Shown here: positions 1 through 64,000 of the stretch, piece by piece
Layout: every line of letters starts with the position of its first letter
Position numbering within the stretch: position 1 is the stretch's first letter
NCBI GenBank assembly: GCA_021464245.1
Contig: JADCRB010000001.1
Location: 7,250,152 to 7,314,151, forward strand
Source: Carallia brachiata
Taxonomy: Eukaryota > Streptophyta > Magnoliopsida > Malpighiales > Rhizophoraceae
Length of the DNA stretch: 64,000 nucleotides
Direction of reading: 5' to 3'
Made by a program: the position numbers and the translations under genes
The notes under the pieces: model-generated
Told to the model about the DNA's origin: nothing
Database searches by the model: none
The model's input: the letters and a program-made list of their open reading frames with translations, nothing else

Positions 1-111
1 TACGATCTTCTGTCTCAAAGGCTTGTTAAAAGAAGAGAAAAAAAGAAAGAAAGAAAAATGTCAAACAACATCACATCTATTCATCACAAAGTCATCCATC
101 CAATGGTTGTA

Positions 112-149
112 GTTTAGCCAAGTATTTGCAGTTTAGCCAAGTATTTGCA
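112..149. repeat. 19-bp direct tandem repeat (2 units)
   Basis: Two adjacent identical 19-bp units occupy 112-130 and 131-149. They lie in AT-rich DNA downstream, in minus-strand terms, of the possible exon at 585-720. No function can be assigned. Confidence 0.85.
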
Positions 150-343
150 ATCTAAAGCCATCTTCTCCTTCATCTTTTCTCTATCTCTCCATAACCCATT
201 TTGCCAAGTCTAACAAAACCATAGATATTTATACAGATGATCAAGAGGAATTTTTTAATTATTTAACTAAATACTTTTTCTTTTTTTAAAAAAGAAAAAC
301 CCAAAAAAAGAAAATATTTTGATTTTTTTCCAATTAAATTTTT

Positions 344-860
344 CTATGAAAAAAATTCAAGTTTGGAACATAAATTAGAAGAAGAAGACGATAAGTTAAT
401 GGGCTTGGATTGGATACTAAAAAAGAAGATTTTTTTATTCTTTTTCAAATCCACTTGTTTTGGGGAAAAAAATTCAAAATTTGGAACATAAATTGGAGGT
501 AGAAGATGACACACGTACTTACTCTTTGTAATAAACCCAAAGAATCTTTGTGAAGAATTTTCTTTCTTTAACTTGATTTGGGGTTCAAAGATTTTGGTAG
601 GAAAAAGATTTTGCTTTTGGATGAAGACTGTGATGATTTTTGTGGGTTGGATCTTGATTGCTTGGATTTTGATGATGGGTCCTTTGATTTGTTGGTGATG
701 GTGGTGGTGGTTCTGCCATCCATGCCTTGATTCCATTGTTGTTTTTTTCTGATTTTTGTGTTTGTTTCAATCTTGTGTAACTCAACAAAAAGAAAAGCAA
801 TTTTTTTAATTTTGTTTGAGATATTTTACATGTAAGGGCATTGTAGACCCTCTTACTCAT
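344..860 (-). other. possible 5' exon of an unidentified minus-strand gene
   Basis: Two overlapping minus-strand frames are open here. One has an ATG near 720 that starts a Pro/His/Gln/Asn-rich 44-residue peptide beginning MAEPPPPSPTNQ and ends with a stop near 585. The other is open from 736 to 344 and contains a GTAAGT donor-like site near 520, so a first exon is conceivable. The upstream side (740-830) is T-rich on the plus strand, as a leader might be. No domain is recognisable, and the rest of any gene would lie outside the window. It may be chance. Confidence 0.2.
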
Positions 861-1028
861 TTATAATGGTTTTTTTGCAATTAAAAATAACTTTTATCTA
901 CGGCCACTTAACGGAATATGTTTCTTATAACCGCAAATAAAATTTGGTGTATTTTTATAATTTTTCAAATTAGAGGATGTCAGTTATAAATACACCGTAT
1001 TTTTAAGATGATAAATATAAACTACAGA

Positions 1029-1420
1029 CACTACACCATAAAAGAGTTTTTATAGCAGTTACAGACAAAAAGTCTAAAATCACTGCCTATTGTCTAATAC
1101 AGTAGTTTTTTAGCCGCTGCATTTGATAAGCGCTGCAATAACCTTTATACAGCAGTTTTTAAAATTATTGTAGCACAAATTAAAACTGTTGTGTAAAGGT
1201 TTTATGCAGCAGTTATCGTTATCAATGGCAGCAGTTTTATGAAAAATTTAAGCAGTCGTTTTCAAATGATAAGGCATCAATTTTTAGGAGACTAAAGCAT
1301 CAATTTTCGATAAAATATGCGTAGTACGAATTGGAAAAAGTAGCGGCTTTCAATAGAAAAAGCAATAGTCTAAATTGGAAAAGGCAGCGGTTTTCACTAA
1401 TTTGAGACGCTGTTTTACAA
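1029..1420 (+). mobile_element. CACTA (En/Spm-like) transposon terminus
   Basis: The stretch begins with CACTACACCATAAAAGAG, the characteristic start of plant CACTA transposons. Several hundred bases of degenerate subterminal repeats follow in both orientations, of the type GCAGCAGTTTT and AAAACTGCTG (examples near 1082, 1141, 1185, 1206, 1228, 1384). CACTA transposases of the En/Spm family bind such subterminal repeats. No transposase coding is visible, and no matching end (..GGTGTAGTG) was seen in the window. I read this as an isolated end or a truncated, non-autonomous copy. Confidence 0.6.
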
Positions 1421-2356
1421 TTGACAATTTGCATATAAATTTTAAAATATTATTTATTAACACAACTTTTCAGAATCCAAACATAAATAAAGTCTCAAAC
1501 ATCGAAACTATAAGTCATTAATTAACAATCCATAATTAATATATCTATAATAATTTGTAAAGTTTTTATAAGGTTTACATAGGAGGATTATAATCCTTCA
1601 AGTAAAAAGATGTTTAAACACTTTAAATTCAACTAGTGCAACCTCCACACATGATGCTCTGCAGCTGATAAATCAGAAAGGTACTCGCAAATTAATCATA
1701 TATACACGTACATCAATTTACGAATAATAGAAACGAAAATTCTTTCTAGATAAAAAGTAACCTTAAGTTGACAAAGGTGAAGGATTCAACGCTATATTTG
1801 AGCTGTAAAATTATTCCATGAAGGACCAAATATTCGAATGGTGAAATTGGTGGACAGGTGTTACTATAGATATATACCAAAATTCTGATTAAGTTACTTT
1901 ACGACCAACATCGTGAAAAATTAATAAAGAAATATAATTACAATTCAAGATTTTAAATTTTGCTAATTCTGCATTTAGTAGATGCCTCAATTTTCAAATG
2001 GAATGTTCTAAATATAGAACACTTAAGTCTTTGATGACTAACCCATATAGATAATTTTTACTTTCGCATGTTCCTCATGAAATGCTCCACAAGGTGACAA
2101 CCTATTGCAAATATAATTATTCTTCAACTTCAAAAGATACAACACTAATGTGATGGGATAGAGACAATATCAATCGCTTAGTCAACATAAACCATGCCTG
2201 TAACCTCTATACAAATCTGACTATTTAAACAAGATCAACATATCAATCTCTGATGGCTTACCTATCAAATATTTTTCATTGGCCATAAACTCTCTAAGCG
2301 TCGACATGTATGCATATCTTTGTACGCATGTAATGCACAATGTCCTAGGTTCATGT
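1421..2356. other. AT-rich spacer, no gene seen
   Basis: No convincing reading frame, RNA gene or repeat was recognised here. It lies left of the duplicated block and has no obvious counterpart in copy B. Confidence 0.5.
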
Positions 2357-2489
2357 GGCTCTGATCTCTTGTTTGCTTTTCTTATTCATGTAACAATATT
2401 CATCATATCAACAGGCTGCAACAAATTAGAAAAAGGGCCAGAGGAAATTAATGTTGCCCTTTTCATTTTCGGGACTCGGTGCTTGATGT
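2357..2489 (+). pseudogene. GDSL lipase exon-1 remnant, plus strand (inverted)
   Basis: The plus-strand frame reads a signal-peptide-like segment (SDLLFAFLIHVTIFIIST) followed by GPEEINVALFIFG. This matches exon 1 of the GDSL gene at 39254-39530 almost residue for residue, but that gene is on the minus strand. At the catalytic GDS block one G is missing, so the frame is lost exactly at the nucleophile region. A second partial copy of the signal-peptide DNA follows directly (2487-2522). There is no start context and no downstream exon. It is a dead, inverted exon fragment. Confidence 0.8.
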
Positions 2490-2550
2490 GATCTCTTGTT
2501 TGCTTTTCTTATTCATGTAACAATATGTGGGCAACGACAATTACATAAAA

Positions 2551-2640
2551 GCAAACAAGAGATCAGAGCCAATTAGCCTAGCTGCTATGGTTGACCACTT
2601 AATTAGTCCCCCAAATCAGAGCAACTTATTAGCGAAGACG
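2551..2640 (-). pseudogene. GDSL lipase 5' end and flank remnant, minus strand
   Basis: This segment matches the 5' end of the GDSL gene C first exon plus its upstream flank (compare 39490-39575) in normal minus-strand orientation. It faces the plus-strand remnant at 2357-2489, so the two form an inverted repeat of about 20 bp (2357-2377 against 2553-2573). It is also the left edge of the duplicated block shared with copy B (44960-45021 and 46613 onward). Confidence 0.75.
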
Positions 2641-3023
2641 GAAGAGCCACAAGTCTATATCATCTTATCTTATCTTCTAGTATAGCTGGATGCAAACCAC
2701 ATGCATACTTTTCACCTGCTTACTCTATGCTTTTTTTTTTTTTTTTTGAGAGAGAGCAGAGTGGTACTCAACAATTTTGCTAAAGAGCATTAAACTTCCC
2801 TATTAGTGATATAGGTGTTAATTTATGCTATTTTTGTTGGAGATATTTATGCTATTTTTTTCCGAGAATTTTTTGGGCGTGGGGTGGGTGAGGGTTGCTC
2901 ATATCAAATCATGAGGTCCGTTTATGGTAAATGAAAATCCAACGGCATTCGTTTTTTTTTTTTTATATCTGTCTCCATGCAAGCATACAAAAATATAAAT
3001 AATTTAAGATATACTAAGTATAA

Positions 3024-3060
<37 letters not shown>

Positions 3061-3495
3061 CGTATTTTGAGCTAAAATATTCTAATTGATTAAAGTTATA
3101 ACCATTAAATATTGCACTAGAAAAATTGTTTAAAAAAAGTCTATTGTCTTTCGAGGTTACAATCGTGTTTCACGCCGTTTTATTGTTAACTCAATAGAAA
3201 TAGTATGGAGTGGCTTCCAAGTCATTCATGTTAATAAAATTTTTTAAAATTTGAGACCTTAGGACAAGTAAAGGAAAATGATCCGTTTATTAGAAAAAGG
3301 AAAAGCGAATTTGTTGACACATTTATCTTAAAAGGAAAAAAAAAATGAACTTAAGTTGGGCTTATTTGTGCGGTGTTCTTTTCTGGGCTAGCTTGGTTAT
3401 CGATAATCGAGTGACAGTCTGTAACAAAGATTAAAGGCTTGAAAACTGTAATGCAAGTGAGACACTGTGGGGGAGTCCACCCACAGCCCACAAGA
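2641..3495. other. AT-rich spacer, no gene seen
   Basis: Non-coding by inspection. It contains a T run near 2732, a T run near 2951 and a (TA)n tract at about 3029-3052. It matches 46640-48013 in copy B apart from the MITE there. The short TA tract is much longer in copy A than in copy B. Confidence 0.5.
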
Positions 3496-3858
3496 GAGTA
3501 AATTACATTTTATACCGTGTAAATAGGGTATAATTATTGTTTACACTGTCACGTTTTTAAAATTACATTAAGCATACAAAGACTAACGTGTGTTAGTCAA
3601 AGCAGATAGAATTAAAGAAAAGACTAATATGCTCATTTATATGTATAAGAAAGAAAAGGTTGACTCATAAATTATATGTATAAGAAAGAAAAAGTTGAAT
3701 CACAAATCACAACTCTAGCCGCCTCATTCTCTCCCTTCCCTTTGGTTTCTCTGAAACCCTTTGTTGCCTCCTTCTCAAATCTCATATCCTCCTTCAAGTT
3801 TTGGTGATTAAACTGCTTTTTTTAATGCTTGGAAAAAATTATTTGTCATTTTTTGTTC

Positions 3859-4120
3859 GATTAGTGAGTATTCATTATATTTCTCACCCTCTGATGTGCA
3901 TTTTTGTTTTTTTGGTTAATGAGTTAGGGTTTTTGTTTGAAACTTTGATTTTCATTGATCTTTTGAAATCAATCGTTATTTTGTTGTTTTCTGTTTGATT
4001 GGTGGGTATTAATTGTGTTTCTTACTCTCAGAGATGTGCGTTTTCGTTTTTTGGTTAACAAGTTAGGTTTCCTATTTCAAACTTCAATGTTTGTTTGATC
4101 TTTTGAATTCAATCATTATT
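3859..4120. repeat. ~138-bp tandem repeat, 2 units, in MULE leader
   Basis: Two diverged units start at about 3859 and 3997. Each contains a GATTxGTGxGTATT start, a 'gttttttggttaa' segment and a 'tttgaaatcaatc' end. Copy B has three units (from about 48345, 48483 and 48613). They lie just downstream of a pyrimidine-rich, gene-leader-like stretch (3715-3790), so they probably sit in the leader or first intron of the MULE gene. Confidence 0.75.
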
Positions 4121-4479
4121 ATGTCTGTTTATGGTCTGTTCCTTAGCTTTTTGGGGTTTGGGTATATGATTAAAATATAAAGTATGGCTCGATTTTAGGA
4201 ATTTATGTAATAGTTTATTGTTAGGGTTTGAAATTGGAATCAGTGAGGTTAGGGTGTGATTTTGTAGGGTTTTGTCAGACCAATGGGTTGGGTTCCTGTC
4301 CTCTTTGCCCGACTTTTGTAGGGTTTTGTAATTTTCAAACCTCAACGAATATTTTAATGAAAAATAAAATGGGTATTAATAATTAATTGACAGAATTTGG
4401 TTAAATAATTAATTAATCTTTATTGTTGTTTGAATTATAATATTAGCTTTCAATTATTATAATAATATGTTATTAAAGT

Positions 4480-5004
4480 TTGGTTTGTGATGTTTTTAAA
4501 CTGGCAAACATAATACTGACATTGGTTGTGCATTGTGGTAATAAGAGAATGAAGGATGATATAGAGGACAGAGACTTTGTCACCTACATTGATATGCTGC
4601 AGATGTGCAAGACAATGTATGATGTGGAGAATAAAGGATTTCGGCTATCAACTCACATTGGATTATGGATTGAAGGTGATGTCGATCTATAGAAAGCTAT
4701 TGGTGAACAGGAGTTAGACAAACTACACATGTACCTGACAGCAGATACAAAGTTAGCCCCTATACCTTACAAGATTTCATATCCATATTCCATCAGTGGT
4801 GAAACTGGGGGTAACCATTCTGACCATGATGCTATTGTTGATGATGTTAGTGTTAATAACACTTTGAATGATATAGTAGATGTGGTTGAAAATTCTAGGA
4901 TTGGAGTCAGTAATAGCTCCAATCTGTCTGTTGTTGCTGATGCCTCTAAGACTCCTAGGAGAAGTCCTAGATTGAAAAGATTATCTGAACAAACTGTCTT
5001 TTAA
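4480..5004 (+). pseudogene. MULE gene remnant (transposase N-terminus-like), copy A
   Basis: This is the broken counterpart of the ORF at 49118-49708. The expected start codon is ATA instead of ATG near 4511. An in-frame TAG at about 4690 replaces a CAG seen in copy B, and a TAA ends the frame near 5002. The readable parts (LTLVVHCGN, DFVTYIDMLQMCKTMYDVENKGF) resemble the small N-terminal domain of plant MuDR-type transposase genes. That assignment rests on its position in a MULE and general appearance, not on a clear catalytic motif. Confidence 0.5.
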
Positions 5005-5538
5005 TGTTTGGCATTTTGTTATTTGTCGTCTCTTATTAATGCCACTAACTCCCAGGCAGCTGAGAGGAGTCATGCTGCATTTGGTCCCAACGATAGTGGC
5101 CGACAAGCTGCAAAGGTTTTCTATTTTATAAATATATTTGTTTAATTTTTGGTTTATCTCTTTGTTTTATATATTGCCCTAATTATTGTGTCTATCTAGA
5201 CTAGAAAAGGAAAAAAAAACAAAGTTCAAATCCCAACGCTAGCACCAAAAATAAGGTAAATCTTCAATCTTATTCAGTTTTTTTAGTTTTACACTTAATA
5301 TATTTTCGAGTTCTAACTTTGGATTTCATTATTCATTTAGGGAGCAAAAAGAAGTAAGACAAAGGACCCTCAATCAACACGAGACATATACACTCCACAT
5401 TTCTAGTCTCAATCTACACAAATATCCACTTAATATTTCAGGTACTCATTAATACAACTCTTACTTCACTTTTGAATATCTTATAATTCATTATTTAAAT
5501 ATGGATGCAAGAACTGAAACGTATAAAATCAGTGTACC

Positions 5539-5929
5539 TCATAGAAGTAATATTACATTTATCTTCAATGAGTTTGTTGTTGTTTCTAAGTTATGTAACT
5601 GCACAGCTACTTTTCTCATTTCAGCCCTTAATGCTTGTATTTCTGTCATTACGTTAGCTGCATCATCTCCTTTGTATGTGTTGGTTTCTCTTATGGCTGG
5701 TTTATTTTGAACTTCTTGCATTGCATTCTCTTCATCTACATTGTTCACTGGTGTACACTGCCCAAGCAAACTTAAAGGGCAGCTCCTTTCTTCAAACATA
5801 ATAGAGTCTATGGTTGTTCTTCTCAGATTCTAAAACCTTTATTGCTGCCCTCCTATTACATGACTTGCACTGAATATTTTTGTATTTGGGTGCTTGACAA
5901 TTAAGGAAGTTGCTGCTTGCTTGGGACAT
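5539..5929 (-). pseudogene. GRF-type zinc-finger gene, copy A (frameshifted)
   Basis: The minus-strand frame has the same start (MSQASSNFLN) and finger N-terminal half (CKSC) as the copy B gene at 50142-50534. A 2-nt deletion near 5795 removes the third zinc-binding Cys codon and shifts the frame. The C-terminal coiled-coil (EIQALRAEMRKVAVQLHNLE) is still readable in another frame. It is a pseudogene of the copy B gene. Confidence 0.7.
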
Positions 5930-6368
5930 GGCTGCCGCAAATAAATTGTTTTGAAGTTTTGAGGAAGAAAGGAACAATGTTGGTTACAATTAGATCAATT
6001 TTTGTAAATTTGGATTTAGATTGCCTGCTTTGGATGGAATTCTTTGTGTTTGACAGCCAACTTTTGCCTACTTTGGATGCCTTTTATAATTTCCTCCACA
6101 TTCTAGCCGTTATTGACAATGTTGGAGATGTTTTAGCTCACTATAACATTCACTTTTGTGTTTTGACATATAAAGGGTATTTTGGGACATTTGTACCACT
6201 TTTAATGGCATTATTGAAATTTTTTGACTTTCTATCAACAGTTACTAATGTCAAGATATAATCTGACACTGCATTTATAATTTGGTATGTTTTATTTAAT
6301 TTTAGAAATGTTATGGTATAAACAGTAATTAGACCCTATTTACACGGTGTAAAATGTAATTTTCCCTC

Positions 6369-6950
6369 CACAAGGGATGCAAATTGTAATGGAGATATTT
6401 ATCCAAACTTGTTATAGACTAGAATTGAAATTGGTTAGGTCTTTCTTAGTTATATATGGTTTTAATATTAGAATAGAAATAGAAGTTATTAACATCTAGA
6501 AGATATAATTAAAGAGTTAAATATCTTAGTTTATTGTGTAACTACTTAGAGTAATAGTTGAGAGATATAATAGTGTGTATCCTGTTAACTAGTGTGTGGT
6601 AGTTTTCAGACAAATCCCAAAACTGTACAAAAGTTGGTTCAATTTGGAAAGTGTATTTGATCTAGAATTTGATGGTAGAATTTGATCTATGAATCGAGGA
6701 ATTCATAAAGGTTCAAATTGTGAATGATGCTGAGAATTATTGTAAAGCCGAGTCAAAATTAAAAGAGGATGTTGAAGTTAATTTAGATTCATTAATAATT
6801 AGAATTCAGTATTTAAGAATTTAGGATTCAGTAATTTACGACACAAATTTGAAGTTTGGAAAGGTAGGTTACGGATTCAGCTGATATTATTACCCACATG
6901 GTTGCGGAACTTTTGGGGATCCGACGAGAACTAGAATTAGCGTGAATTTT
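6369..6950. other. AT-rich spacer, no gene seen
   Basis: Non-coding by inspection. It matches 50990-51558 of copy B closely and ends at the gypsy insertion point. Confidence 0.5.
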
Positions 6951-6955
6951 GGGTT
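6951..6955. repeat. 5-bp target site duplication, gypsy element, left
   Basis: GGGTT precedes the TG of the 5' LTR. GAGTT (15846-15850) follows the CA of the 3' LTR, with one mismatch. The uninterrupted site in copy B (around 51562) reads GGGTTATCGG, which confirms the insertion boundaries. Confidence 0.85.
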
Positions 6956-7060
6956 TGTAAACATCTTTTTCAGAAGAAAAAAAAATGAATGAGTTAATGG
7001 TCAGCTGCCAATTTTGAATTGGCACGCCGACCCTAAAGAAAATTAAAAAAAAAAAAGATT

Positions 7061-7091
7061 CCTTTCCCATGTGATGTTCACATGGGAAAGG
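7061..7091. promoter_or_regulatory. perfect 14-bp palindrome just upstream of the LTR TATA box
   Basis: CCTTTCCCATGTGA at 7061-7074 and its exact reverse complement at 7078-7091 are separated by three bases (TGT). The inner part contains CATGTG/CACATG (E-box-like). It lies 5 bp upstream of TATAAATA (7097). The 3' LTR copy has one mismatch in the left arm. The position suggests a transcription-factor site or an extruded hairpin in the U3 core promoter. Confidence 0.8.
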
Positions 7092-7096
7092 AACCC

Positions 7097-7104
7097 TATA
7101 AATA
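7097..7104 (+). promoter_or_regulatory. LTR TATA box
   Basis: TATAAATA in a CCC...GGCCCC context is conserved in both LTRs (also 15179-15186). It is the likely core promoter of the element's genomic RNA. Confidence 0.75.
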
Positions 7105-7770
7105 GGCCCCAACCCCTCAGTGCAAAACATATTCAGCAAATCTGTAAACAGAAAAATTCAGAGAATTTGAGAGAAAAAGAAAATTTTGAAAATCTCTCAA
7201 GAAAATTTCTCCTTTTCTTACGTGTTTTTATTCTGCAGTATACTCTCCTAACTCCTTTTTGAGAGATATTTCAGGGGTAAGGCCCAAAAAATTTGCTGTT
7301 TCCATTTCCAAAGTTATTTTTAGATTTATATTCTCCGATCGCCATAAATCTGAATTTATGAGAATATAGATCTGAAAATATCAAATTACTACAAATCCAG
7401 CTGGGATTAAGCCTCAAACGGCCCTCAGCAAAATCCAGGCAGCTCATCCGAGAACAAGTCCCTTCGACCCTCGGTGAAATTAAGTCAGATCGGCTTAGAT
7501 CAGATCTCTGCTGTTCATAACCGTAGTCAAAACGTCTAAATCAGATCCGGTTTCAGTCTACCCAGTTCAAGAAAAAGCTGGTGAAATTATTTTTGTCAAG
7601 ATCAAGCTCGTGTAGCCCTTGACCGAGTCAAAAACGGAACACTAATCGGAGGATCTACGGAGATCGACCCCACGTAAATTTTCTTTTATTTTACAATTTT
7701 TATTTGTAATTTATTTTTGTATTTTCGAGTCTAACTGTTATAGGCTCGAAATTTACGCTTTACAAATTTT

Positions 7771-7788
7771 TGGCACGCTCGGTGGGAC
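7771..7788 (+). other. primer binding site
   Basis: TGGCACGCTCGGTGGGAC starts 6 bp after the 5' LTR. Its complement ends in CCA, as expected for the 3' end of a tRNA primer. I did not identify the tRNA. Ogre/Tat elements often use tRNA-Arg. Confidence 0.75.
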
Positions 7789-8287
7789 AACTTCACCTCC
7801 CATCTCTTGTTCCTTAAAAAAAAAAAAAAGAGGTAAAAGGGGAGCCGAGAGAAAAAAAAAAGGACAAAAAAAGTCAAAAAAAAAGTAAAAAGTAAAAAGT
7901 AAAAAAAAAAAAAATTTTTACAGGTGTTCAGCACATCAAATGACACAAAAAAAAGTACAGCTGCCGGTACCAACAAAAAAGTAACGGCTCCACTGCCTGC
8001 ATCAACTACCCTACCTGGGTACGCAGGTCCAGAAACCCGGGGACGGACACAATTTCTTGCCATCCAAACCCAAAAAAATATCGAAATGGAGAGTCACAGC
8101 TCGCACAACAGGATCTCTCTCCTGACTCTCTTGCCGCATGGAAGAGTCGATCACCCACCCCGATCGAAGTCGGGGGCAACACGACGAAGCCCGCTCAACA
8201 GAATCCAACTCATACTGTAGAGATCCACACAGAGGAATCAGAAGAGTTCTCTCCCCCAGTCTTTCCCAGAGCCTCATCTGTTGCCCC
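7789..8287. other. gypsy 5' leader with A-rich tract
   Basis: Untranslated leader between the primer binding site and gag. It includes A-rich runs at 7818-7918 and a GC-richer stretch (7960-8280) without a convincing frame. Confidence 0.6.
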
Positions 8288-9951
8288 ATGATGACCAACA
8301 CAACCAGCACAGAAGAAAGAATTTCAGAATTAGAGAATAAAATTTTGCAGCTGATCAGAGTTGTGGAGGAAAAAGATCAACAGATCGCCGCTCTCAAAGG
8401 AAAGGCCCCGATCCAAGTTGATCCTGAAATTCGCGAAGAGCAACCATATCTCCAGAAGCCACACCAGCCGACGTCTTCACTGCAGAAAAGCGACCAGGTA
8501 GTTCTACACAGCTGCCACCCTCAAATTATGTATCTTTGCTATCTGTTCAACAATTGCAGGAAATGATAGCCAATATGATCCGACTGCAATAAGCTGCATC
8601 CTTCCAAGGATCACAGATGTACGTCAAACCGTACACCAGACGGATCGAAAGTCTCAACATGCCTCTGGGCTACCAGCCGCCCAAATTTCAACAATTCGAC
8701 GGACGAGGCAATCCCAAGCAGCACATCGCTCACTTCGTTGAAACCTGCAACAACGCAGGGACTTACGAGATCTCTTGGTGAAGCAGTTTGTTCGTTCACT
8801 CAGGGAGACCGCTTTCACCTGGTTCATAAATCTTGAACCAGAATCGATCGACAGTTGGGAACAGCTACAACGAGAGTTTCTCAACAGATTTTTCAGCACC
8901 GAAGGACGGTAAGTATGATGGAGCTTACCAGCACCAAACAAAGAAAAGGAGAGCCCGTTGTCGAATACATCAACAGATGGCGTGTCCTCAGCTTGGACTG
9001 CAAAGATCGTTTGACGGAGACTTCTGTCGTGGAGATGTGCATCCAAGGAATGCATTGGGAGCTGTTATATATCTTGTAGGGTGTCAAACCCCGATCCTTC
9101 GAAGAACTGGCGACCTGCGCACATGATATGGAGATAAGCATCCAGACTTCCGGAGGCACAGTTCCCATCCAGTTGGACCAGCAAGGGGGCAGAAGGGAGA
9201 TTAAGAAACCCAACAGCTCCTGAAAAGGAAAAGAAGTGATGACTGTTGAAACCGCACCAGTAAAAGTAGGCGCCAAAGCTAAGGTAAATCTCCGACCCAA
9301 ATAACTCAGCCAAAGCAACAGGAAAGGCGGAAGGTGACATTGCGAGAGCTGGAGCAGAAGCAGTATCCATTCCCCGACTCAGACGTCCCCGACATTCTTG
9401 AACAACTCTTGGAGGCGAAGCTGATCGAATTCCTAGAGTGCAAGCGGCCGAATCAAAAGGATCGAGTCAGCGATCCGAGATTCTGCAAATATCACCGGAT
9501 AGTAAGTCATCCAACCGAGAAATGTTTCGTCCTAAAGGAGCTAATCATGAAGCTCAAAAGCCAGAATAAAATCATTCTGGACCAGGAAGGCATAACCTCG
9601 GCAAACCAGACCACCATCACTTCAAAACCATCAGAAGAGGTGACACACCGTAAGGAGGAGCCGCTCGACAACAAAAAGTCGACAACAGAGAAGGTATATG
9701 AAGCTCTCCAAACCCTTATCGCTAACCCTCAGCTGTTTATAGCTCTGCAATCAACAGAAGTGTGGCAAAATCAAGTCAGCAATACTCTCCAGACCTCAGC
9801 TGAATCACAGCCATCAAATGATTCTAACTCAGCGGAGCATCAGACGACCCAAAATCACGTCGGATGTTACTCTGCTATCTCATTTTCAGATGAGGATCTC
9901 CTGCTGGGTCCAAACCACACAATCGGACGCTGTATGTATCAGGCTATGTGA
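8288..9951 (+). pseudogene. gypsy gag (broken)
   Basis: The capsid region is split over several frames. It starts at the paired ATGs at 8288/8291, followed by a coiled coil (SELENKILQLIRVVEEKDQQ). A frame change follows near 8500, then a TAA at 8590-8592. The core is typical of Tat-type gag (MPLGYQPPKFQQFDGRGNP from about 8660; LRETAFTWFINLEP; VEYINRWRVLSLDCKD), with a frame break near 8775 and a TAG after LYIL near 9078. The last part (9334-9951) is open and contains the usual CKYHRIVSHPTEKCF knuckle-like motif. Gag packages the element RNA. This copy cannot make a full-length protein. Confidence 0.85.
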
Positions 9952-10008
9952 GAGAACAGAAGGTCCGATGTATTCTGCCCGGAACTCATTCCACAAATCG
10001 AGGAGGAG
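9952..10008 (+). other. junction of internal deletion (protease and RT start missing)
   Basis: The frame runs through a motif that precedes the aspartic protease in this lineage (LYVSGYVREQKV, about 9928-9963). Within ~25 bases it changes to sequence just upstream of the RT palm. No DSG/DGGS-type protease motif exists in any frame here. Full-length relatives have roughly a kilobase or more between these points. I infer a deletion near 9965-9990. Confidence 0.65.
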
Positions 10009-10776
10009 GTGAACAAGCTGATCAATGCTGGCTTCATCCGAGAGGTCACCTACCCAACGTGGATTGCCAACATTGTCCCGGTAAGAAAAAAGAATGGACA
10101 ATTGAGAGTATGTGTTAATTTTCGAGATCTTAACAGGGCCTGTCCGAAAGATGACTTTTCATTGCTCATAACGGAGATCACAGTCGATGCAACAAGGAGT
10201 CACGAAGCATTGTCCTTCATGGATGGTTCTTCAGGCTATAACCAAATCAGAATGGCACCAGAGGACGAGGAGTTGACAGCATTCCGCACCCCAAAAGGTA
10301 TATACTGCTACAAAGTTATGCCGTTTGGATTGAAAAATGCTGGCGCCACTTATCAACGTGCTATGCAAAAAATTTTTGATGACATGCTGCACAAGTTTGT
10401 AGAATGTTATGTTGATGACTTAGTTGTAAAGACTAAGAAGCGCAAAGACCACCTCGAGGATCTCAAGACAGTGTTCGAAAGACTTCGGAGGCATCAGCTC
10501 AAAATGAACCCTCTCAAGTGCGCATTCGGTGTCACATCAGGAAAGTTTCTTGGGTTCGTGGTGCGCCATCGTGGAATCGAAGTTGATCAGTCAAAGGTTG
10601 AGGCAATTCAAAAGATGCCTGAACCTAAAAACCTGCACGAGCTGCGAAGTCTACAAGGAAAGCTGGCTACATTCGCCGTTTATCTCCAATTTAGCTGGGA
10701 GATGTCAACCTTTCCATCGGTTGATGAAGAAGGATGTCAACTTCGAGTGGGACGAAGCTTGCAGCAAAGCCTTTGA
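10009..10776 (+). CDS. gypsy reverse transcriptase (5'-truncated, frameshifted at 3')
   Basis: Open frame of 255 codons, plausibly continuing from upstream sequence rather than truly starting at 10009. Recognisable RT blocks in order: FIREVTYPTWIANIVPVRKK (8-28), RVCVNFRDLN (33-42), FMDGSSGYNQI (70-80), FRTPKGIYCYKVMPFGLKNA (92-111) and the catalytic YVDD at residues 134-137 (10408-10419). These are followed by the thumb-like FLGFVV and ELRSLQGKLA. RT copies element RNA to cDNA in the virus-like particle. The end is shifted near 10690; the sequence continues in another frame to the RNase H region at 10837. The RT N-terminus is missing through the deletion upstream. Confidence 0.9.
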   Translation: MNKLINAGFIREVTYPTWIANIVPVRKKNGQLRVCVNFRDLNRACPKDDFSLLITEITVDATRSHEALSFMDGSSGYNQIRMAPEDEELTAFRTPKGIYCYKVMPFGLKNAGATYQRAMQKIFDDMLHKFVECYVDDLVVKTKKRKDHLEDLKTVFERLRRHQLKMNPLKCAFGVTSGKFLGFVVRHRGIEVDQSKVEAIQKMPEPKNLHELRSLQGKLATFAVYLQFSWEMSTFPSVDEEGCQLRVGRSLQQSL

Positions 10777-10836
10777 GAGCATAAAGAAGTACCTTTCCAA
10801 TCCACGGTCCTAGGTGCTCCAATTCAAGGAAAGTCG

Positions 10837-12501
10837 TTGATTCTCTACATTGCAGCGCAGGAAAGATCTTTGGGAGCCTTGCTTGCACGAGCAGGGAAAG
10901 GAAGGTACTACTTGAGCAGAACACTAAACGGTCCGGAGCTGAGTTATTCGCCCATTGAAAAGACATGTCTAGCACTGTTCTTTGCCATTGACAAGCTGAG
11001 GCACTACATGCAAGCTCACACGGTACGTCTCATTGCCAGAGCTGATCCTGTCAAATATATCTTATCTAGACCAATCTTGTCAGGACGACTTGCCAAGTGG
11101 GCAGTAATCCTACAAAGCTACGACATTGTCTACGTGCCTCAAAAAGCAGTCAAAGGACAAGCTCTAGCAGACTTCCTTGCAGATCACCCTGTTTCGTCAA
11201 ATTGGGAGTTCACAGATGATCTTCTAGATGAAGAGGTCTTTTACATTGAGACACTACCACTATGGACGATGTTCTTTGATGGTGCAACGAGGCGTGATGG
11301 TGCTGGTCCCGGCATAGTATTTGTCACTCCTCAACGACAAATACTACCATATGCTATCATTCTCGGTGAGTTATGTTCAAATAATGTTGCTGAATACCAG
11401 GCTTTGATCATTGGTCTTCAAATGGCTGTCGATATGAAGATTCCAACTATAGAAGTCCATGGAGATTCCCAGCTCGTCATCAACCAACTTACAGGATTGT
11501 ATGATGTGAAGAAAGAGGACCTTGCGCCTTACCATCAACGTGCTCGACAGCTAATGGATGAATTTGAAAGCATCACCTTGGAGCATGTGCCTCGACGAGA
11601 AAACACTCAGGCAGACGCGTTGGCTAACCTGGCCACTTCTCTTGCAAAGTCAGAAATCCAGGCTACAGTTGTTGCCGTATGTCAGAAATGGATAGTGCCA
11701 CAGAAGGATGATGAAGAAACTACAGCAGCCAACGCTGTATCTGTACGTCTCGCGGAGGACGAGGATTGGCGCCAACCAATCATTGACTACCTACAGCACG
11801 GGAAGCTGCCTGAAGATCGTCGTCATAAGACAGAAATTCAACGACGAGCTCCCCGCTTCATATATCTCAAGGATGCTCTGTATCGAAGATCTTTTGATGG
11901 AGTTTTGCTTCGTTGCCTAGACAATGAAGAGGCAAAACAAGCTCTCGCTGAAGCACATTCAGGAGTTTGTGGCGGACATCAATCGGGGCCTAAGTTGCAC
12001 TTTCAACTCAGAAGGATGGGATACTACTGGCCAACCATGGTACGTGATTCAATTGAGTTTGCTAAAACCTGTCAAGCTTGTCAATTTCATGCGAATTACA
12101 TACATCAACCACCGGAGCCACTGCATCCAACTGTCTCATCCTGGCCCTTTGAAGCTTGGGGTCTCGACTTAGTGGGGCCCTTGCCAAAGTCATCCCTAGG
12201 TCACCTGTACATCCTCGCAGCAACCGACTACTTCTCAAAATGGGCTGAAGCCATTCCACTTAGAGAGGTAAAGAAGGAGCATGTTGCCAATTTCATCCGG
12301 ACTCAGCTGATCTATCGCTATGGAGTCCCTCGATTCATCATCACTGATAATGGTAAGCAGTTCTACAACAGCTTGATTGACAAGCTGCGAGAAGTTCAAG
12401 TTCAAGCAGTACAAGTCATCCATGTACAATGCCCCAGCAAATGGCTTGGCCGAAGCATTCAACAAGACCTTATGCAACCTATTGCGGAAGGTAGTCTCTA
12501 A
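10837..12501 (+). CDS. gypsy dual RNase H and integrase (broken in integrase core)
   Basis: 554 codons open. Residues 1-118 are the C-terminal part of the RT-linked RNase H (LSYSPIEKTCLALFFAI, ending QALADFLADHP). Residues ~143-270 are a second RNase H with the acidic set D148 (FFDGA), E186 (NVAEYQAL), D210 (HGDSQ) and D260 (QADALA). Integrase follows with the zinc-binding H374, H381, C412, C415 and core Asp residues at D444 (GLDLVGP) and D504 (TDNGKQF). After about residue 515 the frame shifts; the third catalytic residue (Glu in LAEAFNKT, about 12445) is in the next frame. Integrase inserts cDNA into the genome. This copy is inactive. The archaeal-type second RNase H assigns it to the Tat/Ogre branch. 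Confidence 0.9.
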   Translation: MILYIAAQERSLGALLARAGKGRYYLSRTLNGPELSYSPIEKTCLALFFAIDKLRHYMQAHTVRLIARADPVKYILSRPILSGRLAKWAVILQSYDIVYVPQKAVKGQALADFLADHPVSSNWEFTDDLLDEEVFYIETLPLWTMFFDGATRRDGAGPGIVFVTPQRQILPYAIILGELCSNNVAEYQALIIGLQMAVDMKIPTIEVHGDSQLVINQLTGLYDVKKEDLAPYHQRARQLMDEFESITLEHVPRRENTQADALANLATSLAKSEIQATVVAVCQKWIVPQKDDEETTAANAVSVRLAEDEDWRQPIIDYLQHGKLPEDRRHKTEIQRRAPRFIYLKDALYRRSFDGVLLRCLDNEEAKQALAEAHSGVCGGHQSGPKLHFQLRRMGYYWPTMVRDSIEFAKTCQACQFHANYIHQPPEPLHPTVSSWPFEAWGLDLVGPLPKSSLGHLYILAATDYFSKWAEAIPLREVKKEHVANFIRTQLIYRYGVPRFIITDNGKQFYNSLIDKLREVQVQAVQVIHVQCPSKWLGRSIQQDLMQPIAEGSL

Positions 12502-13002
12502 ATCCAAAAGAGATTGGCATGACAGAATTCCGAGGCATTATGGGCGTATCGTACAACTTACCGGACTCCAACACAGGCGACGCCATACTCACTTGTCTAC
12601 GGTGTCGAAGCAATACTGCCGTTGGAAACACAGATTCCATCCTGCGCATGGCTGTTCTGGAAGGACTCACACAGGAGGAGAATGCTCGCCTACGTCTGGA
12701 GTTAGAAGCCCTCGATGAAAGGAGGCTCGAAGCACAACAGCAACTTGAGTGCTACCAAGCCGGCTCACCAACACATTCAACCGCAGGTCCGCCCTCGATC
12801 TTTTCAAGTTGGAGACCTTGTTCTTGCAGTGCGACGGCCCATCAACATGAAGCATCGGCCTGGTGACAAGCTTACTTCCAAATGGGACGGGCCATACTTA
12901 GTGCAGGAGGCCTACACTCACAACGCTTACATGCTGTCAGACCAAGAAGGCGTCCGAATCGGCCCGATCAATGGTAAATTTCTGAAACAGTATTATGTGT
13001 AA
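12502..13002 (+). pseudogene. gypsy integrase C-terminal region (shifted frames)
   Basis: The rest of integrase is spread over frames. The last stretch (12800-13002) ends VGDLVLAV, KLTSKWDGPYLV, LSDQEGVRIGPINGKFLKQYYV and a stop at 13000-13002, a typical end of Tat-type integrase without a chromodomain. Frameshifts lie near 12400, 12540 and 12790. Confidence 0.8.
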
Positions 13003-13330
13003 ATATGTTTTAAAAAAAAATCAAAAAAAAAAAGAAAAAAAATCAAAAAAATAGAAAAAAAAAATCAAAAAGTCAAAAAAAAAAAAATTTACGAAGTCCC
13101 GATCTGAAAGTCCAAGCGAAAATCCAAACCCGAAAATCCAAGCCCAAACACTTGAGCCCAAATCAGAAAACTCAAGCCCGAACCCAAAAATCAAAACCCA
13201 AACACTCAACCCAAATCCAAAAGTCCAAGTCTAGAAGCCCAAACATTCGACCCAAATCCAATCCAAAACCCAAAACCCAAAAATTCCAAGTTCCAGACAC
13301 AATCCAAACCCAAGTTCAAAATCCAATCCA
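13003..13330. repeat. A-rich run and CCCAAAxxTC minisatellite-like tract
   Basis: 13010-13090 is almost pure A with a few T/C. 13095-13325 is an irregular tandem array built from units like 'cccaaatccaaa' and 'aaaatccaagcccaaaca', period about 12-18 bp. It separates pol from the WOX cassette. Confidence 0.75.
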
Positions 13331-13372
13331 ACTCCTGGCCCGCATGAGTATAAACTGTGAACGGCCCAAAAA

Positions 13373-13380
13373 TATAAAAG
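13373..13380 (+). promoter_or_regulatory. internal TATA box upstream of the WOX ORF
   Basis: TATAAAAG lies 96 bp before the ATG at 13469, in a context free of upstream ATGs in the likely leader (13405-13468). It suggests the WOX sequence has, or had, its own promoter independent of the LTR. Confidence 0.5.
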
Positions 13381-13468
13381 CGACGGAGGGTTTGAGTCTG
13401 AAACTCAGCATCAGTCTCAACCGATCTTCACCACATACCAAGACCTTTGCTCCTCTGCCACAAGAAAG

Positions 13469-14091
13469 ATGGAACCAGTTGCAGAACCTCAAGACAAGGG
13501 AGAAGAAAGATCACCCCGCACAAGGTGGCAACCGACCATGGCACAACTGCAAATTTTGGAGGAAGTCTTCCACAACAATGGAGGTATTATCCTAGTGCAT
13601 CTCAAATTTACCAACTTGTCTCACGATTGCGCCCGCTCGGGGCAATCGAAGGAAAAAATGTGTTTTATTGGTTCCAGAATCGGAGAAGCAGGAAGAAACC
13701 AGCACTGAGAACTGCTTCTTCCAAAGAACAGTCTGTCGTTCCGATAGTAAATCCCACTGGTACAGCTTCGCCCTCAAATGAAGCAGGTCCGAGTTCTTCC
13801 ACTGCAATGGTCTCTCCACGGTATGTTCATCAAAGCCGTAGCCCATGGGAGCATGCATGCTGGTCCTGGTGGTCTTACGGAGTCAGCCAAGGGTTCATCC
13901 CTCCTAGATACTTAAGTCTAGGAGGAATTTTTCTAGCAGAAAGGAGTTATTCCGGCGAAACTTTGCCTCTCTTTCCAGAATATTCCGGCAGCATCAACCA
14001 GCTGGAAAGCGACGTCGACGTCGACGTCAACATCATCGGCCCACCAGACGAGGTCGAGCTTGACTTGGAGTTGCATCTCGGGCCCCGCTAG
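13469..14091 (+). pseudogene. WUSCHEL-related homeobox (WOX) ORF inside gypsy element, one frameshift
   Basis: WOX proteins are plant homeodomain transcription factors that control stem-cell niches. From ATG 13469 the frame reads an acidic N-terminus, then the homeodomain start (RTRWQPTMAQLQILEEVFHN, codons ~18-37). One nucleotide is missing near 13583-13586. The adjacent frame continues through SASQIYQLVSRLRPLGAIEG and the recognition helix NVFYWFQNRRSRKK. The latter part encodes a WUS-box (TLPLFP, 13960-13977), a DVDVDV tract, and a C-terminal EAR-like repressor motif (LDLELHL, 14059-14079) before TAG at 14089. IEGKNVFYWFQN plus the WUS-box point to the WUS clade; the tail after the helix is unusual. 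Predicted length is about 207 residues allowing for the lost base. It has no introns. It sits between pol and the 3' LTR, in sense orientation. Confidence 0.85.
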
Positions 14092-14114
14092 GACGGCCGA
14101 CAAGATAAGGTGCA

Positions 14115-14188
14115 ACGACTTTGGCAGCACACGGTAACGACTTCTGCAGCACACGGCAACGACTTCTGCAACACACGGTAACGACTTT
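14115..14188. repeat. 22-bp tandem repeat (3 units plus partial)
   Basis: Units at 14115-14136, 14137-14158 and 14159-14180 share ACGACTTyTGCArCACACGG, followed by a partial unit. They lie just after the WOX stop codon in the element's 3' region. Confidence 0.85.
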
Positions 14189-14310
14189 CGTGTCACGCGT
14201 CAGCCGCTGCCTCTTTTGTCTCTTATGCAGGAAAGGGACGTGACGTCCCTACTCGATTCTGCGTACCTTCTTTTTGACTTTTCAAAAAAAAAAAAATCTT
14301 TATCGTATGT

Positions 14311-14318
14311 ATATATAT
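14311..14318 (+). promoter_or_regulatory. TATA-like box upstream of accessory ORF 2
   Basis: ATATATAT at 14311-14318 is followed by a pyrimidine-rich leader (CTCAGCTCTTCTTTCTC) and an ATG at 14373 in AAAATGGCT context. It looks like a second compact plant gene start within the element. Confidence 0.35.
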
Positions 14319-14372
14319 CTTGCATTCCCGAGTTGTAATACTCACCCCTCAGCTCTTCTTTCTCAAAAGAAA

Positions 14373-14795
14373 ATGGCTAGTCTCTGCACTTGTCTCAGGA
14401 AGTTCTTCGATCAAGAAGTTGGAGGCGCACGAGCTAAGAAAAGAAGGAGTAGTCTTCCTCGAGGGATCCCTAAAAGCCCTCGAAACTCAGTCTCCAACGC
14501 CATCGGTGTCATGGAGTTCCAACTACTCTCCTTAGTTCACATCTACCACAGAGGGATGAGAAGTTGCAATCATCCTAATCTTCCTTTGGATGCGGCGACG
14601 TATAGGGAAGTTCCAACTACTCTCCTTACGTCGAAGCAGACTTGGGAATCATCACTACAGTCAGTCTCTCTGTGTGCCGGTCTTGAAGTTCCAAGGTGCT
14701 GGGCCTTCCTCTTGGGGAGGTTCAAGTTCTTTGCCTACCGGATCATCCTCACCAGAGCTTTGGAACTTCAAAGAACCTTTGTCAGCCTTTGCTAG
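14373..14795 (+). CDS. uncharacterised accessory ORF 2 of gypsy element
   Basis: 140 codons from the ATG at 14373. The N-terminus (MASLCTCLRKFFDQ) is followed by a basic segment (RAKKRRSSLPRG). I recognise no domain. Other frames in the same stretch also look protein-like (14590-14865 contains a Ser/Gly/Pro-rich run with SSLPTGSSSPELWNFKEPLS), so a frameshift is likely. A ~20-bp direct repeat (GTTCCAACTACTCTCCTTA) occurs at about 14516 and 14609. Because it lies between the WOX ORF and the 3' LTR, it may be part of the same captured cassette or an element-specific accessory gene. Confidence 0.35.
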   Translation: MASLCTCLRKFFDQEVGGARAKKRRSSLPRGIPKSPRNSVSNAIGVMEFQLLSLVHIYHRGMRSCNHPNLPLDAATYREVPTTLLTSKQTWESSLQSVSLCAGLEVPRCWAFLLGRFKFFAYRIILTRALELQRTFVSLC

Positions 14796-15022
14796 TTATG
14801 GAAGCTCGAATGCACCTGTAGCTAGAATGTCAATTTTTATATTGGCTTGGCTGCTAACTTTCTGAAGATCGTATCGGATTCCTATTGCGATCCAACAACA
14901 GCAGGCATGGTCAAAGATAGAAGACTCCAAGATTCAATGTTCATCAGGACGTTTCCAAGTTTCAAACTGGACTTCAAGACTCGGTTCGAATCATTTCTGT
15001 AAAATTCTTCTTTACCGACCCT

Positions 15023-15038
15023 TGAAGTGGGGGCATTT
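15023..15038 (+). other. polypurine tract
   Basis: TTGAAGTGGGGGCATT immediately precedes the 3' LTR TG. It is the usual plus-strand primer of plant gypsy elements. Confidence 0.75.
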
Positions 15039-15845
15039 GTAAACATCATTTTCAGAAGAAAAAAAAATGAATGAGTCAATGGTCGGCTGCCAATTTTGAA
15101 TTGGCACGCCGACCCTAAAGAAAATTAAAGAAAAAAAAGATTCATTTCCCATGTGATGTTCACATGGGAAAGGAACCCTATAAATAGGCCCCTGCCCCTC
15201 AGTTCAAAACATATTCAGCAAATCTGTAAACAGAAAAATTCAAAGAATTTGAGAGAAAAAGAAAATTTTGAAAATCTCTTAAGAAAATTTCTCCTTTTCT
15301 TACGTGCTTTTATTCTGCAGTATACTCTCCTAACTCCTTTTTGACAGATATTTCAGGGGTAAGGCCCAAAAAATTTGCTGTTTCCATTTCCAAAGTTATT
15401 TTTAGATTTATATTCTCCGATCGCCCTAAATCTGAATTTATGAGAATATAGATTTGAAAATATCAAATTACTACAAATCCAGCTGGGATTAAACCTCAAA
15501 CGGTCCTCAGCAAAATCCAGGCAGCTCATCTGAGAACAAGTCCCTTCGACCCTCGGTGAAATTAAGTCAGATCGGCTCAGATCAGATCTCTGCGGTTCAT
15601 AACCGTAGTCAAAACGTCTAAATCAGATCCGGTTTCAGTCTACCCAGTTCAAGAAAAAGCTGTGGAAATTATTTCTGTCAAGATCAAGCTCGTGTAGCCC
15701 TTGACCGAGTCAAAAACGGAACACTAATCGGAGGATCTACGGAATCGACCCCACGTAAATTTTCTTTTATTTTACAATTTTTATTTGTAATTTATTTTTG
15801 TATTTTTGAATCTAACTGTTATAAGCTCGAAATTTACGCTTTACA
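15039..15845 (+). repeat. 3' LTR of gypsy element
   Basis: Matches 6956-7764 at about 97%. It ends CTTTACA, followed by GAGTT (target duplication), and copy-B-homologous sequence resumes at 15849. Confidence 0.95.
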
Positions 15846-15849
15846 GAGT

Positions 15850-16140
15850 TATCGGAAGGTTATTTTAGAAACTGATTTTATGGAGGCCCTTCATTTGATT
15901 TCTAGTTAGCTTAACGAGGCTCGCCCACTCGCTTACTGATATCCAAAGTATTAGTGCTCGAGAGTGGCAAATTTCATTTCAACATATATTGAGAGGGAAA
16001 AAAACTCTTGTGTTGATTATCTTGCGAAGGTGGGCGTATACTGTGGTACTGGCAAAACTCTTCTTGAGCATCCTTGAGAAGCTTGGCTTTATTGTTGGCT
16101 GAGGGATCCACCGGGTGCTGTCTTCTTCAAATGTTAGTTT
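15850..16140 (+). pseudogene. LINE RNase H domain remnant, copy A
   Basis: Broken plus-strand frames read VILETDFMEALHLIS, then a NFISTYIEREKNSCVDYLAKVG-like segment (cut here by differences) and LLEHP. These correspond to the C-terminal RNase H domain of plant non-LTR retrotransposons (the conserved Asp near 'ETD' and the 'R..N..AD.LA' helix). Several stops and shifts show it is dead. The gypsy element inserted beside it. Copy B equivalent: 51565-51860. Confidence 0.6.
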
Positions 16141-17532
16141 GTTTCACTATTTTGTTTTTTATTTTTTTCCTTTTCTCAATAAAATGTGCCAAAAAAAAAG
16201 TAAAAAGAAAAATTGATCAGTCAAGTTTCGAAGTGGAGACTCAGGATGATTTTGAGAATTAGGCGCTCAACTTTGAAGAGAGTTCCAGGATGGAGGTCCT
16301 AGGCCTAGCCGAGGGAAAGATTAGAGACAAAGTCAGAAAAAAATTTTAAGAGGGGCAAAATTGATATATATATTTATAATAATAAAATTAATTTATATCA
16401 TGAAAAATAAAAAAGTATATTAATTAGTTTAAATAATAAATATGATAATTATATCTTGTATTTTTTAATGTTATATGTAATTAAATATATATATATATAT
16501 ATATTAATTAATTATTTAGTATTTTTCTCTCGTGTGAATGCACAATATTTTTTTATGATGTTTATTGTTGAAAATATAATTTTTTTAATGTAACTGTTGT
16601 AATTGATAAAATTAAAGCTAATTTTGTCAATAAATACATGTTTAAATATACAGTGTATTTTAGATATTTTTTTCTTTTTTTTGTCGATTATTAATAATTT
16701 CTTTTATTAAAAGATTAATTATTTCTCAAAAGAGTTTATAAAAATAAGAAAAATTTAGTTAAATATTTTTAGAGTAAATAAAATGATTTAAAAAGTACAT
16801 GAGACTCTCACATTTAATTAAATTTGATTTTAAAAAATAAAATAGTAAACTACAAAATTGAAAAAAAAAGCATTTGAAAGAAAATAAAAATGCAATTTGA
16901 AAAAAAAAAACAAAAAGGACGGAAGTTGAAAATTAAAAAAAATAAGAAAATTAAAGAAAAAAAAAAGTGTTTTGACCCGGCGTGCCCTCCGAGGACCAAA
17001 AGCAAACAAAGGATCTAGTTATGCGTAATCCTCAAAAAGAAAAACAAAAAAACCAAAAAAAAAAAGCATTTGATCCTAAAAAATATATGTAAAAACAACC
17101 ATATGTCGCCTCCAACTCGGGAACTTGTTGGGAGGGGGGGGGGGGGGAACTGTCAACTGATTTAAAAAAAAAAAGTTAGTATTTCGGTATTTTGTGTATT
17201 GAATTTTGTTCTGATCAAAATTAAAATTCTTATTTTTTAAACGAAAATTTATATTTTTAAAATATTTTTTATTTTTATATTTTTAAAATATCAATCATCA
17301 TTTTAAAATTAATAACCGCTGTTTATCCTGAAAACAAAATCTAAGACAATTTATCCGAGATATATAACTGTACTCTAAAAGAAAATTAAGTTTTTGGGGG
17401 TGGGGGGTCCCTATGTGCCTTCGTCCTTGGGGAAGATCTGGGCTGCATAACATGCAAGACAAGCAAACCAAGGGGTGCTGGGTGAATACCGGTATTAGCA
17501 CCCTAATTTTTAAGTCAGCATTATGATTGAAT
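16141..17532. other. AT-rich spacer with homopolymers
   Basis: No gene seen. It contains (TA)n near 16487-16503, many A runs, and a 14-15-base G run near 17136-17149. That G run is followed by sequence with no counterpart in copy B (about 17155-17395). A tRNA-derived SINE-like head on the minus strand may lie at 17095-17165 (see 52845-52915). Confidence 0.5.
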
Positions 17533-17776
17533 GGCAAAACAATTTTTTTATGGTGTTTTGGTCATATAATATCCGAAACTTAGAGATTTAATTAAAGCAT
17601 ACGAATGAAACTAAGTTTGGAGAGACTTGAAAAAGCAGGTGATTGGCAGCCACCCTTCAAACATTCGTCTTCAGAATAGCTAAGGATCAGTATCCTCTTT
17701 AGAAATCCTGTGAATTGGCTCTTGAAGAAGAAAAGTTCTCTCCAATTTTTTGAGGACCCAAGAAACATATATATAT
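17533..17776. repeat. dispersed repeat (copy 1 of 3)
   Basis: A ~240-bp segment from 'gcaaaacaattttttta' to 'agaaacatatatat' recurs at 34670-34885 (about 80% identity) and, shortened, at 53826-53998. It has no coding content. It is probably an old non-autonomous transposon or a conserved piece of the duplicated cluster. Confidence 0.65.
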
Positions 17777-18790
17777 ATATATATATATATAAAGGCGGTT
17801 TGCCTACGTAAATTTTGGATCTGAAAATACACAACGATAAAGTTTAGAACTACTACTCGTTAGATACTCCAGCAATGGAGGCACAGGAATGTCAAAAATC
17901 ACTTGCATTGGTCTTGCATTGAAGAGATACACGACGAACTATAAATAGATAAATCCTTTCTGCGTCTACTGGAAACTAAATTCTACTTTCTGCATCTAAT
18001 AAGCAAGTGTAGTTGTCCTGTTGCTTACTCTCCGCTTTTCAAACTGTTATTATTGTGATTGCTATGTTTCTAAACGGGGACTTGCAAATTTTTTGTCTTA
18101 AAACTTTTCACATTTTTACAAATGAGTTTACAATATTTTTGTGTTATTAATTTGGTCCCATATCATGTCTCAAAAAAAAAAAATTGGTCCCATATCTTTA
18201 AATTCTTTTCCAAATACGTCTCTTTTTGAATGTAAATTGGTTAAACCATATCTATAGTTTTGTTTTTATTTTGTAAGAGAAAAGAAGAGAATTTAAGAAA
18301 ATTCTTACATGTACGTATTTAAATTTGTTAGCTTTTTTTGAGGGTGTATTTGGGTAATTTTTATACAGTTTGCATTAGGTCAAATTATGATATCTAACGG
18401 TTTAGCCAATTTTTGTTTATAATTTTAAAAATATGCAAAGATTTAAGACCAAAAATTTGCATACCCCATTTTTAAAGGTCTTTACTATTTTCTTTTTTGG
18501 GTGGGGGGGGGGGGAAGGGTTTCCACTTGGGAATTTGTATTAGTTTTTAATTATGCTACTTAGCCGTGTAGTTTGGTGGTAAAAGTATTGTACTTTTAGG
18601 TGAAATCAATTTTGGACAAACAACAAACGAATATCGATCGGTCGTTTGAATTTCGTTGTGCCACAAAGTCCTACAATTATTCCAACTTCTGGACTAGGGT
18701 CATTTTCTTTTTTTTTTTTTTTTGTTTTTTGTTTTTTGGTTTTTTTGGATTTTGTTGATTTGTCTACATAACTCTAATGCATCTCCAAGA
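17777..18790. other. AT-rich spacer, no gene seen
   Basis: Contains (TA)n at 17767-17790, a G run at about 18507-18518 and T runs near 18712-18750. The part from ~18450 matches 54040 onward in copy B; 17800-18440 has no clear equivalent there. Confidence 0.5.
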
Positions 18791-18799
18791 GTTTCGATA

Positions 18800-18895
18800 T
18801 TCTTGGGCCAGGTTATGGCTTTCGGGCAAGTGATGGTGCACGTGTTTCCATTTGGTATGATAAATGGGTTTTAAACCAGCCTCTATTTTTTCTTT
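18800..18895 (+). pseudogene. LINE reverse-transcriptase-linked zinc-binding region fragment
   Basis: One frame reads YGFRASDGARVSIWYDKWVL. This resembles the conserved 'GDG..V.IW.D.W' block found downstream of RT in plant LINEs. It is a short fragment only. The copy B equivalent is around 54365-54430. Confidence 0.55.
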
Positions 18896-19038
18896 TTTTA
18901 AGGGAAAAACCAGCCTTTATCTTCTTTGGTTCCAAAACCATTTGGAACTCAAGCCACCTTTCTACCATCCAGACTGTAGGTAGCCCTTATATTTTCCTAT
19001 TCGAGAATCGTAAACTACTTATAGTTAGATGCACCCCA

Positions 19039-19070
<32 letters not shown>

Positions 19071-19084
19071 GATTGTTGTCTATT

Positions 19085-19215
19085 AATAGACTATTAGGTG
19101 CTGGAGGATCGGGCAGCATCTTGGGCCCGTTATCTTAATTCAGTCCAAGGGAGGCCTTGTCATCAGCCAACGATTGCTGCGGGCCGCTCCATCGGCATTG
19201 ACTTTAAGCCACCCT
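19085..19215 (-). pseudogene. LINE RNase H N-terminal fragment (minus)
   Basis: The minus frame reads KVNADGAAR.NRW, similar to the 'W.KLNTDGA' start of LINE RNase H. The copy B version (54710-54800) is longer, reading GWLKVNGDGAARSN. Orientation is opposite to the fragment at 18800. Confidence 0.5.
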
Positions 19216-20860
19216 CTCCGGAAAGCAGTAACGGATGCAGAAAATATTTTTAGAAGAGATAAATTATATATATATAAATAAAATAATAAAAATTAATATA
19301 TAATATAAAAATAAAAAATTAAATTAATTATTATAATAATATATATCATAATTATATTATGTGAATTTTAATATTTTAAATTTTATTGAAATAATTTTAA
19401 AAATAAGTAAAAATGATTTTAGTATATATATTATAAATAGATTACTAAGGAAATGAAAAAACAACCAATTTCTTTCAAAAAGAACAGAGAAAGAAAGCGA
19501 AGAAGGAAAAAAAAAGAAGAAGAAAGCAAGGAGAAAGGCATAGGAAAAAAAAACAACAGAAAGCGAAAGGAAAGGGCAATAAGCCCAAAAAAAAAAAAAA
19601 AAGGAAAAAGCAGGAATGGAGTCGAACTTGGGTTAGGGGGGGGGGGGGTTGGGGAGGCATCTTACCATTGGGCTAAATTCCTTTACTTATAAAAAATTAC
19701 CTACTAAAAATACAAAAGTTAAAATTTGAGGGTGGGCAATTGCTCACCCTCTTTTCTACATGGATCCGCCAATGCCGGGAAGAATCGGCCAATAAAAATT
19801 TGGTTTTTTCTACCAAATTTAATAAAAAAATAATAATTTGGTTTTTACACAAAATTTGGAGGATCGAACTGAGATGTGCTTGCTGCACAGAAACATTAAG
19901 CGCTATAGAGCCTAGAAATTGTTAGGTCGCGGATCCATGAGTATTGGCACCGAATTTTGAAATTAATATACGCTTTAGCTTGATTTTAGGTAATATTAAA
20001 GCAATTAATCAATTCATCTAATAATATTAAATAATTTTTCTTTTTTTAATATCAATTTTATAACGTCATATATTAGTTTAAATTTACGTTAATTTTATTT
20101 AAATAATATCACCAAGTGTTTCCCACTAATTTATGAGATATGAGACATACCTAAGTAGTTTAATAAATGCAAAATTAATAATGAGGTGTATCTAGTGATT
20201 CAAATAATAATAATAATAATAATAATGAGTGGAGAGTGGCATTGGCCACGGGGTGTCGGTGGATTTGGAAGAACCGTAATGACTGAGTTATTGGAGGAAA
20301 AGCTACTGGGTCTTATTCATGAGCCTTTGTAAAACAACTAGCAAAGGAGTATTGTGAAGCATGAAGCCAACGAACTGGCCCTGTCGATTGATCCAATTAA
20401 ATCAAAGGCCTATTCCTTCTGCTAGGCCCTATGACTAAGTCCAAAGCATAGCATAAAACCATCTTTCTCAGTCCTAACTTTTTGTCTTCACCAATCACGG
20501 CATAAAACCGTTGCTTACATCTTTCTTCTAGCCAGTCCATCTACATACTACATTGGCATTTAAGCCATCATGAAGTACTACTAAGGAGTGTGACGTAGCG
20601 ATGACATGGTTGTGATGAATTTACTGCATAATGTTAATTATTTCCATGGAATGCTCCATATATATATTATTCAGAAACGTACGATTGTTTCGTTTGTTTA
20701 AAAACTTTTGCGATATATGTCCACATATATCATTTCCCAAATGCTAGAGAATTTGGAAATGAAAAAATATAGTTGATATTATAATCACTTTTGCACAGAA
20801 TTAGTGTCGTAAAAGAGTAATAGCAATCAACCCATTTCGAATATTTGGAAAGTTAGATTT
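19216..20860. other. AT-rich spacer
   Basis: Contains A/G-rich low-complexity DNA (19450-19600), an (ATA)n microsatellite (20203-20226) and text matching 54800-56290 of copy B. The site at about 20560 is the empty counterpart of the MITE at 55608-55992. No gene seen. Confidence 0.5.
19610..19690 (-). mobile_element. tRNA-derived SINE head (candidate)
   Basis: On the minus strand there is an A-box-like TTTAGCCCAATGGTAAGATG and, about 40 bases on, a B-box-like AAGTTCGACTCC. They are separated by a run of C (G13 on the plus strand). This is the layout of a pol III promoter from a tRNA-derived SINE. It is not a functional tRNA, because no acceptor or anticodon stems form. Boundaries were not found. 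Confidence 0.45.
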
Positions 20861-20949
20861 TTGTGTGGAGCAGAAGCCAATCAACCCATTGCAGACCTTG
20901 AGGTGCATCAGATTGATCGAGAATCAATGTCTCTCATTGGGTTGCTAGT

Positions 20950-21445
20950 CACGCAAACGTCGGGGCCTACCCGTCCCACTCCACCGAGGTTGCTAAGGTG
21001 GAGCTACCTACCACCTGTGGACTCTATAAAACATAACTGTGATGTAACTCTTGAGCAACAGGGAATGTGGGCTGGAGTCGCAGTTGTATGCAGGAATCTT
21101 AAAGGGGAAGGCATAGACGGTATCACCATGAGACGTAAAGTCAAGTCAGCGCTGGTTAGGGAGGCTTTGGTCCTTAGACTAGCAACTAACTTAGTCTCAA
21201 AAGCAGGTTGATCCCAAGTCAAATTGGAAAGAAGGCCCTTGGGAAATTGCAACTATTGTTCACCACATCAGAGAATGGCTCTCCAGGATGAAGGAAACAA
21301 AACTGCAGCTTGTGAGAAGACAGGCCAATAGGATAGCCGATTGGCTCGCTAAAGCCACAAAGAATGGGCTCTGCACTTTAGATTGGGTTTGTTGCCCCCC
21401 AGATGATCTGAAAGAGCTGCTTAGTTTAGATGCTTGTACTATTTA
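20950..21445 (+). pseudogene. LINE RNase H domain, copy A
   Basis: The plus-strand frame from ~20990 reads WSYLPPVDSIKHNCDVTLEQ, then WAGVAVVCRNLKGEGIDG and ALVREALVLRLATNLVSKAG, then a stop. A shifted frame then has a RIADWLAKA-like helix and ends DLKELLSLDACTI. This is the RNase H (RVT_3-like) domain that closes many plant non-LTR retrotransposons; the catalytic Asp (CDV) and the AD.LA helix are visible. Frameshifts near 21210 and 21290 inactivate it. Copy B: 56380-56835. Confidence 0.7.
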
Positions 21446-22823
21446 ACTCTTTCACTGTTATAATGATATATTTCTCATATTAAAAAAAAAAGCAAAAAGA
21501 CATGAGCCTACATACGCCTTACAGTGTACAGTCATTGGGAAGGGAACACATCATTTGCTTTGTTTCTGTCTATTTGTTCATTCACTTTATTGCATGTGAA
21601 ATAGAGAGAATAATTTTTTTGCCTTGTTTCTACTTGCCACCACTATCCATGTGCTGGGCTGTGCACTAGAGAACAAATGTTTCATGGAATTGAAAGTATA
21701 TTCTCCATGAAAGTATATTCTATCTGACATGGTATCCACCTTTCATGTCATTTCCTTCTTATACGATTTTGCTGTTTCGAATTGAATTGGCTACCTTCCT
21801 CTCTCTTCTTGATGGGCATGACAAGGTACATCGAGAACAGAAATGTTAGGTGCGCCCCGGTGCACCGAGCATATGGTGAAACGGAAAAGTTTTGTACATA
21901 GACGTCACGTACTGGGAGATCAACGCATCTGACGTGGACTCATGTAATATGATATCTACGTCGCATGGAGGAATAAAAAAAGTGTAAGACATGGCGGAGG
22001 AAGTCTCCATCTCCTCCAATCTTTATATGGCCAAAAACCTAGGAGAAACAAATGTCGCTTCGAAGCCAATCTTGACGTTCTAGAGAGAAGTACGGAAGAA
22101 GTTAATTTTTGCAGGAAAACGACATTGTCGATGGTCGGGCGTTGTTTCCAAGACGAAGATCTTGACAATTTGAGGAAAAAGGAAGGAACTTGACATGCCG
22201 GAGTAGACGAGGTGGTGGGAAAAGGTCTGTTCAATGGTTAGTAGATCGATTGGCGTAACGTCGATGATCTGATTTATAGCCAAAACTTTTTTTTTTTTTG
22301 TGATAATGATTTGTAGCCAAAACTGAAGAGCAATGGGGAGGAAGACAAATTAGCCACCCCTGGCAAGCGGAAATCTCGGGCAAGCCACTGAACCGAAACA
22401 CCAAAGTGAAGATTGCAAATTAATTACCACTGCAGGCGTAAATGCCGTTCCTAGTTTTCAACTGCATTTTTTCCTCTTCAGGTTCAACTGCAACATTAAC
22501 TGACAATTATGGGACCCACAACATTTTTGCACGTTGAATAAATGATATAAGTTTCTCAATAAAGTTTTAGAGCTAATTTTATTTTAAGATTTTATCTTAA
22601 TAAGTATTTAAAAAGTAATTGACTGTTAATTTATTATAATTACATGAATAAAATAAAAAATAAAAAAATGAAACATAATTTATTTTTTATTTTTTTATTA
22701 CTCTTATGTTTTATTTTTTTATTACTCTTTTTATTCATGTGATTACAATAAATTAACAATTAATTATTTTTTTATTACATGTTGGAACAATTTAAGAGGG
22801 ACAATTTCTCCAACTGCCAATCC
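21446..22823. other. spacer with low-support minus ORFs
   Basis: Minus-strand frames at 21956-22234 are loosely kept in copy B (57775-58071), but the two versions differ by many replacements and I recognise no domain. The duplicates differ at about 9% here. Inverted AT-rich arms near 22610-22780 look like an old MITE (AATTAACAATTAATTA-type ends). Confidence 0.4.
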
Positions 22824-22836
22824 ATGCCCTAAGTTT
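22824..22836. repeat. 13-bp target duplication of SINE (left)
   Basis: ATGCCCTAAGTTT is repeated at 23004-23016. Copy B has it once (about 58619-58631), which shows the unoccupied site. Confidence 0.9.
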
Positions 22837-23003
22837 TATTTTTTTTTTTTGGCCTTTGACCGGGGTATCTACCGTTGATCACAATGACTAATCCCCTCAC
22901 TGATTTGCAGGCACTTCGAAGGGTGGGACAAGTGGCCCAAGGTTTTAAGACTGCTCCATACCTAAAATTAGGAATCGAACGCCTAACCTTTGGTTAAGGA
23001 TGG
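22837..23003 (-). mobile_element. tRNA-derived SINE, copy-A-specific insertion
   Basis: Read on the minus strand: a B-box-like GCGTTCGATTCCTA near the 5' end, a ~130-bp body and an A-rich 3' tail (T run 22838-22850 on plus). It is flanked by perfect 13-bp target duplications and is absent from copy B. The A-box end seems truncated. SINEs are mobilised by LINE machinery. This is a clean example of a retroposition event after the segmental duplication. Confidence 0.85.
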
Positions 23004-23016
23004 ATGCCCTAAGTTT

Positions 23017-25730
23017 CTCAATTTGATGTGTTATTGTCTTATTGATACTTGGGCCTCCATGTCACTCGGTATAGCCTTCGGTGTAAAATGATCGGTATAT
23101 ATAGTTTAATCCGTTATAAAAATAATAAAAGTTTAAGTTTTAAAAACTAAGAATTTTTTCTGAAGGTATATTTTTTAGCGAATTTTATATGGAGTATATA
23201 CTTTATATTTTAAAATAACACTTATTTACATCTAAATTTTAATTTTAGAAAAAACAAATTATTTAAATATTAAATACACCAAACAAGTCGAGCCCTACCA
23301 AAACGGATTTAAGAATCATTCTTAGAATTGAGCCATTGATGATAAGTTATATTTGCCTATGCATAGTGGTATAAATGAGCCCATGAATATTTTGGGCCCA
23401 CGACCAGCCGCTGCCGGCCTTATTTGCAACATCTAATCATTTGTATTCAAAGCTTGCAAAACTTTGGTGTTGATGGTAAATTGCAGGTCAATTATGCCTG
23501 TTCTGTGGCGTGGGGTTAACTCTAGATGTTTTATATGCCACCAATACTTTGTTTTTCATTTAATAAGAACCTTTATTCTCCATGCATTATGACCAATCTT
23601 TATTATTTCTCAAACTTACTGAATGATGAGGGAGGGAGAGATGATTACAGCGTCTCCATCCCCTGTTCTTCCTCTTCGTCCCCTGTCAAATTTTTGTTTC
23701 TGTTCCTTCTAGATTCCTTCTTTACAAGCAAAGGCATATTACTTGTGGATGGTCGTGTAGATTTTGATTGCAGAGATGCTAGATTAATGGAAGCAAAAAT
23801 TTCCCGTGAATATTTAATTTTCTCTGGACGGATTTCCCTTCTACTCGTCTTGTTTTTTCTTCTTCTTTTTTTTTTTTTTGACAGATGTTTTTTTTTCTTC
23901 TTGTTTGTTTTATTTATTTTCGCAATATTCCTTTAATGTAAGTCATTAATGCTCTATTTGGATTGAAAAAAAGTGAATGAAAAAGAAAATAAATAAAAAA
24001 ATAGTACAGTAATGATAATTTTATAATTAATAAAAAATAATGATTAGAAAATTGTAAAAAAATTAATAATAATTTGTGAGAGAAAAAGTAAAAGTTAATT
24101 ATTTGATTTGATAAAAAATAAATAAAAAAATAAATAAAAAATAATTTCCTTCCCTTTTCTTTCTTATGGTTTACCAAACAAAGTATAAAGGTATCTAAAT
24201 CCCATCGAATTTCTTTTTAACATGTTTTGATTGGACAAGACTTCACCATATGCTTCAAGCCCATGATAGTAATATTGGAGTATCAGTTTTTTTTTTTAAG
24301 AAAAAAAAACAATATATTTTGATTCATGGTGATTTACATATGTTTTTTTTTTCCCCAAATTTAAGCAAATTTATCAGAAAATAAGGTTTGACTAAAAAGA
24401 TGATTTTTTTAGTAATGTTGAAGGAAAACAAAGACCTTTTTCTTTATATAAAAAATGAGTAAGCACTGGTGGTGTTTGCAAATCCCATAGAAAGATTTAT
24501 TCGAATCTCTTATTTTGAAATAGACTAGACAATTTACACTGCAAGTAAGAAAATCCCACATCGTTTGACAAGCGTCATTGGATCGTTCCATGAAAAACAA
24601 AGATTACTAGGTAAATTTCAGAGATTTTTTTATTTTTTTTTTCTAAAAAGCAGGATTCGTAAAATAATTTTTTGATTATTTCACTATATTCACATTCTTA
24701 GTGGCAGCCTCTGGTATTTAGATTTTTAAAAAATTTTTAATTTTTGATTTTTTAATTTAATAAAATTCCTAGCAATTGTAATCTTTCTTAATATTTTAAT
24801 GGAATTAGGATTTATGTTCTTTCTCAGTATTGTAATAAAATTTTAATTTTAATTTTAATAAATTTATGCAATTCTCTTTTTTATATGATAAAAGCACAAC
24901 TATCCTTTGTGTTATTATTCTTTTACTAACTCGATTTTTTAATTTCCAATTTTATTTTTTTTCTAAAAATTTTTCATCAAAGTGAGTACTTTATATATAT
25001 ATATATATCGTGAATTAAACAATGAAATAATTTTTTCTTCCGTAACTTTCCTCCGCCCTTTTCCCTCCTTCTATCGCTTTAGTCTGTCTTTCTATCCTTC
25101 CCTTATTTTTCTCTCTAACGTCAGACCCCCAAAACTGTCTAACGGGACTTTTTACTTTCTCTATGGTAGATTGGGCTCTAATAATGTTACCTATGGCTTT
25201 CCAAGCCCAAAATCTACATTCCCTGGAGTTTCGAAACTATAGAAATACAAGAAGTAAGGATGTCATGAGTTGAAGAAGGCATAGATCAGTAAATATATTA
25301 AACAGTATAGAATATCAAGAACACTGCTTAAAGCTTAATTCACTAAGAGTGAATGAACGTATCATTTCTCTCTATTGTAAGCAGAAGAAAATGGACAATT
25401 CAAGCCCTACTCTCTTACGAGCGGAGAAAAGCTTTTGCCTTGGCCAAGAAGCAAAATTTCTGCATCATATCCAGCAAGAGCAAAGAGCCAATTCTAATGT
25501 GATAACTCTTTTCATTTTCATAAATCTTGTACCCTTTTATAAATATAAAACTCAAGATTTCTAAAATAGAAATCTTAAATCTAAAAACCTTCATATATTC
25601 TCAATTATATAGATAGAGGACCAAAGACTCTATTAATTAGGCGGCTTCCGATGAACATATACCCATCACATACATATCTTTTCTTAATAAGATCTTCGCA
25701 TGACGTGGGTAGATAACTGGAATAATTGCT
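23017..25730. other. AT-rich intergenic DNA downstream of GDSL gene A
   Basis: No gene seen. Open frames at 23526-23936 are kept in copy B only because the DNA is almost identical, and they show no domain. From about 23390 rightward this is the start of the near-identical tract. It has T runs (23866, 24289) and a short (TA)n at 24993-25007. Confidence 0.5.
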
Positions 25731-28700
25731 TTACATTGTAAGTGCCACTAGAGACGCCACTAGAATTTTCATCTCCATACCACATTTCTCTGCAAATTGC
25801 TTGTAAGCTCTTTGGGTAGGATGAAAAGAGTCCCAAAATACATACACGTTTGGATTCTCGCATAAATCAAACTTCTTTACTTCTCCCATTCCCCCACAGC
25901 AGTAAACTCTCCCAAACTTCCCTGCTCCGCAGCACGCCGATTTCCCATCTTTGAAACCTTAATCACAAATATTTTAATTTTCATCTTAATTAGTAACCAA
26001 TGAATTAATTAATGAGCCCTATTAGTTACAAAGATGCAGGAATTTTTCTGGTTAAATAAGTTACACTTGCAGTAAACAAATTGCTAGATTTTTCTGCTTA
26101 CCATATTTGAAGGGATTGTCCACTCTTTGCATAATGCTCTTATTAAAATCAAAGAGTGAGTATTTGAAATGCTTTAGTGTTTTCTTTAACTCAAGCAGAA
26201 GGTTGAAGAGAGCTTCGTTATGCATTGCAATTATGGATGACAATTCGTCAAAGCAGGAATCCTCGTTATTTGGCTTCGCTATTCTCATAGCAGGATGACA
26301 TCCAAGTGGCGCCACGTTGAGGAACGCAAATTTTCTGGCCCCAATCTTGTACATTCCCTGATCAGCCAAAATTAATAATCAAAGTTATTAACATTCCTTT
26401 TTTAAAATCTCATCCGTTTTTAAGAATTATGAAGCATATACAAGTAGTTATAATTTCTATATATAGACATCGATCTGGAACGTAATACGAAACAATTTTC
26501 ATTTTTGTCCCCGGGATAATTATAAATTGTACCCCGCAAATGATTTTATATGCATATAATTGAAATTTTGTGGAAGAAGTGGTGTTTGTGATATATTTAT
26601 GTGGCAGATGTGGTAGTGACACTTACTTTGAGAACTGTTGTGAGGTTGCCGATTGCCATTTCAACATGTTGGGACTTTGAGTTGAATAATTTTTCGGTGG
26701 AATTTTCGCTGATTTGGCTAAGGTAGTCATTGCCTCCAATACTAATCAAGTGTACGGCATTCGAAACTAAGGTCTTGGCTTTATCGTTTCCCAACTTGGA
26801 TCTCAGCCAATCATTCACTGTTTTATAGTGCCTCAATTGGGCATTCAGAGCACTCACCTGCAAGCGATAATGACAGTCAATTATATGATTTGTTGGTTTA
26901 TTACTTTTAATTAGAGAAAAAAAAATTTTCTATAAGAGCACAAAACTAGTTGTTAAACTAATGCCAGTCACGGTCCATGGATAGTACGAAGATAGGTATA
27001 AATCTGCCAACTGTCATAAAAAGCAAGACAACCTCGGAGCTGCAATGTCAGAACCACCTAGACTATTGTTAGACTAACTATATCCGGTTAATCTACAAGA
27101 TTTTATTTTCTTCAGAGGGCTATGCATAGTACACCTGAAACTGGAAGATTTCTCGGTTGAATTCATTAATCCATGCACATTATCTACATAGTATGATGGG
27201 TGATACTTTTTTTAAATTGTCAACACAAATAAATAATGACTAAATGAATATTTACTGCATATTATGAATAGATTGCAAAGATTTTTTTTTTTTTAAAGAG
27301 AGATTGCAAAGATAGTGACACTTCAGTTTGGTTGGGTGTACATGTCTTCCAAGAACCATCAACTTATCTTTTTGGTCACCATTCTAATTAGGGAAATGTT
27401 GCCTCAGGATTTAACTGGGGTAGGGGAAGAAAGGGGAGAGAGACAGGGTCAGTGGCTCCTATTCACATTTAAAAAAAAAAATATATATTATCTGCATTAT
27501 GGTTAAGTCGTCAAGAGCCCATATATACACTTGACTAAACAGAAGAAAAAGTGGTGGGTTGAGCTCATTTTTTTGTTCTGTTTTAAAATATAGTATGTGC
27601 ATAATAGTTAAAGTGTAATAAATTTTAGTTAACGTTGACGTGTAATATTTCTAATAAAATGATCATATTACCTAACTCAATTAATTAATAGCATTTATCA
27701 TCTAAAATGGTAATCTGATAGTAATTCGACTTATCTTTCTCACTGATAGTCTGAGTTCAAGTTCTAATGGTAGTGCCTGAGAATTTTAACTCCTAATTTA
27801 TTTGGTTTGACTGTTGAATTGTTCAACGTTAATTCTAGACTCGGCAATCGTAGAGATCAACTTGGGTTATCGTTCATTCTTATGAGTTTGGTTAAATGAT
27901 ACTTTTAAATGAAGATACTCTGGTTTCGACCCACAAATCTAATAACTAACATATTATGATAGATTTTTTTTGTTGCTAAAAAGAAATTAATTAATAGCAC
28001 TTTATATACTTACGGCCACTCAGCCAGTGCTCTTTTAGGCCAGCTTGTTTCACATGTAAAAGGACTCTCTGTCGCTCTCACTCAAACACTAAATTAATTA
28101 ATTAAAAAGGGGCTAAAGGCGATGGGAGATTTTATAGAGAAGATGATACTTACGTTGTCACTTTGAAATGTTTCATCTAATATACCAGCTCCCCCTGAAG
28201 CAAAATTTGCTCCGACGTAATATTCAATTCCAGGTTTTAGAAATGGTGGGATCAGCGGCAGATTTGCGTATTCAGCTGTACGGAAAATTTACTAATATAT
28301 ATATAAAACATCAAAGATTATTCAATTGACAAAACAAGAGAAAGAACATATATTTCTTTATTGTCTATATAATATACATTAAACAAAGAAAGTCACTCAC
28401 TCACTCACACACACACACACACACACAAATCTGAGTATATATATGAGTATCGATCTCACCAATATAGTCTCCCACTAGACGACCATCGGAGAAACGGCCT
28501 GTTGGGAAGCCGAAATAAGTCTCTCCATAAGGCCGGAAATTTGCTCGTTGATAAACTGGGGTGTCCAAGTAGTTGTTGTTGCCCCCATCAAGAATCGAGT
28601 CCCCCAAAATGAAAAGGGCAACTTTTTCCTCCGGCCCTTTTGATGATTTGCTGCAGCTTGTTGGTGAGATGAAACTCACTTGAATTAGAAAGAAAGCAAA

Positions 28701-28736
28701 CAAGAGGTAGCCAATTACTAGCCGCGCCCTTGCCAT
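25731..28736 (-). CDS. GDSL esterase/lipase, gene A (C-terminal frameshift)
   Basis: Secreted GDSL hydrolase, similar to Arabidopsis GLIP1/GLIP5-type enzymes. Minus-strand exons: 28736-28460, 28275-28154, 26857-26627, 26357-26102, 25957-25731; all introns are GT-AG. Predicted 370 residues. A signal peptide covers ~1-30. Block I is FILGDSILDGGNNNY with nucleophile S47; block III SIGGNDY has N176; block V WDSFHPTQ has D338 and H341, so the catalytic set is present. A 1-nt deletion near 25788 relative to copy B replaces the last ~35 residues with 19 unrelated ones. A second in-frame ATG at 28766 comes from a local duplication; I prefer 28736 because it gives an exon-1 length equal to gene C (277 nt). 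Intron 2 carries a SINE. Activity is uncertain. Confidence 0.9.
27694..27984 (+). mobile_element. SINE-like insertion in GDSL intron 2, copy A
   Basis: Flanked by perfect 15-bp direct repeats (AATTAATTAATAGCA at 27679-27693 and 27985-27999). Near its start it has A-box-like (TGATAGTAATTCGAC) and B-box-like (GAGTTCAAGTTC) motifs, and it ends in a T-rich tail. The copy B version (about 63312-63600) differs at ~20 of 290 positions, nearly all transitions, while the flanking DNA differs by about 1%. It predates the last homogenisation of the copies. Confidence 0.65.
28405..28430. repeat. (CA)n microsatellite in GDSL intron 1
   Basis: CA/CACT dinucleotide run directly downstream of the exon 1 donor. 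The equivalent position in copy B is beyond the window end. Confidence 0.85.
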
Positions 28737-28774
28737 ATATTTTTTTTGGTACATCGCCCTTGCCATATATGGCT

Positions 28775-28826
28775 GAGTATATAACTATATATAGTACGAT
28801 GAGTATATAACTATATATAGTACGAC
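28775..28826. promoter_or_regulatory. duplicated 26-bp TATA-containing promoter unit of GDSL gene A
   Basis: Two adjacent 26-bp units (28775-28800 and 28801-28826) each contain, on the minus strand, CTATATATAGTTATATAC, a strong TATA box. They lie about 40-90 bp upstream of the start codon of gene A. Confidence 0.7.
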
Positions 28827-29165
28827 TTGTTCTTAAATTAATTGGGATTGCAATGTAAATACCAAAAAAAAAACAAAAAAGAAAGAAGTCAATGGCAGAC
28901 ATAGAGAGGACTGTTGAAAAGTTGAAGTAAACCCATGCGGTCCATGTACATTCCAGACATTATGCATATTTTTCCAATTTAGCTGGTAACTATATATCGT
29001 ACTACTTGTTCTGAAATTAATTGGGATTGCAATGTAAATACCAAAAAAAAGAAAAAAAAAAAGAAAGAAGTCAATGGCAGACTTAGAGAAGACCTGTTGA
29101 AAAGTCGAAGTAAACCCATGCGGTCCATGTACGTTCCAGACATTATGCATATTTTTCCAATTTAA
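28806..29165. repeat. ~180-bp tandem duplication upstream of GDSL gene A
   Basis: Two units of about 180 bp (28806-28985 and 28986-29165), roughly 93% identical, run from 'taactatatat' to 'catatttttccaattta'. They duplicate the proximal promoter of gene A, including another TATA-like segment. Confidence 0.85.
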
Positions 29166-29289
29166 TTGGCGAGAGAGTTGGTGGAATAAGAATATCTATT
29201 GGCCTTTATAGGCCAATCTACGTGTTGCAACGGGCAAGCGAAAAAGTCACGAGAAATGCATAAAAGCATTTTATAAAACCCATATACAA

Positions 29290-29846
29290 AACCTTTAAAA
29301 ATTTTTCCTTTTTCTTACGTTTTTATATTTTAAGTGTATACTCATAAATTAATTAATAGAAATCCCAAATACAAAATTTAAATATTTATTATACTTATTT
29401 CTCAGTATATTTTGAATTTATACTCTTCAGTTGCTCAGATCAAGATTCACTAAGGTAAAAATTTAAAATATTAAACATTTATCTGAAATTAAACCTTATA
29501 TCTTCATTAAAGTCTAGTCAACTTATCTAAGAATAAGTTTCTACAGTCCCGGTGAAAACAAGCTAATCAAATCAAATTAAGTCTCTACAGTTTCTACTGT
29601 AGTCTAGGCATCTGCTCAAAGTTTAGTCTCGATTCTCAACAAAACTCATCCAGTTCAAGATAAAATGTGAAAATTTATCGTTGTGAAGATCAAACTCGCG
29701 CAGCTCTTTATGGAATTACAAAAGAATACTAATTAGAGAATTTACGAAATCGATCTTATATTATTTTATTTTAAAATTTTTATTTGAGATTTATTTTTAT
29801 ATTTTCGAGTCTAACAATTTGAAACTCAAAATTTACTGCCCTTACA
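29290..29846 (+). mobile_element. diverged solo or truncated LTR related to the gypsy element
   Basis: It follows the second two-thirds of the 6956-7764 LTR in order: TTTTTCTTACG, the TCTGA/GAATATA region, the 'cccggtgaaa..aagct' block, 'atccagttcaagataaaa', 'gaagatcaaactcgcgcagc', 'ttttcgagtctaac' and the end AAATTTACTGCCCTTACA. Identity is roughly 65-70%. No primer binding site follows, so it is a solo or truncated LTR of an older relative. Confidence 0.65.
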
Positions 29847-29940
29847 TGCAAATCAGATCATCTATAGTTTCCCTTCCGCTGAATGCAACACATACGTTTC
29901 ATCTGCCTTATTTATGCCGTGCTATTGGGGTCCTGCTCGA

Positions 29941-30438
29941 TGGGGCATATGCATATTCTAAATTCTAAATTTTAATATTTTTTTATTTAGGTTTTAAATT
30001 TTTTTAAATTTTATTTAAGTTTTAAATTTTTTAATTCTCTACTAAATCAGTCAATCTGTTGACAAAAAAAAATTAATCTATTAAAAAATAATTTTGAACT
30101 TACAAAAAATTATTTGAAAAAATTTAAATACATAAATTGAATTTTTTTAATCAAAAAATATGCATATTACTTATTTAATTCATGTATTTATTGATTAAAA
30201 AAATTTAATAAGAATATTTTATTGATGGAAAAAAATGTTTAATTCATTTATTTAACATTTTTTTTAATAATTTGAATTAGGTTAAACTCATTTATTAATA
30301 TATTAACTACTTTTCGTAAACAAAAAGACTGATTTAGTAAGAAATCAAAATGTTTTGAACTTAAATAGAATTTAAAAAAAAATAGAATTCAAATATTAAA
30401 AAATAAAAAAATTTAAGATTTAAAATATGCATATTCCA
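29941..30438. mobile_element. ~500-bp MITE with long terminal inverted repeats
   Basis: Ends are GGCATATGCATATTCTAAAT and, on the other strand, GGAATATGCATATTTTAAAT; the AT-rich interior is also largely self-complementary. It is related to the element at 47379-47880 (same GCATATTTTAA end). No clear target duplication was found here. Confidence 0.6.
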
Positions 30439-30512
30439 TAATTATGCACAGGAACATATCTTTGAATCACAATAATATTTTTGATAAAGTTTAAAATTTT
30501 CAACTGCCTCAA

Positions 30513-31175
30513 AATGTTGGCTTTGTGATGGAGAATAAAGAAACAAAATTTTTATTATTTATAATTTTATTAGTATCTTGTACTTATGACATATTTTAAA
30601 TTTTATTAAGTAAGATACTATACTATTTAAGAAGATCTCTTGGTTAGATTTATTTTTTTATTTAATTTAATCAGTTTAATTCTATAAATAAAGTTCAGTG
30701 TTAGTTTTTTTTGAGATAGCTTTCGAATAATACAATTGAATATTGAATATTAATTTATATTTTCGAATAGATTTCAATGTATTTTTAGTTCTCCAGTGGA
30801 TTCTCAATTTAAGTGTTCTTCTTTGTTCATTTGTCCTATATCAATTTGGTGTAAATGACGGCGAATAAAGAAATAAGATTTCTATTATTAAATATTTTAT
30901 TATATTGCATTTATGATGAAATCTTAAATTTTTTATTAAGTTAGATATTTACTATTTAATAATGTTTCTTTGTTAGAATCATTTTCCTATTTAATTTAGT
31001 TAATTTAACTTTATAAATAAAGCTTATGTTACTTTCGTCATTTTGACTGTTTATAGATAATACAATTAATTATTGACTATTAGCTTATTTTCGGGTGCAT
31101 TTCCAGTTATTTTCAGTTTTTAGTGAATTCTCAATTTAAGCTTTTTTTTTCTCCGTTTGTTTGTCCTGCATCCTA
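30513..31175. repeat. 330-bp tandem repeat (2 diverged units)
   Basis: GAATAAAGAAA at 30533 and 30863 marks the same point in two units with a 330-bp period. Each runs on through a TTTATAAATAAAG TATA-like box to 'tctcaatttaag...tttgtcct'. The first unit begins TGTTGGC and ends ATATCA, so the pair may be two LTRs without an interior. Non-coding. Confidence 0.65.
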
Positions 31176-31446
31176 ACCCGTAAAATCAAGAATTGTAAGA
31201 GGCCACATTTGCTTATGGAATCCTATCATGAACCAATAGTGGGAAGCGCAAGTGTTTAAGCTAGAGAAGAGAGACTGGATATGTATAGTATATATTTAAA
31301 GTTCATTTCATGAGTTTTTCATAATTGATGAAGATAATCTACTTAAATCTACAAAACCAAAACTATAAGAATTGGAATACGTTTATTCCAATTCTTATGG
31401 TTATCGATAACCGGCATTAGCTCAAAGCTCTTAAAACTTTGAAGCA
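31176..31446. other. AT-rich spacer
   Basis: Contains a 20-bp inverted repeat (AAGAATTGGAATACG / CGTTTATTCCAATTCTTA near 31367-31402). Nothing else was recognised. Confidence 0.4.
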
Positions 31447-31779
31447 AGCAACAACATGGGATAAGTAAAAGAATAGTTCTATACGTTAGATATTTTTACA
31501 TTTAAATTTTACCCGTTTGAGTCGTTTCAATTAAGTCCAAAACGTTAATGAGATTCATTTAAATTGAGTCTCATCTTAGATGGAAAGACGTTTAACCGTC
31601 AAGTTTAGTATTTGACCATATTTTAAAAAACTTAAAAATAAATAATACACACCTTAAATGTATTTAAATTAATAAAAAATAAAAATATATAAACATAATT
31701 AAATAAAAATAATATTGTATTAAAAAATATGCAAAAAAAAAAAATTCAAAGAAAAAAAAAAGCAAAAAAAAACCCGAAG

Positions 31780-32357
31780 AGATGACGGTTGGTCCGCAAC
31801 AACCACCACCACCATGATCACCGAAGAACAAGAAGACAATCTCTCCACAACCACCACCCCCACGATCTGGGTCCACCTCGCCACCACCAGATAATGCCCA
31901 ATCATATTCATCAGCAGTCGCCGTCCATTCAGCACGAGGACGACCTCCCCCCCCAAAATCATCCTTTTTTGCTCCTCTTCTCTGGAGGATTCCCCTCCTC
32001 CGAGTAAATACTCCTCCTCTTCCTCCAACAACGACAAATGGTCATCGCTGATTCTATACCTTTAACGCTGGTTCCCACGCTCTCATGGTCCACTCCACTG
32101 CATCTTGGAGCACTGCCACGCTCTGAGCGGCGAGTTGTGTGGAAGGAACGCCTACATAACCGCCTGGAAGCGTTTCCAGGCGAAGGTCGTCGACCTCGTC
32201 TCTAGTAACCAATTCCTTGGCTTCAAGAACAATTCTCAACAATTTGTTTCCCGCATTAACCAATGGCACGATATTGTTTTGAGCTTTCACGGCAACCCCA
32301 ATTTGAAGCATCAAGGAATTAGAGAGACTATTAACACAATTAAACAAGTGTTGATTA
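31780..32357 (-). pseudogene. captured, unidentified gene fragment inside the MULE
   Basis: The minus frame 32347-32054 reads NNIVPLVNAGNKLLRIVLEA, then ELVTRDEVDDLRLETLPGGY and AAQSVAVLQDAVEWTMRAWE. It is a plausible soluble, helical protein segment without any stop. Beyond it, Gly/Glu-rich and Val-rich frames follow to 31780. I do not recognise the parent gene. GC content is clearly higher than in the surrounding arms, as expected for host exon DNA carried by a MULE. Confidence 0.55.
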
Positions 32358-32358
32358 A

Positions 32359-32637
32359 GGCTGTATTTGTTTCATGTAAAATATTTTATAGCAAAAAATT
32401 TTGCAGATTTTTTAACGTTAATTTCACGGAAAATATTTTATATAGACAAAATTTAGGGAAAATTTTCAGATCTTCTAGTAAAATAACTTTTTCTTTTACA
32501 GAACTGAAGTTTTTTTTTAACGAAAATACAAAATGTACTAAATAAGTGACAAAAGAAAATTATTATTTTCACTGCAAACATTTTTTCTTGTAAATATTTT
32601 ACAAATATAAATTATTTTACAATAAACAAACAGACTC
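32359..32637. mobile_element. nested ~279-bp MITE (TAA target site)
   Basis: Ends GGCTGTATTTGTTTCATGTA and, reversed, GAGTCTGTTTGTTTATTGTA are imperfect terminal inverted repeats. TAA flanks both sides (32356-32358, 32638-32640). A 3-bp TAA/TTA duplication with G-rich 'GGxxTGTTTGTTT' ends suggests a PIF/Harbinger-type MITE, inserted into the MULE. Confidence 0.6.
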
Positions 32638-33319
32638 TAAAGAAGTTGGTGGTGGAACTCAGAAGGGGACAGCGTTGCTGACCGATGGTGGACTGGTGGC
32701 CGATTGGGGTTAATCCGTATCCTTATTATTTGTTTTTTTAATCTTTTGGGTTTTTTTTTAGAATGTCATTTTTGTTTAATTATTTGTACATATTTTTATT
32801 TTTTATTAATTTAAATACGTTTAAGGTGTGTTTTATTTATTTTTAAGTTTTTTAAAATATGGTTAAATACTAAACTTAACGGCCAAACGCTCTTCCATCC
32901 CAGAAAGAACTTAATAGAAATAAATCATTAACATTTAGGACTTAATTGAAACAATTCAAACGTATAAAACTTAAATGCAAAAATGTCAAACATATAGGGC
33001 TATTCTTTTACATATCCCAGCAAAAACATAATTAATTGCATTTCTATACACAGTCAAGAACGGTAAGTATCGAAACTCAAAAAAAAAAAAAAAAAGTACT
33101 ATAAGTGTTGTTGCACGTTTATATCTCTCAATTATTCATCTCTTTTTTTTTTCAAATAAAAAAATTTATTGTAAATATGTTGATTATTAAATCTGCGAGT
33201 TGAAGTTAGATTTGTTATCCCTAATTTTTATGCCTCATTCAATCACTCTCACAAAGATATACTCATCACTCTAGTACTAATGGAACTAAACGAAACTTCA
33301 TCACTAAGGACTTGGCGGG

Positions 33320-33480
33320 CTAGTCTGAAACCCAAATGCCGGCTATAGACTTTTGCCAACCAATGGTCACTTAGCATTGACACGGGAGGGTACGAGCACG
33401 TGGACTCGAACCTGAGTCTTTAATAAAAAAATACGTCGACTTATTACTAAATTACTATTTTGAGTAGTTCAATTCAATCT
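33320..33480 (-). mobile_element. tRNA-derived SINE remnant (candidate)
   Basis: The minus strand shows an A-box-like TAGTAATTTAGTAATAAGTCG and a B-box CTCAGGTTCGAGTCCACGTG about 35 bases later, then a GC-richer body. No tRNA fold is possible. Target duplications were not located. Confidence 0.5.
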
Positions 33481-34669
33481 TTAAGAATAAGTGTCATTTG
33501 AATGTTCAAATCTCTAAAATTTGTTTGTGGCCTTGAAAATGGAAGCAGAACTCTAAAAAGCTTTTTAACTGTATACTTCTCTGCAGCTTCTTCATATTAG
33601 TGCCTTCCAAAGAAACATTAAAATTGCATAAATCTCACGAAAAGATTATGCTATTAAAGTGCTTCTCAACTTCTCAATGTTAATGACTCTTCCTTTGGTC
33701 CAGTTGCAATGAAAAGGGGAGATCTAAGCATCTATTTAATAAGAAGATGGAAATGAAGTAATTGGCTTATCAAACCAAAAAAAAGGGGGGGGGGGGGGGG
33801 AGGGATATTGATGTGTATATTGAACAAATAATAGGAGTATCAATAACCACACTATCATGTATGACTTAAGAGCATTTTATTTGAACAAGATTTTCATTTA
33901 CCATAAAATAAAGATTGTATAAATTAAATGTACCAAATAGATGCCTAAATGAATTTTATTTTAATATAATCCTCATTTTATGATAGGTATAAGAAAAATA
34001 CATATAATAATTGGGTTAATGCAAACATTAGATTTTTTTTGGTCAAAAAACATTAGATTTTTTAAAGCACTTAATTGCCTGCAATAAGTACTGTCAACAA
34101 TTGAAGATTGGTGACATTGTGGGACGTGTGGTAGGACCATATGGGGTAGTTTAATTAATTAGGCGTTTATGGAGGGAAAAATGAGCTTCTACACTACAGG
34201 TGAGTACTAGATTGTCCGCACAAATTGACTTTTGTAAAACATAACCAATGGGACAGAGGCAAATTTCGGGTTTCAATGGTGCCTTCCGTAGAAAATCGAC
34301 AAGAAAGATAAGCTTCTACGTCCGGGTACGACCTCGTGTGGAAGATTTTTAATTTCAAGGTTTAATTGCACTTTATGCCGAAGGGCCTCCCAGTCTCAAC
34401 TCAACTGATTAAGCCCTCCTCTCTAATTGTGCACAGCCCCCGGCCCCCACACCACTGAAAAAAAAAAATGAAGACTGTAAGAGGACCACTTGCCATTCTT
34501 GTGGCCATAAAATTGAGAAAAGTGACTTATTGCTGGTAGGGGGCTCAAACTAGATTGTCGGTCCACAACCAGCTTCGCAATTGATAGACCAACAATGAAA
34601 TATCTCAAGCTGACATTGTTGGAGTGAAAAAATAAAAAAATAAAAACATACAAACAAAACAATGCAAAA
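33481..34669. other. spacer, no gene seen
   Basis: Includes an A-run followed by a 15-16-base G run (33777-33801). Open frames on the minus strand near 34423-34662 show no domain. Confidence 0.5.
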
Positions 34670-34885
34670 CAATTTTTTATGGTGTTTTGGTCGTATAATA
34701 TCCAAAACTTGTGATTTAATTAAAGCATACCAATGGAACTAAGTTTGAAGAGATTGAAAAAGCCAATCACCCTTGAAAGATTTGTCTTCAGAATAGCCAA
34801 GTATCAGTATCTTCTTTAGAAATTCTATGGATTGGTTGAAAAAGAAAAGTTATCTTCAATTTTTAAGAACCCAAGAAGCATATAT
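34670..34885. repeat. dispersed repeat (copy 2 of 3)
   Basis: Matches 17533-17776 at about 80% identity with small deletions. Confidence 0.65.
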
Positions 34886-35198
34886 ATTCGAACCAATTGG
34901 TCTCACTAAAATGTGGATGGGCCTCGCTGTCCAGATTTCTGCTGGAATACTGGCCGTTTCTGTTACTGGCTGCTACACTTAGACAATGACAATTTCTGTT
35001 TAGTTTATTTGATAGTTAATAATTTTCATATTTGCTATTCTACTGGTGCGTGTACATATATACGTATATAGTAAAAGAAAATTACCATCAAGAGACAGCA
35101 GGGACATGACTTCTATATCGAGTTGGTTGGAATTGGTTTGAATGTTTAATTACTTGGTTAATTAGTCTAGCTAAAGGTAGAAATTATTTATAGATTAT

Positions 35199-36139
35199 GG
35201 GCGCGTTTGATACATGAACTAAATAGTATGATATAGGATAATATAAATTAATATATTCTAAGATAGGCTAAACATCTAGTTTATATTATGTTTGAATACC
35301 GTCAAATAGTATATAATAGTTATTCTATCTAATATTTAGATAAGATGAGATAAAATAAAATAATATATCAAAATAATTTTTTTATCGTTAAAAATAATTG
35401 ACTTATATTTATTATTAATTTTAATATTTTTATTAAAATAATTAAAATTAATTAATGAAATTAATATTTATTTTACATATTATTATACATTATACTGTTT
35501 ATAAATTTTTAATTTTATATAAAAGATATTTTTCAAAATTAAGTATTAAATTTTTATACAAATAAATTTACAGATATAAAAAAAAGATATTAACCTGTTT
35601 AATTTTTTTTAGGAAAAAAGTTAAATAATTCTTAGGATATAAATTTTTAAATTTATATAAAAGAAAATGAAGGAGAGACTGAGAAAGAGGATGAGTAAGA
35701 GAGAGAAGAGGCAAGAGAGAGGAAGGAAAGAGAGAGAGAGAGAGAGACGCGGAGTGAGAGAGAGGAAGGAGGAGAGAAAAAGGAAAGAGGGAGAAGAGAT
35801 AAAGGAAAGAGAGAGAAGAGAAGTGAGAGACAGAGAGAAGAGGGAGACGGAGAAAAGAGGAGAGAGAAATGTATTTTTTAAATTTTATATTAATCTTTTA
35901 AAATACTTAAAATTTATTTTAATTAAAAATATATTTTAGTAAATATATACTTTAATAATATTAACCAATGAACTAAGATAAACTAGCTCATGAAGGTAAT
36001 AGAAATAATATTATCCTATATTGATGAGATAGTAAATCCACATTAAATTACTTTATATCTATTCTATTAAGCAACTAAAGTAAGATAGTTGCCCCTTATC
36101 TTATACTGTCCAATTTTATCTCATAAAACAAGCGCAACC
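35199..36139. mobile_element. 941-bp MITE-like element with purine-rich core
   Basis: The left end GGGCGCGTTTGATACATGA and the reversed right end GGTTGCGCTTGTTTTATGA are terminal inverted repeats that continue into self-complementary AT-rich arms. TAT occurs on both flanks (35196-35198, 36140-36142). The core (35667-35870) is a ~200-bp GA-rich tract. The layout resembles the element at 45022-46609, which also has a purine tract between PIF-like ends. Confidence 0.6.
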
Positions 36140-36792
36140 TATATGTATGTATATGTATGTATGTAATCCATTGAAATTGAAGGCAATTTTGTGAGGCGCA
36201 TGCAACATGCCAACATCTGCGAAGTGAGGAGATCGGAAAGACGTTTGCAGGGACAAATAATCACATCACACACATAAAAGTACTACTGAACCGAAAGAGA
36301 CAACAGTCTGTACAACGATCGACATTACCAACAACAACAACAAAAACAAGAAGAAGAAAATGAGAGAGACTGCGCCCTACAGCATTAGAATCATGCGGCC
36401 CAGCAACGATGCCAGACTCAACTGATCGATAGAATCTCTAATTACAACTCAAATTAATTAGTCCTAATAAAAAAGACATTAATTTTGCAATCAATAATTA
36501 AGGAAACTACTGTCTCCAGGTCTATACGAAAATTCATTTACATTTACTTGATCTAGAAATTTGCACTTGAAATTTCATAATTTTGGAAGTTCATGCTCTT
36601 AACAAACTTACTTACCTAACTACTGGATCTGCTTCTTAAAAAAAGCAACCACATGCAACAAATCAAACACATACATGGAGTCTCAACTCCCAATTTTCCC
36701 TGGTACACACATATATAACAGTACATAGGGAGACGAACAACGACTCGATCGATTCAGCAGCTTCGGAATGTATACATCACATCTTTTCTTAA
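36140..36792. other. 3' flank of GDSL gene C
   Basis: Intergenic DNA downstream of the gene C stop codon. No other gene was seen. Confidence 0.5.
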
Positions 36793-39530
36793 TTAATTCT
36801 CTGCGTGCCTATACATAGATAACTGGAATAATTGTTTCACATTGTAACTGCCAATAACAACCCCAGAATTTATGTCTCCATTCCACATTTCTTCTGCAAA
36901 TTGCTTGTAAGCACTTTGGGTAGGATGGATAGAGTCCCAAAATATATACTCACCTGGATTCTCGCATAAATCAAACTTCTTCACTTCTCCCATTCCTCCA
37001 CAACAGTAAACTTTCCCAAACTTCCCTGCTCCGCAGCACGCCGATTTCCCATTTTTGAAACCTTAATCAAAATATTCAATTTCCAGTTAAATATAACCAA
37101 TGAATAAATTAATGAGTTCTATTATATATGTGGAAAAAGCTTGATGGTTTTATTTAAGTAGCTTGAAAGTGAGATAGCTCATTGGACGATTAAATTAAAG
37201 AGCAAATAAAAAATAGATAAATTGTCAGATACCGTTGATGACACTGTATAGTTATTTTAAAATTATTTAAGTGAAGTCATCTATATATATATATATATAT
37301 ATATGTGAACACAGAAACTTAACATATTGTTTTTGACATCTAAAACATTATTTGATAGACAAATGTACATTATTTTCAGTTTGATTGTATTCGTTTATTC
37401 CGTAATGGTTGCACATTTTATATTCGGTGATTTTCTTCTTACTTTTTCCAAAATAAAAAAAAAGGTATACAAAAAAAAAAAAGGTACACACACACACACA
37501 CACACAACAGGTATATACATAAATATTCACTGTTCTTACTTCTGCTCATAATTATTATCATTATTACTCATACCCATTTTCGAATCTAATTGTGCTCACC
37601 ATATTTTAAGGGATTCTCCAATCTTTGCATTATACTTTTATTAAAGTCAAAGAGTGAATATGTGAAGTCCTTTAATGTCTTCTTCAGCTCAAGCAGAAGC
37701 TTAAAGAGAGCTTCGTTATGCATAGTCGCCAAGGACGACAATTCTTCGAAGCAGGAATCCTCGTTATTTGGTTTGACTATTCTCATAGCAGGAGCACATC
37801 CAAGTGGCGGCACGTTGAGCAACGCAAATTTTCTGGCCCCTATCTTGTACATTTCCTGAGACCAAATTAATAATTAATTAATTTCAAATTAAGCATGAAA
37901 TTAATTAGGACAAAAACTACATGATGACATATTAATATTATAGGCGATCTGTAAGAATTAAGAAGCACACAAAGTAATCGTAATTTCTGTATTTTTTGAA
38001 GAACAAGTTGTTGCATGCTCAGCAGCCTGTATGCTTTGGTAATTTTTTTTGTTGAGGGCATCCATACAAAGTAATTTATGCATTTCGGGAGTACTAAGAA
38101 AATATCGATCTGGAACGTATGATGTTTCCAAAGAATTTAATTAAAATCATCGTAGAAGAAATACCGTTCTAATGTATGTGGCATTATTTGAGTACTGGTG
38201 ACACTTACTTTGAGAACTGTTGTGAGGTTGCCAATTGCCATTGCAACGTGTTGGGACTTTGCGTTGAATAATTTTTCAGTGGAATTTTCCAAAATTGGGC
38301 TAAGGTAGTCATTGCTTCCAATGTTGATCAAGTGTACAGCATTCGAAACTAAGGTCTTGGCTTCATCGTTTCCCAACTTAGTTCTCAGCCAATCATTCAC
38401 CGTTTTATAGTGGTTCAATTGGGTATTCAGAGCAATCACCTGCAAGAATGACGAAAAAAAAAAAGAGTTTTTGTAGTTGTTTTATAAGAGAAATATTCTC
38501 TGTGTCTGTGCTCTCTGTTCACACAAAACCACTTGTCAAATGGCAAGCACGGTCCATGGATTTTCTTATTTAGAAAAACACTATGTAATTTTGTTTATTA
38601 AGTAATGACAACATAGTACGTTATACAATTTTATTTAGCATTATTTAATAATTTATTTATTTTTTTCATTGATCGAGTCTGAACTCGAGGTAGCATGAAA
38701 TGGTCCACCTTTTAAAGAGATTGGGTGTTAGATCAGGATCATAAGCTTTTTCCTTGAATTAAGAAGCACCTTAAAGTTCTATTTTCGATTGCAAAGATGC
38801 CACTTGAGTTTGATGGTTGGGTGAAGAAATCTTGGAAGACTCGTCACGCTAGACGGAAAATTCGCTTTCTTTCTCTCTCTCTCTCTCTCTGTGCGTGGGT
38901 GAAACTAAATTAATTAAAAAGAGGAGAGGAGATATGGGCAAATTAAGAAGATACTTACACGATCACTTTGAAACGTTTCATCTAACACACCTGCTCCCCC
39001 GGAAGCAAAATTCGCTCCGTAGTAATACTCGATTCCATGTTGTAGATACGGTGGGATCAGAGGCAGATTTGCATATTCAGCTGTACCCAAAAAAAAAAAA
39101 AAAAAGAACGAGAACAAGAAGAAAAAAATATTTGTTTATATAACGTGTGTGTGTGTCTATATTTATATATATATACATATATAAAATAAAAAAAGAGTCA
39201 CGCCCGCATGTACGTATGTATGTATCTATTTTATTACAGATGGGTATAATCACCAATATAGTCTCCAATCAAACGACCGTCGGAGAAACGGCCGGTGGGC
39301 AAGTTGAAGTAAGTCTCTCCGTAAGGCCAGAAATTTGCTCGCTGATAAACTGGGGTGCCGATGTAGTTGTTGTTGCCCACATCAAGCACCGAGTCCCCGA
39401 AAATGAAAAGGGCAACATTAATTTCCTCTGGCCCTTTTGCTAATTTGTTGCAGCTTGTTGATACGATGAATATTGTTACATGAATAAGAAAAGCAAACAA
39501 GAGATCAGAGCCAATTAGCCTAGCTGCCAT
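36793..39530 (-). CDS. GDSL esterase/lipase, gene C (intact)
   Basis: Intact secreted GDSL hydrolase of the GLIP1/GLIP5 type; family members in Arabidopsis act in defence-related lipid hydrolysis. Minus-strand exons: 39530-39254, 39080-38959, 38439-38209, 37855-37600, 37061-36793; introns GT-AG. Predicted 384 residues, close to the family norm. A signal peptide spans ~1-27. Motifs: VALFIFGDSVLDVGNNNYIG with S47, NFASGGAG in exon 2, NIGSNDYL with N176, and FWDSIHPTQ with D338/H341. The start gives the same exon 1 length as gene A. It is clearly diverged from A and B (about 80% in protein by eye). A copia element lies 55 bp upstream of the ATG, and no TATA box is left between them, so expression may depend on the LTR. 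Confidence 0.93.
37275..37303. repeat. (TA)n microsatellite, intron 4 of GDSL gene C
   Basis: About 12 TA units. Confidence 0.8.
37485..37506. repeat. (AC)n microsatellite, intron 4 of GDSL gene C
   Basis: About 10 AC units directly after A-rich runs. Confidence 0.8.
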
Positions 39531-39585
39531 TGTTGACCACTTAATTAGCCCCCCAAATCAGAGCCACTTATTAATGAAGACTGAA

Positions 39586-39779
39586 TGTTAGAATATTCTA
39601 GATATTAGAATATACCAGAATATTCTAGATATTATTATGATATTATTATAATAATAATTTTGTAATTATTTTTATTTATTTCTCTCCTATTCTATAGGTA
39701 GTCTCTTTGTTTGTATAAATATGTGTATATTCTCAATAATAATATATACAATATTTCATTCTCTTCTTATATTTTATTA
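39586..39779 (+). repeat. 5' LTR of copia element
   Basis: Starts TGTTAGAATATTCTAGATAT. Two perfect AGAATATTCT palindromes lie at 39590-39599 and 39617-39626, spaced 27 bp. The end is ATTTTATTA here but ATTTTATCA in the 3' LTR. Confidence 0.9.
39590..39626. promoter_or_regulatory. paired heat-shock-element-like palindromes in the copia LTR
   Basis: Each AGAATATTCTAGAT contains nGAAnnTTCn followed by nGAn, i.e. two full heat-shock-factor pentamers plus a partial third. Both copies are retained in the 3' LTR (44605-44614, 44632-44641). In ONSEN-type copia elements similar motifs confer heat induction. Here the function is inferred only. Confidence 0.45.
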
Positions 39780-39792
39780 TGGTATCAGAGCC
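39780..39792 (+). other. copia primer binding site
   Basis: TGGTATCAGAGCC is the initiator-methionine tRNA complement used by most plant copia elements and directly abuts the LTR. Confidence 0.9.
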
Positions 39793-40120
39793 TTTCTTAA
39801 ATAGTAAGATAGAGACTGCAATTTTGTCTATTTTCTTTTTCCCGTAACACTCATCTGGTCTTGTCACTGTCGCTGGTCACCGGAAGCTATTTCTCATTGC
39901 TGTCCACTATTTTGGCTTAGTCTTCTCAATCTGGACACAAGGATCCCATATCCAGAAAATCACCTTCATCCGACTATACACCCGCCTTCACGCGCCTTGC
40001 CGCTCTTCTGCTCGGCGTTCTACTCTCACCACGCGCAGGCAGGTCTGAAGGTTGAAGAAGACATGTCATCAGCCACATCATCCAAACATGCCATGTGGCC
40101 ACAGATTATTGGTCAGATTT

Positions 40121-40249
40121 GCCACGTCATCTGACACGTGTTTTGCCACGCAATCGTCCTCGTGTATAGCCACGTCATTAGCCACATCAGTGCAGTTTGC
40201 TGCCACGTCATCCGTTGATTGCCACGTCATCCGTTGACTGCCACGTCAT
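40121..40249. repeat. five GCCACGTCAT boxes in the copia leader
   Basis: Exact copies start at 40121, 40169, 40202, 40221 and 40240. The last three are spaced 19 bp, with CCGTTGAyT between them, so each unit joins an ACGT-core bZIP-type box (reverse ATGACGTGGC) to a TTGAC W-box-like core. It may be regulatory or simply a tandem repeat in the untranslated leader. Confidence 0.7.
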
Positions 40250-40466
40250 CTGTTGACCGAACCGGTTCATAGGTTTGACCACCCGGTTCAACCACTTCAG
40301 GGCCGATTTTTGACTGGTTCAGACCGGTTCCCAAGGTTTTTCGACATCCTCTTTCCATTTTTGGGGTCTGTTTCTGCAAGTTTTACCTCTACAGACTTGT
40401 TTTGGCAAATTTCATACCTTAGTCTGCCTTTCTTTATCACTATTTGATATTATATTTGCTGCTATT

Positions 40467-41330
40467 ATGGAAAAGTTTGAAGTTTCTATGCCTATAAGCA
40501 CTGTTCTCGATGGGACAAATTATCTTTTGTGGTCTCAAGAGATGTACAGCTTTCTCATGGGGTGCAAACTGTGGCGCTATGTTAGTGGAGTCATTCCAAG
40601 GCCTACCTTAACAAAAGGAAAAGACAAGGAAGAAACGTCAGAGACATCTGAAAAGTTTGCTGAACAACTTGAAGAATGGGAGAGCAACAATCATAAAATT
40701 CTCACATGGTTCTGCAACACATGCATCCCGAGCATCAAACTTCAGTTTGGACGATTTGGCACTGCAAAGGAAGTCTGGGATTTGTTAGCATCTCGATACT
40801 CAGTTTGTGATGTAGCACATCAGTATCAGCTTATCAGAGATCTCTATCATCTCAAACAACAACCGGGTTAGTCTATTAACGCCTTTCTCTCTCAAATGCA
40901 TGTCAGATGGGATCAATTGGCTCTTGCTGAACCTGCATGGGACTATCCTTCTGATGCTGTTAAGTTCTCCAAGTATAGAGATAGAATGAGAATTATGCAG
41001 TTCTTAATGGCTCTTACTAATGATTATGAGTCTGTGCGAGCTTCTTTACTTCATAGAGATCCACTGCCTTTTTGGAAAGTGTTGTTGCTGAATTGCTTTC
41101 CGAGGAAACTGTGTCCACTATGAGAGCTCATCGTACTACTGCACCTACTGATACAGTTTTACTCACATCCTCTCCTTCTGCACCTCGTAAAGTGATTTGT
41201 CGATATTGTCACAAGCCAGGTCATCTCATCTCCAGAATGCCGTAAACTGCAAGCCAAGCAACATTCTGAACTCAACAAATCCCAATCAGGTCCTATTCCT
41301 CAGCACCAAATCCCAAAGGTAAGTTTAATA
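40467..41330 (+). pseudogene. copia gag (broken)
   Basis: Starts with MEKFEVSMPISTVLDGTNYL and contains the copia gag core (WSQEMYSFLMGCKLWRYVSG; KEVWDLLASRYS). An in-frame TAG ends the first part at about 40870. The next frame continues to ~41075, where another shift occurs. The zinc knuckle (CRYCHKPGH, ~41199) loses its last Cys to a 1-nt insertion near 41230. Gag forms the virus-like particle. It cannot be made intact here. Confidence 0.85.
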
Positions 41331-41479
41331 GAGCCGCAGCTACCACTGCTCTCACTGCTGACACTGAGGATTCATCTACTGACCTTGCGGTACTTTTAAG
41401 TCGAGTTGATTTTGATACCCTTAAACAAGCTCTAGTTCAATCCGGTTTCCTCTTCCGCTCTATCAGTTGTCCCAGGTAA

Positions 41480-42800
41480 CTTCACATCTTGGTTTTTGAC
41501 TCTGGTTGCTGTAATCATATGACTTCTAATCCACACTCTTTAGTCAAAGCAAGTGTCTCCTTTTGCACCTATTATTCATACTGCTAATAATTCTCAAATG
41601 CATGTTAGCCACACAGGTCACATCTCTACCTCAAATTTGACTCTATCAGATACCTTTTTGGTTCCAAATCTTTCCTTGAACCTTATTTCTGTGGGTCAAT
41701 TATGTGATCTTGGTCTTGACTTACACTTTTCTTCCACTGGTTGTCGTGTGCAGGATCCAAAGACGGGTCAGATACTTGGGACAGGCCGTAAAGTTGGACG
41801 CTTATTTGAACTTGTTTCCTTGAAACTACCTCCCTTCTCTCATAATCATTGTGCTGTATCAGGTTCCTCTGAACTCTGGCATTCCCGACTTGGTCATGTT
41901 TCTTCCTCTAAATTGAGTCCTTTAATTTCTAGTGGTATCTTAGGTTCTGTTAAGGATGTTGACATAACTTGTGTTACGTGTCAGCTTGCAAAACACCATG
42001 CTTTACCTTTTAATAAAAGTGATTCTGTTACTTCTGCACCCTTTGATTTAATTCATTCTGATATTTGGGGACCTTCTCCTATTGATACTATGGGTGGATC
42101 ACGATACTTTGTGATATTTGTGGATGATTACTCGCGTTACACATGGCTTTATCTTATGAAAAACCGTTCTGAACTGTTTGATATTTATTCGCAATTTGCT
42201 ACTATGATCCAAACTCAATTTTCTCAGAAATCAAATTATTTCGTACTGATAATGCCATGGAATACAAAGATTCCAAATTCTTGCAGCTTCTCTCCCACAA
42301 TGGAACTGTTATTCAACGTTCTTGTCCTAGTACCTCCCAACAAAATGGACGGGCCGAGGACGCAAACATCGCCATATTCTCGACACAATCGAGCCCTTCT
42401 TATCTCTTCTTCTTGTCCTGAACGTTTTTGGGGAGAAGCTGCTCTTACAGCCATATTCACCATCAATCGTGTTCCATCCAAAGTCATCATAATATGTCTC
42501 CCTTTGAGCGACTTTATGGTAAACTGCCTACCTATGAATCTCTCGAGTCTTTGGTTGTGCTTGTTTTGTCTTTTGCAGCCTCATGAACGAACCAAGTTGG
42601 AACCTCGTGCGTCTTTGTTTCTTGGGTTATGGAATTGAACATAAAGGGTATCGGTGTTGGGACCCGTCTCCCAACGTTTACGTGTTTCTCGTCATGTCCT
42701 TTTTTGGGAACATAAGATGTTTTCTTCTCTTTCCTCCTTTCACTACATGATTCTTCCCAATCTTTCTTTACTGATCCTTCTATTGAATTAATGTCAAACA
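41480..42800 (+). pseudogene. copia protease and integrase (broken)
   Basis: A DSG-type protease motif lies near 41500 in one frame (FDSGCCNHMTS). The frame 41553-42220 covers the pre-integrase HHCC region (WHSRLGHVSSSKL; CVTCQLAKHH) and the first catalytic Asp (DIWGPSP, ~42058). Then a frameshift (~42228) puts the second Asp (TDNA) and the later ERFWGEAALTA segment in different frames. Integrase inserts cDNA; this copy is inactive. Confidence 0.85.
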
Positions 42801-42979
42801 ATGTGAATACTGCATCCCTATGCAGCTTTCCCCTACAGATCCTTTCCCTACTGATCCTGACACAAGTTCAACAGGTGTTCCACGGCTATTCTGACGTATC
42901 TTTCCCATCTATGGATCCAGAGTCTCCTCTGAGTCTCCTTCCATGTCTTCAGATTTGAGTCTTCTTCGAGCCTTCACCT

Positions 42980-44587
42980 GTGCGTCGTTCTTCCCGAGTA
43001 AGTAAACTACCTTCTCATTTTCAAGATTTTGTTGTTTACTCTACCATTGCTTCCTTATATGAACCTCAAACCTATCGCGAAGCCAGTACTAATCCTCTTT
43101 GGCAGCAAGCAATGGTTGAAGAATTACAGGCTCTATCACAAACTCACACTTGGGATTTAGTTCAGCTACCTCCTGGTAAATCTGCCATTGGCTGCAAGTG
43201 GGTCTATAAGATTAAGACCAAATCAGATGGATCAGTTGAAAGATATAAAGCTAGATTGGTAGCCAAAGGATTTACTCAGGAATATGGGATTGACTATGAG
43301 GAGACTTTTGCTCCTGTAGCCCGGATCACTTCAGTCAGGAGTTTATTGGCAGTTGCTGCAGTGCGACATTGGAAGTTGTTTCAGATGGATGTTAAGAATG
43401 CGTTCCTTAATGGTGATCTTACTGAAGAAGTCTATATGCAACCACCACCTGGATATGACCATCCACCAAACATGGTCTGTCGACTTCGCCGAGCACTTTA
43501 TGGTCTTAAACAGGCACCTTGGGCATGGTTTTCAAAATTTAGTACTACTGTGCAACAATTTGGCTTTTCTTCAAGTTCTTATGATACTGCCTTATTTATG
43601 CGCAAATCTGCTAAAGGGATCATTTTACTATTACTTTATGTTGATGATATGATTATCACAGGAGATGACTTGCAGGGTATTAATGATCTCAAACAGTATC
43701 TTAGTCAGCAATTTGAGATGAAAGACCTTGGTCTACTCAATTACTTTTTGGGACTCGAAGTTTCTTCTGATGCTACTGGATACTATTTGTCCCAAGCTAA
43801 ATATGCGTCCGATTTACTCACTCGGGCCGGTATTAGTGACAGCAAATCATCTTCTACTCCTCTCGAGTACAATGTAAAATTTTCTCCCACTGATGGCACA
43901 CTGTTGAAGGATCCTACTCTTTATCGTCAGCTAGTTGGGAGTCTAGTGTATCTTACTGTTACTCGACCGGACATTGCATATGCTGTTCATGTGGTCAGTC
44001 AGTTCATGGCAGCACCTCGATCTACTCATTATGCAGTTGTTCTTCGTATTCTTCGCTATGTCAAAGGGACTATGTTTCATGGGCTTCATTTCTCTGCTCA
44101 ATCATCACTTAATTTGCAGGCTTATTCAGATGCTGATTGGGCAGGAGATCCCACAGATAGACGCTCTACTACAGGATATTGTTTCTTCTTGGGGAATTCT
44201 CTTATCTCTTGGCGTAGCAAGAAGCAAACCGTCACTGCTCGCTCAAGCACTGAAGCCGAATATCGAGCTTTCGCTGAAACTGCATCCGAATTGATATGGC
44301 TTCGGTGGCTTTTACAAGATATGGGTGTCATACACTCTTCTGCCACTCGGATTCATTGTGACAATCATAGTGTCATCCAGATTGCTCACAATGATGTTTT
44401 CGATGAGCGGACCAAACATATTGAAATCGATTGTCACTTTGTTCGCCACCACATTGTACAGAGTACTATTTGCTTGGTTCCAGTCTCATCTGCTGATCAG
44501 ACCGCTGATATTTTTACCAAATCTCATCCTCCTGGCAGATTCTCTGATCTCCTTTCCAAACTCAAGTTGGCCAAACTACCATCTTGA
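42980..44587 (+). CDS. copia reverse transcriptase and RNase H (intact frame)
   Basis: 535 codons without interruption. RT blocks: WKWVYKIK-type start (GCKWVYKIK 71-79), RLVAKGFTQEYGIDYEETFA (92-111), FQMDVKNAFLNGDL (134-147), ALYGLKQAPWAW (172-183) and YVDD at 220-223. RNase H follows: AYSDADWAGD (381-390) with catalytic Asp, the SSTEAEYRA Glu (422-430), and a final Asp in HIEIDCHF/ADIFTK. In the intact element it is part of a polyprotein. The ATG chosen is only the first in the open frame and is probably internal. The intact frame may still produce enzyme fragments if transcribed. Confidence 0.92.
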   Translation: MRRSSRVSKLPSHFQDFVVYSTIASLYEPQTYREASTNPLWQQAMVEELQALSQTHTWDLVQLPPGKSAIGCKWVYKIKTKSDGSVERYKARLVAKGFTQEYGIDYEETFAPVARITSVRSLLAVAAVRHWKLFQMDVKNAFLNGDLTEEVYMQPPPGYDHPPNMVCRLRRALYGLKQAPWAWFSKFSTTVQQFGFSSSSYDTALFMRKSAKGIILLLLYVDDMIITGDDLQGINDLKQYLSQQFEMKDLGLLNYFLGLEVSSDATGYYLSQAKYASDLLTRAGISDSKSSSTPLEYNVKFSPTDGTLLKDPTLYRQLVGSLVYLTVTRPDIAYAVHVVSQFMAAPRSTHYAVVLRILRYVKGTMFHGLHFSAQSSLNLQAYSDADWAGDPTDRRSTTGYCFFLGNSLISWRSKKQTVTARSSTEAEYRAFAETASELIWLRWLLQDMGVIHSSATRIHCDNHSVIQIAHNDVFDERTKHIEIDCHFVRHHIVQSTICLVPVSSADQTADIFTKSHPPGRFSDLLSKLKLAKLPS

Positions 44588-44600
44588 GTTTGAGGGGGCG
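44584..44600 (+). other. copia polypurine tract
   Basis: TTGAGTTTGAGGGGGCG directly precedes the 3' LTR. Confidence 0.8.
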
Positions 44601-44790
44601 TGTTAGAATATTCTAGATATTAGAATATACCAGAATATTCTAGATATTATTCTGACATTATTATGATAATGATTCTATAATTATTTTCATTTATTTCTTT
44701 CATATTCTATAGGTAGTCTCTTTGTATATATATGTGTATATTCTCAATAATAATATATACAATATTTCATTCTCTTCTTATATTTTATCA
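44601..44790 (+). repeat. 3' LTR of copia element
   Basis: TGTTAG...TTATCA, followed by CTGAA. About 94% identical to the 5' LTR, with a 4-bp indel. Confidence 0.9.
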
Positions 44791-44824
44791 CTGAAGAGCC
44801 ACATGTCTATATCATCTTATCTTA

Positions 44825-45008
44825 CGGATAAACTGGGGTGCCGATGTAATTGTCGTTGCCAACATCAAGCACCGAGTCCAATGAAAAGGGCAACAGTAAT
44901 TTTCTCTGGCCCTTTTGCTAATTTGTTGCAGCTTGTTGATATGATGAGTATTGTTACATGAAAAAGAAAAGCAAACAAGAGATCAGAGCCAACTAGCCTA
45001 GCTGCCAT
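44825..45008 (-). pseudogene. GDSL lipase exon-1 remnant, copy B side
   Basis: Matches exon 1 of gene C from its ATG (45006-45008) through the CNKLAKGPEE-like region to the NYIG..VYP part. A 5-nt deletion removes the codons just before the catalytic GDS. It then joins abruptly, at 44824, to gene C upstream-flank sequence. It looks like a partial tandem copy of the gene C 5' end made by unequal exchange. Confidence 0.8.
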
Positions 45009-45021
45009 GGTTGACCACTTA

Positions 45022-46609
45022 GAGCTCGTTTGGAGACGTTGTCAGTTTTTTGTTTTTGTTTTTCATTTTCTATTTTTTTGTTTTTACTGTTTGCTGAATT
45101 TTTGTATTTATTGCTGTCAATTTTTGTTCTTGTTTATAAGAATAAAAAAATAGATAGAAAAAGATAGTGAGAGAAATGATAAAAAGAGTATAAATATAGA
45201 GACAAAAAATGGGAGAGAGAGACAGAGAGAGAAAGAGGGTAGAGAGAGAATGAGTAGAGAGAATGACAAAAAGAGAAAGGGTAAAGAAAGAATGAGTAAA
45301 CAGAATAGTAGAGAAAGAAAAATAGAGAGAGAGGGTAGAGAGAGAATGAGTAGAGAAAATGACAGAGAGAGAGGGTAGAGAAAGTACGAGTAAAGAGAAT
45401 ATAGAGAGATAAAACATAAAAGCATTTTTCAAAGAAAAAAAAACTGAATGAAAAACAATAAAAGATGCTTTCCTATTTTATTTTTCAGTTTCTTTTCTAT
45501 ACTTTTTCTCACAACCTTTTCTCTCTCTATCTACCCTCTTCACTATATCTCTCTCTACTCATCCTCTGTCTATCCCTTTCTATTTCTTCTCTCCTACTCT
45601 TTCTCTCTCTATGCTTTCTCTCTCTACCCTCTCTGTCTCATTTTCTCTCTCTACTTATTTTCCCTCTACCCACTCTCTCTTTCCTTTTTCTCCCTCAACC
45701 ATTCTGTCTACTCATTCTCTCTCTACCCTCTTTCTCTCTTCTTTTTCCATCTCTACCATTCTCTCTCTACCCACACTCTTTTTTTTCTTGCTCTACCATT
45801 CTTTCCACTCATTCTCTCTCTACCCTCTCTCTCTCTCTCTCATTTTGTCTCGCTCTACCATTCTCTTTTCTTATTCTCTCTCTACCCTCTCTCTCTCTCC
45901 TTTTTCTCTCTCTGCCATTATCTCTATTCTCTCACTCTCTCCTTTTTATCACTCTACTCATTATCTCTCTACTCTCTCTTTTTCTTTTTTCTCTCTCTAT
46001 CATTCACTCTCTACCCACACTCTCTCTCCTTTTTTTCTCGCTCTACCATTCTTTCTACTCATTCTCCCTCTAGCCACACTCTCCCTTCTTTTTTTCGCTT
46101 TACCAGTTTCTCTCCTCATTCTCTCTCTACCCTCTCTCGCTCATTTTTCTCTCTCTACCATTTTCTTTACTCATTCTTTATCTACCCTCTTCTTTTCTCT
46201 CTCTTCATTCTCTCTACTCATGTTCTCTCTACCCTATTTCTCTCTCCTTTTTCTCTCTCTACTCTCTCTCTCTGTTATCTTTTTCTCTCTCTATTCATAC
46301 TCTTTTTCCCATATCTCTCACTATCCTATCTCTATCTACCTTTTTATTCTTGTAAAAAAAAATTGACAACAATAAACACAAAAATTCAACAAACAGGAAA
46401 AACAGAAAAACAAAAAATAACAAACAATAACAAAAAATTGACAGCGTCTCCAAAAGTGTCCTTATTTTTCCATTTTTTTTTCTTTGAAAAACACTTTTAA
46501 CTTTTCAACAAAAAAACAGAAAATAAAATTAATTCTAAACATGTTTTCTGTTTTTTTTTTTCATAAATTAAACAGAAAATAAAAAACAAAATCTATTTTA
46601 AACGGGGCC
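45022..46609. mobile_element. 1.6 kb PIF/Harbinger-like foldback element
   Basis: TTA duplicated on both sides (45019-45021, 46610-46612); copy A shows the empty site (ACTTAATTAG). Outer ends GAGCTCGTTT and, reversed, GGCCCCGTTT. Inner inverted repeats are much better: TTTGGAGACGTTGTCA (45029) against the complement at ~46441-46456, and the ~65-bp 'tttactgtttgctgaatttttgtatttattgctgtcaattttt' block (45083 on) against ~46345-46405. Between the arms lie a ~250-bp purine tract (45170-45420) and an ~840-bp complementary pyrimidine tract. No transposase. Confidence 0.7.
45170..46340. repeat. GAGA-rich / CTCT-rich inverted microsatellite-like tracts
   Basis: 45170-45420 is built from GAGAGAGGGTAGAGAGAGAATGAGTA-type units (period about 30-60). 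45500-46340 is the complementary CTCTCTACCCTCTCTCTCTC with CATTCTC spacers, repeated some 20 times. Long Leu/Ser/Phe-rich open frames here are low-complexity artefacts. Confidence 0.85.
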
Positions 46610-46612
46610 TTA

Positions 46613-47368
46613 ATTTACCCCCCAAAATCAGAGCCACTTATTAGTGAAGACTAAAGAGCCACATGTCTACATCATCTTATCTTATCTTCTGCCATAGCTG
46701 GATGCAAACCACATACATACTTTTCACCTGCTTACTTTATGCTTTTTTTTTTTCCCTAAAAATAAGAGAGTAAAGTGATACCCAGATAATTTTACTAAGG
46801 AACATTAAACTTTCCTCTTAATGATATAATGTTAATTTTTGCTATTTTTGTCGGAGATATTTATGCTATTTTTTCAGAGATTTTTTGGGCATGTGGCGGT
46901 TGGGGGTTGCTCATATCAAATCATGGGGTCCATTTATGGTAAATGAAAATCCAACGACAATCGTTTTTTTTTTTTCCCTATCTGTCTCCATGCAAGCGTA
47001 CAGAAATATAAATAATTTAAGATATACTAAGTATAACCATATATATATATTACGTGTTTTGTGCTAAAATATTATAATTGATTAAAGTTATAACCATTAA
47101 ATATTGCATTAGAAAAATTGTTTAAAAAAAGTCTATTTTCTTTTGAGGTTATAATCGTGTTTCACGCCGTAGTATTATTATTAACTCAATAGAAATATTA
47201 TGAAGTGGCTTCCAAGTCATTCATCTTAATAAAAAAAGTTTTAAGTTTGGGAACTTAGGACAATTAAAGGAAAATGATCCGTTTATTAGAAAAAGAAAAA
47301 GCGAATTTGTTGAGACGTTTATCTTAAACGAAAAAAAAAGAGAAAAAAAAAGATGAACTTAAGTTGGG
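46613..47368. other. AT-rich spacer (copy B)
   Basis: Matches 2580-3365 of copy A. No gene seen. Confidence 0.5.
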
Positions 47369-47378
47369 CTTATTTATG

Positions 47379-47880
47379 GGGATATACATATTTTAAGTCC
47401 TAAATTTTTATATTTTTTTTTTACATTTAAGTCCTAACCTTTTTAAATTTCATTTAAGTTCTAAATCTTTTGATTTCTTACCAAATCAATCATTTTGTTT
47501 ACAAAAAGTGGTCAATCTGTTAATAAAAAAGTTTAACATAATTCAAATTATTAAAAAAAAGGTCAAATAAATGAATTAAACATTTTTTTCATCAATAAAA
47601 TATGCATATTAAATATATTTTTAATCAATAAATATACGAATTAAATAGATAGTATGTATATTTTTTGATTAAAAAACCATTCAATTTATATATTTAAGTT
47701 TTTTCCAAATAATTTTTTGTAAGTTTAAAATTATTTTTTAATAGATTAATCACTTTTTGTCAACAGATGGACCGATTTGGTAGAAAATTAAAAAATTTTG
47801 GACTCAAATGAAATGTTAAAAAGGTTTATGACTTAAATAAAAAAATGTAAAGGTTTAGAACTTAAAATATGCATATCCGC
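47379..47880. mobile_element. 502-bp Mutator-type MITE, copy-B-specific
   Basis: Perfect 10-bp target duplication CTTATTTATG at 47369-47378 and 47881-47890; copy A has one CTTATTTGTG at the same place (~3360). Ends GGGATATACATATTTTAAGT and, reversed, GCGGATATGCATATTTTAAGT are inverted repeats, and the arms are self-complementary over ~200 bp. A 9-10-bp duplication with long inverted repeats fits a Mutator-type MITE. Confidence 0.85.
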
Positions 47881-48344
47881 CTTATTTATGCGGGGTTCTT
47901 TTCTAGCCGAGATTGGCTATCGATAATCGAGTGACGGTCTGTAATAAAGATTAAAGGCTTTTAAACTGTAACGTGAGTGAAACACTGAGAGGGAGTCCAG
48001 CCACAACCCACGAGGGAGTAAATTACATTTTATACCATGAAAATTGGGCATAATTACTGTTTACACCATGATGTTTCTAAAATTACATAAAGCATACAAA
48101 GATTAATGTCTATTAGTCAAAGCAGATGAAATTGGGAAAAAGACTAAAATGTCCATTTATATGTATAAGAAAGAAAAAGTTGAATAATAAATCACAACCC
48201 TAGCCGCTTCGTTCTCTCTTCTTCTCTCTGGTTTCTCTGAAACCCTTTGTTGTGTCCCTCTCAAATCTCATATCCTCCTTCAATTTTTGATGATTAAACT
48301 ACTTTTTTCATTGTTTGGAAAAAATTATTTGTCGTTTTATGTTC

Positions 48345-48740
48345 GATTGGTGAGTATTCACTGTGTTTCTCACCTTATGATATGCGTTTTTGTTTTTTGG
48401 TTAATGAGTTAGGGTTTTTGTTTGAAACTTTGAATTTCGTTCGATCTTTTGAAATCAATCATTAGTTCATCATTTTTTGTTCGATTGATGGGCTTTCACT
48501 GTGTTTCTCACCCTTTGATATGCGTTTTTGTTTTTTGGTTAATGAGTTAGGGTTTTTATTTGAAACTTTGATTTTCGTTCGATTTTTTGAAATCAATCAT
48601 TATTTAGGCTTATGATTGGTGGGCTTTCACTGTGTTTCTTACTCTTAGAGATGTGCGTTTTCGTTTTTTGGTTAATGATTTAGGTTTCCTTTTTCAAACT
48701 TTGATTTTTGTTCAATCTTTTGAATTCAATCATTATTTTG
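48345..48740. repeat. ~130-138-bp tandem repeat, 3 units
   Basis: Units start at about 48345, 48483 and 48613. Copy A has two units (3859-4120). The difference reflects unequal exchange after duplication. Confidence 0.8.
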
Positions 48741-49117
48741 TCTATTTATGGTTTGTTCCTCAACTTTTAGGGTTTGGGTATATGATTAAAATATAAAGTA
48801 TGGCTTTATTTTAGGAATCTGTGTAATAGTTTATTGTTAGGGTTTGAAATTGCAGTTAGTGAGGTTAGGGTGTGATTTTGTAGGGACTAATAGGTTGGTT
48901 CCTATCTTTTTTGCCCGAGTTTTGTAGGGTTTTGTAATTTTCGAACCACAACAAATATTTTAATGAAAAAAAAATGGGTGTCAGTAATTAATTAATAGGA
49001 TTTGATTAAATAATTAATTAATCATAACTGTTGTTTGAATTATAATATTAGCTTTCAATTATTTTAATAATGTGTTGGTAAAGTTTGGTCTGTGATGTTT
49101 TTAAACAAGGAGACATA

Positions 49118-49708
49118 ATGCTGACATTGGTTGTGCATTGTGGTAATAAGAAAATGAAGGATGATATAGAGGACAAAGACTTTGTTACCTATATTGATGT
49201 GCTGCGGATGTGCAAGACAATGTATGATGTGGAGAATAAAGGATTCCGGCTATCAACTCACACTAGATTATGGATTGAAGGTGATGTCGATCTACAGAAA
49301 GCTATTGATGAACAGGAGTCAAACACACTACACTTGTACCCGACAGCAGATGCAAAGCCAGCCCCTATACCTTACAAGATTCCATATCTATATTCCATCA
49401 GTGGTGAAACTGGAGGTAACCATTTTGACCATGATGCTACTGTTGATGATGTTAGTGTTAATAATAGTTTGAATGACGTAGTAAATGTGGCTGAAAATTT
49501 TGGGATTGAAGTCAATAATAGCTCCAATTTTTCTGTTGTTGCTGATGCCTCTAAGACCCCTAGAAGAAGTCTTAGAACGAAAATATTATCTGAACAAGCT
49601 ATCTTTAAATGTTTGGCATTTTCTTATTTGCAGCCTCCTATTAATGCAACTAACTCCCAGGCAGTTGAGAGGAGTCATGATGCATCTGGTCCTAATGACG
49701 GTGGCCGA
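49118..49708 (+). CDS. MULE ORF, possible transposase N-terminal gene
   Basis: 197 codons from the ATG at 49118 (MLTLVVHCGN), just after a possible splice acceptor, so this may be a second exon. It has an N-terminal globular part to ~residue 70 (DFVTYIDVLRMCKTMYDVEN; LWIEGDVDLQKAID) that resembles the small N-terminal domain of plant MuDR-like transposases. A Ser/Asp/Asn-rich linker and basic TPRRSLRTKILSEQ follow. It ends at a TAA (49709-49711) where copy A has CAA, so the original exon probably continued into a downstream intron and exon (49930-50045 resembles one). The catalytic DDE part is absent. Function is a guess from context. Confidence 0.45.
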
Positions 49709-50141
49709 TAAGCTGCAAAGGTTTTCTATTTCATAAATATATTTGTTTAATTATTGGTTTATCTCTTTGTTTTATATATTGCCCTAATTATTGTGTCTAT
49801 CTAAACAAAAAAAAGGAAAAAAAAAAAACAAAGTTCAAATCCCAGTACTAGCACACAAAAAAAAAATAACGGTAAATCTTCAATCTTGTACAGCTTTTTT
49901 AGTTTTACATTATATATTTTTGAGTTCTAGCCTTATTCATATAGGGAGCAAAAAGAAGTAAGACAAAGGACCCTCAATCAATACAAGATATACACACTCC
50001 ACATTCCCAGCCTCAATCTTCCAAATATCCACATAATATTTCAGGTACTCATTAATACAACTCTTTCTTCACTTTTGAATATCTTATAATTCATTTGCTA
50101 AATGTGGATGCAAGGACTGAAACATATAAAATCAATGTATC

Positions 50142-50534
50142 TCATAAAAGTAATATTGCATTTATCTTCAATGAGTTTGTTATTGTTTCTAGGTTATATA
50201 ACTTCACAACTACTCTTCTCATTTCAGCCCTTAATGCTTGTATTTCTGTCATTATGTCAACTGGATCATCTCCTCTGTATGTGTTGGTTTCTCTTATGGC
50301 TGGTGTATTTTGAACTTCTTGCATTTCATTCTCTTCACCTACATTGTTCACTAGTGTAAACCACCCAAGGAAACTTAAAAGACAACTCCTTTCTTCACAA
50401 ACATAATAGAATCTATGCTTGTTCTTCTCAAATTTTGAAACATTTACTGTTGCCCGCCTATCGCATGACTTGCACTGAATATTTTTGTATTTGGTTGTTT
50501 GATAGTTAAGGAAGTTGCTGCTTGCTTGGGACAT
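50142..50534 (-). CDS. GRF-type zinc-finger protein with C-terminal coiled coil
   Basis: 130 residues from MSQASSNFLN at 50534; the frame is open upstream to 50582, but MSQ gives a start matched in copy A. A GRF-like finger has C21 and C24 (CKSC), HRFYYVC with C46, and C51 (EERSC). A coiled-coil segment lies at ~96-118 (TEIQALRAEMRRVVVKLYNL), with a hydrophobic end. Small GRF-finger plus coiled-coil proteins are common in plant genomes and often occur in or near transposons. GRF fingers bind single-stranded nucleic acid in some DNA-repair proteins. Here it is convergent with the MULE ORF, within the MULE ends. Copy A is frameshifted. It may be non-functional despite the open frame. Confidence 0.6.
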   Translation of the reverse strand: MSQASSNFLNYQTTKYKNIQCKSCDRRATVNVSKFEKNKHRFYYVCEERSCLLSFLGWFTLVNNVGEENEMQEVQNTPAIRETNTYRGDDPVDIMTEIQALRAEMRRVVVKLYNLETITNSLKINAILLL

Positions 50535-50974
50535 GGCTACCACAAAGAAATTTTTTTGAAGTTTTGAGGATAGAAAGAACAATGTTGGTTACAATCAGAT
50601 GAATTTTTGTAATTTTGAATTTAGGTTGCCTACTTTGGATGGAATTCTTTGTCTTTGACAGCCAACTTTTGCCTACTTTGGATGCCTTTTATAATTTCCT
50701 CCACATTCTATCCGTTCTTGACAATGTTGGAGATGTTTTAGCTCACTACAATGTTCACTTTTGTCTTCTAACATATAAGGGGTATTTTGGGAAGTTTGTA
50801 CCACTTTTAATGGCATTATTGAAATTATCTTGACTTTCTATCAATGGTCACTAATGTCCAGATGTAATTTGACACTGCACTTATAATTTAGTATATTTTA
50901 TGTAATTTTAGAAACGTCACAGTGTAAATGGTAATTAGATCTTATTTACACAGTGTAAAATGTAATTTTTCCCT

Positions 50975-51560
50975 CACAAGGGGTGCAAACTATAATAGAG
51001 ATATTTATCCAGACTTGTTATAGACTAGAATTCTGTATTCAATTAGAATTGAAATTGGTTAGGTCTTTCTTTGTTATATATGGTTTTAATATTAGATTAG
51101 AAATAGAAGTTATTGATATCTAGAAGATATAATAAAAAATTGAATATCTCAGTTTATTCTGTAACAACTTAGAGTACTAGTTGAGAGATATAATTACTGT
51201 GTATGCCGTTCACTTGTGTGTGGTGGTTTTCAGACAAATCCCAAAACTATACAAAAGTTGGTTCAATTTGGAAAGGGTATTTGATTTAGAATTTGATAGT
51301 AGAATCTGATCTATGAATCGAGGAATTCATGAAGGTTCAAATTGTGAATGATGTTGTGAATTATTGTAAAGCCGAATCAAAATTAAAAGAGGATGTTGAA
51401 GTTAATTTAGATTCATTAATAATTAGAATTCAGTATTTAAGAATTTAGGATTCAGTAATTTACGACACGAATTTGAAGTTTGGAATTCAGCCGATATTAC
51501 TACCCACATGGTTGCAGAATTTTTGGGGATCCGATAAGAACTAGAATTAGCATGAATTTT
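50975..51560. other. AT-rich spacer (copy B)
   Basis: Matches 6369-6950. It ends at the empty gypsy integration site near 51562. Confidence 0.5.
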
Positions 51561-51564
51561 GGGT

Positions 51565-51860
51565 TATCGGAAGGGCATTTGGAAACTGATTTTATGGAGA
51601 CCCTTCATTTGATTTCTAGTTAGCTTAATGAGGTTCACCCACTTGCTTACTGATATCCAAAGTATTAGTGCTCGAGAGTGGCAAATTTCGTTTCAACATG
51701 TATTGAGAGAGAACAAAACTCTTGTGCTGATTATCTTGTGAAGGTCGTCATATACTGTGGTACTGGCAAAACTCTTCTTGAGCATCCTTGAGAAGCTTGG
51801 CTTTATTGTTGGCTGGGGGATCTATTGGATGCTGTCTTCTTCAAATGTTAGTTTGTTTCA
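51565..51860 (+). pseudogene. LINE RNase H domain remnant, copy B
   Basis: Counterpart of 15850-16140, without the gypsy insertion. Frames are interrupted in the same places plus private changes. Confidence 0.6.
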
Positions 51861-52844
51861 CTGTTTTGATTTTTATTTTTTTCCTTTCCTCTATAAGATG
51901 CGCCAAAAAAAAAGTGAAAAGAAAAATTGATCAGTCAAGTTTCGAAATGGAGACTCAAGCTGATTTCAAGAATTAGGAGCTCGACTTCGAAGAGAGTTCC
52001 AGGATGGGAGTCTTAGGCTTGGCCGAGGGGAAGACTAGGGACGAAGCCGAAAAAAAATTTTAAGGTGGCAAAATTGATATATATATATATATATATATTT
52101 ATAATAACAAAATTAATTTATATGATAAAAAATAAAAAATTATATTAATTAGTTTGAATAATAAATATTATGATTATATTTTGTGTTTTTTAATGTTATA
52201 TGTAATTAAATATATTTTTTATATAAGTAATAATTGAATTATTTAGTCATTTATCTCTCGAGTGAATGCACAATATTTTCTTTATGATGTTTATTGTTGA
52301 AAATATAATTTTTTTAACATAACTGTTATAATCGATAAAATTGAAGTTAATTTTGTAAATAAATACATATTCAAATATAAAATTTATTTCTAGATATTTT
52401 CTTTTTTTTTTTGCCCATTATTAATAATTTGTTTTATTAAAAGATTAATTATTTCTCAAAAGAGTTTATAAAAATAAGAAAAATTTAGTTAGATATTTTT
52501 TAGAGTGAATGAAATGATTTAAAAAGTATATGAGACTCTCACATTTAATTAAATTTGATTTTAAAAAATAAAATAGTAAACTATAAAATTGAAAAAAAAT
52601 GCATTTGAAAGAAAACAAAAAAGCAATTTCAAAAAAAAAACTAAAGAAAGGAAGTTAAAAATTACAAAAATTAAGAAAATTAAATTAAAAAAAAAAAAGG
52701 CTTTTGGCCTGGCGTGCCCTTAGAAGACCAAAAGCAAGCAAACGGCCTAGTTATGCGTGATTCTCAAAAAGAAAAACAAAAACACCCAAAAAAACAAAAA
52801 GCATTTGATCCCAAAAAAAAAAACGTAAAAACAACCATATGGCG
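51861..52844. other. AT-rich spacer (copy B)
   Basis: Matches 16141-17100, with a (TA)n tract at 52077-52097. No gene seen. Confidence 0.5.
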
Positions 52845-52915
52845 CCTCCGACTCGGGAACTTGGTTGGAAGAGGGGGCGCCTACCAACTGAGCTAGTGGT
52901 GTCTTACATTACGTT
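52845..52915 (-). mobile_element. tRNA-derived SINE head (candidate)
   Basis: The minus strand reads CACTAGCTCAGTTGGTAGGCGCC, a near-consensus tRNA A-box region. About 35 bases on, AAGTTCCCGAGTCGG is a degenerate B-box. The body downstream (minus) is T-rich. In copy A the A-box side is replaced by a G run (17136 on). Not a tRNA gene. Confidence 0.45.
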
Positions 52916-53645
52916 TGGGTAAAAAAATATTAAAAAATAAAATTAAGAGTCTGTTTGAGTTAATTGTTGAATATTTCTGTTACTGATTATTGTTACTGAT
53001 TGCTGCTGCTGATTGCTGATTGCTGATTGCTGATTCCTACTTGTTGTTGCTGATTACTGATAAAATTAATAAATTGTTTGGTTAATTTTATACTTACTGT
53101 TATTATTAAATAATGAAATGTCTAATTTAGTCATATAATTTGTGTAGATATATCATATTAAAATTTTTATTTTTATATTTTATTATTTTATATTTTAGAA
53201 TAATATTTTATAAATAATATTGAGAATTATTTTACTTAATTTTTAATTTTTTTAAAAAAAATATTAATTTTTATTAAATAATAAAAATTATTATATTTGA
53301 GATTTTTTTTTTTATAAATGTCAATATTAAAGAAAATTGAAGTGAAAAAATTATTATTTAAGAATACTTGAAAAAAATTATTGAAGTCATATAAATACTA
53401 ATAAAATAAATTAATATATCTAATTCATGTGTCAAGTAAAAAAAATAATAGTAAAATTATATAAATATTTTTTAAGGATAATTTAATCCATATAAATTAT
53501 TATTAATATTAAAAAGTGAAAAGTAATCTAAAAAGTAGCAAAAAGTAGTTCAGAGCTGCTTTTCAGTCAGCTGCTGTTAAGAGTCAAATAAAGAAATAAG
53601 CATAATCAAACAGTAACACTAAAAATTTTACCGAACACCCCCTAA
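52913..53645. mobile_element. copy-B-specific insertion, MITE-like
   Basis: Absent from copy A. Outer ends ACGTTTGGGTAAAAAAAT and, reversed, GTGTTCGGTAAAATTTTT are weak inverted repeats. An inner pair (GAGTCTGTTTGAGTTAATTG at ~52946 and, reversed, GACTCTTAACAGCAGCTGAC at ~53585) suggests two nested elements. A 7-bp tandem TGCTGAT array lies at 53004-53037. Exact borders are uncertain. Confidence 0.45.
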
Positions 53646-53825
53646 GTCAAAGGAAGGGTGGGGAAGGGGGGGGGGGGCGAACTGCCCCGCTTGCCCCCAT
53701 GTGCCTTGGTCCTTAGGGAAGATCTAAGCTGTGAAACTTACAAGTTAGAAAACAAGGAAACCAAGGAGTGCTGGGTGAATAACAGTATTAGTACTTTGAT
53801 TTTTAAATTAGCATTACAATTGAAG

Positions 53826-53998
53826 TGCAAAACAATTTTTTTAGGGTGTTTTGGTCATATAAGATCCGAAACTTGAGATTTAATCAAAGCATATAAGTGA
53901 AACTAAGTTTGAAGAGACTTGAAAAAGTAGGTGATTGACAGCCACCCTTCAAAGATTCGTCTTCAGAATAGCTAAGGATCAGTATCCTCTTTTAGAAA
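53826..53998. repeat. dispersed repeat (copy 3 of 3)
   Basis: Counterpart of 17533-17700 in copy A, truncated at 'ctcttttagaaat' where the sequence jumps to the equivalent of ~18428. Copy B thus lacks about 720 bp present in A. Confidence 0.65.
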
Positions 53999-54364
53999 TA
54001 TGCAAAGATTTAGGACAAAAAAATTTGCATCCCCCATTTCTAAAGGTCTTTACTATTTTCTTTTTTTTTTTTTGGACGGTTTCCATTTGGGAATTTGTAT
54101 TAGTTTTTTAATTATGCTTCTCAGCCGTGTAGTTTGGTGGTAAAAGTATTGTACTTTTAGGTGAAATCAATTTTTGACAAACAACAAACGAATATCAATC
54201 GGTCGTTTGAATTTCCATTGTGCCACAAAGTCCTACAATTATTCCAACTTCTGCACTAGGGTCATTTTCTTTTGTTTTTTTTTTTTTTCTGTTTTTTGTT
54301 TTTTTTTTATTTTGTTGATTTTTCAACATAACTCTAATGCATCTCCAAGAGTTTCGATATTCTT

Positions 54365-54800
54365 GAGCCAGGTTATGGCTTTCGGGTAAGTGATGGTGCA
54401 CGTGTTTCCATTTGGTATGATAAATGGCTTTTAACCAGCCTTTATCTTCTTTGGTTCCAAAACCATTTGGAACTCAAGTCACCTTTCTACCGTCCAGAGA
54501 GTAGGTAGCCCTTATATTTTCCTATTCGAGAATCGTAAACTACTTATAGTTAGATTCACCTCATTATTTATTATTATTATTTATTATTATTATTATTATT
54601 ATTGTCTATTAATAGACAATAGCCCTTGAAAAGCTAACTCCACACAGGGACATGTTAAGTTTAGACTATTAGATGCTGGAGGATCGGGCAGCATCTTGAG
54701 CCCGTTATCTTAATTCAGTCCAAGGGAGGCCATGTCATCAGCCAAACGATTGCTGCGGGCCGCTCCATCGCCATTGACTTTAAGCCACCCTCTCCCGGGA
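54365..54800. pseudogene. LINE fragments, copy B (two orientations)
   Basis: Counterparts of 18800-18895 (+) and 19085-19215 (-). The minus part (54710-54800) reads GWLKVNGDGAARSN, the RNase H N-terminal strand of a plant LINE. An insertion of ~45 bp near 54620 is private to copy B. Confidence 0.55.
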
Positions 54801-55604
54801 AGAGTCAAGCCAATAAAAATTTGGTTTTTTCTACCAAAAAAAATAAAAAGCAATAATTTGGTTTTTACACAAAATTTGGAGGATCGAACGGAGATGTGCT
54901 TGCTACACATAACAGAATATGATCCAGTTGGGGACTGAAACATTAAGCCTTATAGAGCCCCAAAATTGTTATGTCGCGGATCCATGAGTATTGGCACCGA
55001 ATTTTGAAATTAATATACGCTTTAGCTTGATTTTAGGTAATATTAAAGCAATTACTCAATTCATCTAATAGTATTAAATAAATTTTTTTAAAAAAAAAAT
55101 TTCAATTGTCTAATGTCACATATTAATTTAAATATACTTTAATCTTATTTAAACAATATCACCAAGTATTTTCTACTAATTTATGAGATATGAGATATAC
55201 CTAAGTAGTTTAATAAATGCAAAATTAATAATGAGGTGTATCTATTGATTCAAATAATAATAATAATAATGAGTGGAGAGTGGTACTTGCCACGGGCTGT
55301 TGGTGGATTTGGAAGAACCGTAATGACTGAGTTAGTGGAGGAAAAGCTACAGGGTCTTATTCATGAGCCTTTGTAAAATAACTAGCAAAGGAGTATTGTG
55401 AAGCATGGAGCCAACGAACTGGCCCTGTCTACTGATATCCAATTAAATCAAAGGCCTATTCCTTCTGCTAGGCCCTATGACTAAGTCCAAAGCATAGCAT
55501 AAAACCATCTTTCTCAGTCTAACTTTTTGTCCTCGCCAATCACAGCATAAAACCGTTGCTGACATCTTTCTCCTAGGCGGTCCATCTACATTCTACATCG
55601 GCGT
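54801..55604. other. AT-rich spacer (copy B)
   Basis: Matches 19780-20558 of copy A. No gene seen. Confidence 0.5.
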
Positions 55605-55607
55605 TTA

Positions 55608-55992
55608 TAGCGTGTTTGGAGTGTGAAGAAATGAGAGGAAAGGAGGGAAAAAGAGGAGAAACAGAAAGAAAGTTAAGAGAAAATAAAATTGTTTGGAGTA
55701 GTAGAGAAAGTTGAGAGAAAGAAAGTAGGTGAAAAAAAAGGTAAATAGTAATTTGTGAGAGAAAAAGTAGAAAAAAAATAAAGTTGTTTAGAGTGGTAAA
55801 AAAAAGTGAGAGAAATAAAATATGATGAAAGAAAATGTGAATAATAATTTGTTAGAGAAAAAGTAGAGAGAAAATAAAGTTGTTTGAAGTGGTGTAAAAA
55901 GTGAAGAGAAAGAAAAGTGAGAAAGAAAAGTAAATTGTAATAATTATACTTTTCTTTCTCCCCAAACTTTCCTTTGCATACCAAACACACCA
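55608..55992. mobile_element. 385-bp MITE, copy-B-specific (TTA target site)
   Basis: TTA on both sides (55605-55607, 55993-55995); copy A shows the empty site (GCATTTAAGCC near 20557). Ends TAGCGTGTTTGGAGTG and, reversed, TGGTGTGTTTGGTATG are PIF/Harbinger-like. The interior has three ~85-bp repeats of GAGAGAAAAAGTAGA...AATAAAGTTGTTTGGAGTGGT. Confidence 0.8.
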
Positions 55993-56379
55993 TTAAGCCA
56001 TCATGAAGTACTGCTAAGGAGTGTGCCCTAGCGATGACATGGTTGTGATGAATTTACTGCACAATGTTAATTATTTCCATGGAATGCTACATATTATTCA
56101 GAAATGCACGATTGTTTCGTTTGTTTAAAAACTTTTGCGATATATATTCACATATATCATTTCCCAAATGCTAGAGAATTTGGAAATGAAAAAATATAGT
56201 TGATATAATAATCACTTTTACACAGAATTAGTGTCGTAAAAGAGTAATAGCAATCAACCCATTTGGAATATTTGGAAAGCTAGATTTTTGTGTGGAGCAG
56301 AAGCCAGTTAACCCATTGCAGACCTTGAAGTGCGTTCAGATTGATCGAGAATCAATGTCTCTCATTGGGTTGCTAGTCA

Positions 56380-56835
56380 CGCAAACGTCAGGGCCTACCC
56401 GTCCCACTCCGCCGAGGTTGCTAAGGTGGAGCTACCTACCACCTGTGGACTCTATAAAACTTAACTGTGATGTAACTCTTGAGCAACAGGGAAAGTGGGC
56501 TGGAGTCGCAGTTGTATGCAGGAATCTTAAAGGGGAAGTCATAGACGGTATCATTATGAGACGTAACGTCAAGTCAGCGCTGGTTGGGGAGGCTTTGGCC
56601 CTTAGACTAGCAACTAAGTTAGTCTCAAAAGCAGGTTGATCCCAAGTCATATTGGAAAGAAGGCCCTTGGGAAATTGCAACTATTGTTCACCACATCAGA
56701 GAATGGCTCTCTAGTGAAGGAAACAATACTGCAGCTTGTGAGAAGAGAGGCCAATCGGACAGCCGATTGGCTCGCTAAAGCTACAGAGAATGGGCTCTGC
56801 ACTTTTGATTGGGTTTGTCCCCAGATGATCTAAAA
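56380..56835 (+). pseudogene. LINE RNase H domain, copy B
   Basis: Counterpart of 20950-21445. It reads WSYLPPVDSIKLNCDVTLEQ, WAGVAVVCRNLKGEVIDGI and ALALRLATKLVSKAG, then a stop. The second frame has LVRREANRTADWLAKATENG. The catalytic Asp and the AD.LA helix are retained, but a stop and shift at ~56637 split the domain. Confidence 0.7.
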
Positions 56836-57044
56836 TAGCTGCTTAGTTTAGATGCTTGTACTCTTTAACTCTTTCACCGTTATAATGATATTTCTCAGAT
56901 TGCACCCAAAATAAAAAAAAATAAAAAAGGGACATAAGCCTACATACGCCTTACAATGTACAGTGATTTGGAAGGGAACAACTTATTTGCTTTGTCTTTG
57001 TCTATCTGTTCATTCACTTCATAGCATATGAAACAGAGAGGATA

Positions 57045-57475
57045 AATATTTTGCACTGAAAATATTAGTGGGTTAAGGTTTAATTTGTTGAACCTGTCGA
57101 ATCGGTATTTGAATCGATATTTAATAATATAAATATGTATAAAAGTAATTAAAAAAATAATATTTATAGATAGTAATTAAATATTATTTTTTTTAATTTT
57201 AAGGGTTAAATTGAAAGTTTTAATAAAATTTAAAACTAAATTAAACTTTTTAATTAAATTTAGAGTTTAAATTATCATTTGAATAACACTTGGAATCAAA
57301 TTATAATTTATAAATTTTTAATTTAGTTTGAACTGATCAAACATGTCCGATTTTTACCAGTTTTAATTGGTTTGAGTTCTTCTTCAAAATTAACATAAAC
57401 CAGACTGAACCCCTAATTGATGATCAGTTAAATCGGTTTAACCGACCAATCCGATGTGATTTTTTCAACACTGTC
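57045..57475. mobile_element. ~430-bp copy-B-specific insertion, unclassified
   Basis: Copy A has direct continuity at ~21615-21640. The inserted DNA starts near CACTGAAAATATTAGTGGGTT and ends near TTTTTTCAACACTG, whose reverse complement CAGTGTTGAAAAAATCAC is weakly similar to the start. No clear target duplication was found. Confidence 0.45.
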
Positions 57476-60400
57476 TTTACTTGTCACCACTATCCATGTG
57501 CTGAGCTGTGCACTGGAGAACAAATGTTTCATGGAATTGAAAGCATAATCTATGACAGTTTTAATGGTATTCACCTTTCATGCCATTTCCTTCTTGTACG
57601 ATTTTGCTGTTTCGAATTGAATTGGCTACCTTCCTCTCTCTTCTTGATGGGCATGACAAGGTATATCGAGAATAGAAATGTTAGGTGCACCAAGGTGCAC
57701 CGAACATATGGTGAAACGAAAAAGTTTTGTACATAGACGTTATGCACTGGGAGATTAACGCAGCTGATGTGGACTCATGTAATATGATATCTACGCCGCA
57801 TGGAGGAATTAAAAAAGTGTTTTAAGACATAGCGGTGGAAGTCTCCATCTCCTCCAATCTTTATATGGCCAAAAATCTGGGGGAAAAAATGTTGCTCCGC
57901 AGCCAATCTTGACGTTGTAGAGAGAAGTACGGAAGAAGTTAATTTTCGCAGAAAAACGACATTGTTGAAGTTCGGGTATTGTTTCCAAGACGAAGATCTT
58001 GACAATTTGAGGAAAAAGGAAGGAAGTTGATATGCCGGAGTAGACGAGGTGGGGAGAAAAAGTCTATTCAATGGTTAATAGATCGGTTGGCGTAACGTTA
58101 ATTATCTGATTTGTAGCTAAAACTGAAAAGCAATGGGGAGGATGACAAATTAGTCACCCCGGCAAGTGGAAATCTTGGGCAAGCCACTGAACCGAAACAC
58201 GAAAGTGAAGATTGCAAATTAATTACCCCTGCAGGCGTAAATGCCGAGCCTAGTTTCAAATGCATTTTTTCCTCTTCAGGTTCAACTGCAACGTTAACTC
58301 ACAATTATGGGACCCACAACATTTTTGCACGTTGGATAAATGATATAAGTTTCTCAATAAAGTTTTAGAGCCGATTTTATTTCAAGATTTTATCTTAACA
58401 TCTATTTAAAAAGTAATTAATTGTTAATTTATTGTAACTACATGAATAAAAAGAATAATAAAAAAAGGAAACATAATTTATATTTTATTTTTTTATTACT
58501 ATTATGTTTTTTTTTTATTATTCTTTTTATTCAAGTGATTACAATAAATTAACAATTAATTACTTTTTCATTACCTGTCCGAACAATTTAATAGGGGCAA
58601 TTTCTCCGTGTGCCAATCCATGCCCTAAGTTTCTCACTTTGATGTGTTATTGTCTTATTGATAGTTGGGCCTCCGTGTCACTTGGTATAGCTTTCGGTGT
58701 AAAATTATCGGTATATGTAGTTTAAGTCGTTATAAAAATAATAAAATTTAAGTTTTAAAAATTAAGAATTTTTTCTGAAGGTATTTTTTTTAGTGAATTT
58801 TATATGGAGTAAATACTTTGTATTCTAAAATGACACTTATTTAGATCTAAATTTTAATTTTAAAAAAAATTATTTAAATATTAAATACACCAAACTCAAT
58901 GTACGGAGTCGAGCCCTACCAAAACGGATTTAAGAATTATTCTTAGAATTGAGCCACTGACGATAAGTAATATTTGCCTATACATAGTGGTATAAATGAG
59001 CCCATGAATATTTTTGGCCCACGACCAGCCGCTGCCGGCCTTATTTGCAACATCTAATCATTTGTATTCAAAGCTTGCAGAACTTTGGTGTTGATGGTAA
59101 ATTGCAGGTCAATTATGCCTGTTCTGTGGCGTGGGGTTAACTCTAGATGTTTTATATGCCACCAATACTTTGTTTTTCATTTGATAAGAACCTTTATTCT
59201 CCATGCATTATGACCAATCTTTATTATTTCTCAAACTTACTGAATGATGAGGGAGGGAGAGATGATTACAGCGTCTCCATCCTACCTGTTCTTCCTCTTC
59301 GTCCCCTGTCAAATTTTTGTTTCTGTTCCTTCTAGATTCCTTCTTTACAAGCAAAGGCATATTACTTGTGGATGGTCGTGTAGATTTTGATTGCAGAGAT
59401 GCTAGATTAATGGAAGCAAAAATTTCCCGTGAATATTTAATTTTCTCTGGACGGATTTCCCTTCTACTCGTCTTGTTTTTTCTTCTTCTTTTTTTTTTTT
59501 TTTGACAGATGTTTTTTTTTCTTCTTGTTTGTTTTATTTATTTTCGCAATATTCCTTTAATGTAAGTCATTAATGCTCTATTTGGATTGAAAAAAAGTGA
59601 ATGAAAAAGAAAATAAATAAAAAAATAGTACAGTAATGATAATTTTATAATTAATAAAAAATAATGATTAGAAAATTGTAAAAAAATTAATAATAATTTG
59701 TGAGAGAAAAAGTAAAAGTTAATTATTTAAATTGATAAAAAATAAATAAAAAAATAAATAAAAAATAATTTCCTTCCCTTTTCTTTCTTATGTTTTACCA
59801 AACAAAGTATAAAGGTATCTGAATCCCATCGAATTTCTTTTTAACATGTTTTGATTGGACAAGACTTCACCATATGCTTCAAGCCCATGATAGTAATATT
59901 GGAGTATCAGTTTTTTTTTTTTTTTTAAAACAATATATTGGATTCATGGTGATTTACATATGTTTTTTTTTTCCCCAAATTTAAGCAAATTTATCAGAAA
60001 ATAAGGTTTGACTAAAAAGATGATTTTTTTAGTAATGTTGAAGGAAAACAAAGACCTTTTTCTTTATATAAAAAATGAGTAAGCACTGGTGGTGTTTGCA
60101 AATCCCATAGAAAGATTTATTCGAATCTCTTTTGAAATAGACTAGACAATTTACACTGCAAGTAAGAAAATCCCACATCGTTTGACAAGCGTCATTGGAT
60201 CGTTCCATGAAAAACAAAGACTACTAGGCAAATTTCAGAGATTTTTTTATTTTTTTTTTCTAAAAAGCAGGATTCGTGAAATAATTTTTTGATTATTTCA
60301 CTATATTCACATTCTTAGTGGCAGCCTCTAGTATTTAGATTTTTAAAAAATTTTAAATTTTGATTTTTTAATTTAATAAAATTCCTAGCAATTGTAATCT

Positions 60401-61302
60401 TTTTTAATATTTTAATGGAATTAGGATTTATGTTCTTTCTCAGTATTTTAATAAAATTAAAATTTTAATTTTAATAAATTTATGCAATTCTCTTTTTTAT
60501 ATGATAAAAGCACAACTATCCTTTGTGTTATTATTCTTTTACTAACTCGATTTTTTAATTTCCAATTTTATTTTTTTCATCTAAAAATTTTTCATCAAAG
60601 TGAGTATATTATATATATATATATATCGTGAATTAACAATAAAATAACTTTTTTTTCTATCCTTTTCTCCGCCCTATTCCCTCCTTCTACCGCTTTAGTC
60701 TGTCTTTCTATCCTTCCCTTTTTTTTTCTCTCTAACGTCAGACCCCCAAAACTGTCTAACGGGACTTTTTGACTTTCTCTATGGTAGATTGGGCTCTAAT
60801 AATGTTACCTATGGCTTTCCAAGCCCAAAATCTACATTCCCTGGAGTTTCGAAACTATAGAAATACAAGAAGTAAGGATGTCATGAGTTGAAGAAGGCAT
60901 AGATCAGTAAATATATTAAACAGTATAGAATATCAAGAACACTGACTTAAAGCTTAATTCACTAAGAGTGAATGAACGTATCATTTCTCTCTATTGTAAG
61001 CAGAAGAAAATGGACAATTCAAGCCCTACTCTCTTACAAGCAGAGAAAAGCTTTTGCCTTGGCCAAGAAGCAAAATTTCTGCATCATATCCAGCAAGAGC
61101 AAAGAGCCAATTCTAATGTGATAACTCTTTTCATTTTCATAAATCTTGTACCCTTTTATAAATATAAAACTCAAGATTTCTAAAATAGAAATCTTAAATC
61201 TAAAAACCTTCATATATTCTCAATTATATAGATAGAGGACCAAAGACTCTATTAATTAGGCGGCTTCCGATAAACATATACCCATCACATACATATCTTT
61301 TC
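57476..61302. other. intergenic DNA downstream of GDSL gene B
   Basis: Matches 21640-25730 of copy A, without the SINE at 22837. Nearly identical from about 59020 on. No gene seen. Confidence 0.5.
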
Positions 61303-63891
61303 TTAATAAGATCTTCGCATGACGTGGGTAGATAACTGGAATAATTGCTTTACATTGTAAGTGCCACTAGAGACGCCACTAGAATTTTCATCTCCATACC
61401 ACATTTCGTCTGCAAATTGCTTGTAAGCTCTTTGGGTAGGATGAAAAGAGTCCCAAAATACATACACGTTTGGATTCTTGCATAAATCAAACTTCTTTAC
61501 TTCTCCCATTCCCCCACAGCAGTAAACTCTCCCAAACTTCCCTGCTCCGCAGCACGCCGATTTCCCATCTTTGAAACCTTAATCACAAATATTTTAATTT
61601 TCATCTTAATTAGTAACCAATGAATTAATTAATGAGCCCTATTAGTTACAAAGATGCAGGAATTTTTCTGGTTAAATAAGTTACACTTGCAGTAAACAAA
61701 TTGCTAGATTTTTCTGCTTACCATATTTGAAGGGATTGTCCACTCTTTGCATAATGCTCTTATTAAAATCAAAGAGTGAGTATTTGAAATGCTTTAGTGT
61801 TTTCTTTAACTCAAGCAGAAGGTTGGAGAGAGCTTCGTTATGCATTGCAATTATGGATGACAATTCGTCAAAGCAGGAATCCTCGTTATTTGGCTTCGCT
61901 ATTCTCATAGCAGGATGACATCCAAGTGGCGCCACGTTGAGGAACGCAAATTTTCTGGCCCCAATCTTGTACATTCCCTGATCAGCCAAAATTAATAATC
62001 AAAGTTATTAACATTCCTTTTTTAAAATCTCATCCGTTTTTAAGAATTATGAAGCATATACAAGTAGTTATGATTTCTATATATAGACATCGATCTGGAA
62101 CGTAATACGAAACAATTTTCATTTTTGTCCCCGGGATAATTATAAATTGTACCCCGCAAATGATTTTATATGCATATAATTGAAATTTTGTGGAAGAAGT
62201 GGTGTTTGTGATATTTATGTGGCAGATGTGGTAGTGACACTTACTTTGAGAACTGTTGTGAGGTTGCCGATTGCCATTTCAACATGTTGGGACTTTGAGT
62301 TGAATAATTTTTCGGTGGAATTTTCGCTGATTTGGCTAAGGTAGTCATTGCCTCCAATACTAATCAAGTGTACGGCATTCGAAACTAAGGTCTTGGCTTT
62401 ATCGTTTCCCAACTTGGATTTCAGCCAATCATTCACTGTTTTATAGTGCCTCAATTGGGCATTCAGAGCACTCACCTGCAAGCGATAATGACAGTCAATT
62501 ATATGATTTGTTGGTTTATTACTTTTAATTAGAGAAAAAAAAAATTTCTATAAGAGCACAAAACCAGTTGTTAAACTAATGCCAGTCACGGTCCATGGAT
62601 AGTACGAAGATAGGTATAAATCTGCCAACTGTCATAAAAAGCAAGACAACCTCGGAGCTACAATGTCAGAACCACCTAGACTATTGTTAGACTAACTATA
62701 TCCGGTTAATCTACAAGATTTTATTTTCTTCAGAGGGCTATGCATAGTACACCTGAAACTGGAAGATTTCTCGGTTGAATTCATTAATCCATGCACATTA
62801 TCTACATAGTATGATGGGTGATACTTTTTTTAAATTGTCAACACAAATAAATAATAACTAAATGAATATTTACTGCATATTATGAATAGATTGCAAAGAT
62901 TTTTTTTTTTTTTTAAAGAGAGATTGCAAAGATAGTGACACTTCAGTTTGGTTGGGTGTACATGTCTTCCAAGAACCATCAACTTATCTGTTTGGTCACC
63001 ATTCTAATTAGGGAGATGTTGCCTCAGGATTTAACTGGGGTAGGGGAAGAAAGGGGAGAGAGACAGGGTCAGTGGCTCCTATTCACATTTTTTTTTCAAA
63101 AAAAATATATTATCTGCATTATGGTTAAGTCGTCAAGAGCCCACATATACACTTGACTAAACAGAAGAAAAAGTGGTGGGTTGAGCTCATTTTTTTGTTC
63201 TGTTTTAAAATATAGTATGTGTATAATAGTTAAAGTGTAATATATTTTAGTTAACGTTGACGTGTAATATTTCTAATAAAATGATCATATTACCTAACTC
63301 AATTAATTAATAGCATTTATCATTTAAAATGGTAATTTGATAGTAATTCGACTTGTCTTTCTCACTGATAGTCTGAGTTTGAGTTCTAATAGTAGTGTCC
63401 GAGAAGTTTAACTCCTAATTTATTTGGTTTGATTGTTGAATTGCTCACCGTTAATTCTAGACTCAGCAATCGTAGAGATCGACTTGGGTTGTCGTTCATT
63501 TTTATGAGTTTGGTTAAATGATACTTTTAAATAAAGATACTCTGGTTTCGACTCACAAATATAATAACTAACATATTATGATAGATTTTGTTGTGTTAAA
63601 AAAATTAATTAATAGCACTTTATATACTTACGGCCACTCAGCCAGTGCTCTTTTAGGCCAGCTTGTTTCACATGTAAAAGGACTCTCTCGCTCTCACTCA
63701 AACACTAAATTAATTAATTAAAAAGGGGCTAAAGGCAATGGGAGATTTTATAGAGAAGATGATACTTACGTTGTCACTTTGAAATGTTTCATCTAATATA
63801 CCAGCTCCCCCTGAAGCAAAATTTGCTCCGACGTAATATTCAATTCCAGGTTCTAGAAATGGTGGGATCAGCGGCAGATTTGCGTATTCAG
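61303..63891 (-). CDS. GDSL esterase/lipase, gene B (partial; exon 1 outside window)
   Basis: Duplicate of gene A. Minus-strand exons seen: 63891-63770 (exon 2), 62475-62245, 61977-61722 and 61577-61303. Exon 1 should begin just beyond position 64000. Where gene A is frameshifted, B keeps the frame and ends TYNVKQLFQLS plus a short tail, giving about 386 residues if exon 1 equals that of A. SIGGNDY and FWDSFHPTQ blocks are present. Identity to gene A across exons is about 99%. Intron 2 has the same SINE as A. This appears to be the functional member of the A/B pair, provided exon 1 is intact. Confidence 0.88.
63312..63600 (+). mobile_element. SINE-like insertion in GDSL intron 2, copy B
   Basis: Counterpart of 27694-27984, with ATTAATTAATAGCA repeats on both sides. 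About 20 differences, nearly all C/T or G/A. Confidence 0.6.
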
Positions 63892-64000
63892 CTGTACGGA
63901 AAATTTACTAATATATATATAAAACATCAAAGATTATTCAATTGACAAAACAAGAGAAGAGAATATATTTCTTTATGTCTATATAATATACATTAAACAA

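What the first reader, a model, noticed from the sequence alone, without database searches (positions are those of the whole stretch)
13373..14091. WUSCHEL-type homeobox gene carried inside a Tat/Ogre-like gypsy retrotransposon
Between the end of pol and the 3' LTR, in sense orientation, lies an intronless WOX reading frame with all three hallmark parts in order: homeodomain (RTRWQP...NVFYWFQNRR), WUS-box (TLPLFP) and C-terminal EAR-like LDLELHL. A TATAAAAG box stands 96 bp before its ATG. Only one base is missing over 620 bp, while gag and integrase have many lesions. That argues for recent capture or for selection in the family before this copy died. A mobile element spreading a stem-cell regulator with repressor motifs could influence regeneration or germline access. 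It could be a transduplicated host gene or a family-wide accessory ORF. Novelty is not verified.
Basis: partly seen in the sequence, partly recalled or inferred. Interest (0 to 1): 0.88.

Follow-up and report, generated by a model that had tools for sequence, protein, structure and literature searches.

The report
WUSCHEL-type gene carried by plant retrotransposons
A large family of plant jumping genes carries an altered copy of the stem-cell control gene WUSCHEL, apparently with its own conserved start signal, which suggests that the jumping gene uses a host developmental switch; a similar case has been reported briefly in wild beans.

Summary
Confirmed and extended. At 13469-14091 lies an intronless WOX reading frame with homeodomain, TLPLFP WUS-box and LDLELHL repressor-like motif, broken by one frameshift. 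It sits between pol and the 3' LTR of a Tat-like Ty3/gypsy element (6956-15845) with a target-site duplication; the empty site survives in a duplicated segment of the window. It is no one-off: the 337.5-Mb genome holds 614 places close to one homeodomain stretch. Of 173 copies seen in two ranked, capped searches, 108 have open frames of 200 aa or more. Of 20 copies fetched, 18 match gag-pol; two are short elements in which only WOX was recognised. The source looks like WUSCHEL: the homeodomain shares its extra loop residue, but is about 50% identical to host WUS, so capture is not recent. A TATA box and leader are about as conserved as the coding sequence. Homeodomain dN/dS is 0.06, but that sample was ranked by homeodomain score; an unranked genome-wide count leans weakly the same way. 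Function is inferred. A 2023 meeting report describes LTR-flanked WOX bursts in two Vigna species, so the kind is known; host, WUS origin, internal promoter and WOX-only derivatives appear new.

The parts
6956..7764 (+). 5' LTR (TGTAAAC...TTTACA)
   Evidence: 96.8% identical to the 3' LTR; ends read
6951..6955 (.). target-site duplication GGGTT, left
8837..9079 (+). gag fragment (Retrotrans_gag, 23.3 bits, just under its 24.1 cut-off)
9952..10776 (+). reverse transcriptase (RVT_1 117.8 bits); about 1.4 kb present in L033, L036, L037 and L045 is missing here at about 9973-9977
10777..12501 (+). first RNase H, second RNase H (RVT_3), integrase H2C2 and core; the integrase end is broken
13003..13350 (+). 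A-rich, fast-changing spacer
   Evidence: pi 0.21 among 23 copies (alignment poor here)
13373..13468 (+). TATAAAAG box and conserved leader, putative internal promoter of the WOX gene
   Evidence: TATAAAAG in 20 of 22 other copies, TATAAAAA in the other 2; pi 0.033 for 13355-13468
13469..14091 (+). WUSCHEL-type WOX reading frame, one frameshift in this copy
13960..13977 (+). WUS-box TLPLFP
   Evidence: sequence
14059..14079 (+). C-terminal EAR-like motif LDLELHL
   Evidence: sequence
15038..15845 (+). 3' LTR
15846..15850 (.). target-site duplication GAGTT, right (one base differs)
51561..51565 (.). empty insertion site in the paralogous segment of the same window

Best explanation
Long before the present copies spread, a Tat-like LTR retrotransposon picked up a spliced copy of a WUSCHEL gene between pol and the 3' LTR. 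The gene was kept as an accessory cistron, with its own TATA box and leader, and the family amplified to over 600 places. Shown: position, intronless frame, homeodomain/WUS-box/EAR order, family-wide presence, many open copies, conserved promoter-like leader, WOX-only derivatives. Inferred: capture from a spliced transcript, that the protein is made from the internal promoter, enters the nucleus and acts as a WUS-like repressor. I think the most likely role is to bind host WUS/WOX target sites in meristem or founder cells, holding cells in, or tuning, a stem-cell state in which new insertions reach the germ line or silencing is weaker. The window copy itself is dead.
For: 614 genomic matches to a 48-base homeodomain stretch at 3 or fewer mismatches, 0 for the reversed control. 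173 distinct copies on 77 contigs in the tables (my classing), 108 with open frames of at least 200 aa. All 20 fetched loci match WOX plus the element's 3' region, 18 of 20 also gag-pol. Gapless homeodomain alignment to host WUS; a gap against each of the 6 other host WOX sequences sampled. Host WUS has homeodomain and WUS-box in separate open stretches about 1 kb apart with stops between, while the element frame is continuous. TATA and leader pi 0.033, homeodomain part 0.027, rest of WOX 0.052, 3' region 0.06-0.12, spacer 0.21. dN/dS: homeodomain 0.06, C-terminal part 0.42, middle 0.67, RT 0.21, second RNase H 0.25. Genome-wide, 455 places fit a pattern with 10 free synonymous transitions, 431 one with 10 free nonsynonymous transitions of the same base make-up. 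Two short elements show no gag-pol match but keep WOX; one is open from homeodomain to stop, and its LTR pair differs by K 0.0053.
Against: The 20 fetched copies were picked from a list ranked by homeodomain score, which lowers homeodomain dN. After the homeodomain constraint is weak (43 synonymous, 79 nonsynonymous changes), and inner branches are not more constrained than tips (ratios 0.64 and 0.49). WOX carries about as many lesions as pol; the two ranked searches favour intact copies, so 108 of 173 overstates intactness. No shared WUS-like site was found in the LTRs: TGAATGA- or TCAATGG-type words in 6 of 20 LTR starts. Raw identity to host sequence L055 (33 of 61) is slightly above that to WUS (31 of 60), though with gaps and a lower score, and the homeodomain tree does not place the element. 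No expression data.
Confidence: 0.55

Rival explanations
1. Passenger: the WOX cassette was captured once and copied along because it does no harm. The apparent constraint reflects shared ancestry, recent spread and how the sample was chosen.
For: Lesion load like pol's; weak constraint after the homeodomain; the synonymous excess in the unranked count is only 24 places of about 450, and these are not independent.
Against: The homeodomain has 18 synonymous and 3 nonsynonymous changes (ranked sample); the noncoding TATA and leader are unusually conserved; short elements without gag-pol kept WOX; the homeodomain kept WFQN, the gene its WUS-box and EAR-like end, despite only about 50% identity to WUS.
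Confidence: 0.27
2. Self-regulation: the protein acts on the element itself, binding LTR or internal sites to switch its own transcription on or off in dividing cells.
For: Some LTR starts hold TGAATGA or repeated TCAATGG words, including this copy.
Against: 14 of 20 LTR starts lack the words sought in their first 230 bases, and the LTR upstream parts differ strongly between copies, so no common site is visible.
Confidence: 0.13
3. Cis role: the 13.37-14.4 kb stretch is kept as an RNA or DNA element (for example for packaging or as an enhancer), not as a protein gene.
For: Noncoding leader and the stretch just after the stop are conserved as well.
Against: Change is concentrated at synonymous sites in the homeodomain (ranked sample); 108 of 173 seen copies keep a long open frame (ranked lists).
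Confidence: 0.05

Closest known systems
LTR-flanked WOX amplification in Vigna marina and V. riukiuensis (PMC10714607; section 7 read)
   Same: WOX genes in many copies (over 1000 in V. riukiuensis), mostly between identical LTRs with target-site duplications
   Different: Other host: here the host WUS is nearest to Erythroxylum. The report gives no sequence, WOX subclass, gag-pol content or selection test, so common or independent origin is open
Orchid Tat/Ogre-related elements with an AlkB-type demethylase ORF (PMC9289625; passages seen)
   Same: Tat-lineage gypsy element with a captured, retained extra ORF
   Different: There an RNA demethylase shown active in vitro; here a homeodomain regulator without biochemistry
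Plant WUSCHEL (solved homeodomain 6ry3)
   Same: Homeodomain with the same extra loop residue, TLxLFP box, C-terminal EAR-like motif
   Different: About 50% identical homeodomain, shorter, intronless, mobile, hundreds of copies
Additional ORFs of plant LTR retrotransposons (PMC7264820; one passage seen)
   Same: Extra ORF between pol and 3' LTR
   Different: Its main text holds none of homeobox, homeodomain, WUSCHEL or transcription factor (word search)

Membership tests
WOX family, WUS subclade | WOX homeodomain ending NVFYWFQN | tested here: met
   Pfam 47 bits in two intact copies; WUS/STENOFOLIA structures
WOX family, WUS subclade | WUS-box T-L-x-L-F-P and C-terminal EAR-like motif | tested here: met
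   TLPLFP and LDLELHL; motif definitions recalled
WOX family, WUS subclade | extra loop residue in the homeodomain, seen here only in host WUS | tested here: met
   gapless to WUS, a gap against the 6 other host WOX sequences sampled; other host WOX genes were not examined
WOX family, WUS subclade | groups with WUS in a tree | tested here: inconclusive
   24 homeodomains, element branch length 1.5, not placed
LTR retrotransposon, Ty3/gypsy | paired LTRs, TSD, RT-RNaseH-integrase order | tested here: met
Tat lineage | second RNase H (RVT_3) between RNase H and integrase | tested here: met
   RVT_3 84.2 bits at the expected place; a PMC9289625 passage names the dual RNase H as a Tat feature
Tat lineage | RT phylogeny | not tested
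   no reference RT set was fetched
Ogre | extra ORF before gag, intron between gag-pro and pol, very large size | not tested
   this element is 8.9 kb and lacks 1.4 kb found in four copies; Ogre features partly recalled
Vigna LTR-WOX elements | sequence homology | not testable with these tools
   no Vigna element sequence at hand; middle and C-terminal part found no protein

The most novel reading that the evidence does not exclude
Plant retrotransposons have, possibly more than once, domesticated a host stem-cell master regulator as an accessory protein, much as acute retroviruses carry host growth genes. WUS-type protein made from an internal promoter would reshape meristem identity or silencing so that insertions are inherited, and WOX-only elements parasitise the pol of their relatives while still supplying it.
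Probability: 0.2. Interest if true: 0.92.

Novelty: new variant of a known kind. Interest (0 to 1): 0.68.

Why it matters
WUSCHEL works in the shoot stem cells from which the plant germ line descends, and it has been tied to virus exclusion from stem cells (PMC10589665, passage seen). A mobile element with hundreds of copies of a WUS-type gene makes testable whether transposons manipulate stem-cell identity to be inherited. It also warns that WOX gene counts in plant genomes can be inflated by transposons.

Tried and rejected
Rejected: chimera (empty site, TSD, 614 places). Recent transduplication from a host gene (about 50% homeodomain identity). A second conserved gene at 14373: length varies widely among 23 copies, no Pfam match. 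A common WUS-like site in the LTRs: 6 of 20 only. Promoter taken from host WUS: no marked similarity in the 112 bases at hand (local score 14; no shuffle control). Relatives in viral contigs: 13 pattern matches, none confirmed. Other genes in the short elements: nine ORFs scanned, one weak match under its cut-off (CRAL_TRIO_2, E 0.014). Naming the host: no exact match; its WUS is nearest to Erythroxylum novogranatense, 64-66%, so perhaps Malpighiales. Literature: listings; apart from the Vigna report I saw no WOX-bearing retrotransposon in the rows listed, which is not proof of absence (open-licence papers only, capped lists). The exact-match count and a count of RT-bearing copies did not complete.

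Full report
What was claimed is there. The window is part of a 337.5-Mb plant genome in 164 contigs. At 6956-15845 lies an LTR retrotransposon with 5' LTR 6956-7764 and 3' LTR 15038-15845, 96.8% identical. The target-site duplication is GGGTT on the left and GAGTT on the right. A second copy of the surrounding host segment at about 46.6-64 kb lacks the element and shows the empty site at 51561-51565. So the insertion is real and younger than the duplication. The LTR distance K is 0.0317, or 1.2 to 5.3 million years for rates of 1.3e-8 to 3e-9 (rates recalled).

The element has RT, RNase H, a second RNase H (RVT_3), integrase zinc finger and core in this order, as in the Tat lineage. Gag is fragmentary. 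About 1.4 kb present in L033, L036, L037 and L045 is missing here at about 9973-9977; the other 16 fetched loci do not show a match on both sides. Between pol and the 3' LTR, in sense, is the WOX frame 13469-14091 with one frameshift in the homeodomain.

It is a family feature. A search with the Homeodomain family scored 150 of 1348 candidates, a search with a WUS protein 137 of 1399. From the two tables I class 102 and 127 rows as element copies, together 173 distinct places on 77 contigs; 108 of them have an open frame of at least 200 aa and no stop in the match. Both lists are ranked and capped, so this favours intact copies. A pattern count gave 614 places at 3 or fewer mismatches over 48 bases, and 0 for the reversed control. 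I fetched 20 of the 150 rows. All 20 match WOX and the element's 3' region, and 18 of 20 match gag-pol. Two loci hold two WOX copies each, so 23 WOX copies including the window's were compared.

Two of the 20 (L040, L042) are about 5 kb long with LTRs of about 885-950 bases, which match the window's LTR only in their last 120-200 bases. They show no gag-pol match, and nine of their other ORFs gave only one weak Pfam match under its cut-off. Their LTR pairs differ by K 0.0053 and 0.0208. L040's WOX is open from the homeodomain to the stop, with a lesion near its start; L042 has a lesion near its end. So a WOX-bearing element without its own pol has moved recently.

Origin. The element homeodomain aligns without a gap to host WUS and needs a gap against six other host WOX sequences sampled. 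Scores favour WUS (178-180 for the two host WUS, at most 163 for the others), though raw identity to L055 is slightly higher (33 of 61 against 31 of 60), and the tree cannot place the element because its branch is long, 1.5. Host WUS has its homeodomain and WUS-box in separate open stretches with stops between, which I take as exons; the element frame runs through. I infer capture of a spliced WUS transcript. The whole WOX, its two pieces searched with X between, found WUS-type proteins first (best E 1.9e-17, 46% over 45%; 120 of 412 hits listed). The middle and C-terminal part alone matched none of 40 candidates at E 1 or below. The capture is therefore old or the protein has changed fast.

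Selection. Over 23 copies dN/dS is 0.36 for the whole frame, 0.06 homeodomain, 0.67 middle, 0.42 C-terminal part; RT 0.21 (7 copies), second RNase H 0.25 (18 copies). By parsimony the homeodomain has 18 synonymous and 3 nonsynonymous changes, the region after it 43 and 79. The homeodomain figure is biased, since copies came from a score-ranked list. As a check free of that bias I counted genome places that fit the window's 33-base homeodomain stretch with 10 synonymous transitions left free, 455, and with 10 nonsynonymous transitions of equal base make-up left free, 431. Each answer lists its first 100 places; over the shared range (100 and 97 rows) 91 places fit both, 9 only the first and 6 only the second. 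The count of exact matches did not complete; if the overlap is typical it is near 404, giving about 51 against 27 (my estimate). These are not independent events, and by my reading the synonymous set holds more CHG sites. The result leans to constraint but is not strong. Against it: inner branches are no more constrained than tips after the homeodomain, and WOX is lesion-free in 8 of 23 copies against 9 of 18 for the second RNase H and 3 of 7 for RT.

Internal promoter. TATAAAAG is kept in 20 of 22 other copies (the two others have TATAAAAA), at nearly the same distance before the ATG. The 60-base window 13361-13420 has pi 0.019, the lowest of the 2.3 kb examined; windows after the stop have 0.04-0.17 and spacer windows before it 0.14-0.26 (the spacer is A-rich and aligns poorly, and the pol end in that alignment is cut unevenly). 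This supports a separate transcription unit, but no transcript was seen.

How it probably works. The protein keeps WFQN, WUS-box and EAR-like end, so it should bind DNA and recruit repressors like WUS (WUS function recalled). I think it acts on host targets in stem or founder cells. A role on its own LTRs is less likely, because LTR starts differ widely among copies and only 6 of 20 hold TGAATGA or TCAATGG words (no LTR start was found that way in L039 and L041).

Known or new. A 2023 meeting report tells of WOX genes multiplied between LTRs with TSDs in Vigna marina and V. riukiuensis. The orchid AlkB-bearing Tat elements (passages) are the closest parallel of captured function that I saw. 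The present host is not likely a Vigna; its WUS is nearest to Erythroxylum. Whether the two cases share a capture cannot be told here. What I did not see reported in the listings is the WUS origin, the conserved internal TATA and leader, the constraint, and the WOX-only derivatives.

Noticed in passing
window 2598-28386 and 46609-64000: Large segmental duplication in direct orientation (about 85-97% identical in blocks); about 5.4 kb near its end is 97% identical while most of the rest is 85-92%, as if partly homogenised.
   Followed up: partly
L031-L050, start of 3' LTRs: The upstream part of the LTR differs strongly between copies (several unrelated-looking modules, some made of TGAATTCAATGGCCATTGAATTC-like repeats), while the WOX cassette stays alike.
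   Followed up: partly
L048 and L050, about 900-3200: These two copies match the window's pol from 9973 on but show no match over 100 bases to the window's gag region 8101-9972, although that side was fetched: gag may have been exchanged or diverged.
   Followed up: no
L040 (reverse strand 2580-3038), L042 5989-6638: Tandem repeats fill part of the space between 5' LTR and WOX in the short elements, where gag-pol stands in the long ones.
   Followed up: no
L034 and L038: Loci with two WOX cassettes about 2 kb apart, suggesting tandem duplication or recombination within the element.
   Followed up: no
L051/L052, L016/L019, L021/L023, L006/L014: Host WUS, WOX1-like, WOX2-like and WOX13-like genes come in pairs, as after a genome duplication (labels recalled).
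   Followed up: no
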